Source of the DNA: Chamaelirium japonicum
Taxonomy: Eukaryota; Streptophyta; Magnoliopsida; Liliales; Melanthiaceae
Assembly: GCA_947650365.1 (NCBI GenBank)
Contig: CANTAL010000191.1
Coordinates: 434,001 to 498,000 of the forward strand
Direction: 5' to 3'
Length of the DNA stretch: 64,000 bases
In this document: positions 1 to 64,000 of the stretch, piece by piece
How positions within the stretch are numbered: position 1 is the stretch's first letter
Layout: each line of letters starts with the position of its first letter
The notes under the pieces: model-generated
Databases searched by the model: none
The model's input: the letters and a program-made list of their open reading frames with translations, nothing else
Told to the model about the DNA's origin: nothing
Translations under genes and position numbers: made by a program

Positions 1-130
1 AATGGTTCATACAAATGAATTAGAAAGGTTACATTCGTGAGAATGAATTAGAATGGATAGTACGAATGAATTAGAATGGATCATGCGAATGAATTTGAAT
101 GGATTGTACGAATGAATTAGAATGGATCGT
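1..130 (+). repeat. F block 1 (array enters from the left)
   Basis: Opens inside the AGAAAGGTTACATTCGTGAG variant cassette (about 21-41), followed by 23-mers. Ends at the CGTACG dyad at the centre of a 42-bp perfect palindrome. Confidence 0.9.
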
Positions 131-151
131 ACGATCCATTCTAATTCATTC
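110..151. repeat. 42-bp perfect palindrome at F-to-R switch
   Basis: Two monomers meet head to head across GATCGTACGATC. The arms match without mismatch from GAATGAATTAG on the left to CTAATTCATTC on the right, centred between 130 and 131. Confidence 0.93.
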
Positions 152-1210
152 TCACAAATGTATCCATTCTAATTCATTCGAATGATCCATTCTAATTCAT
201 TCGCACGATCCATTCTAATTCATTCGCACGAATATATCCATTCTAATTCATTCGTACGATCCATTCTAATTTATTCATACGATTCATTCTAATTCATTCG
301 CACGATCCATTCTAATAAATTCATACGATCCATTCTAATTCATTCGTACGATCTATTCTAATTCATTCGCACGAATGTAACCATTCTAATTCATTCGTAC
401 GATTCATTCTAATTCATTCGTATGATCCATTCAAACTCATTCATACGATCCATTCTAATTCATTCGTACGATCCATTCTAATTCATTTGTACGATCCATT
501 CTAATTCATTCGCACAAATGTATCCATTTTAATTCATTCGTACGATCCATTCTAATTTATTCATACGATCCATTCTAATTCATTCGCACGATCCATTCTA
601 ATTCATTCGTACGATCCATTCTAATTCATTCGCACGAATGTATCCATTCTAATTTATTCGTCCGATCCATTCTAATTCATTCGTACAATGCGTTCTAATC
701 CATTCGTACGATCCATTCTAATCCATTCGTACGATCCATTCTAATTCATTTGTACGAATGAATCCATTCTAATTCATTAGTACGATCCATTCTAATTCAT
801 TCTTATATTCCATTCTAATTCATTCGCACGAATGTATCCATTCTAATTCATTCGTACAATCCATTCTAATTCATTCGTACGATCCATTCTAATTCATTCC
901 TATGATCCATTCGCACAAATGTATCCATTCTAATTCATTTGTACGATCCATTCTAATTCATTCGTACGATCCATTCTAATTCATTCGTACGATCCATTCT
1001 AATTCATTCGCACAAATGTATCCATTCTAATTCATTCGTACGATCTATTCTAATTCATTCGCACGATCCATTCTAATTCATTCGTACGATCCATTCTAAT
1101 TCATTCGCACGATCCATTCTAATTCATTCGTACGATCCATTCTAATTCATTCGCACGAATGTATCCATTCTAATTCATTCGTACGATCCATTCTAATTCA
1201 TTCGCACAAT
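131..1210 (-). repeat. R block 1
   Basis: Mixed 23- and 28-mers. Carries the ACAATGCGTTCTAATCC variant near 687 and closes at about 1205-1220, where GCACAA and TTGTGC face each other across TACAT. Confidence 0.9.
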
Positions 1211-4200
1211 ACATTTGTGCGAATGAATTAGAATGGATCGTACGAATGGATTAGAATGGATCGTACGAATGAATTAGAATGGATCGTACGAATAAATTAA
1301 AAAGGTTACATTTGTGAGAATGAATTAGAATGGATCGTACGAATGAATTATAATGGATCGTACGAATGGATTAGAATTGATCGTACGAATGAATTAGAAT
1401 GGATCGAACGAATGAATTAGAATGGATACATTCGAGCGAATGAATTAGAATAGATCGTAGGAATGAATTAGAATGGATCGTACGAATGAATTAGAATGGA
1501 TACATTCGTGCGAATGAATTAGAATGGATTGTACGAATGAATTAGAATGGATCATAGGAATGAATTAGAATGGATCGTGCAAATGAATTAGAATGGATAC
1601 ATTCGTGCGAATGAATTAGAATGCATCGTAGGAATGAATTAGAATGGATCGTACGAATGAATTAGAATGGTTACATTCGTGCGAATGAATTAGAATGGAT
1701 CGTACGAATGGATTAGAATGGATCGTACGAATGAATTAGAATGGATCGTACAAATGAATTAGAAAGGTTACATTTGTGAGAATGAATTAGAATGGATCGT
1801 ACGAATGAATTAGAATGGATCGCACGAATGGATTAGAATGGATCGTACGAATGAATTAGAATGGATCGTACGAATGAATTAGAATGGATCGCACGAATGA
1901 ATTAGAATGGATCATGCGAATGAATTAGAATGGATTGTACGAATGAATTAGAATGGATACATTTGTGCGAATGAATTAGAATGGACCGTGCGAATGAATT
2001 AGAATGGATCGTACGAATGAATTAGAATGGATATATTTATGCGAATGAATTAGAATGAATCGAACGAATGAATTTGAATGGATACATTTGTGCGAATGAA
2101 TTAGAATGGATCATACGAATGAATTAGAATAGATATATTCATGCGAATAAATTAGAATGGATCGTACGAATAAATTAAAATGGATCGTACGAATGAATTA
2201 GAATGGATCGTGCGAATGAATTAGAATGAATCGTACGAATGCATTAGAATGGATACATTCGTGCGAATGAATTAGAATGGATCGTACGAATGAATTAGAA
2301 TGGATCGTGCGAATGAATTAGAATGAATCGTACGAATGAATTAGAATGGATGCATTTGTACGAATAAATTAGTATGGATTGTACGAATGAATTAGAATGG
2401 ATTGTATGAATAAATTAGAACGGATCGTACGAATGAATTAGAATTGATCGTGCGAATGAATTAGAATGTATACATTCTTGCGAATGAATTTGAATGGATC
2501 GTACGAATTAATTAGAATGGTTACATTCGTGCAAATGAATTAGAATGGATCGTATGAATAAATTAGAATGGATACATTCGTGCGAATGAATTAGAATGGA
2601 TCGTACAAATGAATTAGAATGGATCGTACGAATGAATTAGAATGGATCATGCGAATGAATTAGAATGGATTGTACGAATGAATTAGAATGGATACATTTG
2701 TGCGAATGAATTAGAATGGATCGTGCGAATGAATTAGAGTGGATCATGCGAATGAATTAGAATGGATCGTACAAATAAATTAGAATGGATCCACCGAATG
2801 AGTTAGAATGGATCATACGAATGAATTAGAATGGATCGTGCGAAAGAATTTGAATGGATCGTTCGAATGAATTAGAATGGATCATACCAATGGATTAGAA
2901 TGGATCATACAAATGAATTAGAATGGATCATACAAATGAATTAGAAAGGTTACATTCGTGAGAATGAATTAGAATGGATCGTACGAATGAATTAGAATGG
3001 ATCAGGCAAATGAATTAGAATGGATCGTACGAATGGTTTAGAATAGATCCTACGAATGAATTAGAATGGATCGTACGAATGGATCAGAATGGATCGTACG
3101 AATGAATTAGAATGGATCGTACGAATGAATTAGAATGGATCGTGCAAATGAATTAGAATGGATACATTCGTGCGAATGAATTAGAATGGATCGTAGGAAT
3201 GAATTAGAATGGACCGTACGAATGAATTAGAATGGTTACATTCGTGCGAATGAATTAGAATGGATCGTACGAATGGATTAGAATGGATCGTACGAATGAA
3301 TTAGAATGGATCGTACGAATGGATTAGAATGGATCGTGCAAATGAATTAGAATGGATACATTCGTGCGAATGAATTAGAATGGATCGTAGGAATGAATTA
3401 GAATGGACCGTACGAATGAATTAGAATGGTTACATTCGTGCGAATGAATTAGAAAGGATCGTACGAATGGATTAGAATGGAGATTAGAATGGATCGTACG
3501 AATGGATTAGAATGGATCGTACAAATGAATTAGAAAGGTTACATTTGTGAGAATGAATTAGAATGGATCATACGAATGGATTAGAATGGATCATACGAAT
3601 AGATTAGAATGGATCGTTCGAATGAATTATAATGGATCGTACGAATGCATTAGAATGGATACATTCGTGCGAATGAATTAGAATGGATCGTACGAATGAA
3701 TTAGAATGGATCGTGCGAACGAATTAGAATGGATCGTACGAATGAATTAGAATGGATCGTGCGAATGAATTAGAATGGATTGTACGAATGAATTAGAATA
3801 GATACATTTGTGCGAATGAATTAGAATGGATCGTACGAATGAATTAGAATGGGTTGTACGAATGAATTAGAATAAATCGTAAGAATGAATTAGAATGGAT
3901 TGTACAAATGAATTAGAATGGATACATTTGTGCGATGAATAAGAATGGAGCGTATGAATGAATTAGAATGGATTGGACGAATGAATTAGAATGGATCGTA
4001 CGAATGAATTAGAATGGTTACATTTGTGTGAATGAATTAGAATGGATCGTACGAATGAATTAGAACGGATCGTGCGAATGAATTAGAATTGATCGTACGA
4101 ATGAATTAGAATGGATCGTACGAATGAATTAGAATGGATACCTTTCTGCATATGAATTAGAATACACCGTACGAATGAATTAGAATGGATCATATTAATG

Positions 4201-5022
4201 AATTAGAATGGATCGTACGAATAAATTAGAATGGATCCATTCGTGCGAATGAATTAGAATGGATTGTGCGAATAAATTAGACTGGATCGTGCGAATGACT
4301 AAGAATGGATCATACGAATGAATTAGAATGGATCGTACGAATGGATTAGAATGGATAGTACGAATGGATTAGAATGGAACGTACGAATGGATTAGAATGG
4401 ATCATACAAATGAATTAGAAAGGTTACATTCGTGAGAATTAATTAGAATAGATCGTACGAATGAATTAGAATGGATACATTCGAGTGAATGAATTAGAAT
4501 GGATCGTACGAATGAATTAGAATGGATCATAGGAATGAATTAGAATGGATCGTGCAAATGAATTAGAATGGATACATTCGTGCGAATGAATTAGAATGGA
4601 TCATAGGAATGAATTAGAATGGATCGTACGAATGAGTTAGAATGGTTACATTCGTGCGAATGAATTAGAATGGATCATAGGAATGAATTAGAACGGATCT
4701 TGCGAAAGAATTAGAATGGATCGTAAGAATGAATTAGAATGGATCGTACGAATGAATTAGAATGGATCATACGAATGAATTAGAATGGATCGTACGAATG
4801 GATTAGAATGGATCGTACGAATGAATTAGAATTAGATCATACGAATGAATTGGAATGGATCGTGCGAATGAATTAGAATGGATTGTACGATTAGAATGGA
4901 TACATTCGTACGAATGAATTAGAACGGATCGTGCGAATGAATTAGAATGAATCGTACGAATGAATTTGAATGGATTGTACGAATGAATTAGAATGGATCG
5001 TACGAATGAATTAGAATGGAAT
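1211..5022 (+). repeat. F block 2 (3.8 kb)
   Basis: Third longest uniform block. Holds repeated GTAGG cassettes (near 1580, 3140, 3335, 4550), several AGAAAGGTTACAT cassettes, CCACCGAATGAG near 2792, and an in-block monomer deletion near 3478-3500 (GGAGATTAG). Ends at an unusual GGAATTAGAATTCATTCG joint. Confidence 0.9.
3143..3440 (+). repeat. 194-bp higher-order unit in tandem
   Basis: The order GTGCAAATG, ATACATTCGTGC, GTAGG, GGACCGTACG, TTACATTCGTGC is read twice. The rare GGACCG variant is at 3211 and 3405, exactly 194 bp apart, which equals six 23-mers plus two 28-mers. The shared private variant marks a local duplication. Confidence 0.87.
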
Positions 5023-6848
5023 TAGAATTCATTCGTACGATCCATTCTAATCCATTCTAATCCATTCCAATTCATATGCACAAAGGTATCCATTCTAATT
5101 CATTCGTACGATCCATTCTAATTCATTCGTACGATCCATTCTAATTCATTCATACGATCCATTCTAATTAATTCGCACGATCCGTTCTAATTCATTCCTA
5201 TGATCCATTCTAATTCATTCGCACGAATGTAACCATTCTAATTCATTCGTACGATCCATTCTAATTCTTTCCGACGATCCATTCTAATTCATTCGCACTA
5301 ATGTGTCCATTCTAATTCATTTCCACGATCCATTCTAATTCATTCCTATGATCCATTCTAATTCATTCGTACGAACCATTCTAATTCATTCGCTCGAATG
5401 TATCCATTCTAATTCATTCGTACAATCCATTCTAATTCATTCGTACGATCCATTCTAATTCAGTCTCACGAATGTAACCTTTCTAATTCATTTGTATGAT
5501 CCATTCTAATTCATTCGTACGATCCATTCTAATCCATTCGTACGATCCATTCTAATCCATTCGTACGATCCATTCTATTTCATTCGTACGATCTATTCTA
5601 ATTCATTCGCTCGAATGTATCCATTCTAATTCATTCGTATGATCCATTCTAATCCATTCGTACGATCCATTCTAAACCATTCGTACGATCCATTCTAATT
5701 CATTCACACGAATGTAACCATTTTAATTCATTCATACGATCCATTCTAATTCATTCGCACAATCCATTCTAATTCATTTGTACGATCCATTCTAATCCAT
5801 TCGTACGATCCATTCTAATTTATTCGTACGATCCATTTTAATTCATTCTCACAAATGTAACCTTTCTAATTCATTTGTACGATCCATTCTAATTCATTCG
5901 TACGATCCATTCTAATCCATTCGTACGATCCATTCTAATCCATTCATACGATCCATTCTACTTCATTCGCACGAATGTAACCATTTTAATTCATTCGTAT
6001 GATCCATTCTAATTAATTCCTACGATCCATTCTAATTCATTCGCACGAATGTATCCATTCTAATTCATTTGCACGATCCATTCTAATTTATTCCTATGAT
6101 CCATTCTAATTCATTTGTACAATCCATTCTATTTCATTCGCTCGAATATATGCATTCTAATTCATTCGTATGATCCATTCTAATTCGTTCATACGATCCA
6201 TTCTAATTCGTTCGTACAATCCATTCTAATTCATTCGTACGATCCATTCTAATTCATTCGCACGATCCATTCTAATTCATTCCTATGATCCATTCTAACT
6301 CATTTGTACGATACATTCTAATTCATTCGCTCGAATGTATCCATTCTAATTCATTCGTACGATCCATTCTAATTCGTTCATACGATCCATTCTAATTCGT
6401 TCGTACGATCCATTCTAATTCATTCGTACGATCCATTCTAATTCCGTACGATCCATTCTAATTCATTCGCACGATCCATTCTAATTCATTCGCACAAATG
6501 TATCCATTCTAATTCATTTGTAAGATCCATTCTAATTCATTCGCACAAATGTATCCAATCTAATTCATTCGTTCGATCCATTCTAATTCATTCACATAAA
6601 TATATCCATTCTAATTCATTCAAACGATCCATTCTAATTCATTCGCACGATCCATTCTAATTCATTCGCACAAATGTATCCATTCTAATTCATTCGTACA
6701 ATCCATTTTAATTCATTCGCATGATCCATTCTAATTCATTCGTACGATCCATTATAATGCATTTGTACGATCCATTCTTATTCATTCGCACGAATGTATC
6801 CATTCTAATTTATTCGTACGATCCATTCTAATTCATTCTCACAAATGT
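5023..6848 (-). repeat. R block 2
   Basis: R monomers with CCTATG/CCTACG and CTCGAATG variants, and two runs of CATTCGTACGATCC-CATTCGTACGATCC (near 5530 and 5910). Starts with two shortened monomers (CCATTCTAATCC repeated) and closes at the junction AATGTATCATACGAATG. Confidence 0.9.
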
Positions 6849-7570
6849 ATCATACGAATGAATTAGAATGGATTGTACAAATGGATTAGAATGGATCGTA
6901 CGAATGAATTAGAATGGATCGTACGAATGCATTAGAATGGATACATTCGTGCAAATGAATTAGAATGGATCGTAAGAATGAATTAGAATGGATCGTGCGA
7001 ATGAATTAGAATGGATCGTACGAATGAATTAGAATGGATCGTACGAATGAATTATAATGGATACATTTGTGCGAATGAATTAGAATGGATCGTACGAATG
7101 AATTAGAATGTATCGTGCGAATGAATTAGAGTGTATCGTACGAATGAATTAGAATGGATACATTCGTGCGAATGAATTAGAATGGATCGTACGAATGAAT
7201 TAGACTGGATCGTACGAATAAATTAGAATGGATACATTCATGCAAATGAATTAGAATGGATCGTACGAATGAATTAGAATGGATCATACGAATGAATTAG
7301 AAAGGATCGTACGAATGAATTAGGATGGATCAAATAAATGAATTGGAATGGTTACATTCATACGAATGAATTAGAATGGATCGTGCGAATGGATTAGAAT
7401 GGATCGTACGAATGGATTAGAACGCATTGTACGAATGAATTCGAATAGATACATTTGTGCGAATGAATTAGATTGCATCGTACGAATGAATTTGAATGGA
7501 TTGTACGAATGAATTAGAATGGATCGTACGAATGAATTTGAATGGATCGTTCAAATGAATTAGAATGGAT
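6849..7570 (+). repeat. F block 3
   Basis: F monomers, mostly 23-mers with six or so 28-mers. Contains GGATTAGAACGCATTGTACG near 7410. Ends at GGATTCAAACAATGCATTC. Confidence 0.9.
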
Positions 7571-8349
7571 TCAAACAATGCATTCTAATTCATTCGTATG
7601 AGCTATTCTAATTTATTCGTACGATCCATTCTAATGAATTAGTACGATTCATTCTAATTCATTCGCATAAATATATCCATTCTAATTCATTCGTACGATC
7701 CATTCTAATTCATTCGCACGATCCATTCTAATTCATTCGCACAAATGTATCCATTCTAATTCATTCGTACGATCCATTCTTATTCATTCATACGATCACT
7801 TCTAATTCATTTGCATGATCCATTCTAATTCATTCCTATGATCCATTCTAATTCATTCGTACGATCCATTCTAATTCATTCGCTCGAATGTATCCATTCT
7901 AATTCATTCATACGATCCATTCTAATTCATTCGTACGATCCATTCTAATTCATTCTCACGAATGTAACCTTTCTAATTCATTTGTATGATCCATTCTAAT
8001 TCATTCTCACAAATGTATCCATTCTAATCCATTCGTACGATCCATTCTAATTCATTCTCACAAATGTATCCTTTCTAATCCATTCGTACGATCCATTCGT
8101 ACGATCCATTCTAATTCATTCTCACGAATGTAACCTTTCTAATTCATTCGTATGATCCATTCTAATTCATTCTCACAAATGTATCCATTCGTACGATCCA
8201 TTCTAATCCATTCGTACAATCCATTCTAATTCATTCGTACGATCCATTCTAATTCATTCGCTCGAATGTATCCATTCTAATTCATTCGTACGATCCATTC
8301 TAATTCGTTCATACGATCCATTCTAATTTGTTTGTACGATCCATTCTAA
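7571..8349 (-). repeat. R block 3
   Basis: R monomers with three closely spaced CTCACAAATG/CTCACGAATG cassettes (about 7960-8180). Two monomers near 8090 and 8190 have lost their TCTAATTCAT part (CCATTCGTACGATCC). Confidence 0.9.
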
Positions 8350-9488
8350 AATGAGTTAGAATGGATCATACGAATGAATTAGAATGGATCGTACGAATGA
8401 ATTAGAATGGATTGTGCGAATGAATTAGAATGGATCGTATGAATGAATAAGAATGGATCGTACGAATGAGTTAGAATGGATAGTACAAATGAATTAGAAA
8501 GGTTATATTTGTGAGAATGAATTAGAATGGATCGTACGAATGGATTAGAATGGATCGTACGAATGGATTAGAATGGATCGTACGAATGGATTAGAATGGA
8601 TCGTACGAATGAATTAGAATGGATCGTGCGAACGAATTAGAATGGATCGTGCGAACGAATTAGAATGGATCGTATGAACGAATTAGAATGGATCGTACGA
8701 ACAAATTAGAATGGATCGTACGAACGAATTAGCATGGATACATTCGAGCGAATGAATTATAATGGATCATACGAATGAATTAGAATGGATAATCGGAATG
8801 AATTAGAATGGATCGTGCAAATGAATTAGAGTGGATACATTCGTGCGAATGAATTAGAATGGATCGTAGGAATGAATTAGAATGGATCGTACGAATGAAT
8901 TAGAATGGTTACATTCGTGCGAATGAATTAGAATGGATCGTACGAATGGATTAGAATAGATCGTACGAATGGATTAGAATGGATCGTACAAATGAATTAG
9001 AATGGATCGTACAAATGAATTAGAAAGGTTACATTTGTGAGAATGAATTAGAATGGATCGTACAAATGAATTAGAATGGATCGTACGAATGGATTAGAAT
9101 GGATCGTACAAATGGATTAGAATGGATCGAACGAATGGATTAGAATGGATCGTACGAATGAATTAGAATGGATCATACAAATGAATTAGAAAGGTTACAT
9201 TCGTGAGACTGAATTAGAATGGATCGTGCGAATGAATTAGAATGGATCATGCGAATGAATTTAAATGGATCGTACGAATGAATTAGAATGGATCGAACGA
9301 ATGAATTAGAATGGATACATTCAAGCGAATGAATTAGAATAGATCGTAGGAATGGATTAGAATGGATCATACGAATGAATTAGAATGGATCGTGCGAATG
9401 AATTAGAATGGATTGTACGAATGAATTAGAATGGATAATTCGTGCGAATGAATTAGAATGGATCGGACGAATGAATTAGAATGGATGT
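8350..9488 (+). repeat. F block 4
   Basis: Includes three consecutive CGAACGAATTAG (CG-gained) monomers near 8630-8730, a GTAGG cassette (about 8816-8920) and the open-frame cassette at 9173-9370. Ends at GGATGTACGATTC. Confidence 0.9.
9173..9370 (-). repeat. Open-frame cassette, copy 1
   Basis: A roughly 200-bp variant order, read on the minus strand: TATGATCC, CCTACGATCTATTC, CTTGAATGTATCC, GTTCGATCC, CATTTAAATTCATTCGC, CTCACGAATGTAACC. Its frame is open for 65 codons only because 23- and 28-mers alternate and one TCTAATTC is replaced by an A-rich form, removing a TAA. It is a repeat signature, not a gene. Confidence 0.82.
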
Positions 9489-11168
9489 ACGATTCATTCT
9501 AATTCATTCCTACGATCCATTCTAATGCATTCGTACGATTCATTCTAATTCATTCGCACGATCCATTCTAATTCATTCAGACGATCCATTCTAATTCATT
9601 CACACGATCCATTCTAATTCATTCGTACGAATGTAACCATTCTAATTCATTCTTACGATCCATTCTTATTCATTCCTACGATCCATTCTAATTCATTCGC
9701 ACGAATGTATCCATTCTAATTCATTAGCACGATCCATTCTAATTCATTCCTATGGTCCATTCTATATCATTCGTACGATCCAGTCTAATTCATTCGCTCG
9801 AATGTATCCATTCTAATTCATTCATTAGATCCATTCTAATTCGTTCATACGATCCATTCTAATTCATTTGTACGATCCATTCTAATTCGTTCGTACGATC
9901 CATTCTAATTCATTCGCACGATCCATTCTAATTCATTCGCACGATCCGTTCTAATTCATTCACATGAATGTAACCTTTCTAATTCATTTGTATGATCCAT
10001 TCTAATTCATTTGTACGATCCATTCTAATCCATTCGTACGATCCATTCTAATTCATTTGCACTATCCTTTCTAATTCATTATTATGATCCATTCTAATTC
10101 ATTCGTACGATCCATTCTAATTTATTCGCTCGAATGTATCCATTCTAATTCATTCGTACGATCCATTCTAATTCATTCGTACGATCCATTCTAATTCATT
10201 CTCACGAATGTAACCATTCTAATTCATTTGTATGCATCCATTCTAATTCATTCGTACGATCCATTCTAATTCATTCGCACAATCCATTCTAATTCATTCG
10301 TACGATCCATTCTAATTAATTCGCATGATCCATTCTAATTCATTCGTACGATCCATTCTAATTCATTCGCACGAATGTATCCATTCTAATGCATTCGTAC
10401 GATTCAATCTAATTCATTCGCACGATCCATTCTAATTCATTCGTACGATCCATTCTAATTCATTCGGCCGATCCATTCTAATTCATTCGCACGAATGTAT
10501 CCATTCTAATTCATTCGTACAATCCATTCTAATTCAATCGCACAATCCATTCTAATTTATTCGTATGATCCATTCTAATTCATTCCTACGATCTATTCTA
10601 ATTCATTCGCTCGAATGTATCCATTTTAATTCATTCGTTCGATCCATTCTAATTCATTTGTACGATCCATTCTAATTCATTCGTATGATCCATTCTCTAA
10701 TTCATTCGTATGATCTATTCTAATTCATTCCTACGATCTATTCTAATTCATTCGCTCGAATGTATCCATTCTCATTCATTCGTTCGATCCATTCTAATTC
10801 ATTCGTACGATCCATTCTAATTCATTCGTACGAACCATTCTAATGCATTCGTACGATTCATTCTAATTCATTCGCACGATCCATTCTAATTCATTCGTAC
10901 GATCCATTCTTATTCATTCATACGATCCAATCTAATATTTTCGCATAATCCATTCTAATTCATTCGCACAAATGTACTCCATTCTAATTCATTCGTACAA
11001 TCCATTCTAATTCATTTGCACGATCCATTCTAATTCATTCCTATGATCCATTCTAATTCATTCGTACGATCCATTCTAATTTATTCGCTCGAATGTATCC
11101 ATTCTAATTCTTTCATATGATCCATTCTAATTCATTCGCACGAATGTATCCATTCTAGTTCATTCGCA
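9489..11168 (-). repeat. R block 4
   Basis: R array with CCTACG/CCTATG cassettes (9640-9760) and two tandem CCTACGATCTATTC-CTCGAATG units (about 10580-10640 and 10730-10790). A CT insertion (CATTCTCTAATTC) sits near 10690. Confidence 0.9.
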
Positions 11169-11326
11169 CGAATAAATTAGAATAGATCGAACGAATAAAT
11201 TAGAATGGTTAATGAATTAGAATGGATCGTACGAATGGATTAGAATGGATCGTACGAATGAATTAGAATGGATCGTGCGAATGAATTAGAACGGATCGTA
11301 CGAATGAATTAGAACGGATCATACGA
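11169..11326 (+). repeat. F block 5 (short)
   Basis: About seven F monomers, two with the AGAACGG variant. The first two (AATAGATCGAACG, GGTTAATG) are degenerate. Ends at GATCATACGATGAAATC. Confidence 0.85.
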
Positions 11327-12033
11327 TGAAATCTAATTCATTAGTACAATGCGTTCTAATCCATTCGTACGATCCATTATAATTCATTCGTATGATCCAT
11401 TCTAATTCATTTGTACGATCCATTCTAATTCTTTCGTACGATCAATTCTAATTCATTCATACGATCCATTCTAATTCATTCGCACGAATGTAACCATTCT
11501 AATTCATTCCGACGATCCATTCTAATTCATTCGCATGAATGTATCCATTCTAATTCATTTGCACGATCCATTCTAATTCATTCCTATGATCCATTCTAAT
11601 TCATTCGTACGATCCATTCTAATTCATTCGCACGAATGTATCCATTCTAATTCATTTGCACGATCCATTCTAATTCATTCCTATGATCCATTCTAATTCA
11701 TTCGTACGATCCATTCTAATTCATTCGCTCAAATGTATCCATTCTAATTCATTCGTACAATCCATTCTAATTCATTCGTACGATCCATTCTAATTCATTC
11801 GCACAAATGTATCCATTCAAATTCATTCGTACGATCCATTCTAATTCATTCGTACGATCCATTCTAATTCATTCGAACAAATGTATCCATTCTAATTCAT
11901 TCGTTCGATCTATTCTAATTCATTCGCATAAATATTTCCATTCTAATCCATTCGCACGATCCATTCTAATTCATTCGTATGATCAATTCGAATTCATTCG
12001 TACAATCCATTCTAATTCAGTCGTATGAATGTA
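11327..12033 (-). repeat. R block 5
   Basis: Starts with ACAATGCGTTCTAATCC and contains a 97-bp tandem unit (TTTGCACGATCC at 11559 and 11656; 97 = 3x23+28). Ends in CAGTCGTATGAATGTATC, a junction repeated at 13.25 kb. Confidence 0.9.
11807..12028 (+). repeat. Chance 73-codon open stretch in R block 5
   Basis: Open frame through mixed 23- and 28-mers, with two monomers that have lost TAA (TCAAATTC, TCGAATTC). It reads as short imperfect peptide periods and has no independent start context. Not a gene. Confidence 0.8.
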
Positions 12034-12062
12034 TCATACGAATGAATTAGAATGGATCATAG
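11979..12062. repeat. R-to-F junction unit, copy 1 (repeats 1221 bp on)
   Basis: The order ATGATCAATTC, CGTACAATCC, CAGTCGTATGAATG, TATCATACGAATG recurs at 13200-13283 with constant 1221-bp spacing, inversion joint included. Confidence 0.87.
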
Positions 12063-13106
12063 GAATGAATTAGAATGGATCGTGCAAATAAATTAGAATG
12101 GATACATTCGTGCGAATGAATTAGATTGGATCGTAGGAATGAATTAGAATGGATCGTACGAATGAATTAGAATGGTTACATTCGTGCGAATGAATTAGAA
12201 TGGATCGTATGAACGGATTAGAATGGATCGTACGAATAGATTAGAATGGATCGTACGAATCAATTAGAATAGATCGTTCAAATGAATTAGAAAGGTTACA
12301 TTTGTGAGAATGAATTAGAATGGATCGTACGAATAGATTAGAATGGATCGTACGAATGGATTAGAATGGATCGTACGAATGGATTAGAATGGATCATACA
12401 AATGAATTAGAAAGGTTACATTCGTGAGAATGAATTAGAATGGATCGTATGAATGAATTAGAATGGATCGTACGAATGAATTTGAATGGATACATTCGAG
12501 CGAATGAACTAGAATGGATCGTACGAATGAATTAGAATGAATCATAGGAATGAATTAGAATGGATCGTGCAAATGAATTAGAATAGATACATTCGTGCGA
12601 ATGAATTAGAATGGATCGTAGGAATGAATTAGAATGGATCGTACGAATGAATTAGAATGGTTACATTCGAGCGAATGAATTAGAATGGATCGTACGAATG
12701 GATTAGAATGGATCGTGCGAATGAATTAGAATGGATCGTACGAATGAATTAGAATGGATACATTCGAGCGAATGAATTAGAATAGATCGTAGGAGTAAAT
12801 TAGAATGGATCATACGAATGAATTAGAATGGATCGTGCGAATGAATTAGAATGGATTGTACGAATGAATTAGAATGGATCGAACAAATAAATTAGAATGG
12901 ATACATTTGTACGAATAAATTAGAATTGATTGTACGAATGAATTAGAATGGATACATTCTTGCGAATAAATTAGAATCGATCGTATATTCGTGCAAATAA
13001 ATTAGAATGGATCATACGAATGAATTAGAATGGGTCGTCCGAATGAATTAGAAAGAATCGTACGAATGCATTAGAATGGATCGTACGAATGAATTAGAAT
13101 GAATCG
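12034..13106 (+). repeat. F block 6
   Basis: F array with GTAGG cassettes (about 12080 and 12570), two AGAAAGGTTACAT cassettes and the CGTATATTCGTGCAAATAA variant near 12983. Ends at GAATCGTATGATCC. Confidence 0.9.
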
Positions 13107-13254
13107 TATGATCCATTCTAATTCATTTGTACGATCCATTAAAATACATTCGCACGATCCATTCTAATTCATTCGTACGATCCATTCTAATTCATTCGTA
13201 TGATCAATTCTAATTCATTCGTACAATCCATTCTAATTCAGTCGTATGAATGTA
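13107..13254 (-). repeat. R block 6 (short)
   Basis: Six or seven R monomers. Its last 55 bp are the second copy of the 12.0-kb inversion junction. Confidence 0.87.
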
Positions 13255-13283
13255 TCATACGAATGAATTAGAATGGATCATGC
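13200..13283. repeat. R-to-F junction unit, copy 2
   Basis: Same variant order and joint (CAGTCGTATGAATG then TATCATACGAATG) as 11979-12062. Confidence 0.87.
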
Positions 13284-13686
13284 GAATGAATTAGAATGGA
13301 TCGTACGAAAGAATTAGAATGGATACATTCGAGCGAATAAATTAGAATGGATCGTACGAATGAATTATAATGGATCATAGGAATGAATTAGAATGGATCG
13401 TGCAAATGAATTAGAATGGATACACCGAATGAGTTAGAATGGATCGTACGAATGAATTAGAATGAGTGTACGAATGAACTATAATGGATATATTCGTGCG
13501 AATGAATTAGAATAGATCATATGAAAGAATTAGAATGGATCGTGCGAACGAATTAGAATGGATCGTTGGAATGAATTAGAATGGATCGTACGAACGAATT
13601 AGAATGGATCATACGAACGAATTAGAATGGATCATATGAACGAATTAGAATGGATCGTACGAATGAATTAGAATGGATACATTCGT
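13255..13686 (+). repeat. F block 7
   Basis: Contains the private variant GATCATATGAAAGAATTAG near 13508, shared with 34.8 kb, 43.04 kb and 44.62 kb. Ends at GGATACATTCGTACGATCC. Confidence 0.9.
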
Positions 13687-14088
13687 ACGATCCATTCTAA
13701 TTCATTCGTACGATCCATTCTTATTCATTTGTACGATCCATTCAAATTCATTCGCATGATCCATTCTAATTCATTCGTACGATCCATTCTAATTCATTCT
13801 CACGAATGTAACCTTTCTAATTCATTTGTATGATCCATTCTAATTCATTCGTACGATCCATTCTAATCCATTCGTACGATCCATTCTAATCCATTCGTAC
13901 GATCCATTCTAATCCATTCGTACAATCTATTCTAATTCATTCTCACAAATGTAACCTTTCTAATTCATTTGTACGATCCATTCTAATTCATTCGTACGAT
14001 CCATTCTGATTTATTCGTACGATCCATTCTAATTCATTCGTACGATCCATTCTAATTCATCGCACGAATCCGTTCTAATTCATTCGCA
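13687..14088 (-). repeat. R block 7
   Basis: R array ending in the rare order TCATCGCACGAATCCGTTC, then CATTCGCACGAATGAATTAG. The same end is found at 35.52-35.57 kb. Confidence 0.88.
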
Positions 14089-15025
14089 CGAATGAATTAG
14101 AATGGAAACATTCGTGCGAATGAATTAGAACGGATTCGTGCGATGAATTAAAATGGATTAGAATGGATACATTCATGCAAATGAATTAGAATGGATCGTG
14201 CGAATGAATTAGAATGGATCGTACGAATGAATTAGAATGAATCGTACGAATGAATTAGAATGGATACATTTGTGCGATGAATAAGAATGGAGCGTACGAA
14301 TGAATTAGAATGGAGCGTACGAATGAACTAGAATGGATACATTCGTGCGAATGAATTAGAATGGATTGCACGAATAAATTAGAATGGATACATTCATGCG
14401 AATGAATTAGAATGGATCGTACGAATGAATTAGAATGGATAGTGCGAATGAATTTGAATGAATTGTACGAATGAATTAAAATGGATCGTACGAATGAATT
14501 AGAATGGATCGTGCGAATGAATTAGAATGGATCGTATGAATAAATTAGAATGGATCGTACGAATGAATTAAAATGGATACATTTGTGCGAATTAGAATGG
14601 ATCGTACGAATGGATTAGAATTAGATCGTACGAATGAATTAGAATGGATCGTACGAATGAATTAGAATGAATCATCCGAATGCATTAGAATGGATCATAC
14701 GAATGGATTAGAATGGATCATATGAATGGATTAGAATGGATCGTACGAATGGATTAGAATGGATCGTACGAATGGATTAGAATGGATCGTACGAATGAAT
14801 TAGAATGGATACATTCGTGCGAATTAATTAGAATGGATCGTACGAATGAATTAGAATGGATCGTGCGAATGAATTAGAATGGATCGTATGAATAAATTAG
14901 AATGGATCGTACGAATGAATTAGAATGGATCGTACAAATGAATTAGAATGGATCATACGAATGAATTATAATGGATCGTACGAATGGATTAGAACGCATT
15001 GTACTAATGAATTAGATTTCATCGT
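14089..15025 (+). repeat. F block 8
   Basis: Begins with GAACGGATTCGTGCGATG (shared with 35.6 kb). Also carries two GGAGCGTACG monomers near 14288-14320 (shared with 34.72-34.76 kb) and a shortened ATTTGTGCGAATTAG unit near 14582 (shared with 18.67 and 20.42 kb). Ends at TTCATCGTATGATCC. Confidence 0.9.
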
Positions 15026-15256
15026 ATGATCCATTCTAATTCATTCGTACGATCCATTCTAATTCATTCGCACAAATGTATCCATTCTAATTCATTCGCA
15101 CAAATGTATCCATTCTAATTCATTCGTACGATCCGTTCTAATTCATTCGCACGATCCATTCTAATTCATTCGTACGATCCATTCTAATCCATTCGTACGA
15201 TCCATTCTAATTCATTAACCATTCTAATTTATTCGTTCGATCTATCCTAATTCATT
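15026..15256 (-). repeat. R block 8
   Basis: About ten R monomers, the last ones degenerate (CATTAACCATTC, CTATCCTAATTC). Confidence 0.88.
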
Positions 15257-15890
15257 TGTGCGAATGAACTAGAATGGATACATTCGTGCGAATAAATTAG
15301 AATGGATCATATGAAAGAATTAGAATGGATACATTCGAGCGAATAAATTAGAATGGATCGTACGAATGAATTAGAATGGGGTACATTTGTGCGAATAAAT
15401 TAGAATGGATTATGCGAATGAATTAGAATGGATCGTATGAATGAATAAGAATGGATCGTACGAATGAATTAGAATGGATCGTGCGAATGAATTAGAATGA
15501 ATCGTACGAATGCATTAGAATGGTTCGTACGAATGAATTAGAATGGATCGTACGAATGAATTAGAATGGATACATTTGTACGAATGAATTAGAATGGATC
15601 GTACGAATGAATTAGAATGGATCGTACGAATGAATTAGAATGGATAGTGCGAATGAATTAGAATGGATCGTACGATCATAGAATGGATCGTATATTCGTG
15701 CAAATAAATTAGAATGGATTGTACGAATGAATTAGAATGGATCCACCGAATGAGTTAGAATGGATCATACGAATGAATTAGAATGGATCCACCGAATGAG
15801 TTAGAATGGATCATACGAATGAATTAGAATGGTTACATTCGTGCGAATGAATTAGAATAGATCGTACGAATGAATTAGAATGGATCGTAG
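15257..15890 (+). repeat. F block 9 (left arm of large palindrome)
   Basis: Contains GTACGATCATAGAATGG (15671), CGTATATTCGTGCAAATAA and two CCACCGAATGAG monomers (15743, 15789). Each is mirrored in R block 9. Confidence 0.9.
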
Positions 15891-16242
15891 GAATGAATCC
15901 ATTCTAATTTATTCGTACGATCCATTCTAATTCATTCGTACGATCCATTCTAATTCATTCGTATGATCCATTCTAACTCATTCGGTGGATCTATTCTAAT
16001 TCATTCGTATGATCCATTCTAACTCATTCGGTGGATCCATTCTAATTCATTCGTACGATCCATTCCAATTTATTTGCACGAATATACGATCCATTCTATG
16101 ATCGTACGATCCATTCTAATTCATTCGCACTATCCATTCTAATTCATTCGTACAATCCATTCTAATTCATTCGTACGATCCATTCTAATTCATTCGTACA
16201 AATGTATCCATTCTAATTCATTCGTACGATCCATTCTAATTC
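15535..16242. repeat. About 700-bp quasi-palindrome
   Basis: Paired private variants: TACATTTGTA 15571-15580 with TACAAATGTA 16197-16206; CATAGAATGG 15677-15686 with CCATTCTATG 16091-16100; CCACC 15743 and 15789 with GGTGG ending 16034 and 15988. Each pair sums to 31777, so the outer arms align without net indel. Inside, a 28-mer on the left (GTTACATTCGTGC, about 15832) faces a 23-mer, shifting the axis to about 15891. The loop is about ten bases (15886-15896). Confidence 0.92.
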
Positions 16243-16322
16243 ATTCATATGATCTATTCTAATTCATTCGCACGAATGTATCCATTCTAATTCATTTGCA
16301 CGATCCATTCTAATTCAATCGT
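15891..16322 (-). repeat. R block 9 (right arm of large palindrome)
   Basis: Holds ACTCATTCGGTGGATC twice (about 15976 and 16022), TTGCACGAATATACG and CTATGATCGTACG in mirror order to block F9. Beyond 16242 it becomes ordinary R array. Confidence 0.9.
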
Positions 16323-16769
16323 ACGAATGATATAGAATGGATCGTAGGAATGAAGTAGAATGGATCGTACGAATGAATTAGAATGGATTGTGCGAATGAA
16401 TTAGAATCGATCTTACGAATGATTTAGAATGGATCGTACGAATGAATTAGAATGGATCGTACGAATGAATTAAAATGGATACATTCATACGAATGAATTA
16501 GAATGGATCGTGCGAATGAATTAGAGTGGATCGTACGAATGAATTAGAATGGATCGTACGAATGAATTAGAATGGATCGTACGAATGAATTAGAATGGAT
16601 ACCTTTGTGCATATGAATTAGAATGGATCGTACGAATGAATTAGAATGAATCATACGAATGCATTAGAATGGATCATACGAATGGATTAGAATGGATCGT
16701 ACGAATGGATTAGAATGGATCGTACCAATGCATTAGAATGGATCGTACGAATGAATTAGAATGAATCGT
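16323..16769 (+). repeat. F block 10
   Basis: Starts degenerate (GATATAGAATGG, GAAGTAGAATGG). Ends with ATGCATTAG, then GAATGAATTAG, then GAATCGTACGATCC, the recurrent F-to-R junction. Confidence 0.9.
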
Positions 16770-16910
16770 ACGATCCATTCTAATTCATTCGTACGATCTA
16801 ATTTATTCGTATGATCCATTCTAATTCATTCGCACGAATGTAACCATTCTAATTCATTCGTACGATCCATTCTAATTCATTCCTACGATCCATTCTAATT
16901 CATTCGTACG
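16770..16910 (-). repeat. R block 10 (short)
   Basis: Six R monomers, one shortened to CGTACGATCTAATTTATTC. Ends at CGTACGATTGACTTAG. Confidence 0.88.
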
Positions 16911-18480
16911 ATTGACTTAGAATGGATAGTGCGAATGAATTAAAATGAATTAGAATGGATCATGCGAATGAATTAAAATGGATCGTACGAATGAATTAGA
17001 ATGGATACATTCGAGCGAATGAATTAGAATGGATCGTACGAATGAATTAGAATGGATTGTGCGAATGAATTAGAATGAATCGTACGAATGCATTAGAATG
17101 GATCGTATGAACGAATTAGAATGGATCGTACGAATGAATTAGAATGGATACATTCGAGCGAATGAATTAGAATGGATCGTACGAATGAATTAGAATGGAT
17201 CGTGCGAATGAATTAGAATGGATCGTACGAATGAATTAGAATGGATCGTGCGAATGAATTAGAATCGATCGTACGAATGAATTAGAATGGATCGTACGAA
17301 TGAATTAGAATGGATCGTACGATGGAATTAGAATAGATCGTGCGAATAAATTAGAATGGATCGTACGAATGAATTAGAATGGATACATTCGTACGAATGG
17401 ATTAGAATGGATCGTACGAATGAATTAGAATGGGTCGTACGAATAAATTAGAATAGCTCGTACGAATAAATTAGAAGGGATCGTACGAATGAATTAGAAT
17501 GGATCATACGAATGCATTAGAATGGATACATTCGTGCGAATGAATTAGAATGGATCGTACGAATGAATTAGAATAGATCGTACGAATGAATTAGAATGGA
17601 TCGTACGAACGAATTAGAATGGATCGTACGAATGAATTAGAATGGATACATTCGAGCAAATGAATTAGAATGGATCGTACTAATGAATTAGAATGGATCA
17701 TAGGAATGAATTAGAATGGATCGTGCAAATGAATTAGAATGGATACATTCGTGTGAATGAATTAGAATGGATCGTAGGAATGAATTAGAATGGATCGTAC
17801 GAATGAATTAGAATGGATCGTACGAATGGATTAGAATGGATCATATGAATGAATTAGAATGCATCGTACGAATGAATTAGAATGGTTACATTTGTGCGAA
17901 TGAATTAGAATGGATCGTACGAATGGATTAGAATGGATCGTACGAATGGATTAGAATGGATCGTACGAATGAATTAGAATGGATCGTACAAATGAATTAG
18001 AAAGGTTACATTTGTGAGAATGAATTAGAATGGATCGTACGAATGAGTTAGAATGGATCGTACGAATGGATTAGAATGGATTGTACGAATGTATTAGAAT
18101 GGATCGTACGAATGAATTAGAATGGATCGTATGAACGAATTAGAATGGATCGTACGAATGAATTAGAATGGATACATTCGAGCGAATGAATTAAAATGGA
18201 TCGTACGAATGAATTAGAATGGATCATTGGAATGAATTAGAATGGATCATATGAATGAATTAGAATGGTTACATTCGTGCGAATGAATTAGAATGGATCG
18301 TACGAATGGATTAGAATGGATCGTACGAATGGATTAGAACGCATTGTACGAATGAATTAGAATAGATATATTTGTGCGAATGAATTAGATTTCATCGTAC
18401 GAATGAATTAGAAGGGATCGTACGAACGAATTAGAATGGATCGTATGAACGAATTAGAATGGATCGTACGAATGGATTAG

Positions 18481-19130
18481 AATGGATCGTACAAATGAAT
18501 TAGAAAGGTTACATTTGTGAGAATGAATTAGAATGGATCGTACGAATGAATTAGAAAGAATCTTACGAATGGATTAGAATGGATCGTACGAATGGATTAG
18601 AATGGATCGTGCAAAAGAATTAGAATGGATCGTATGAATAAATTAGAATGGATCTTACGAATGAATTAAAATGGATACATTTGTGGGAATTAGAATGGGT
18701 CGTACGAATGGATTAGAATTAGATCGTACGAATGAATTAGAATGGATCGTACGAATGAATTAGAATGAATCATACGAATGCATTAGAATGGATCGTACGA
18801 ATGGATTAGAATGGATCGTACGAATGAATTAGAATGGATCATACGAATTAATTAGAAAGGTTATATTCGTGAGAATGAATTAGAATGGATCGTAAGATTG
18901 AATTAGAATGGATCATGCGAATGAATTTGAATAGATCGTACGAATGAATAAGAATGGATCGTACGAATGAATTAGAAAGGATACATTCGAGCGAATGAAT
19001 TAGAATAGATCGTAGGAATGAATTAGAATGGATCATATGAATGAATTAGAATGGATCGTGCGAATGAATAAGAATGGATTGTACAAATGAATTAGAATGG
19101 ATACATTCGTGCGAATGAATTAGAATGGAT
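18481..19130 (+). repeat. 1.74-kb higher-order unit, copy 1
   Basis: Shares with 20221-20916 the order ACAAATGAATTAGAAAGG, AATCTTACG or GATCTTACG, ATTTGTGGGAATTAG, GGATTAGAATTAGATCG, AATCATACGAATGCATTAG, CGAATTAATTAGAAAGG, AAGATTGAATTAG, AATTTGAAT. Confidence 0.87.
18848..19036 (-). repeat. Open-frame cassette, copy 2
   Basis: Same variant order as 9173-9370, with a 62-codon open stretch. It lies inside the 1.74-kb unit. Confidence 0.82.
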
Positions 19131-20220
19131 CGTACGAATGAATTAGAATGGATCGTACGAATGGATTAGAATGGATCGTACGAATGGATTTGAATGGATC
19201 GTACGAATGAATTAGAATGGATCGTACGAATGGATTAGAATGGACCGTACGAATGAATTAGAATGGATTATGCGAATGAATTTGAATGGATCGTATGAAT
19301 GAATTAGAATGGATCGAATGAATGAATTAGATGTGATACATTCAAGCGAATGAATTAGAATAGATCGTAGGAATGAATTAGAATTGATCATACGAATGAA
19401 TTAGAATGTATCGTGCGAATGAATTAAAATAGATTGTACGAATGAATTAGAATAGATACATTCGTGTGAATGAATTAGAATGAATCGTACGAATGAATTA
19501 GAATGGATCGTACGAATGAATTAGAATGGTTACATTCGTGCAAATGAATTAGAATGGATCGTACGAATGGATTAGAATGGATCATACGAATGAATTAGAA
19601 TGGATCATAGGAATGAATTAGAATGGATCGTGCGAATGAATTAGAATGGTTACATTCGTGCGAATGAATTAGAATGGATTGTACTAATGGATTAGAATGG
19701 ATCGTACAAATGGATTAGAATGGATCGCACGAATGAATTAGAATGGATCGTACAAATGAATTAGAAAGGTTACATTTGTGAGAATGAATTAGAATGGATC
19801 GTACGAATGGATTAGAATGGATCGTACGAATGGATTAGAATGGATTGTAGGAATGAATTAGAATGGATCATACGAATGAATTAGAATGGATCGTACGAAT
19901 GAATTAGAATGAATCATACGATTGAATTTGAATGGATCGTACGAATGAATTAGAATGGATACATTTGTGCGAATTAATAAGAATGGATCGTGCAAATGAA
20001 TTAGAATGGATACATTCGTGCGAATCAATTAGAATGGATTGTGCGAATGAATTAGAACGGATTGTGCGAATGAATTAGAACGCATTGTACGAATGAATTA
20101 GAATGGATCGTACGAATGAATAGAATGGATCGTATGAATAAATTAGAATGGATCGTGCGAATGAATTAGAATGGATCGTATGAATGAATTAGAATGGATA
20201 CATTCGAGCGAATAAATTAG

Positions 20221-20916
20221 AATGGATCGTACAAATGAATTAGAAAGGTTACATTTGTGAGAATGAATTAGAATGGATTGTACGAATGAATTAGAATGGA
20301 TCTTACGTATGGATTAGAATGGATCGTACGAATAGATTAGAATGGATCGTGCAAATAAATTAGAATGGATCGTATGAATAAATTAGAATGGATCGTACGA
20401 ATGAATTAAAATGGATACATTTGTGCGAATTAGAATGGGTCGAACGAATGGATTAGAATTAGATCGTACGAATGAATAAGAATGGATCGTACGAATGAAT
20501 TAGAATGAATCATACGAATGCATTAGAATGGATCGTACGAATGGATTAGAATGGATCGTACGAATGGATTAGAATGGATCGTATGAATGGATTAGAATGG
20601 ATCGTACGAATGAATTAGAATGGATCATACAAATTAATTAGAAAGGTTACATTCGTGAGAATGAATTAGAATGGATCGTACGATTGAATTAGAATGGATC
20701 ATGCAAATGAATTTGAATGGATCGTACGAATGAATAAGAATGGATAGTACGAATGAATTAGAATGGATACATTCGAGCGAATGAATTAGAATAGATCGTA
20801 GGAATGAATTAGAATGGATCATACGAATGAATTAGAATGGATCGTGCGAATGAATTAGAATGGATTGTACGAATGAATTAGAATGGATACATTCGTGCGA
20901 ATGAATTAGAATGGAT
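20221..20916 (+). repeat. 1.74-kb higher-order unit, copy 2
   Basis: Aligns to 18481-19130 at 1740-bp offset, changing to 1786 bp after two extra GGATT-type 23-mers (46 bp) near 20545-20600. Length change by whole monomers is the expected product of unequal exchange. Confidence 0.87.
20634..20822 (-). repeat. Open-frame cassette, copy 3
   Basis: Exactly 1786 bp from copy 2 and the same 62-codon length, so the two were duplicated together. Confidence 0.82.
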
Positions 20917-22558
20917 CGTACAAATGAATTAGAATGGATCGTACGAATGGATTAGAATGGATCGTACAAATGAATTAGAAAGGTTATATTTGTGAGAATG
21001 AATTAGAATGGATCGTACGAATGAATTATAATGGATCATAGGAATGAATTAGAATGGATCGTGCAAATGAATTAGAATGGATACATTCGTGCGAATGAAT
21101 TAGAATGGATCGTAGGAATGAATTAGAATGGATCGTACAAATGAATTAGAATGGTTACATTCGTGCGAATGAATTAGAATGGATCGTACGAATGAATTAG
21201 AATGGATCGTGCGAATGAATTAGAATGGATCGTATGGATAAATTAGAATGGATCGTACGAATGAATTAAAATGGTTACATTCGTGCGAATGAACTAGAAT
21301 GGATTGTATGAATGAATTACAATGGATGGTACGAATGAATTAGAATGGTTACATTCGTGCAAATGAATTAGAATGGATCGTACGAATGAATTAGAATTGA
21401 TCATGCGAATGAATTAGAATGGATCGCACGAATCGATTAGAATGGATCGTACGAATGAATTAGAATGCATTGTACGAATGAATTAGATTGGATCGTACGA
21501 ATGGATTAGAATGGATCGTACGAATGAATTAGAATGGATCGTACGAATGAATTAGATTGGATACATTCGAGCGAAATAATTAGAATGGATCGTACGAATT
21601 AATTAGAATGGATCATAGGAATGAATAAGAATGGATCGTGCAAATGAATTAGAATGGATACATTCGTGCGAATGAATTAGAATGGATCGTAGGAATGAAT
21701 TAGAATGGTTACATTCATGCGAATGAATTAGAATGGATCGTACGAATGGATTAGAATCGATCGTACGAATGGATTAGAATGGATCGTACGAATGAATTAG
21801 AATGGATCGTACAAATGAATTAGAAAGATTACATTTGTGAGAATGAATTAGAATGGATCGTATGAATGAATTTGAATGGATCGTATGAATGGATTAGAAT
21901 GGATCGTACGGATGCATTAGAATGGATACATTCGTGCGAATGAATTAGAATGGATCGTACGAATGGATTAGAATGGATCTTCCGAATGGATTAGAATGGA
22001 TCGTACGAATGAATTAGAATGGATCGTACAAATGAATTAGAAAGGTTACATTTGTGAGAATGAATTTGAATGGATCGTACGAATGAATTAGAATAGTTCG
22101 TACGATTGGATTAGAATGGATCGTACGAATGGATTAGAATGGATCATACGAATGGATTAGAATAGATCGTACGAATGAATTAGAATGGATCATACAAATG
22201 AATTAGAAAGGTTACATTCGTGAGAATGAATTAGAATGGATCGTACGAAAGAATTAGAATGGATACATTTGTGCGAATGAATTAGAATTGATCGTATATT
22301 CGTGCAAATAAATTAGAATGGATCGTACGAATGAGTTAGAATGGATCCACCGAATGAGTTAGAATGGATCATACGAATGAATTAGAATGGATCGTATGAA
22401 TGAATTAGAATGGATTGTGCGAATGAATTAGAATAGATCGTATGAATGAATAAGAATGGATCGTGCGAATGAATTAGAATGGATCGTACGAATGAATTAG
22501 ATTGGATCGTGCGAATGAATTAGAAACATTCGTGCGAATGAATTAGAATGAATTAGAT

Positions 22559-22630
22559 TGCATCGTTGGATCCATTCTAATCCATTCGTACGATCCATTC
22601 TAATTCATTTCCACAATCCATTCTAATTCA
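22559..22630 (-). repeat. R block 11 (about 70 bp)
   Basis: Three R monomers only, between GCATCGTTGGATCC and CTAATTCATTAGAATGG. A small inversion in otherwise F array. Confidence 0.87.
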
Positions 22631-24047
22631 TTAGAATGGATCGTACGAATGAATTAGAATGGATACATTCGAGCGAATGAATTAGAATGGATCGTACGAA
22701 TGAATAAGAATGGATCATAGGAATGAATTAGAATGGATCGTGCAAATGAATTAGAATGGGTACATTCGTGCGAATGAATTCGAGTGGATCGTACGAATGG
22801 ATTAAAATGGATCGGACGAACGAATTAGAATGGATTCATTCGCACGAATGAATTAAAATGGATACATACAAATAAATTAGAAAGGTTACATTTGTGAGAA
22901 TGAATTAGAATGGATCGTACGAATGAATTAGAATGGATCGTACGAATGAATTAGAACGCATTGTACGAATGAATTAGAATGGATCGTACGAATGAATTAG
23001 AATGGATCGTACGAATGGATTAGAATGGATCGTACGAATGCATTAGAATGGATCATACGAATGAATTAGAATGGATCGTACGATTGAATTGGAATGGATC
23101 ATGCGAATAAATTTGAATGGATCGTACGAATGAATTAGAATGGATCGAACGAATGAATTAGAATGGATACATTCGAGCGAATGAATTAGAATAGATTGTA
23201 AGATTGAATTAGAATGGATCATACGAATGAATTAGAATGGATCGTGCGAATGAATTAGAATGGATCATATGAATGAATTAGAATGGATCGTACGAACGAA
23301 TTAGAATGGATCGTACGAATGGATTAGAATGGATCGTATGAATAAATAAGAATGGATCGTACGAATGAATTAGAATGGATCGTGCGAATGAATTAGAATG
23401 AATCGTACGAATGCATTAGAATGGATCGTACGAATGAATTAGAATGAATCGTACGAATGAATTAGAATGGATCGTACGAATGAATTAGAATGGATCGTAC
23501 GAATGGATTAGAATGGATCGTACGAATGGATTAGAATGGATCATACGAATGAATTAGAATGGATCACACAAATGAATTAGAAAGGTTACATTCGTGAGAA
23601 TGAATTAGAATGGATCGTGCGAATGAATTAGAATTGATCATACGAATGGATTAGAATGTGTCGTACGAATGAATTAGAATAGATTGTGCGAATGAATTAG
23701 AATGGATCGTACAAACGAATTAGAATGGATCGTACGAACGAATTAGAATGGATCGTATGAATGAATTAGAATGGATCGTACGAATGAATTAGAATGGATA
23801 CATTCGAGCGAATAAATTAGAATGGATCGTACGAATGAATTAGAATGGATCATAGGAATGAATTAGAATGGATCGTGCAAATGAATTAGAATGGATACAT
23901 TCGTGCGAATGAATTAGAATGGATCGTAGGAATGAATTAGAATGGATCGTACGAATGAATTAGAATGGTTACATTCGTGCGAATGAATTAGAATGGATCG
24001 TACGAATGAATTAGAATGGATCGTGCGAATGAATTAGAATGGATCGT
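22631..24047 (+). repeat. F block 12
   Basis: Contains a full GAGCG, CATAGG, GTGCAA, ATACATTCGTGC, GTAGG, TTACATTCGTGC cassette (23800-23985). Ends at GGATCGTACGATCC. Confidence 0.9.
23795..23990 (+). repeat. GTAGG cassette, representative F copy
   Basis: Best-preserved F example of the commonest short higher-order unit: 28-mer ending CGAGC, two 23-mers, GTGCAAATG, 28-mer ATACATTCGTGC, GTAGG, 23-mer, 28-mer TTACATTCGTGC. GAGCG to ATACATT spans 97 bp, and ATACATT to TTACATT 74 bp. Close copies begin near 4480, 8740, 17640, 21560, 24560, 42300 and 52920, with R copies near 11480, 25330, 27470, 28720, 30240, 38295, 50580 and 62120. Confidence 0.85.
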
Positions 24048-24429
24048 ACGATCCAATCTAATTCATTCGTCTGATCAATTCTAATTCATTCGCATGATCC
24101 ATTCTAATTCATTCGTACGATCCATTCTAATTCATTCGCACGAATGTAACCATTCTAATTCATTCGTACGATCCATTCTAATTCATTCCTACGATCTATT
24201 CTAATTCATTCGCACGAATCTATCCATTCTAATTCATTTGCACGATCCATTCTAATTCATTCCTATGATCCATTCTAATTCATTCGTACGATCCATTCTA
24301 ATTCATTCGCTCGAATGTATCCATTCTAATTCATTCGTACGATTCATTCTAATTCATTCGCACGATCCATTCTAATTCATTCGTACGATCCATTCTTATT
24401 CATTCATACGATCCATTATAATTCATTTG
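24048..24429 (-). repeat. R block 12
   Basis: R copy of the GTAGG cassette (about 24140-24310). Ends CTTATTCATTCATACG then CATTTGTACGAATG, the same joint as at 26.05 kb. Confidence 0.9.
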
Positions 24430-25158
24430 TACGAATGAATTAGAATGGATCGTACGAATGGATTAGAATGGATCGTACGAATGAATTAGAATGGATCGTA
24501 CGAACGAATTAGAATGGATCGTATGAACGAATTAGAATGGATCTTACGAATGAATTAGAATGGATACATTCGAGCGAATGAATTAGAGTGGATCGTACGA
24601 ATGAATTAGAATGGATCATAGGAATGAATTAGAATGGATCGTGCAAATGAATTAGAATGGATACATTCGTGCGAATGAATTAGAATGGATCGTAGGAATG
24701 AATTAGAATGGATCGTACGAATGAATTAGAATGGTTACATTCGTGCGAATGAATTAGAATGGATCGCACGAATTGATTGGAATGGATCGTACGAATGAAT
24801 TAGAATGGATCGTACGAATGGATACATTCGTGCGAATGAATTAGAATGGATCGTACGAATGGATTAGAATGGATCTTACGAACGGATTAGAATGGATCGT
24901 ACGAATGAATTAGAATGGATCGTACAAATGAATTAGAAAGGTTACATTTGTGAGAATGAATTAGAATGGATTGTACAAATGGATTAGAATGGATCGTACG
25001 AATGGATTAGAATGGATCGTACGAATGGATTAGAATGGATCGTACGAATGGATTAGAATGGATCGTATGAATGAATTAGAATGGATCGTGTGAATGAATT
25101 AGAATGAATCGTACGAATGCATTAGAATGGATCATACAGATGAATTAGAATGGATCGT
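24430..25158 (+). repeat. F block 13
   Basis: Another full GTAGG cassette (24555-24750), then three GGATT monomers. Ends at GGATCGTACGATCC. Confidence 0.9.
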
Positions 25159-26056
25159 ACGATCCATTCTAATTTATTCGTCCGATCCATTCTAATTCAT
25201 TCGCAAGAATGTGTTTATTCTAATTCATTCGCACGATCCATTCTAATTCATTCCTACGATCCATTCTAATTCATTCGTACGATCCATTCTAATTCATCCG
25301 ATCCATTCTAATTCATTCCTATGATCCATTCTAATTCATTCGCACGAATGTAACCATTCTAATTCATTCATACGATCCATTCTAATTCATTCCTACGATC
25401 CATTCTAATTCATTCGCACGAATGTATCCATTCTAAATCATTTGCACGATCCATTCTAATTCATTCCTATGATCCATTCTAATTCATTCATACGATCCAT
25501 TCTAATTCATTCTCACGAATGTAACCTTTCTAATTCATTCGTATGATCCATTCTAATTCATTCGTACGATCCATTCTAATCCATTCGTACGATCCATTCT
25601 AATTCATTCTCTCGAATGTATCCATTCTAATTCATTCGTACGATCCATTCTAATTCGTTCATACGATCCATTCTAATTCATTCCTACGATCCATTCTAAT
25701 TCATTCGCACGAATGTATCCATTCTAATTCATTTGCACGATCCATTCTAATTCATTCCTATGATCCATTCTAATTCATTCGTACGATCCATTTTAATTCA
25801 TTCGCACAAATGTTTCCATTTTAATTCATTCGTACGATCCATTCTAATTCATTCGCACGATCCATTCTAATTCATTCGCACGAACATATCCGTTCTAATT
25901 CATTTGCACGATCCATTCTAATTCATTTCATTCCTATGATCCATTCTAATTCATTCGTACGATCCATTCTAATTCATTCGCTCGAATGTATCCATTCTAA
26001 TTCATTCGTACGATCCATTCTTATTCATTCATACGATCCATTCTAATTCATTTGTA
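25159..26056 (-). repeat. R block 13
   Basis: Opens with CGTCCGATCC (shared with 26.73, 37.27, 51.81, 61.08 and 63.58 kb). Two GTAGG-type R cassettes, one with a 5-bp slip (CATTTCATTCC near 25925). Confidence 0.9.
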
Positions 26057-26715
26057 CGAATGAATTACAATGGATCGTACAAATGAATTAGAATGGATCG
26101 TGCGAATGAATTAGAATGGATCGTACGAACGAATTAGAATGGATCGTACGAACGAATTAGAATGGATCGTATGAACGAATTAGAATGGATCGTGCGAATG
26201 AATTAGAATAGATATATTCATACGTATGAATTAGAATGGATAGTGCGAATGAATTAGAATGGATCGTATGAATGAATTAGAATGGATTGTACGAATGAAT
26301 TAGAATGGATCGTATGAATGAATAAGAATGGATCGTACGAATGAATAAGAATGGATCGTACGAATGGATTAGAATGGATCGTACGAATGGATTAGAATGG
26401 ATCGTACGAATGGATTAGAATGGATCGTGAGAATGAATTAGAATGGATCGTACGAATGAATTAGAATGGATACATTCGTGAGAATGAATTAGAATGGATC
26501 GTACGAATGAATTAGAATGGATCATGCGAATGAATTTGAATTGATCGTACAAATGAATAAGAATGGATCGTACGAATGAATTAGAATGGATACATTCGAG
26601 CGAATGAAATAGAATAGATCGTAGGAATGAATTAGAATGGATCATATGAATGAATTAGAATGAATCGTACGAATGCATTAGAATGGATCGTACGAATGAA
26701 TTAGAATGAATCGTA
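26057..26715 (+). repeat. F block 14
   Basis: Three GGATT monomers in a row (26355-26425), then the open-frame cassette. Ends with ATGCATTAG and GAATCGTACGATCC. Confidence 0.9.
26415..26645 (-). repeat. Open-frame cassette, copy 4
   Basis: A 76-codon version, extended because the flanking AGAAAGG 28-mer is replaced by GGATACATTCGTGAG and stays in frame. Confidence 0.82.
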
Positions 26716-27909
26716 CGATCCATTCTAATTCATTCATCCGATCCATTCTAATTAATTCGCACGAATGTATCCATTCTAATTCATTCGTACAATCCATTCT
26801 AATTCATTCGTACGATCCATTCTTATTCATTCATACAATCCATTCAAATTCATTCGCATGATCCATTTTAATTCATTCGTACGATCCATTCTAATTCATT
26901 CTCACGAATGTATCCATTCTAATTCATTCGTACGATCCATTCTAATTCATTCGCACGATCCATTCTAATTCAATTGTACGAATGTTTCCATTCTAATTCA
27001 TTCGTACGATCCATTCTAAATCATTCGCACGAATGTAACCGTTCTAATTCATTCGTACGATCCATTCTAATTCATTCGTACAATCCATTCTAATTCATTC
27101 CTACGATCTATTCTAATTCATTCGCTCGAATGTATCCATTCTAATTCATTCGTTCGATCCATTCTAATTGATTCGTACGATCCATTCTAATTCATTTGCA
27201 CGATCCATTCTAATTCATTCCTATGATCCATTCTAATTCATTCGTACGATCCATTATAATTCATTCGTTAGAATGTATCCATTCTAATTCATTCGTACGA
27301 TCCATTCTAATTCATTCGTACAATCCATTCTAATTCATTCTCACGAATGTAACCTTTCTAATTCATTTGTATGTATCCATTCTAATTCATTCATGCGAAT
27401 GAATCCATTCTAATTCATTCGTCCGATCCATTCTAATCCATTCGTACGATCCATTCTAATTCATTCGCACGAATGTAACCATTCTAATTCATTCGTACGA
27501 TCCATTCTAATTCATTCCTACGATCCATTCTAATTCATTCGCACGAATGTATCCATTCTAATTCATTTGCACGATCCATTCTAATTCATTCCTATGATCC
27601 ATTCTAATTCATTCGTACGATCCATTCTAATTCATTCGCTCGAATGTATCCATTCTAATTCATTCATACGATCCATTCTAATTCGTTCATACGATCAATT
27701 CTAATTCGTTCGTACGATCCATTCTAATTCATTCGTACGATCCATTCTAATTCATTCGTACGATCCACTCTAATTCATTCGCACGATCCATTTTAATTCA
27801 TTCGCACAAATGTATCCATTCTAATTCATTCGTACGATCCATTCTAATTCATTCGTACGATCAATTCTAATTCCTTCGCACAAATGTAACCTTTCTAATT
27901 CCTTCGCAC
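26716..27909 (-). repeat. R block 14
   Basis: Contains a long GTAGG-type R run (27470-27650), CTTATTCATTCATAC near 26822 and the TCAAATTCATTCGCATG monomer near 26840. Ends at CCTTCGCACAAATG. Confidence 0.9.
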
Positions 27910-28046
27910 AAATGAATTAGAATGGATACATTCGAGCGAATGAATTAGAATAGATCGTAGTAATGAATTAGAATGGATCATACGAATGAATTAGAATGGA
28001 TCGTGCGAATGAATTAGAATAGATTGTACGAATAAATTAGAATGGA
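27910..28046 (+). repeat. F block 15 (short)
   Basis: Six F monomers beginning GAGCG, AATAGATCGTAG. Ends at GGATCCATTC, a switch that deletes the CGTACG joint. Confidence 0.87.
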
Positions 28047-28428
28047 TCCATTCTAATTCATTTGTATGATCCATTCTAATGCATTCGTACGATTCATTCA
28101 AATTCATTCGCACGATCCATTCTAATTCATTCGTACGATCCATTCTAATCCATTCGTACGATCCATTCTAATTCATTCGTACGATCCATTCTAATTGATT
28201 CTCACAAATGTAACCTTTCTAATTCATTTGTACGATCCATTCTAGTTCATTCGTACGATCCATTCTAATCCATTCGTACGATCCATTCTAATCCATTCGT
28301 ACGACCCATTCTAATTCATTCGCACGAATGTATCCATTCTAATTCATTCGTGCAATCCATTCTAATTCATTCGTATGATCCATTCTAATTCATTCCTACG
28401 ATCGCACGATCCATTCTAATTCATTCGT

Positions 28429-28626
28429 ATGATCCATTCTAATTTATTCCTACGATCTATTCTAATTCATTCTCTCAATTGTATCCATTCTAATTCATTC
28501 GTTCGATCCATTCTAATTCATTCGTACGATCCATACAAATTCATTCGCATGATCCATTCTAATTCATTCGTACGATCCATTCTAATTCATTCTCACAAAT
28601 GTAACCTTTCTAATTCATTTGTATGA
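28429..28626 (+). repeat. Open-frame cassette, copy 5
   Basis: 65-codon open stretch with CATACAAATTCATTCGC in place of the usual TCAAATTC. Same variant order as 9173-9370, seen here on the plus strand. Confidence 0.82.
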
Positions 28627-30088
28627 TCCATTCTAATTCATTCGTACGATCCATTCTAATTCATTCGCTCGAATGTATCCATTCTAATTCATTCATACGA
28701 TCCATTCTGATTCGGTCGTATGAATGTAACCATTCTAATTCATTCGTACGATCCATTCTAATTCATTCCTACGATCCATTCTAATTCATTCGCACGAATG
28801 TATCCATTCTAATTCATTTGCACGATCCATTCTAATTCATTCCTATGATCCATTCTAATTCATTCGTACGATCCATTCTAATTCATTCGCTCGAATGTAT
28901 CCATTCTAATTCATTCGTACGATCCATTCTAATTCGTTCGTACGATCCATTCTAATTCATTCGTACGATCCATTCTAATCCATTCATACGATCCATTATA
29001 ATTCATTCGTACAAATGTATCTATTCTAATTCATTCGTACAATGCGTTCTAATCCATTCGTACGATCCATTCTAATCCATTCGTACGATCCATTCTAATT
29101 CATTCGTATGATCCATTGTAATCTATTCGTATGATCCATTCTAATCCATTCGTACGATCCATTCTAATTCATTCTCACAAACGTAACCTTTCTAATTCAT
29201 TTGTACGATCCATTCTAATTCATTCGTACGATCCATTCTAATCCATTCGTACGATCCATTCTAATCCATTCGTACGATCCAGTCTAATTCATTTCTACGA
29301 TCCATTCTAATTCATTCGTATGATCCATTCTAATTCATTAATATGATCCATTCTAATTCATTCGTACGATCCATTCTAATTCATATGCACAAAGGTATCC
29401 ATTCTAATTCATTCGTATGATCCATTCTAATTCATTCGTACGATCCATTCTAATTCATTCGCACATTCTAATTCATTCGCACAATCCATTCTAATTCATT
29501 CGTACGATCCATTCTAATTCATTCGTATGATCCATTCTAACTCATTCGGTGGATCCATTCTAATTCATTCGTACGATCCATTCTAATCCATTCGTACGAT
29601 CCATTCTAATTCATTCGTACGATCCATTCTAATTCATTCTGACAAATGTAACCTTTCTAATTTATTTGTACGATCCATTCTAATTCATTCGTACGATCCA
29701 TTCTAATTCATTCTCACAAATGTAACCTTTCTAATTCATTTGTACGATCCATTCTAATTCATTCGTACATCCATTCTTATCCATTCGTACGATCCATTCT
29801 AATCCATTCGTACGATCCATTCTAATTCATTCCTACGATCCATTCTAATTAATTCGCACGATCCATTCTAATCCATTCGTATGATCCATTCTAATTCATT
29901 TGTACGATCCATTCTAATTCATTCCTACGATCCATTCTAATCCATTCGTACGATCTATTCTAATTCATTCGTACGATCCATTCAAATTCATTCGTACGAT
30001 CCATTCTAATTAATTCGCACGATCCATTCTAATTCAATCGTATGAATGTATCCATTTTAATTCATTCGTACGATCCATTCTAATTCAT

Positions 30089-31698
30089 TACGATCCATTC
30101 TAATTCATTCGTACGATCCATTCTAATTCATTTGCACGAATGTATCCATTCTAATTCATTCGTACGATCCATTCAAATTCACTCGCACGATCCATTCTAA
30201 TTCATTCGAATGATTCATTCTAATTCATTCGTACGATCCATTCTAATTCATTCGCACGAATGTAACCATTCTAATTCATTTGTACGATCCATTCTAATTC
30301 ATTCCTACGATCTATTCTAATTCATTCGCACGAATGTAACCATTCTAATTCATTCGTACGATCTATTCTAATTCATTCCTACGATCCATTCTAATTCATT
30401 CGCACGAATGTATCCATTCTAATTCATTTGCATGATCCATTTTAATTCATTCCTATGATCCATTCTAATTCATTCGTACGATCCATTCTAATTCATTCGC
30501 ACGAATGTATCCATTCTAATTCATTCGCACAAATATATCCATTCTAATTCATTCGCACGATCAATTCTTATTCATTCATACGATCCATTCTAATTCATTT
30601 GCACGATCCATTCTAATTCATTCCTATGATCCATTCTAATTCATTCGTACGATCCATGCTAATTCATTCACTCGAATGTATCCATTCTAATTCATTCGTA
30701 CGATCCATTCTAATTCATTCTCACGAATGAAACCTTTCTAATTCATTTGTAAGATCCATTCTAATTCATTTGTACGATCCATTGTAATCCATTCGTACGA
30801 TCCATTCTAATCCATTCGTACGATCCATTATAATTCATTCGCTCGAATGTATCCATTCTAATTCATTCGTACGATCCATTCTAATTCGTTCGCACGATCC
30901 ATTCTAATTCATTCGTATGATCCATTCTAATTCATTCCTACAATCTATTCTAATTCATTACCTCGAATGTATCCATTCTAATTCATTCGTACGATCCATT
31001 CAAATTCATTTACATGATCCATTCTAATTCATTCGTACGATCCATTCTAATTCATTCTCACAAATGTAACCTTTCTAATTCATTTGTATGATCTATTCTA
31101 ATTCATTCGTACGATCCATTCTAATCTATTCGTACGATCCATTCTAATCTATTCGTACGATCCATTCTAATCCATTCGTATGATCCATTCTAATGCATTC
31201 GTATGATTCATTCTAATTCATTCGTACGATCCATTCTAATTCATTCGTACGATCTAATTCTAATCCATTCGTACGATCCATTCTAATTCGCACAAATGTA
31301 TCAATTTTAATTCATTCGTACGATCCATTCTAATTTATTCATACGATCTATTCTAATTCATTCGCACGATCCATTCTAATTCATTCGAACGATCCATTCT
31401 AATTCATTCGTATGAATATATCGATTCTAATTCATTCGTATGATCCATTCTAATTTATTCGCACAATCTATTCTAATTCATTCATACGATTCATTCTAAT
31501 TCATTCGCACGATCCATTCTAATTCATTCGTACGATCCATTCTAATTCATTCGCACGAATGTATCCATTCTAATTCATTCGTGCAATCCATTCTAATTCA
31601 TTCGCACGAATGTATCCACTCTAGTTCATTCGTACGCTCCATTCTAATTCATTCATACGCTCCATTCTTATTCATCGCACAAATGTATCCATTCTAAT
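30089..31698 (-). repeat. 1610-bp duplicated segment, copy 1
   Basis: Line-by-line comparison with 31729-33338 at constant 1640-bp offset shows three differences: 30830 A/C, 31012 A/G and 31270 C/T. There are no indels. Its left edge is at an atypical shortened joint (TAATTCATTACGATCC). Confidence 0.96.
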
Positions 31699-31728
31699 TC
31701 ATTTGTACGATTGATTCAAATTCATTCG

Positions 31729-33338
31729 TACGATCCATTCTAATTCATTCGTACGATCCATTCTAATTCATTTGCACGAATGTATCCATTCTAATTCATT
31801 CGTACGATCCATTCAAATTCACTCGCACGATCCATTCTAATTCATTCGAATGATTCATTCTAATTCATTCGTACGATCCATTCTAATTCATTCGCACGAA
31901 TGTAACCATTCTAATTCATTTGTACGATCCATTCTAATTCATTCCTACGATCTATTCTAATTCATTCGCACGAATGTAACCATTCTAATTCATTCGTACG
32001 ATCTATTCTAATTCATTCCTACGATCCATTCTAATTCATTCGCACGAATGTATCCATTCTAATTCATTTGCATGATCCATTTTAATTCATTCCTATGATC
32101 CATTCTAATTCATTCGTACGATCCATTCTAATTCATTCGCACGAATGTATCCATTCTAATTCATTCGCACAAATATATCCATTCTAATTCATTCGCACGA
32201 TCAATTCTTATTCATTCATACGATCCATTCTAATTCATTTGCACGATCCATTCTAATTCATTCCTATGATCCATTCTAATTCATTCGTACGATCCATGCT
32301 AATTCATTCACTCGAATGTATCCATTCTAATTCATTCGTACGATCCATTCTAATTCATTCTCACGAATGAAACCTTTCTAATTCATTTGTAAGATCCATT
32401 CTAATTCATTTGTACGATCCATTGTAATCCATTCGTACGATCCATTCTAATCCATTCGTACGATCCATTCTAATTCATTCGCTCGAATGTATCCATTCTA
32501 ATTCATTCGTACGATCCATTCTAATTCGTTCGCACGATCCATTCTAATTCATTCGTATGATCCATTCTAATTCATTCCTACAATCTATTCTAATTCATTA
32601 CCTCGAATGTATCCATTCTAATTCATTCGTACGATCCATTCAAATTCATTTGCATGATCCATTCTAATTCATTCGTACGATCCATTCTAATTCATTCTCA
32701 CAAATGTAACCTTTCTAATTCATTTGTATGATCTATTCTAATTCATTCGTACGATCCATTCTAATCTATTCGTACGATCCATTCTAATCTATTCGTACGA
32801 TCCATTCTAATCCATTCGTATGATCCATTCTAATGCATTCGTATGATTCATTCTAATTCATTCGTACGATCCATTCTAATTCATTCGTACGATCTAATTC
32901 TAATCCATTTGTACGATCCATTCTAATTCGCACAAATGTATCAATTTTAATTCATTCGTACGATCCATTCTAATTTATTCATACGATCTATTCTAATTCA
33001 TTCGCACGATCCATTCTAATTCATTCGAACGATCCATTCTAATTCATTCGTATGAATATATCGATTCTAATTCATTCGTATGATCCATTCTAATTTATTC
33101 GCACAATCTATTCTAATTCATTCATACGATTCATTCTAATTCATTCGCACGATCCATTCTAATTCATTCGTACGATCCATTCTAATTCATTCGCACGAAT
33201 GTATCCATTCTAATTCATTCGTGCAATCCATTCTAATTCATTCGCACGAATGTATCCACTCTAGTTCATTCGTACGCTCCATTCTAATTCATTCATACGC
33301 TCCATTCTTATTCATCGCACAAATGTATCCATTCTAAT
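31729..33338 (-). repeat. 1610-bp duplicated segment, copy 2
   Basis: About 99.8% identical to copy 1. The two copies are separated by 30 bp of ordinary but non-matching array (31699-31728). After 33338 the sequences diverge at once (TAATTC against TAATCC). Confidence 0.96.
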
Positions 33339-34411
33339 CCATTCGTACGATCCATTCTAATTCATTCGCACGAATGTAACCATTCTAATTCATTCGTACG
33401 ATCCATTCTAATTCATTCATACGATCCATTCTAATTCATTCGCATAAATATATCCATTGTAATTCATTCATACAATCCATTCAGATTCATTCGCACAATC
33501 CATTCTAATTCATTCGTACGATTCATTCTAATTCATTCGTATGATCCATTCTAACTCATTCGGTGGATCCATTCTAATTCATTCGTACGATCCATTCTAA
33601 TTCATTCGGACAAATGTATCCATTCTAATTCATTCGTCCGATCCATTCTAATTCATTCGTATGATCAATTTTAATTCATTTGCACGATCCATTCTAATTC
33701 ATTCGTATGATCCATTCTAATTCATACGCTCCATTCTTATTCATCGCACAAATGTATCCATTCTAATTCATTCGTACGATCCATTCTAATTCATTCACAT
33801 GATCCATTCTAATCCATTCGTACGATCCATTCTAATTCGTTCATACGATCCATTCTAATTAGTTCGTACGATCCATTCTAATCCATTCGTACGATCCATT
33901 CTAATTCATTCGTCCGATCCATTCTAATTCATTCGTCCGATCCATTCTAATTCATTCGCACGATCCATTCTAATTTATTCGTAAGATCCATTCTAATTCA
34001 TTCGTACGATCTATTCTTATTCATCGCACAAATGTATCCATTCTAATTCATTCGTACGATCCATTCTAATTCATTCGCACGATCGATTCTAATTCATTCG
34101 TATGATCCATTTTAATTCATTTGTACAATCCATTCTAATTCATTCGTACGATCCATTCTAATTCATTCGCACGATCTATTCTAATTCATTCGTACAATCC
34201 ATTCTAATTCATTTGTACGATCCATTCTAATTCATTCGCACTATCCATTCTTATTCATTCGCACGATCTATTCTAATCCATTCTAGTTCATTCGTACGAT
34301 CCATTCTAATTCATTCATACGATCCATTCTAATTCGTTCGTACGATCCATTCTAATTCATTCGTACGATCCATTCTAATCCATTCGTACGATCCATTCTA
34401 ATTCATTCGTA

Positions 34412-34861
34412 CAAATAAATTAGAATGGATCGCACGAATGAATTAGAATGGATAGTGCGAATGAATTAGAATGGATCGTACGAATGAATTAGAATGGATA
34501 GTGCGAATGAATTAGAATGGATCATACGAATGAATTAGAATGGATTGTACGAATGAATTAGAATAGATCGTGCGAATGAATTAGAATGGATCGTACGAAA
34601 GAATTAGAATGGATCGTACGAATGAATTAGAATGAATCTTACGAATGAATTAGAATCGATCGTGCGAATGAATTAAAATCGATCGTACGAATGAATTAGA
34701 ATGGATACATTTGTGCGATGAATTAGAATGGAGCGTACGAATGAATTAGAATGGAGCGTACGAATGAACTAGAATGTATACCTTCGTGAAAATGAATTAG
34801 AATGGATCATATGAAAGAATTAGAATGGATCGTGCGAATGAATTAGAATGGATACATTCGT
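34412..34861 (+). repeat. F block 16
   Basis: Contains two GGAGCGTACG monomers and GATCATATGAAAGAATTAG, both private variants of the 13.5-14.3 kb region. Ends at GGATACATTCGTACGATCC. Confidence 0.9.
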
Positions 34862-35551
34862 ACGATCCATTCTAATTCATTCGTACGATCCATTCTAATT
34901 CATTCTCACGAATGTAACCCTTCTAATTCATTTGTATGATCCATTCTAATTCATTCGTACGATCCATTCTAATCCATTCGTACGATCCATTCTAATCCAT
35001 TCGTACGATCCATTCTAATTCATTTGCTCGAATGTATCCATTCTAATTCATTCGTACGATCCATTCTAATCCATTCGTACGATCCATGCTAAACCATTCG
35101 TACGATCCATTCTAATTCATTCGCACGATCCATTCTAATTCATTCGTACGATCCATTCTAATTCATTCGCACGAATGTAACCATTCTAATTCATTCGTAC
35201 GATCCATTCTAATTCATTCCTTCGATCCAGTCTAATTCATTCAAACGAATGTATCCATTCTAATTCATTTGCACGATCCATTCTAATTCATTCGTACGAT
35301 CCATTCTTATTCATTCGTATTCATTCGTACGATCCATTCTTATTCATTCTTATTCATTCGTATGATCCATTCTAATTCATTCGTACGATCCATTCTAATT
35401 CATTCGTACGATCCATTCTAATTCATTCTCACAAATGTAACCTTTCTAATTCATTTGTACGATCCATTCTAATTCATTCGTACGATCAATTCTAATTCAT
35501 TCGTACGATCCATTCTAATTTATCGCACGAATCCGTTCTAATTCATTCGCA
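34862..35551 (-). repeat. R block 16
   Basis: Parallels block R7. It ends with ATCGCACGAATCCGTTC then CATTCGCACGAATGAATTAG. A 10-bp slippage tract lies at 35303-35360. Confidence 0.9.
35303..35360 (-). repeat. Sub-monomer slippage tract
   Basis: TTATTCATTC and TTCATTCGTA subunits repeat at about 10-bp spacing instead of completing a 23-mer. This is a local expansion below monomer size. Confidence 0.8.
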
Positions 35552-36004
35552 CGAATGAATTAGAATGGATACATTCGTGCGAATGAAATAGAACGGATTC
35601 GTGCGATGAATTAGAATGGATTAGAATGGATACATTCGTGCGAATGAATTAAAATGGATCGTGCGAATGAATTAGAATGGATCGTACGAATGAATTATAA
35701 TGGATATATTTGAACTAATAAATTAGAATGGATCGTACGAATGAATTAGAATGGATACATTTGTGCGAATTAATTAGAATGGATCATACGAATGAATTAG
35801 AATGGATACATTCGTGAAAATGAATTAGAATGGATCGTAGGAATGAATTAGAATGGATCGTACGAATGAATTAGAATGGTTACATTCGTGCAAATGAATT
35901 AGAATGGATCGTACGAATGAATTAGAATGGATCGTGCGAATAAATTAGAATTGATCATACGAATGAATTAGAATGGATCGTGCGAATGAATTAGAATGGA
36001 TCGT
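35552..36004 (+). repeat. F block 17
   Basis: Begins GAACGGATTCGTGCGATG as in block F8. Ends at CGTACGATGCAATC. Confidence 0.9.
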
Positions 36005-36359
36005 ACGATGCAATCTAATTCATTCGTACGATCCATTCTAATTCATTCGTATGATCAATTCTAATTCATTCGCACGATCCATTCTAATTCATTCTCACGA
36101 ATGTAACCTTTCCAATTCATTTGTATGATCCATTCTAATTCATTCGTACCATCCATTCTAATCCATTCGTACGATCCATTCTAATCCATTCGTACGAACC
36201 ATTCTCATCCATTCGTACGATCCATTCTAATCCATTAGTATGATCCATTCTAATTCATTCGTACGATCTATTCTAATTCATTCGTACAAATGTAACCATT
36301 CTAATTCATTCGTACGATCCATTCTAATTCATTCCTTCGATCCATTCTAATTCATTCGC
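36005..36359 (-). repeat. R block 17
   Basis: Opens CAATCTAATTC, then ATGATCAATTC. Four CATTCGTACGATCC-type monomers lie near 36140-36240. Breaks off mid-monomer at TTCGCAAATTAG. Confidence 0.88.
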
Positions 36360-37050
36360 AAATTAGAATGGACCGTGCGAATGGATTAGAATGGATCGTA
36401 CGAATGAATTAGAATGGATCATGTGAATGAATTTATATAGATCGTACGAATGAATTAGAATGGATCGAACGAATGAATTAGAATGGATACATTCGAGCGA
36501 ATGAATTAGAATAGATCGTAGGAATGAATTAGAATTGATCATACGAATGAATTAGAATGGATAGTACAAATGAATTAGAATGGTTACATTCGTGCGAATG
36601 AATTAGAATGGATCGTACGAATGGATTAGAATGGATCGTACAAATGGATTAGAATGGATCGTACGAATGAATTAGAATGGATCGTACAAATGAATTAGAA
36701 AGGTTACATTTGTGAGAATGAATTAGAATGGATCGTGCGAATGAATTAGAATGAATCGTACGAATGAATCAGAATGGATACATTCGAGCGAATTAATTAG
36801 AATGGATCATACAAATGAATTAGAATGGATCATAGGAATGAATTAGAATGGATCGTGCAAATGAATTAGAATGGATACATTCGTGCGAATGAATTAGAAT
36901 GGATCGTAGGAATGAATTAGAATGGATCGTACGAATAAATTAGAATGGTTACATTCGTGCGAATGAATTAGAATGGATCGTACGAATGAATTAGAATGGA
37001 TCGTGCGAATGAATTAGAATTGATCATACGAATGAATTAGAATGGATCGT
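36360..37050 (+). repeat. F block 18
   Basis: GAACG, GAGCG, AATAGATCGTAGG order (36468-36530), then a GTAGG cassette (36855-36960). Ends at GGATCGTATGATCC. Confidence 0.9.
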
Positions 37051-37112
37051 ATGATCCATTCTAATTCATTCGCACGATCCATTCTAATTCATTCGTACGA
37101 TCCATTCTAATT
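37051..37112 (-). repeat. R block 18 (about 60 bp)
   Basis: Fewer than three R monomers, broken at TCTAATTTGCGAATG. Confidence 0.86.
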
Positions 37113-37225
37113 TGCGAATGAATTAGAATGGATCGTTGGAATGAATTAGAATGGATCGTACGAATGAATTAGAATGGTTACATTCGTGCGAATGAATTAG
37201 AATGGATCGTACGAATGGATTAGAA
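37113..37225 (+). repeat. F block 19 (about 110 bp)
   Basis: Five F monomers. Switches at GGATTAGAACCATTCTAATCC, with the joint lost. Confidence 0.86.
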
Positions 37226-37363
37226 CCATTCTAATCCATTCGTACGATCCATTCTAATTCATTCGTCCGATCCATTCTAATTCATTCGCACGAATGTATC
37301 CATTCTAATTCATTCGTACAATCCATTCTAATTCATTCGCACGACCCATTCTAATTCATTCGT

Positions 37364-37561
37364 ATGATCCATTCTAATTCATTCCGACGATCTATTCTAA
37401 TTCATTCACTCGAATGTATCCATTCTAATTCATTCGTACGATCCATTCTAATTCATTCATACAATCCATTCAAATTCATTCGCATGATCCATTCTAATTC
37501 ATTCGTACGATCCATTCTAATTCATTCTCACGAATGTAACCTTTCTAATTCATTTGTATGA
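37364..37561 (+). repeat. Open-frame cassette, copy 6
   Basis: 65-codon stretch with CCGACGATCTATTC and CATTCAAATTCATTCGC. A related block without the full open frame follows at about 38395-38530. Confidence 0.82.
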
Positions 37562-37941
37562 TCCATTCTAATTCATTCGTACAATCCTTTCTAATCCATT
37601 CGTATGATCCATTCTAATTCATTCGTACGATCCATTCTAATTCATTCGTATGAATGTATCCATTCTAATTTATTCGTACGATCCAGTCTAATTCATTCGT
37701 ACGATCCATTCTAATTCATTCGCACGAATGTATCCATTCTAATTCATTCGTCCGATCCATTCTAATTCATTCATATGATCCATTCTAATTCATTCGCACG
37801 ATCCATTCAAATTCATTTGCACGATCCATTCTAATTCATTCGTACGATTCATTCTAATTCATTCATACGATCTATTCTAATTCATTCGCACGAATGTATC
37901 CATTCTAATACATTCGCAAAATCCAATCTAATTCAAACGTA

Positions 37942-37966
37942 CGAATGGATTAGAATGGATCGTGCA
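37942..37966 (+). repeat. Single inverted monomer
   Basis: One F monomer (GGATTAGAATGGATCGTGC) inside R array, flanked by CAATCTAATTCAAACG on the left and CAATCAAATC on the right. Confidence 0.83.
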
Positions 37967-39479
37967 ATCAAATCTATTCTAATTCATTCGCACAATCCAA
38001 TCTAATTCAAATTCATTCGTACGATCCATTCTAATTCATTTGTATGATCCAGTCTAATTCATTCGCATGATCCATTCTAATTCATTCGTATGATCCATTC
38101 TAATTCATTCCTACGATCTATTCTAATTCATTCGTACGATACATTCTAATTCATTCGCACAAATGTATCCATTTTAATTCATTCGTACGATCCATTCTAA
38201 TTCATTCGCATGATCCATTCTAATCCATTCGTACGATCCATTCTAATTCATTCGTACGATCCATTCTAATTCATTCCTACGTACGATCCATTCTAATTCA
38301 TTCGCACGAATGTAACCATTCTAATTCATTCGTACGATCCATTCTAATTCATTCCTACGATCCATTCTAATTCATTCGCACGAATGTATCCATTCTAATT
38401 CATTCGTTCGATCCATTCTAATTCATTCGTACGATCCATTCAAATTCATTCGCATGATCCATTCTAATTCATTCGTACGATCCTTTCTAATTCATTCTCA
38501 CGAATGTAACCTTTCTAATTCATTTGTATGATCCATTCTAATTCATTCGTACAATCCATTCTAATCCATTCGTACGATCCATTCTAATCCATTCGTACGA
38601 TCTATTCTAATTCATTCGTACGATCCATTCTAATTCATTCTCACAAATGTAACCTTTCTAATTCATTTGTACGATCCATTCTAATTCATTCGTACGATCC
38701 ATTCTAATGCGTTCGTACGATCCATTCTAATCTATTCGTACGATCCATTCTAATTCATTCACACGAATGTATCCATTCTTATTCATTCGTACGATCCATT
38801 CTAATCCATTCGTACGATCCATTCTAATTCATTCGTACAATGCGTTCTAATTAATTCGTACGATCCATTCTAATCCATTCGTACAATACATTCTAATTCA
38901 TTCGCACGATCAATTCTAATTCATTCGCACGATCCATTCTAATTCATTCATACGATCCATTGTAATCCATTCGTACGATCCATTCTAATTCATTCGTACG
39001 ATCCATTCTAATTCATTCTCACAAATGTAACCTTTCTAATTCATTCGTACGATCCATTCTAATTCATTCATACGATCCATTCTAATTCATTCGTACGATC
39101 CATTCTAATTCATTCATACAAATGTATCCATTCTAATTCATTCGTACGATCCAATCTAATTCATTCGCACGATCCATTCTAATTCATTCGTATGATCTAT
39201 TCTAACTCATTCGTACGATCCATTCTAATTCATTCTCACGAATGTAACCTTTCTAATTCATTCGTATGATCCATTCCAATCCATTCGTACGATCCATTCT
39301 AATCCATTCGTACGATCGATTCTAATTCATTCGTACGATCCATTCTAATTCATTTGTACGATCCATTCAAATTCATTCACATGATCCATTCTAATTCATT
39401 CGTACGATCTATTCTTATTCATCGTACAAATGTATCCATTCTAATTCATTCGTACGATCCATTCTAATCCATTCGTACA

Positions 39480-40126
39480 AATGAATTAAAATGGATCGTA
39501 CGAATGAATTAGAATGGATAGTACAAATGAATTAGAAAGGTTACATTTGTGAGAATGAATTAGAATGGATCGTACGAATGAATTAGAATGGATCGTACGA
39601 ATGGATTAGAATGGATCGTACGAATTAATTAGAATGGATACATTCGAGTGAATGAATTAGAATGGATCGTAGGAATGAATTAGAATGGGTCGTACGAATG
39701 AATAAGAATGATACATTCGTGCGAATGAATTAGAATGGATCGTACGAATGGATTAGAATGGATCGTATGAATGGATTAGAATGGATACATTTGTGCGAAT
39801 GAATTAGAATGGATTTGAACGAATGATTTAGAATGGATCGTACGAATGAATTAGAATGGATCGTACGAATGAATTAAAATGGATTGTGCGAATGAATTAG
39901 AATGGATCGTACGAATGAATTAAAATGGATACATTTGTGCGAATGAATTAGAATGGATCGTACGAATGGATTAGAATGGATCGTACGAATGGATTAGAAT
40001 GGATCGTACGAATGTATCCATTCTAATTCATTCGTTTGAATTGAATGGATTGTACGAATGAATTAGAATGGATCGTACGAATGAATTAGAATGGATCGTA
40101 CGAATAAATGAATTAGAATGGATCGT
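39480..40126 (+). repeat. F block 20, with one inverted monomer
   Basis: F array interrupted at 40012-40037 by one R monomer (GTATCCATTCTAATTCATTC). Ends at GGATCGTACGATTC. Confidence 0.86.
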
Positions 40127-42066
40127 ACGATTCATTTTAATTCATTCGTACGATCCATTCTAATGCACTCGTATGATTCATTCTAATTCATTCGCACGAT
40201 CCATTCTAATTCATTCGTATGATCCATTCTAATTTATTTGCACGAATATACGATCCATTCTAATTTATTCTCAAGAATGTATCCATTCTAATTCATTCAT
40301 ACAATCCATTCTAATTTATTCGTACAAATGTATCCATTCTAATTCATTCGTACGATCCATTCTAATTCATTCGTACGATTCATTCTAATTCATTCGTACG
40401 ATACATTCTAATTCATTCGTACGATCCATTCTAATTCATTCGCATGAATGTATCCATTCTAATTCATTCGTACAATCCATTCTAATTCATTCGCACAATC
40501 CATTCTAATTCATTCGTATGATCCATTCTAATTCATTCCCACGATCTATTCCAATTCATTCGCTCGAATGTATCCATTCTAATTCATTCGTTCGATCCAT
40601 TCTAATTCATTCGTACGATCCATTCAAATTCATTCGCATGATCCATTCTAATTCATTCGTACGATCCATTCTAATTCATTCTCACGAATGTAACCTTTCT
40701 AATTCATTTGTATGATCCATTCTAATCCATTCGTACGATCCATTCTAATCCATTCGTACGATCCATTCTAATCCATTCGTACGACCCATTCTAATTCATT
40801 CGTATGATCCATTCTAATTCATTCTCACAAATATAACCTTTCTAATTCATTTGTACGATCCATTCTAATCCATTCGTACGATCCATTCTAATCCATTCGT
40901 ACGATCCATTCTAATTCATTCATACGATCCATTCTAATTCATTTGCTCGAATGTATCCATTCTAATTCTTTTGCACGATCCATTCTAATTCATTCCTATG
41001 ATCCTTTATAATTCATTCGCACGTTCCATTCTAATTCATTCGCTCGAATGCATCCATTCTAATTCATTCGTAGGATCCATTCTAATTCGTTCATACGATC
41101 CATTCTAATTCGTTCGTACGATCGATTCTAATTCATTCGCACGATCCATTCTAATTCATTCGCACAATCCATTCTAATTCATTCGTATGATCCATTCTAA
41201 TTCATTTCTACGATCTATTCTAATTCATTCGTATGATCCATTCTAATTCATTCGTTCGATCCATTCTAATTCATTCGTACAATCCATTCAAATTCATTCA
41301 CATGATTCATTCTAATTCATTCGTACGATCCATTCTAATTCATTCTCACGAATGTAACCTTTCTAATTCATTTGTATGATCCATTCTAATTCATTCGTAC
41401 GATCCAATCTAATCCATTTGTACGATCCATTCTAATCCATTCGTATGATCCAGTCTAATTCATTCGTACGATCCATTCTAATTCATTCGCACGAATGTAT
41501 CCATTCTAATTCATTCGTACGATCCATCCTAATTCATTCGTATGATCCATTCTAATTCATTCACACGATCCATTCCAATTCATTCGCACGATCCATTCTA
41601 ATTCATTCGTTCTATCCATTCTAATTCATTCGTATGATCCAGTCTAATTCATTCGTATGATCCATTCTAATTCATTCCTATGATCTATTCTAATTCATTC
41701 GCTCGAATATATCCATTCTAATTCATTCGTACAATCCATTCTAATTCATTCGCACGATCCATTCTAATTCATTCGTATGATCCATTCTAATTCATTCCTA
41801 CAATCTATTCTAATTCATTCGTACGAATGTATCCATTCCAATTCATTCGTACAATCCATTCTAATTCATTCGCTCGATCCATTGTAATTCATTCCTATGA
41901 TCCATTCTAATTCATTCGTACGATCCATTCTAATTCATTCACTCGAATGTATCCATTCTAATTCATTCGTACGATCCATTCTAATTCATTCGTACGATCC
42001 AATCTAATTCATTCTCACGAATGTAACCTTTCTAATTCATTTGTATGATCCATTCTAATTCGTTCG
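40127..42066 (-). repeat. R block 20
   Basis: R array with TTGCACGAATATACG (40230), an open-frame cassette (40518-40715) and repeated CCTAYRATCTATTC and CGCTCGAATG units to 41950. Confidence 0.9.
40518..40715 (+). repeat. Open-frame cassette, copy 7
   Basis: 65 codons, with CCCACGATCTATTCCAATTC. Closest in order to copy 6. Confidence 0.82.
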
Positions 42067-42159
42067 TGCGAATGAATTAGAATAGATCGTATGAATGAAT
42101 TATAATGGATCGTACGAATGGACTTGAACGCATTGTACGAAAGAATTAGATTGCATCGT
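42067..42159 (+). repeat. F block 21 (short)
   Basis: Four F monomers ending GAACGCATTGTACG, then GATTGCATCGTACGATCC, the same end as F block 8 at 15.0 kb. Confidence 0.87.
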
Positions 42160-42298
42160 ACGATCCATTCTAATTCATTCGTGCGATCCATTCTATTTCA
42201 TTCGCACAAATGTATCCATTCTAATTCATTCGATCGAATGTATTCATTTTAATTCATTCGTACGATCCATTCTAATTCGTTCGTACGATCTAATTCAT
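42160..42298 (-). repeat. R block 21 (short)
   Basis: Six R monomers including CGATCGAATGTATTC. Ends with a truncated CGATCTAATTCATTG. Confidence 0.86.
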
Positions 42299-43432
42299 TG
42301 AGCGAATGAATTAGAATGGATCGTACGAATGAATTAGAATGGATCATAGGAATGAATTAGAATGGATCGTGCAAATGAATTAGAATGGATACATTCGTGC
42401 GAATGAATTAGAATGGATCGTAGGAATGAATTAGAATGGATCGTACGAATGAATTAGAATGGTTACATTCGTGCGAATGAATTAGAATGGACCGTACGAA
42501 TGAATTAGAATGGATCGTAGGAATGAATTAGAATGGATCGTACGAATGAATTAGAATGGATCATAGGAATGAATTAGAATGGATCGTGCAAATGAATTAG
42601 AATGGATACATTCGTGCGAATGAATTAGAATGGATCGTAGGAATGAATTAAAATGGATCGTACGAATGAATTAAAATGGTTACATTCTTGCGAATGAATT
42701 AGACTGGATCGTACAAATGAATTAGAATGGATACATTCGTGCGAATGAATTAGAATGGATCGTAGGAATGAATTAGAATGGATCGTACGAATGAATTAGA
42801 ATGGTTACATTCATGCGAACGAATTAGAATGGATCGTACGAATGAATTAGAATGGATCGTGCGAATGAATTAGAATGGATCAATGAATTAGAATGGATCG
42901 TAGGAATGAATTAGAATGGATCGTACGAATGAATTAGAATGGTTACATTCATGCGAATGAATTAGAATGGATCATACGAATGGATTAGAATGGATCGTGC
43001 AAATGAATTAGAATGGATACATTCGTGCGAATGAATTAGAATGGATCATATGAAAGAATTAGAATGGATCGTGCGAATGAATTAGAATGGATCGTACGAA
43101 TGAATTAGAATGGATCATGCGAATGAATTAGAATGGATCGTACAAATGAATTAGAAAGGTTACATTTGTGAGAATGAATTAGAATGGATCGTACGAATGA
43201 ATTAGAATAGATCGTACGAATGAATTAGAATGGATCGTACCAATAAATTAGAATGGATCGTACGAATGAATTAGAATGGATCGTATGAACGAATTAGAAT
43301 GGATCGTACGAATGAATTAGAATGGATACATTCGAGCGAATGAATTAGAATAGATCGTAGGAATAAATTAGAATGGATCATACGAATGAATTAGAATGGA
43401 TCGTACGAATGAATTAGAATGGTTACATTCGT
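42299..43432 (+). repeat. F block 22
   Basis: Four GTAGG cassettes in about 700 bp (42300-42960), then the GATCATATGAAAGAATTAG unit. Ends at GGTTACATTCGTACGATCC. Confidence 0.9.
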
Positions 43433-44492
43433 ACGATCCATTCTAGTCCATTCGTACGATCCATTCTAATTCATTCGCACGATCCGATCCATTCTAATCC
43501 ATTCGTACGATCCATTCTAATTCAATCTATGATCCATTCTAATTCATTCTCACAAATGTAGCCTTTCTAATTCATTTGTACGATCCATTCTAATTCATTC
43601 GTACGATCCATTCTAATCCATTCGTACGATCCATTCTAATTCATTCGCACGAATGTAACCATTCTAATTCATTCGTACGATTCATTCTAATTCATTCGCA
43701 CGATCCATTCTAATTCATTCGCATAAATATATCCATTCTAATTCATTCCTATGATCCATTCTAATCCATTCGAATGTATCCATTCTAATTCATTCGTACA
43801 ATCCATTCTAATTCATTCGTATGATCCATTCTAATTCATTCCTACGATCTATTCTAATTCATTCGCACAAATGTATCCATTCTAATTCATTCGCACAATC
43901 CAATCTAATTCAAACGTACGATCCATTATAATTCATTCACATGATGTATTCTAATTCATTCGTACGATCCATTCCAATTCTAATTCGTTCGTACGATCCA
44001 TTATAATTCATTCGTATGATCCATTCTAATTCATTCGTACGATCCATTCTAATTCATTCGATCGAATGTATCCATTCTAATTCATTCGTACGATCTATTC
44101 TAATTCATTCGTACGATCCATTCTAATTCATTCATATGATCCATTCTAATTCATTCGCACGAATGTAACCATTCTAATTCATTCGTACGATTCATTCTAA
44201 TTCAATCGTATGAGCTATTCTAATTCATTTGTACGATCCATTCTAATTCATTCATACGATCTATTCTAATTAATTCGCACAATCCATTGTAATTCATTCG
44301 TACAATCCATTGGAATTCATTCGTATGATCCATTCTAACTCATTCGGTGGATCCATTCTAATTCATTCATACGATCTATTCAAATTCATTCGCACAATCT
44401 ATTCTAATTCATTCATACGATCCATTCTAATTCATTTGTATGATCCATTCTAACTTATTCGGTGGATCCATTCGAATTCATTCGCACAAATG
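42961..44492. repeat. 1.5-kb inverted-type higher-order unit, copy A
   Basis: An F part then an R part. Shared markers: GATCATATGAAAG (43040), CATTCGAATGTATCC (43768), CAATCTAATTCAAACG (43901), ATGATGTATTC (43941), CCAATTCTAATTCG (43974), CGATCGAATG (44050), GAGCTATTC (44213), GGTGGATCC (44346 and 44461). Confidence 0.88.
43433..44492 (-). repeat. R block 22
   Basis: R part of copy A. Ends TTCGCACAAATGTG before GTACGAATG. Confidence 0.88.
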
Positions 44493-45003
44493 TGTACGAA
44501 TGAATTAGAATGGATACATTCGAGCGAATGAATTAGAATGGATCATAGGAATGAATTAGAATGGATCGTGAAAATGAATTAGAATGGATACATTCGTGCG
44601 AATGAATTAGAATGGATCATATGAAAGAATTAGAATGGAACGTGCGAATGAATTAGAATGGATCGTACAAATGAATTAGAATGGATCATGTGAATGAATT
44701 AGAATGGATCATACAAATGAATTAGAAAGGTTACATTTGTGAGAATGAATTAGAATGGATCGTACGAATGAATTAGAATAGATCGTACGAATGAATTAGA
44801 ATGGTTCGTACGAATAAATTAGAATGGATCGTACGAATGAATTAGAATGGATCGTATGAATGAATTAGAATGGATCATACGAATGAATTAGAATGGATAC
44901 ATTCGAGCGAATGAATTAGAATAGATCGTAGGAATGAATTAGAATGGATCATACGAATGAATTAGAATGGAACGTACGAATGAAATAGAATGGATACATT
45001 CGT
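44493..45003 (+). repeat. F block 23
   Basis: F part of copy B, closely parallel to 42961-43432, from GTGAAAATG through GATCATATGAAAG and AGAAAGGTTACATTTGTGAG to GAGCG, AATAG and GTAGG. Confidence 0.9.
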
Positions 45004-46133
45004 ACGATCCATTCTAATCCATTCGTACGATCCATTCTAATTCATTCGTACGATCCATTCTAATTCATTCTCACAAATGTAACCTTTCTAATTCATTTGT
45101 ACGATCCATTCTAATTCATTCGTACGATCCATTCTAATCCATTCGTACGATCCATTCTAATCCATTCGTACGATCCATTCTAATTCATTCGCACGAATGT
45201 AACCATTCTAATTCATTCATACGATTCATTCTAATTCATTCGCACGATCCATTCTAATTCATTTGCATAAATATATCCATTCTAATTCATTTGTACGATC
45301 CATTCTAATCCATTCGAATGTATCCATTCTAATTCATTCGTACGATCCATTCTAATTCATTCGTATGATCCATTCTAATTCATTCCTACGATCTATTCTA
45401 ATTCATTCGGACGAATGTATCCATTCTAATTCATTCGCATAATCCAATCTAATTCAAACGTACGATCCATTCTAATTCATTCACATCATGTATTCTAATT
45501 CATTCGTACGATCCATTCCAATTCTAATTCATTCGTACGATCCATTCTAATTCATTCGTATGATCTATTCTAATTTATTCGTACGATCCATTCTAATTCA
45601 TTCGATCGAATGTATCTATTCTAATTCATTCGTACTATCTATTCTAATTCATTCGTACGATCCATTCTAATTCATTCGTATGATCCATTCTAATTCATTC
45701 GCATGAATGTAACCATTCTAATTCATTCGTACGTTTCATTCTAATTCATTCGTATGAGCTATTCTAATTCATTCGTACGATCCATTCTAATTCATTCATA
45801 CGATCTATTCTAATTCATTCCCACAATCCATTGTAATTCATTCGTACGATCCATTCTAATTCATTCGTATGATCCATTCTAACTCATTCGATGGATCCAT
45901 TCTAATTCATTCATACGATCTATTCTAATTCATTCGCACAATCCATTCTAATTCATTCGTACGATCCATTCTAATTCATTCGTATGATCCATTCTAACTC
46001 ATTCGGTGGATCCATTCTAATTCATTCGTATGATCCATTCTAATTCATTCACGATCCACTATAATTCATTCCTATGATCCATTCTAATCCATTCGTACGA
46101 TCCATTCTAATTCCTTCGTATGATCCATTCTAA
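45004..46133 (-). repeat. R block 23
   Basis: Ends at CCATTCTAATTAGAATTAG, a compact joint that reappears at 47581 and, inverted, at 46763. Confidence 0.9.
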
Positions 46134-46465
46134 TTAGAATTAGAATGAATTAGAACGGATACATTCGCGCGAATGAATTTGAATAGATCGTAGGAATGAA
46201 TTAGAATGGATCATACGAATGAATTAGAATGGATCGTACGAATGAATTAGAATGGATACATTCGAATGGATTAGAATGGATCGTATGAATGAATTAGAAT
46301 GGATATATTTATGCGAATGTATTAGAATGGATCGTGCGAATAAATTAGAATGAATCTTACGAATGAATTAGAATGGTTACATTCGTGGGAATGAATTAGA
46401 ATGGATCGTACGAATGGATTAGAATGGATCGTACGAATGAATTAGAATGGATCGTACGAATGAAT
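46134..46465 (+). repeat. F block 24
   Basis: Left inner arm of the 830-bp quasi-palindrome. A direct copy is present at 47590-47890. Confidence 0.9.
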
Positions 46466-46771
46466 TATTCATACGATCTATTTTAATTCATTCGTACGAT
46501 CCATTCTAATTCATTCGCACGAATGTAACCATTCTAATTCATTCGTACGATTCATTCTAATTCATTCGCACGATCCATTCTAATTCATTCGCATAAATAT
46601 ATCCATTCTAATTCATTCGTACGATCCATTCTAATCCATTCGAATGTATCCATTCTAATTCATTCGTACGATCCATTCTAATTCATTCGTATGATCCATT
46701 CTAATTCATTCCTATGATCTATTCTAATTCATTCGCTCGAATGTATCCATTCTAATTCATTCTAATTCTAA
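46466..46771 (-). repeat. R block 24
   Basis: Right inner arm of the quasi-palindrome and also the equivalent of 43640-43860 and 45180-45420 in copies A and B. Confidence 0.9.
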
Positions 46772-46870
46772 TTAGAATGGATCATACGAATGAATTAGAA
46801 TGGATCGTACGAATGGATTAGAATGGATCATAATAATGAATTAGAATGGATCGTGCGAATGAATTATAAT
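46760..46870 (+). repeat. Inverted insertion with flanking duplication (F block 25)
   Basis: Absent from the equivalent places in copies A and B. Its content is the reverse complement of 46036-46133, about 0.65 kb upstream. GTATCCATTCTAATTCATTC lies on both sides (46743 and 46871). Confidence 0.83.
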
Positions 46871-47590
46871 GTATCCATTCTAATTCATTCGCACAATCCA
46901 ATCTAATTTAAATGTACGATTTATTCTAATTCATTCACATGATGTATTCTAATTCATTCGTACGATCCATTCCAATTCTAATTCATTCGTACGATCCATT
47001 CTGATTCATTCGTATGATCCATTCTAATTCATTCGTACGATCCATTCTAATTCACTCGCTCGAATGTATCCATTCTAATTCATTCGTATGATCTATTCTA
47101 ATTCATTCGTACGATCCATTCTAATTCATTCATATGATCCATTCTAATTCATTCGCATGAATGTAACCATTCTAATTCATTCGTACGATTCATTCTAATT
47201 CATTCGTATGAGCTATTCTAATTCATTCGTACGATCCATTCTAATTCATTCATACGATCTATTCTAATTCATTCACACAATCCATTCTAATTCATTCGTA
47301 CGATCCATTCTAATTCATTCGTATGATCCATTCTAACTCATTCGGTGGATCCATAATAATTCATTCATACGATCTATTCTAATTCATTCGCACAATCCAT
47401 TCTAATTCATTCGTACGATCCATTCTAATTCATTCGTATGATCCATTCTAACTCATTCGGTGGATCCATTCTAATTCATTCGTACGATCCATTCTAATTC
47501 ATTCGCACGATCCATTCTAATTCATTCCTATGATCCATTCTAATCCATTCGTACGATCCATTCTAATTCATTCGTATGATCCATTCTAAT
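46869..47590 (-). repeat. R block 25
   Basis: Resumes the copy C order at GTATCCATTC, CAATCTAATTTAAATG and runs to the TAATTAGAATTAGAATG joint. Confidence 0.9.
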
Positions 47591-48088
47591 TAGAATTAGA
47601 ATGAATTAGAATGGATACATTCGAGCGAATGAATTAGAATAGATCGTAGGAATGAATTAGAATGGATCATACGAATGAATTAGAATGGATCGTACGAATG
47701 AATTAGAATGGATACATTCGAATGGATTAGAATGGATCGTACGAATGAATTAGAATGGATATATTTATGCGAATGAATTAGAATGGATCGTGCGAATGAA
47801 TTAGAATGAATCGTACGAATGAATTAGAATGGTTACACTCGTGCGAATGAATTAGAATGGATCGTACGAATGGATTAGAATGGATCGTACGAATGGATTA
47901 GAATGGATCATACGAATGAATTAGAATGGATCGTACAAATGAATTAGAAAGGTTATATTTGTGAGAATGAATTAGATTGGATCGTACGAATGAATTAGAA
48001 TGGATCGTACGAATGGATTAGAATGGATCGGATCGTGCGAATGAATTAGAATGGATCGTACGAATGGATTAGAATGGATCGTACGAAT
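47591..48088 (+). repeat. F block 26
   Basis: First 300 bp repeat F block 24 (1456 bp upstream). Continues with AGAAAGGTTATATTTGTGAG and a GGATCGGATCGTGCG slip near 48028. Confidence 0.9.
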
Positions 48089-48727
48089 GTAACCATTCTA
48101 ATTCATTCGTACGATCTATTCTAATTCGTTCGTATGATCCATTCTATTTCATTCCTACGATCTATTCTAATTCATTCGCTCGAATGTATCCATTCTAATT
48201 CATTCGTATGATCCATTCTAATTCGTTCATACGATCCATTCTAATTCATTCGTACGATCCATTCTAATTTAATCGTACGATCCATTCTAATTCATTCGTA
48301 CGATCTATTCTAATTCATTCGTACGATCCATTCTCATTCATTCTCACAAATGTAACATTTCTAATTCATTTGTACGATCCATTCTAATTCATTCGTACGA
48401 TCCATTCTAATTCATTCGCACGAATGTATCCATTCTAATTCAAATTCGTTCGCACGATCCATTATAATTCATTCACACGATCTATTCTAATTCATTCGCA
48501 CGATCCATTCTAATTCATTCGTATGATCCATTCTAATTCATTCGTACGATCCATTCTAATTCATTTGCATGAATGGATCCATTCTAATCCATTCGTACGA
48601 TCCATTCTAATTCATTCATACGATCAATTCTAATTCATTCGCACGATCCATTCTAATTTATTCGTACGATCCATTCTAATTCATTCGTACAATGCGTTCG
48701 TACGAACCATTCTAATGCATTCATTCA
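48089..48727 (-). repeat. R block 26
   Basis: R array with CCTACGATCTATTC-CTCGAATG (48153) and, at its end, a shortened ACAATGCGTTCGTACG. Confidence 0.9.
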
Positions 48728-49213
48728 TACGAATGAATTAGAATGGTTACATTCGTGCGAAAGAATTAGAATGGATCGTACGAATAAATTAGAATGGATA
48801 CATTCGTACAAATGAATTAGAACGGATCGTGCGAATGAATTAGAATGGATCGTACAAATGAATTAGAAAGGTTAGATTTGTGAGAATGAATTAGATTGGA
48901 TCGTACGAATGAATTAGAATAGATCGTACGAATGAATTAGAATGGATCGTACGAATAAATTAGAACGGATCGTACGAATGAATTAGAATGGATCATATGA
49001 ATGAATTAGAATGGATCGTATGAATGAATTAGAATGGATACATTCGAGCGAATGAATTAGAATAGATCGTAGAAATGAATTAGAATGGATCATACGAATG
49101 AATTAGAAAGGATTGTGCGAATGAATTAGAATCGATTGTACGAATGAATTAGAATGGATACATTCGTGCGAATAAATTAGAATGGATCGGATGAATGAAT
49201 TAGAATGGATCGT
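48728..49213 (+). repeat. F block 27
   Basis: Related to the F parts of copies A and B (ACAAATG, AGAAAGG, AATAG, GGATCGTACGAATAAATTAG), ending GAGCG, AATAG, GTAGAAATG. Switch at CGTACAATTCATTC. Confidence 0.9.
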
Positions 49214-51011
49214 ACAATTCATTCTAATTCATTCGTACGATCCATTCTAATGCATACGTACGATTCATTCTAATTCATTCGCACGATCCATTCTAATTCA
49301 TTCGTACGATCCATTTTTATTCATTCATACGATCCATTCTAATTCATTCGCACAATCCATTCTAATTCACTCGTACGATCCATTCTAATTCATTCGTATG
49401 ATCCATTCTAAATCATTCCTACGATCTATTCTAATTCATTCGCTCGAATGTATCCATTCTAATTCATTCGTACGATCCATTCTAATTCGTTCATACGATC
49501 CATTCTAATTCATTCTCACTAATGTAACCTTTCTAATTCATTCGTACGATCCATTCTAATTCATTCGCACGAATCCATTCTAATTTATTTGCATAATCCA
49601 TTCGAATTCATTCGTACGATCCATTCTAATTCATTCGTATGATCCATTCTAACTCATTCGGTGGATCCATTCTAATTCATTCGTACGATCCATTCTAATT
49701 TATTCGCACGATCCATTCTAACTCATTCGTACGATCCATTCTTATTCATTTGTACGATCCATTCTAATTTATTTGCACGAATATAAGATCCATTCTAATT
49801 CATTCGCACGATCCATTCTAATTCATTCGTACGATCCATTCTTATCAATTCATACGATCCATTCTAATTCATTCGCACAATCCATTCTAATTCATTCGTA
49901 CGATCCATTCTAATTCATTCGTATGATCCATTCTAACTCATTCGTACGAATGTATCCATTCTAATTCATTCGTACGATCCATTCTAATTCATTCGCATGA
50001 TCCATTCTAACTCATTCGGTGGATCCATTCTAATTTATTCGTACGATCCAATCTAATTCATTCGCTCGAATGTATCCATTCTAATTGATTCGTTCGATCC
50101 ATTCTAATTCATTCGTACGATCCATTCTAATTCATTCGCACGAATGTAACCATTCTAATTCATTCGTACAATCCATTCTAATTCATTCGCACGATCCATT
50201 CTAATTCATTCACACAAATGTATCCATTCTAATTCATTCGTTTGATCCATTCTAATTCATTCGCATAAATATATCCATTCTAATTCATTCGTAAGATCCA
50301 TTCTAATTCATTCGCACGATCCATTCTAATTCAGTCGCACAAATGTATCCATTCTAATTCATTCGTACAGTCCATTCTAATTCATTCGCATGATCCATTC
50401 TAATTCATTCGTACGATCCATTCTAATTCATTTGTACGATCCATTCTAATTCTTTCATATGATCCATTCTAATTCATTCGCACGAATGTATCCATTCTAG
50501 TTCATTCGTACAATCCATTCTAATTCATTCGCACGATCCATTCTAATTCATTCGTACGATCCATTCTAATTCATTCGCACGAACGTAACCATTCTAATTC
50601 ATTCGTACGATCCATTCTAATTCATTCCTACGATCTATTCTAATTCATTCGCACGAATGTATCTAATTCATTTGCACGATCCATTCTAATTCATTCCTAT
50701 GATTCATTCTAATTCATTCGTACGATCCATTCTAATTCATTCGCTCGAATGTATCCATTCTAATTCATTCATACGATCCATTCTAATTCATTTCTAATTC
50801 ATTCGTACGATCCATTCTAATTCATTCGTACGATCCATTGTAATTCATTCATACAATCCATTCAAATTCATTCGCACAATTGTATCCATTCAAATTCAGT
50901 CGTACGATCCATTCTAATTAATTCGTACGATCCATTCTAATTCATTCTCACGAATGTAACCTTTCTAATTCATTCGTACGATCCGTTCTAATTCATTCGC
51001 ACGATCTATAC
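49214..51011 (-). repeat. R block 27
   Basis: R array with GGTGGATCC at 49660 and 50020, TTGCACGAATATAAG (49772) and a GTAGG-type R cassette (50580-50760). Slipped monomers near 50655 and 50790. Confidence 0.9.
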
Positions 51012-51790
51012 ATTCATACGACTGAATTAGAATGGATCGTGCGAATTAATTTGAATGGATCGTACGATTGAATTTGAATGGATACATTTGTGCGAATGAA
51101 TCTGAATGGATTGTATGAATGAATTACAATGGATCATACGAATGGATTAGAATGGATCGTACGAATGAATTAGAATGGATCATAGAAATGAATTAGAAAG
51201 GTTACATTCGTGAGAATGAATTAGAATGGATCATACGAATGAATTAGAATGGATCATGCGAATGAATTTGAATGGATCGTACGAATGAATTAGATTGGAT
51301 CATGCGAATGAATTTGAATGGATCGTACGAATGAATTAGAATGGATCGAACGAATGAATTAGAATGGATACATTCGAGTGAATGAATTAGAATAGATCGT
51401 AGGAATGAATTAGAATGGATCATACGAATGAATTAGAATGGATCGTGCGAATGAACTAGAATGGATTATACGAATGAATTAGAATGGATACATTCATGCG
51501 AATGAATTAGAATGGATCGTACGAATGAATTAGAATGAATCTTACGAATGAATTAGAATGGATCGTACGAATGAATTAGAATGGATACATTTGTACGAAT
51601 AAATTAGAATGAATTGTACGAATGAATTAGAATGGATACATTCTTGCGAATAAATTAGAATGGATCGTATATTCGTGCAAATAAATTGTAATGGATCATA
51701 CGAATGAATTAGAATGGATCGTGCGAATGAATTAGAATGAATCGTACGAATGCATTAGAATGGATCGTACGAATGAATTAGAATGAATCG
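51012..51790 (+). repeat. F block 28
   Basis: GAACG, GAGTG, AATAG, GTAGG order (51345-51410), CGTATATTCGTGCAAATAA (51666), then ATGCATTAG and GAATCGTACGATCC. Confidence 0.9.
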
Positions 51791-52109
51791 TACGATCCAT
51801 TCTAATTCATTCGTCCGAACCATTCTAATTCATTCGCACGAATGTATCCATTCTAATTCATTCGTACAATCCATTCTAATTAATTTGCACGATCCATTCA
51901 AATTCATTCGTATGATCCATTCTAATTCATTCCTAAGATCTATTCTAATTCATTCGCTCGAATGTATCCATTCTAATTCAGTCGTTCGATCCATTCTAAA
52001 TCATTCGTACGATCCATTCAAATTCATTCGCATGATCCATTCTAATTCATTCGTACGATCGATTCTAATTCATTCTCACGAATGTAACCTTTCTAATTCA
52101 TTGGTATGA
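51783..52109 (+). repeat. Open-frame cassette, copy 8 (longest, 108 codons)
   Basis: The open stretch begins nine bases inside the F block and runs across the inversion junction into R block 28. This is strong evidence that the frame is accidental. Confidence 0.83.
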
Positions 52110-52761
52110 TCCATTCTAATTCATTCGTACGATCCATTCTAATCCATTCGTACCTTCCATTCTAATCCATTCGTACAATCCATTCTAATCCATTCGTACA
52201 ATCCATTCTAATTCATTCGTACGATCCATTCTAATTCATTCTCACAAATGTAACCTTTCTAATTCATTTGTACGATCCATTCTAATCCATTCGTACGATC
52301 CATTCTAATTCATTTGCACGAATGTAACCATTCTAATTCATTCGTACGATCCATTTTAATTCATTCCTACGATCCATTCTAATTCATTCGCACGAATGTA
52401 TCCATTCTAATTCATTCCTATGATCCATTCTAATCCATTCATACGATCCATTCTAATTCATTCGCATGATCCATTCTAATTCAATCGTATGATCCATTCT
52501 AATTCATTCTCACAAATGTATCCACTTTAATTCATTTGTATGATCCATTCTAATTTATTCATACGATCCATTCTAATTCATTCGCACGATCCATTCTAAT
52601 TTTTTCGTACGATCCATTCTAATTCATTCGTATGAATATATCTATTCTAATTCATTCGTATGATCCATTCTAATTTATTCGCACGATCTATTCTAATTCA
52701 TTCGTACGATCCATTCTAATTCATTCGTACAATCCATTCTAATTCATTCGCACGAATGTAT
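51791..52761 (-). repeat. R block 28
   Basis: Opens CGTCCGAACC, then open-frame cassette, CTCAC cassettes and a GTAGG-type R unit (52315-52420). Ends AATGTATCATACGAATG. Confidence 0.9.
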
Positions 52762-53456
52762 CATACGAATGAATTAGAATGGATCATGCGAATGAATTAG
52801 AATGGATCTTGCGAATGAATTAGAATGGATCGTACGAACGAAATAGAATGGATCGTACGAACGAATTAAAATGGATCGTATGAACGAATTAGAATGGATC
52901 ATACGAATGAATTAGAATGGATACATTCGGGCGAATGAATTAGAATGGATCGTACGAATGAATTAGAATGGATCATAGGAATGAATTAGAATGGATCGTG
53001 CAAATGAATTAGAATGGATACATTCGTGCGAATGAATTAGAATGGATTGTAGGAATGAATTAGAATGGATCGTACGAATGAATTAGAATGGTTACATTCG
53101 TGCGAATGAATTAGAATGGATCGTACGAATGGATTAGAATGGATCGTACGAATGGATTAGAATGGATCGTACGAATGAATTAGAATGGATCATACAAATG
53201 AATTAGAAAGGTTACATTTGTGAGAATGAATTAGAATGGATCGTACGAATGGATTAGAATGGATCGTACGAATGGATTAGAATGGATCGTACGAATGAAT
53301 TAGAATGGATCATACAAATGAATTAGAAAGGTTACATTCGTGAGAATGAATTAGAATGGATCGTACGAATGAATTAGAATGGATCATGCGAATGAATTTG
53401 AATGGATCGTACGAATGAATAAGAATAGATCGTACGAATGAATTAGAATGGATCGT
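52762..53456 (+). repeat. F block 29
   Basis: CGAACGAA monomers, full GTAGG cassette (52920-53100), then two AGAAAGG cassettes 120 bp apart. Ends GGATCGTACGATTG. Confidence 0.9.
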
Positions 53457-53516
53457 ACGATTGTATCCATTCCAATTCATTCGTACGATCCATTTCAATT
53501 CGTTCATATGATCCAT
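53310..53516 (-). repeat. Open-frame cassette, copy 9
   Basis: 68 codons on the minus strand, again crossing an orientation switch (about 53456). Confidence 0.82.
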
Positions 53517-55001
53517 TCTAATTCGTTCGTACGATCCATTCTAATTCGTTCGTACGATCCATTCTAATTCATTCGCACTATCCATTCTAATTCATTCGCA
53601 CGATCCATTCTAATTCTTTCATATGATCCATTCTAATTCATTCACACGAATGTATCCATTCTAGTTCATTCGTACGCTCCATTCTAATTCATTTGTACGC
53701 TCAATTCTTATTCATTGCACAAATGTATCCATTCTAATTCATTCGTACGATCCATTCTAATTCATTCGCACGATCGATTCTAATTCATTCGTATGATCCA
53801 TTCTAATTCATTCGTATGATCCATTCTAATTCTTTCGTACGATCCATTCTAATTCATTCGCACGAACTATTCTAATTCATTCGTACAATCCATTCTAATT
53901 CATTCGTATGATCCATTCTAATTCATTCGCACTATCCATTCTAATTCATTCGTACGATCCATTCTAATTCATTCGTACGATCCATTCTAATTCATTCGCA
54001 CAAATGTATCCATCCTAATTCATTTGTACGATCCATTCTAATTCATTCATACGATCTATTCTAATTCATTCGCACGAATGTATCCATTCGAATTCATTCG
54101 CACAATCCAATCTAATTCAAACGTACAATCCATTCTAACTAATTCATATGATGTATTCTAATTCATTCGTATGATCCATTCTAATTCATTCGTATGATTC
54201 ATTCTAATTCATTCGTACGATCCATTCTAATTCATTCGCACAAATGTATCCATTCTAATTCATTCGTACGATCCATTCTAATTCATTCGCACGATCCATT
54301 CTAATTCCTTTGTACGAATATATCCATTCTAATTCATTCGCACGATTCATTCTAATTCATTCGCACGATCCATTCTAATTGATTCGTATGATCCATTCTA
54401 ATTCGTTCGTACGATCCATTCTAATTCATTTGCATGAATGTATCCATTCTAATTCATTCGTACGATCCATTCCAATTCATTCGTATGATCCATTCTAATT
54501 CATTCATGCAATCCATTCTAATTCATTCATACGATCTATTCTAACTCATTCATACGATCCATTCTAATTCATTCGCATGAATGTATGTATCCATTCTAGT
54601 TCATTCGCACGATCCATTCTAATTCATACGTACAATCCATTCTAATTCATTCGCACGAATGTATCCATTCTAATTCATTCGTACGATCCATTCTAATTCA
54701 TTCATACAATGCGTCCTAATCCATTCGTACGATCCATTCTAATCCATTCGTACGATCCATACGATCCATTCTAATCCATTCGTACGATCCATTCTAATTC
54801 ATTCGTACGATCCATTCTAATTCATTCGTACGATCCATTCTAATTCATTCACACGAATGTAACAGTTCTAATTCATTCGTACGATCCATTCTAATTCATT
54901 CCTATGATCCATTATAATTCATTCGTACGAATGTATCCATTCTAATTCATTTGCACGATCTATTCTAATTCATTCCTATGATCCATTCTAATTCATTCGT
55001 A
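53457..55001 (-). repeat. R block 29
   Basis: R array with CAATCTAATTCAAACG (54108) and ATGATGTATTC (54150), markers of the 42.96-47.59 kb unit. A GTATGTAT slip lies near 54586 and a shortened CGATCCATACGATCC near 54755. Confidence 0.9.
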
Positions 55002-55533
55002 CGAATGAATTAGAATGTATCGTACGAATGAATTTGAATGGATCGTACGAATGAATTAGAATGGATCATAGAAATGAATTAGAATGGATCGTGCAAATGA
55101 ATTAGAATGGATACATTCATGCGAATGAATTAGAATGGATCGTAGGAATCAATTAGAATGGATCGTACGAATGAATTAGAATGGTTACATTCGTGCGAAT
55201 AAATTAGAATGGATCGTACGAATGGATTAGAATGGATCGTACGAATGGATTAGAATGGATCGTACGAATGAATTAGAATGGATCGTACAAATGAATTAGA
55301 AAGGTTATATTTGTGAGAATGAATTAGAAGGGATCGTACGAATGAATTAGAATGGACCCTACGAATGGATTAGAATGGATCGTACGAATGGATTAGAATG
55401 GATCGTACGAATGAATTAGAATGGATCATACAAATGAATTAGAAAGGTTACATTTGTGAGAATAAATTAGAATGAATACATTTGTGTGAATGAATTAGAA
55501 TAGATTAAAATGGATCGTACGAATGGATTAGAA
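55002..55533 (+). repeat. F block 30
   Basis: GTAGG cassette (55080-55200) and two AGAAAGG cassettes (55285, 55440). Ends at GAATGGATTAGAATCCATTC. Confidence 0.9.
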
Positions 55534-57253
55534 TCCATTCTAATTTATTTGTATGATCCATTCTAATTCATTCGCACGAATGTATCCATTCTAATTCATT
55601 CGCTCGAATGTATCCATTCTAATTCATTCGTACGATCCATTCTAATGTATTCGTACGATCCATTCTAATTCATTCGCACAAATGTATCCATTCTAATTCA
55701 TTCGTACGATCCATTCTAATTCGTTCGTACGATCCATTCTAATTCATTTGCACGACCCATTCTAATTCATTACTATGATCCATTCTAATTCATTCGTACG
55801 ATCCATTCTAATTCATTCGCTCGAATGTATCCATTCTAATTCATTCGTACGATCCATTCTAATTCATTCGTACGATCTATTCTAATTCATTCGCACAAAT
55901 ATATCCATTCTAATTTATTCGTACGATTCATTCTAATTCATTCGCACGATTCATTCTAATTCATTCGTACGATCCATTCTAATTCATTCGCACGATCCAT
56001 TCAAATTCATTCGTATGATCCATTCTAATTCATTCGTACAATCCATTCAAATTCATTCATACAATGCAATCTAATTCATTCGCACAAATATATCTATTCT
56101 AATTCATACGTACAATGCGTTCTAATCCATTCGTACGATCCATTCTAATCCATTCGTACGATCCATTCTAATTCATTCGTACAATCCATTCTAATTCATT
56201 CGTACGATCCATTCTAATTCATTTGCACAAATATATCAATTCTAATTTATTCGTACGATTCATTCTAATTCATTCGCACGATCCATTCTAATTCATTCGT
56301 ACGATCCATTCTAATTCATTCGCACGATCCATTCTAATTCATTCGTACGATCCATTCTAATTCATTCGTACAATCCATTCTAATTCATTCGTGCGATGCA
56401 ATCTAATTCATTCGCACAAATATATCTATTCTAATTCATTCATACAATGCGTTCTAATCCATTCGTACGATCACTTCTAATTCATTCATACGATCCATTA
56501 TAATTCATTCGTATGATCTATTCTAATTCATTCGCACGAATGTATCCATTCTAATTCATTCCTACGATCCATTCTGATTCCTTCGCACGATCCATTCTAA
56601 TTCATTTGCATGAATATATCTATTTTAATTCATTCGTATGATCCATTCTAATTTATTCGGACGATCTATTCTAATTCATTCGCTCGAATGTATCCATTCT
56701 AATTCATTCGTACGATCCATTCTAATTCGTTCATACGATTCATTCTAATTCATTCGTACGATCCATTCTAATTCATTTGCATTAATGTATCCATTCTAAT
56801 TTATTCGTACGATCCAGTCTAATTCATTCGTACGATCCATTCTAATTCATTCGCACGAATATATCCATTCTAATTCATTCGTACGATCCTTTCTAATTTA
56901 TTCGCACGATCCATTCTAATTCTTTCATATGATCCATTCTAATTCATTCGCACGAATGTATCCATTCTAGTTCATTCGTACGATCTATTCTAAGTCATTC
57001 CTACGATCCATTCTTATTCATTCGCACGAATATATCCATTCTAATTCATTCGTATGATCCATTCTAATTCATTCCAACGATCTATTCTAATTCATTCGCT
57101 CGAATGTATCCATTCTAATTCATTCGTACGATCCATTCAAATTCATTCGCATGATCCATTCTAATTTATTCGTATGATCCATTCTAATTCATTCTCACGA
57201 ATGTAACCTTTCTAATTCATTTGTAAGATCCATTCTAATTCATTCGTACGATA
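55534..57253 (-). repeat. R block 30
   Basis: Holds copy 1 of the 500-bp repeat, CTCGAATG units and, at 57120-57225, a partial open-frame cassette. Ends CGTACGATACATTTGTGCG. Confidence 0.9.
55850..56368 (-). repeat. 500-bp direct repeat, copy 1
   Basis: Markers in order: CACAAATATATCC, ACGATTCATTC, TCAAATTC, ACAATGCAATC, ATATATCTATTC, CATACGTACAATGCGTTC (56106), ATATATCAATTC. Matches 61281-61798 at 5430-bp offset. Confidence 0.88.
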
Positions 57254-60200
57254 CATTTGTGCGAATGAATTAGAATGGATCATAAGAATGAATTAGAATG
57301 GATCGTGCTACTGAATTAGAATGGATCGTGCGAATGAATTAAAATGGATCGTACGAATGAATTATAATAGATCGTAGGAATGAATTAGAATGGATCGTGC
57401 GAATGAATTAGAATGAATCGTACGAATGAATTAGAATGGGTCGTACGAATGAATTAGAATGGATCGTGCGAATGAATTAGAATGGATCGTACGAATGAAT
57501 TAGAATGGATCGTGCAAATGAATAAGAATGGATCGTGCAAATGAATTAGAAAGGTTACATTTGTGAGAATGAATTAGAATGGATCGTACGAATGAATAAG
57601 AATGGATCGTACGAATGAATTAGAATGGATACATTTGAGCGAATGAATTAGAATGGATCATACGAATGATTTAGAATGGATCGAACGAATGAATTAGAAT
57701 GGATACATTCGAGCGAATGAATTACAATAGATCGTAGGAATGAATTAGAATGGATCATACGAATGAATTAGAATGGATCGTGCGAATGAATTAGAATGGA
57801 TTGTACGAATGAATTAGAATGGATCGTACGAATGGATTAGAACGCATTGTACGAATGAATTAGAATAGATCGTACGAATGAATTAGAATAGATCGTACGA
57901 ATGAATTATAATGGATCGTGCGAATAAATTAGAATGGATCGTACGAAAGAATTAGAATGGATCCACCGAATGAATTAGAATGGATCGTACGAATGAATTA
58001 GAATGGATCGTACGAATGAATTAGAATTGATATATTTGAGCGAATGAATTAGAATGGAACGTACGAATGAATTAGAATGGATCATAGGAATGAATTGGAA
58101 TGGATCGTGCAATTGAATTAGAATGGATACATTCCTGCGAATGAATTAAAATGGATCGTGCGAATAAATTAGAATGGATTGTACGAATGAATTAGAATGG
58201 ATCGTACGAATGAATTAGAATGGTGACATTCGTGCAAATGAATTAGAATGGATCGTACGAATGAATTAGAATGGATCGAGCGAATGAATTAGAATTGATC
58301 ATACGAATGAATTAGAATGGATCGTACGAATGGACTAGTACGAATGAATTAAAATGGATTAGAATGGATCGTACGAATGAATTAGAATGGATCGTACGAA
58401 TGGATTAGAATGAATCGTACGAATAGATTAGAATGGATCGTACGAATGGATTTGAACGCATTGTATGAATGAATTAGAATAGATACATTTGTACGAATGA
58501 ATTAAAATGGATCGTACGAATGGATTAGAATGGATCGTGCAAATAAATTAGAATGGATCGTACGAATGAATTAGAATGGATCGTACGAATGAATTAGAAT
58601 GGTTACATTCGTGCGAATGAATTAGAATGGATCGTACGAATGGATTAGAATGGATCGTATGAATGAATTAGAATGGATCGAACGAATGAATTAGAATGGA
58701 TCGTACGAACGAATTAGAATGGATCGTATGAACGAATTAGAATGGATCGTACGAATGAATTAGAATGGATACATATGTGCGAATGAATTAGAATGGATCA
58801 TACGAATGAATTAGAATGGATCGTACGAATGAATTAGAATGGATTGTGCGAATGAATTAGAATGGATCGTATGAATGAATTAGAAAGGTTACATTCGTGC
58901 GAATTAATTAGAATGGATCGTACGAATGGTTTTGAAAGGATCATACGAATGGTTTAGAATGGATCGTAAGAATGGATTAGAATGGATCGTACGAATGAAT
59001 TAGAATAGATACATTCGTGCGAATGAATTAGAATGGATCGTAGGAATGAATTAGAATGGATCGTACGAATGAACTAGAATGGATACATTCATACGAATGA
59101 ATTAGAATAGATCAGATGAAAGAATTAGAATGGATCGTGCGAATGAATTAGAAAGGATCGTACGAATGAATTAGAATGGATCGAACAAATGAATTAGAAA
59201 GGATACATTCGAGCGAATGAATTAGAATAGATCGTAGGAATGAATTAGAATGGATCGTACAAATGAATAAGAAAGGTTATATTTGTGCGAATGAATTAGA
59301 AAGAATCGTACGAATGCATTAGAATGGATCGTACGAATGAATTAGAATGGATACATTTGTGCGAATGAATCAGAATGGATCGTGCGAATGAATTAGAATG
59401 GATCGTACGAATGAATTAGAATGGATATATTTATGCGAATGAATTAGAATGAATCGTACGAATGCATTAGAATGGATCATACGAATGGATTAGAATGGAT
59501 CGTATGAATGAATTCGAATGGATCATACAAATGAATTAGAAAGGTTACATTTGTGAGAATGAATTAGAATGGATCGTACGAATGAATTAGATTGGATCGT
59601 ATGAACAAATTAGAATGGATCGTACAAAGGAATTAGAATGGATCGTACGAATGAATTAGAATGGTTATATTCGTGCGAATGAATTAGAATGGATCGTACG
59701 AATGGATTAGAATGGATCGTACGAATGGATTAGAACACATTGTACGAATGAATTAGAATAGATACATTTGTGCGAATGAATTAGATTGCATCGTACGAAT
59801 GAATTAGAATGGATCGTACGAATGAATTAGAATGGATCGAACGAATGAATTAGAATGGATACATTCGAGCGAATGAATTAGAATAGATCGTAGGAATGAA
59901 TTAGAATGGATCGTACAAATGAATTAGAAAGGTTACATTTGTGCGAATGAATGAGAATGGATCGTATGAATGAATAAGAATGGATCGTACGAATGAATTA
60001 GAATGGATCGTGCGACTGAATTAGAATGAATCGTACGTATGCATTAGAATGGATCGTACGAATGAATTAGAATGGATACATTCGTGCGAATGAATTAGAA
60101 TGGATCGGAGGAATGAATTAGAATAGATCGTACAAATGAATTAGAATGGTTACATTCGTGCGAATGAATTAGAATGGATCGTACGAACGGTTTAGAATGG

Positions 60201-61063
60201 ATCGTATGAATGGATTAGAATGGATCGTACGAATGAATTAGAATGGATCGTACAAATAAATTAGAAAGGTTACATTTGTGAGAATGAATTAGAATGGATC
60301 GTACGATTGAATTAGAATGGATCGTACGAATGAATTAGAATGGATCATACGAATGAATTAGAATGGATCGTACGAATGAATTAGAATGGATCATATGAAT
60401 GAATTAGAATGGTTACATTCATGCGAATGAATTACAATGGATCGTACGAATGGATTTGAATGGATCGTACGAATGGATTAGAACGCATTGTACGAATGAA
60501 TTAGAATAGATACATTTGTAGTAATGAATTAGAATGGATCGTACGAATGAATTAGAATGGATCGTACGAATGAATTAGAATGGATCGAACGAATGAATTA
60601 GAATGGATACATTCGAGCGAATGAATTAGAATAGATCGTAGGAAAGAATAAGAATGGATCATACGAATGAATTAGAATGGATCATGCGAATGAATTAGAA
60701 TGGATTGTACGAATGAATTAGAATGGATACATTCGAGCGAATGAATTAGAATGGATCGTACGAATGAATTAGAATGGATCATAGGAATGAATTAGAATGG
60801 ATCGTACGAATAGATTAGAACCATTGTACGAATGAATTAGAATGGATCATACAAATAAATTAGAATGGATACATTCGTGCGAATGAATTAGAATGGATCG
60901 TACGAATGATTTAGAATGGATCGTGCGAATGAATTAGAATGGATAGTGCGAATGAATTAGAATGAATCGTACGAATGAATTAGAATGGATCCACCGAATG
61001 AGTTAGAATGGATCATACGAATGAATTAGAGTGGATCGTACGAACGAAATAGAATGAATCGTA
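57254..61063 (+). repeat. F block 31 (3.8 kb)
   Basis: Four GAACG, GAGCG, AATAG, GTAGG runs (57680, 59170, 59835, 60585), GAACGCATTG variants (57840, 58447, 60483) and CCACCGAATG (57962, 60991). Ends GAATCGTACGATCC. Confidence 0.9.
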
Positions 61064-63516
61064 CGATCCGTTCTAATTCATTCGTCCGATCCATTCTAAT
61101 TCATTCGCACGAATGTATCCATTCTAATTCATTCGTACAATCCATTCTAATTCATTCGCACGATCCATTCTAATTCATTCGTATGATCCATTCTAATTCA
61201 TTCGCTCGAATGTATCCATTCTAATTCATTCGTACGATCCATTCTAATCCATTCGTACGATCCATTCTAATCCATCCGTACGATCCCTTCTAATTCATTC
61301 GTACGATCCATTCTAATTCATTCGCACAAATATATCCATTCTAATTTATTCGTACGATTCATTCTAATTCATTCGCACGATTCAATCTAATCATTCGTAC
61401 GATCCATTCTAATTCATTCGCACGATCCATTCAAATTCATTCGTACGATCCATTCTAATTCATTCGTACAATCCATTCAAATTCATTCGTACGATGCAAT
61501 CTAATTCATTCACACAAATATATCTATTCTAATTCATACGTACAATGCGTTCTAATCCATTCGTACGATCCATTCTAATCCATTCGTACGATCCATTCTA
61601 ATTCATTCGTACAATCCATTCTAATTCATTCGTACGATCCATTCTAATTCATTTGCACAAATATATCGATTCTAATTTATTCGTACGATTCATTCTAATT
61701 CATTCGCGCGATCCATTCTAATTCATTCGTACGATCCATTCTAATTCATTCGCACGATCCATTCTAATTCATTCGTACGATCCATTCTAATTCATTCGCT
61801 CGAATGTATCCATTCTAATTCATTCGTACGATCATTCTAATCCATTCGTACGATCCATTCTAATCCATTCGTACGATCCCTTCTAATTCATTCGTACAAT
61901 GCGTTCTCATCCATTCGTACGATCCATTCTAATCCATTCGTACGATCCATTCTAATTCATTCGCACGAATGTGACCATTCTAATTTATTCGTACGATCCA
62001 TTCTAATTCAGTCCTACGATCCATTCTAATTCATTCGCATGAATGTATCCATTCTAATTCATTTGCACGATCCATTCTAATTCATTCCAATGATCCATTC
62101 TAATTTATTCGTACGATCCATTCTAATTCATTCGCACGAATGTAACCATTCTAATTCATTGGTACGATCTATTCTAATTCATTCCTACGTTCTATTCTAA
62201 TTCATTCGCACGAATGTATCCATTCTAATTCATTTGCACGATCCATTCTAATTCATTCCTATGATCCATTCTAATCCATTCGTACGATCCATTCTAATTC
62301 ATTCGTACGATCCATTCTAATCCATTCGTACGATCCATTCTAATTCATTCCTACGATCCATTCTAATTCATTCGCACGAATGTATCCATTCTAATTCATT
62401 TGCACGATCCATTCTAATTCATTCCTATTATCCATTCTAATTCATTCGTACGATCCATTCTAATTCATTCGCTCGAATGTATCCATTCTAATTCATTCGT
62501 ACGATCCATTCTAATTCATTCCTACGATCCATTCTAATTCATTCGTACGATCCATTCAAATTCATTCGCATGATCCATTCTAATTCATTCGTACGATCCA
62601 TTCTAATTCATTCTCACGAATGTAACCTTTCATATTCATTTGTATGATCCATTCTAATTCATTCGTACGATCCATTCTAATCCATTCGTACGATCCATTC
62701 TAATCCATTCGTACGATCCATTCTAATCCATTCGTTCATTCGTACGATCCATTCTAATTCATTCTCAAAAATGTAACCTTTCTAATTCATTTGTACGATC
62801 CATTCTAATTCATTCGTACGATCCATTCTAATTCATTCGTACGATCCATTCTAATTCATTCGCTCTTATGTATCCTTTCTAATTCTTTCGTACGATCCAT
62901 TCTAATTCATTCGTACGATCCAGTCTAATTCATTCTCATGAATGTAACCTTTCTAATTCATTTGTACGATGCAATCTAATTCATTCACACGAATATATCC
63001 ATTCTAATTCATTCGTACGATCCATTCTAATTCATTCATACAATACATTCTAATTCATTCGCACGATCCATTCTAATTCATTCGTACGATTCATTCTAAT
63101 CCATTCGTACGATCCATTCTAATTTATTCGCACGATCCATTCTAATTCATTCGCACAAATGTATCCATTCTAATTCATTCGTTCGATCCATTCTAATTCA
63201 TTCGTACGATCTATTCAAATTCATTCGCACGATCCATTCTAATTCATTCGTACGATCCATTCTAATTTATTCGCACGATCCATTCTAATTCATTCGTACG
63301 ATCCATTCTAATTCATTCCTACGATCTATTCTAATTAATTCACTCGAATATATCCATTCTAATTCATTCGTACGATCCATTCTAATTCATTCCTATTATC
63401 CATTCTAATTCATTCGCACGAATGTATCCATTCTAATTCATTTGTACGATCCATTCTAATTCATTCCTATGATCCATTCTAATTCATTCGTACGATCCAT
63501 TCTAATTCATGCGCTC
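61064..63516 (-). repeat. R block 31
   Basis: Opens CGTCCGATCC and continues in the same order as 26.72 and 51.79 kb. Contains copy 2 of the 500-bp repeat, GTAGG-type R cassettes (62120-62280, 62340-62480) and CTCAC cassettes. Confidence 0.9.
61281..61798 (-). repeat. 500-bp direct repeat, copy 2
   Basis: CATACGTACAATGCGTTC at 61536 lies 5430 bp from its partner. One base is missing at about 61388 (TCTAATCATTC). The shared order ends at 61798. Confidence 0.88.
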
Positions 63517-63563
63517 GTACGAATGCATTAGAATGGATCGTACGAATGAATTAGATAGAATCG
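63517..63563 (+). repeat. F block 32 (about 47 bp)
   Basis: Two F monomers (ATGCATTAG, then TTAGATAGAATCG): the tail of the recurrent F-to-R junction without its usual F body. Confidence 0.86.
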
Positions 63564-63831
63564 TATGATCCATTCTAATTCATTCGTCCGATCCATTCTA
63601 ATTCATTTGTACGATCCATTCTAATTCATTCGCACGAATGTATCCATTCTAATTCATTCGTACGATCCATTCTAATTCATTCGTATGATCAATTCTAATT
63701 CATCCGCACGATCCATTGTAATTCATTTGTACGATCCATTCTAATTCATTCGCACGAATGTATCCATTCTAATTCATTCGTACGATCCATTCTAATTCAT
63801 TCGCACGAATGTATCCATTCTAATTCATTCG
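63564..63831 (-). repeat. R block 32
   Basis: Opens with CGTCCGATCC after the junction. Contains two equal runs of TTTGTACGATCC then CGCACGAATGTATCC (about 63605 and 63725). Confidence 0.88.
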
Positions 63832-64000
63832 AGCGAATGAATTAGAATGGATCGTACAAATGAATTAGATTGAATTGCACGAATGTATCCATTCTAATCC
63901 ATTCGTACAAATGGATTAGAATGGATTGTGCGAATGAAAGAGAATGGATCGTGCGAATGAATTAGAATGGATCGTATGAATAAATTAGAATGGATCGTAC
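63832..64000 (+). repeat. F array at right edge, with one inverted monomer
   Basis: F monomers interrupted at about 63881-63906 by one R monomer (GTATCCATTCTAATCC). The array continues beyond the window. Confidence 0.85.

What the first reader, a model, noticed from the sequence alone, without database searches (positions are those of the whole stretch)
15535..16242. Large quasi-palindrome of about 700 bp with a ten-base loop
Rare variants (CCACCGAATGAG twice, CGTATATTCGTGC, GATCATAGAATGG, TACATTTGTA) are mirrored at coordinates that all sum to 31777. The only length difference is one 28-mer facing a 23-mer, which moves the axis by 2.5 bp. Two generic opposed arrays would not share private variants in mirror order, so one arm was copied from the other by fold-back or break-induced template switching.
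Basis: partly seen in the sequence, partly recalled or inferred. Interest (0 to 1): 0.75.

Follow-up and report, generated by a model that had tools for sequence, protein, structure and literature searches.

The report
Mirror-image copy inside satellite DNA
A 700-base mirror-image stretch really exists in this satellite DNA, but it is one of many short copied blocks, in both orientations, in an array whose repeat units keep changing direction.

Summary
Observation confirmed. Arms 15535-15885 and 15897-16242 share 339 identities with 7 mismatches and 5 gap bases; score 641 against a maximum of 559 in 1,500 random opposed pairs. The loop is 11 bases, not ten. The named variants mirror about 31777, but only GATCATAGAATGG is confined to the arms.

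Context changes the reading. The whole 64 kb is one 23-bp satellite that switches strand 64 times. A rare-variant scan leaves 41 duplicated block pairs, 17 direct and 24 inverted; three shuffled arrays gave none at the scan threshold. The finding is the second-best inverted block. Its supported tract is 302 bp (15531-15832 with 15945-16246, 4 substitutions). The inner ~50 bp per side look like ordinary opposed units, so the short loop may only reflect satellite register; this evidence is moderate (scan p=0.11). A second palindrome at 46.4 kb has a right arm closer to a third locus than to its own left arm.

Best reading: homology-primed copying across a pre-existing strand switch. Fold-back at the axis remains possible. 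New member of a known kind; species unknown.

The parts
1..64000 (.). 23-bp satellite array, F unit GGATCGTACGAATGAATTAGAAT with a recurrent 28-bp variant; 33 F and 32 R runs, 64 strand switches
   Evidence: Tandem Repeats Finder, run segmentation, unit profile
   Evidence: 339 identities, 7 mismatches, 5 gap bases against the right arm
15897..16242 (-). right arm of the quasi-palindrome (R units)
15531..15832 (+). left copy of the 302-bp tract that shared rare variants support
   Evidence: 60.3 nats, 4 substitutions, no gap
15945..16246 (-). right copy of the 302-bp tract
15833..15944 (.). 112-bp inner spacer: 53 bp of F units, 11-base loop, 48 bp of R units; no closer than ordinary opposed units but able to fold as a hairpin
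   Evidence: inner score -14.6 to -17.9 nats, P=0.18 against random pairs; fold -43.3 kcal/mol, 200 shuffles mean -10.8
15886..15896 (.). 11-base loop at the F-to-R strand switch; the junction string GTAGGAATGAATCCATTC occurs once in the window
14917..15569 (.). inverted copy of 10789-11431 that carries two strand switches and stops where the informative part of the left arm begins
   Evidence: 98.1% identity over aligned bases, 11 substitutions, gaps of 69 and 79
46073..46387 (.). left arm of a second quasi-palindrome (comparison case)
   Evidence: 9 substitutions in 315 against 46518-46832
46518..46832 (.). right arm of the second quasi-palindrome; 46525-46832 is 1 substitution from the reverse complement of 47529-47836

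Best explanation
The array is a 23-bp satellite whose units point both ways. Broken or stalled 3' ends pair with homologous units, whichever chromosomal direction those have, and copy a few hundred bases before returning. Where the partner lies across a nearby strand switch, the result is a quasi-palindrome. Here an F-to-R switch at 15886-15896 most likely existed first; units beside it paired across the switch, as a hairpin or with the sister array, and about 302 nt were copied between the two sides, followed by a few substitutions. Shown: common descent of the arms, the tract limits by rare variants, and other copied blocks in both orientations. Inferred: that the switch came first, priming by unit pairing, and the pathway. 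Direction of copying is open, with weak hints for left to right.
For: Rare variants support 15531-15832 / 15945-16246 only, while the inner segment and the outer 60 bp score negative. The window holds 24 inverted and 17 direct block pairs, an inverted share that unit orientation alone predicts (expected 49.8%, p=0.28); no block reached the threshold in three shuffled arrays. Inverted tract ends are not tied to strand switches (5 of 96 ends within 20 bp, p=0.33), and some tracts carry switches along. Near partners are favoured (inverted under 150 bp: 2 of 24, p=0.006; direct under 5 kb: 11 of 17, p=5e-6). The second palindrome also has an inner part below the copy model (-12.6 nats). The inner units can fold.
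Against: Clustering of differences near the axis is p=0.11 when the boundary is free, and inner units are slightly closer than the random mean, so identity up to the axis is not excluded. The 41 pairs are not independent (several share a locus). Direct tract ends do lie near switches more than chance within 10 bp (6 of 68, p=0.004, at four switches), which hints that some copying and switching coincide. No second haplotype shows the state before the event.
Confidence: 0.5

Rival explanations
1. Fold-back or template switch at the axis: a 3' end in AT folded onto GGAT with an 11-nt loop, copied the left arm back to about 15531, then switched again into other R units. The inner differences arose later.
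For: Arms are in register up to 15885/15897. Strand switches in the window show more F/R overlap than random joins: 50 of 64 with at least 6 bp; 25 of 37 merged classes, p=0.0005. Fold-back inverted duplications with short microhomology are known in yeast and human (passages of PMC7467729 and PMC3907307).
Against: The inner ~50 bp hold 3 of the 7 substitutions and the only indel. Any F/R switch in this satellite aligns in register with a loop of under one unit. This junction has little overlap (5 bp by the measure), and among F-to-R classes the overlap excess is not significant (8 of 14, p=0.18). Arms are strongly alike at only 4 of 64 switches.
Confidence: 0.28
2. One arm, or both, was copied from a third locus outside the window, so the arms are cousins rather than parent and copy.
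For: This fits the second palindrome, whose right arm is 1 substitution from 47529-47836 and 9 from its left arm. Many inverted copies lie kilobases apart.
Against: Within the window no third copy comes close; the nearest, at 22.15-22.45 kb, aligns with 13 mismatches and 63 gap bases. Adjacency of the two copies needs an extra coincidence, and near partners are favoured.
Confidence: 0.14
3. A chimeric hairpin read or assembly error.
For: Inverted chimeras are a known artefact of long reads (recalled), and no reads could be checked here.
Against: The arms differ by 7 substitutions, all transitions, and a 28-mer/23-mer exchange. Likeness ends on both outer sides inside the same runs. Similar inverted copies lie kilobases apart.
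Confidence: 0.08

Closest known systems
Macro-dyad satellite arrays of Tribolium madens and relatives (PMC13081366, passages read)
   Same: Satellite arrays whose monomers change orientation and form palindrome-like order.
   Different: There the units are ~110-bp derived, arrays mostly have two subarrays, and inversion sites are highly conserved; here the unit is 23 bp, with 64 switches in 64 kb and 37 merged junction classes.
Fold-back inverted duplications of yeast and human (PMC7467729 and PMC3907307, passages read)
   Same: Inverted copy next to its source with an unduplicated spacer.
   Different: Human spacers there are 766-70,466 bp; here 11 bp by register or 112 bp by rare variants. 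In yeast, loops under 15 nt are typical of mre11 or sae2 mutants, median 36 nt where both genes work. The copy here is ~300 bp inside a satellite, not a large terminal rearrangement.
Gene conversion in palindromic or reversed repeats (review PMC7463522, passages read)
   Same: Short-tract copying between homologous repeats, said there to be over-represented in palindromic and reversed repeats.
   Different: No species, chromosome position or recombination data are known for this window.

Membership tests
Quasi-palindrome (long inverted repeat with short spacer) | Two inverted arms more alike than local background | tested here: met
   641 against a maximum of 559 in 1,500 random pairs; 60.3 nats against a shuffled maximum of 26.9
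Quasi-palindrome (long inverted repeat with short spacer) | Homology reaching to a short loop | tested here: inconclusive
   In register to 15885/15897, but the inner ~50 bp score negative for recent copy; scan p=0.11
Fold-back inverted duplication | Inverted microhomology at the junction beyond chance | tested here: inconclusive
   This junction: 5 bp by the k-mer measure; class-wide excess in R-to-F (17 of 23, p=0.0004) but not F-to-R (8 of 14, p=0.18)
Fold-back inverted duplication | Ancestral allele without the inverted arm | not testable with these tools
Gene conversion tract | Internal tract of near identity with both edges at background | tested here: met
   Tract 4 substitutions in 302; inner and outer neighbours score negative; the inner edge is only moderately supported
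Macro-dyad satellite array | Satellite subarrays in opposite orientation | tested here: met
   65 alternating runs
Macro-dyad satellite array | Conserved inversion sites | tested here: not met
   64 switches fall into 37 classes, the largest with 13 members
Centromeric satellite | Location at a centromere or CENP-A binding | not testable with these tools
   Species and chromosome unknown; the genome search not answered in 15 tries

The most novel reading that the evidence does not exclude
The array evolves by orientation-blind copying: units recombine with homologous units on either strand, so strand switches act as seeds on which local copying builds and renews palindromes. Quasi-palindromes would then be a steady by-product of a strand-mosaic satellite rather than rare fold-back accidents.
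Probability: 0.4. Interest if true: 0.5.

Novelty: new member of a known kind. Interest (0 to 1): 0.33.

Why it matters
An array with frequent strand switches and traceable rare variants lets one measure how satellite blocks are copied, over what length and distance, and whether orientation matters. The palindrome alone is a local product of that process. If orientation-blind copying held over whole arrays, it would give a simple account of how long palindromes keep arising in satellites without selection for hairpins.

Tried and rejected
Source of the sequence: no match in plasmids or phages by blastn, none for exact unit patterns in viral contigs or genome contigs, and no paper held with the four unit strings searched. 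The tools note that records of the window's own genome may be left out. The host is unknown. A eukaryote is likely from 64 kb of satellite without evident genes (inference). CpG positions of the unit carry more C-to-T / G-to-A variants (7.6-15.3%) than the four other G positions (2.0-6.1%), which would fit cytosine methylation but proves nothing.

Raw local-alignment scores (the printed list was cut) overstate kinship of near-consensus stretches. The 24.0 kb switches, high, were therefore not counted as a special palindrome: the stretch belongs to a ~300-bp family seen in both orientations at 23.7, 24.5, 27.4, 28.7 and 52.9 kb and at 24.07 kb.

The idea that every strand switch is a decayed palindrome was not supported: 60 of 64 switches do not stand out as the four best do. 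Central revision of a once perfect palindrome was considered less fitting, because it should leave unmatched sequence on one side only (reasoning, no call). The inner-segment background was anchored at inserted bases (P=0.44) and was replaced (P=0.18). A Fisher test of inner against outer differences (p=0.0036) uses a boundary chosen afterwards and counts a mismatch made by the split, so I rely on the scan test instead (p=0.11). One search gave 49 refined rows; 5 under 30 nats, 1 self-match and 2 nested rows were dropped, leaving 41. Refinement drifted for some blocks, so at least one direct block (12037-12449 with 52953-53365) is missing from the 41.

Full report
What is there. The whole window is one tandem array of a 23-bp unit, GGATCGTACGAATGAATTAGAAT on the F strand, with a recurrent 28-bp variant. 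It holds a single ORF of at least 100 aa (108 aa), no Rfam match at gathering score and no tRNA. Units change direction often: 65 runs, 33 F and 32 R, 64 switches, median run 666 bp, longest 6,362 bp (unassigned stretches and runs under 30 bp were left out before this count).

The observation. Arms 15535-15885 and 15897-16242 align with 339 identities, 7 mismatches and 5 gap bases. Random F and rc(R) pairs of that size reach at most 559 against 641 observed, n=1,500. At strand switches, arms of up to 350 bp beat all 400 random pairs at 15896, 24045 and 24421, and all but one at 46471; the next best switch is matched or beaten by 11 of 400. The named variants mirror about 31777, but only GATCATAGAATGG is confined to the two arms. 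The loop has 11 bases. Folded as single-stranded DNA the region is one hairpin.

How far the copy goes. To discount consensus satellite I scored shared bases by how rare they are at their unit position. Over all diagonals of the window this gave 24 direct and 30 inverted ungapped blocks of at least 32 nats, before removing redundancy. Three monomer-shuffled arrays with the same run structure gave none, maximum 26.9. The finding ranks second among inverted blocks, 60.3 nats, over 15531-15832 and 15945-16246, with 4 substitutions. The next 53 and 48 bases towards the axis score -14.6 to -17.9 depending on the divergence assumed, and the outer 60 bases also score negative. Counted in unit register, the inner segment has 3 substitutions and one indel; random opposed two-unit pairs average 6.5 events, and 18% of 5,000 have four or fewer. 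Clustering of the eight differences towards the axis is p=0.02 for that window, but 0.11 when the boundary is free. So the inner part may simply be ordinary satellite in register, and the effective spacer would be 112 bp. This is moderate evidence, not proof.

The setting. After refinement and removal of redundant rows, 41 pairs remain, 17 direct and 24 inverted, 90-1,603 bp long, 37 bp to 61 kb apart. They are not independent, since several share a locus. The largest is a direct duplication, 30089-31691 with 31729-33331, 3 substitutions in 1,603. The inverted share is what unit orientation alone predicts (expected 49.8%, p=0.28). Near partners are favoured in both classes: under 5 kb, 9 of 24 inverted (p=0.006) and 11 of 17 direct (p=5e-6). 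Inverted tract ends show no tie to strand switches (5 of 96 within 20 bp, p=0.33); direct ones show some within 10 bp (6 of 68, p=0.004), at four switches. Some inverted copies carry switches along, for example 10789-11431 with 14917-15569, which stops within the consensus stretch where the palindrome's left arm begins. Strand switches themselves show more F/R sequence overlap than random joins, 50 of 64 with at least 6 bp, and 25 of 37 when similar junctions are merged (p=0.0005); for F-to-R classes alone, 8 of 14, the excess is not significant (p=0.18). The finding's own junction is among those with little overlap, 5 bp.

A comparison inside the window. A second palindrome has arms 46073-46387 and 46518-46832. 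Its right arm (46525-46832) differs from 47529-47836 by 1 substitution in 308, and from its own left arm by 9 in 308. That pair is best explained by copying from a third place, so mirror order alone does not prove fold-back.

Direction. A partial relative of the arm lies in F orientation at 22.15-22.45 kb. It shares the left arm's AATAG variant near the axis, not the right arm's base, a weak hint that the left side is the source. Within the tract, the right arm holds the rarer base at 3 of the 4 differences, too few to decide.

Mechanism. I favour copying between opposed units across an already existing switch, either by extending a hairpin formed by the inner units (such a hairpin is predicted stable) or by gene conversion with the sister array. 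I rate this 0.5, fold-back at the axis 0.28, a third-locus origin 0.14 and artefact 0.08. In yeast, loops under 15 nt are typical of mre11 or sae2 mutants while strains with both genes show a median of 36 nt (passages of PMC7467729). Human fold-back junctions carry 2-8 bp microhomology in 13 of 21, with spacers of 766 bp or more (passages of PMC3907307). The spacer here is far below those human ones on either reading.

What is known. Strand-switching satellite arrays with palindrome-like order are described in Tribolium (passages of PMC13081366), and gene conversion in palindromic repeats is reviewed in PMC7463522 (passages). Beyond the exact-string search, eight keyword searches, seen as listings apart from the papers named here, showed no title on a 23-bp satellite of this kind; they were narrow and limited to the held library. 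PMC4022460 (passages) sets aside human satellite reads matching both strands as possible inversion breakpoints. I therefore call this a new member of a known kind.

Noticed in passing
30089-31691 and 31729-33331: Nearly perfect direct duplication of 1.6 kb, 3 substitutions in 1,603 bp, 37 bp apart: the youngest-looking large block in the window.
   Followed up: partly
43000-48400: Local complex of direct and inverted copies of the same blocks, several of which carry a strand switch inside.
   Followed up: partly
28-bp variant, e.g. 15276-15303: The 28-mer replaces CGTA by ACATTCGTG and so holds CATTCG facing CGAATG, a tiny inverted repeat inside the unit, as if made by a local templated switch (read from the sequence).
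   Followed up: no
12013-12037 and 13234-13258; 14080 and 35543; 13679 and 34854: Strand switches with the same junction sequence at separate places, so switches are copied along with blocks or recur.
   Followed up: partly
whole window: CpG positions of the unit carry more C-to-T and G-to-A variants (7.6-15.3%) than the other G positions (2.0-6.1%), as cytosine methylation would give.
   Followed up: no
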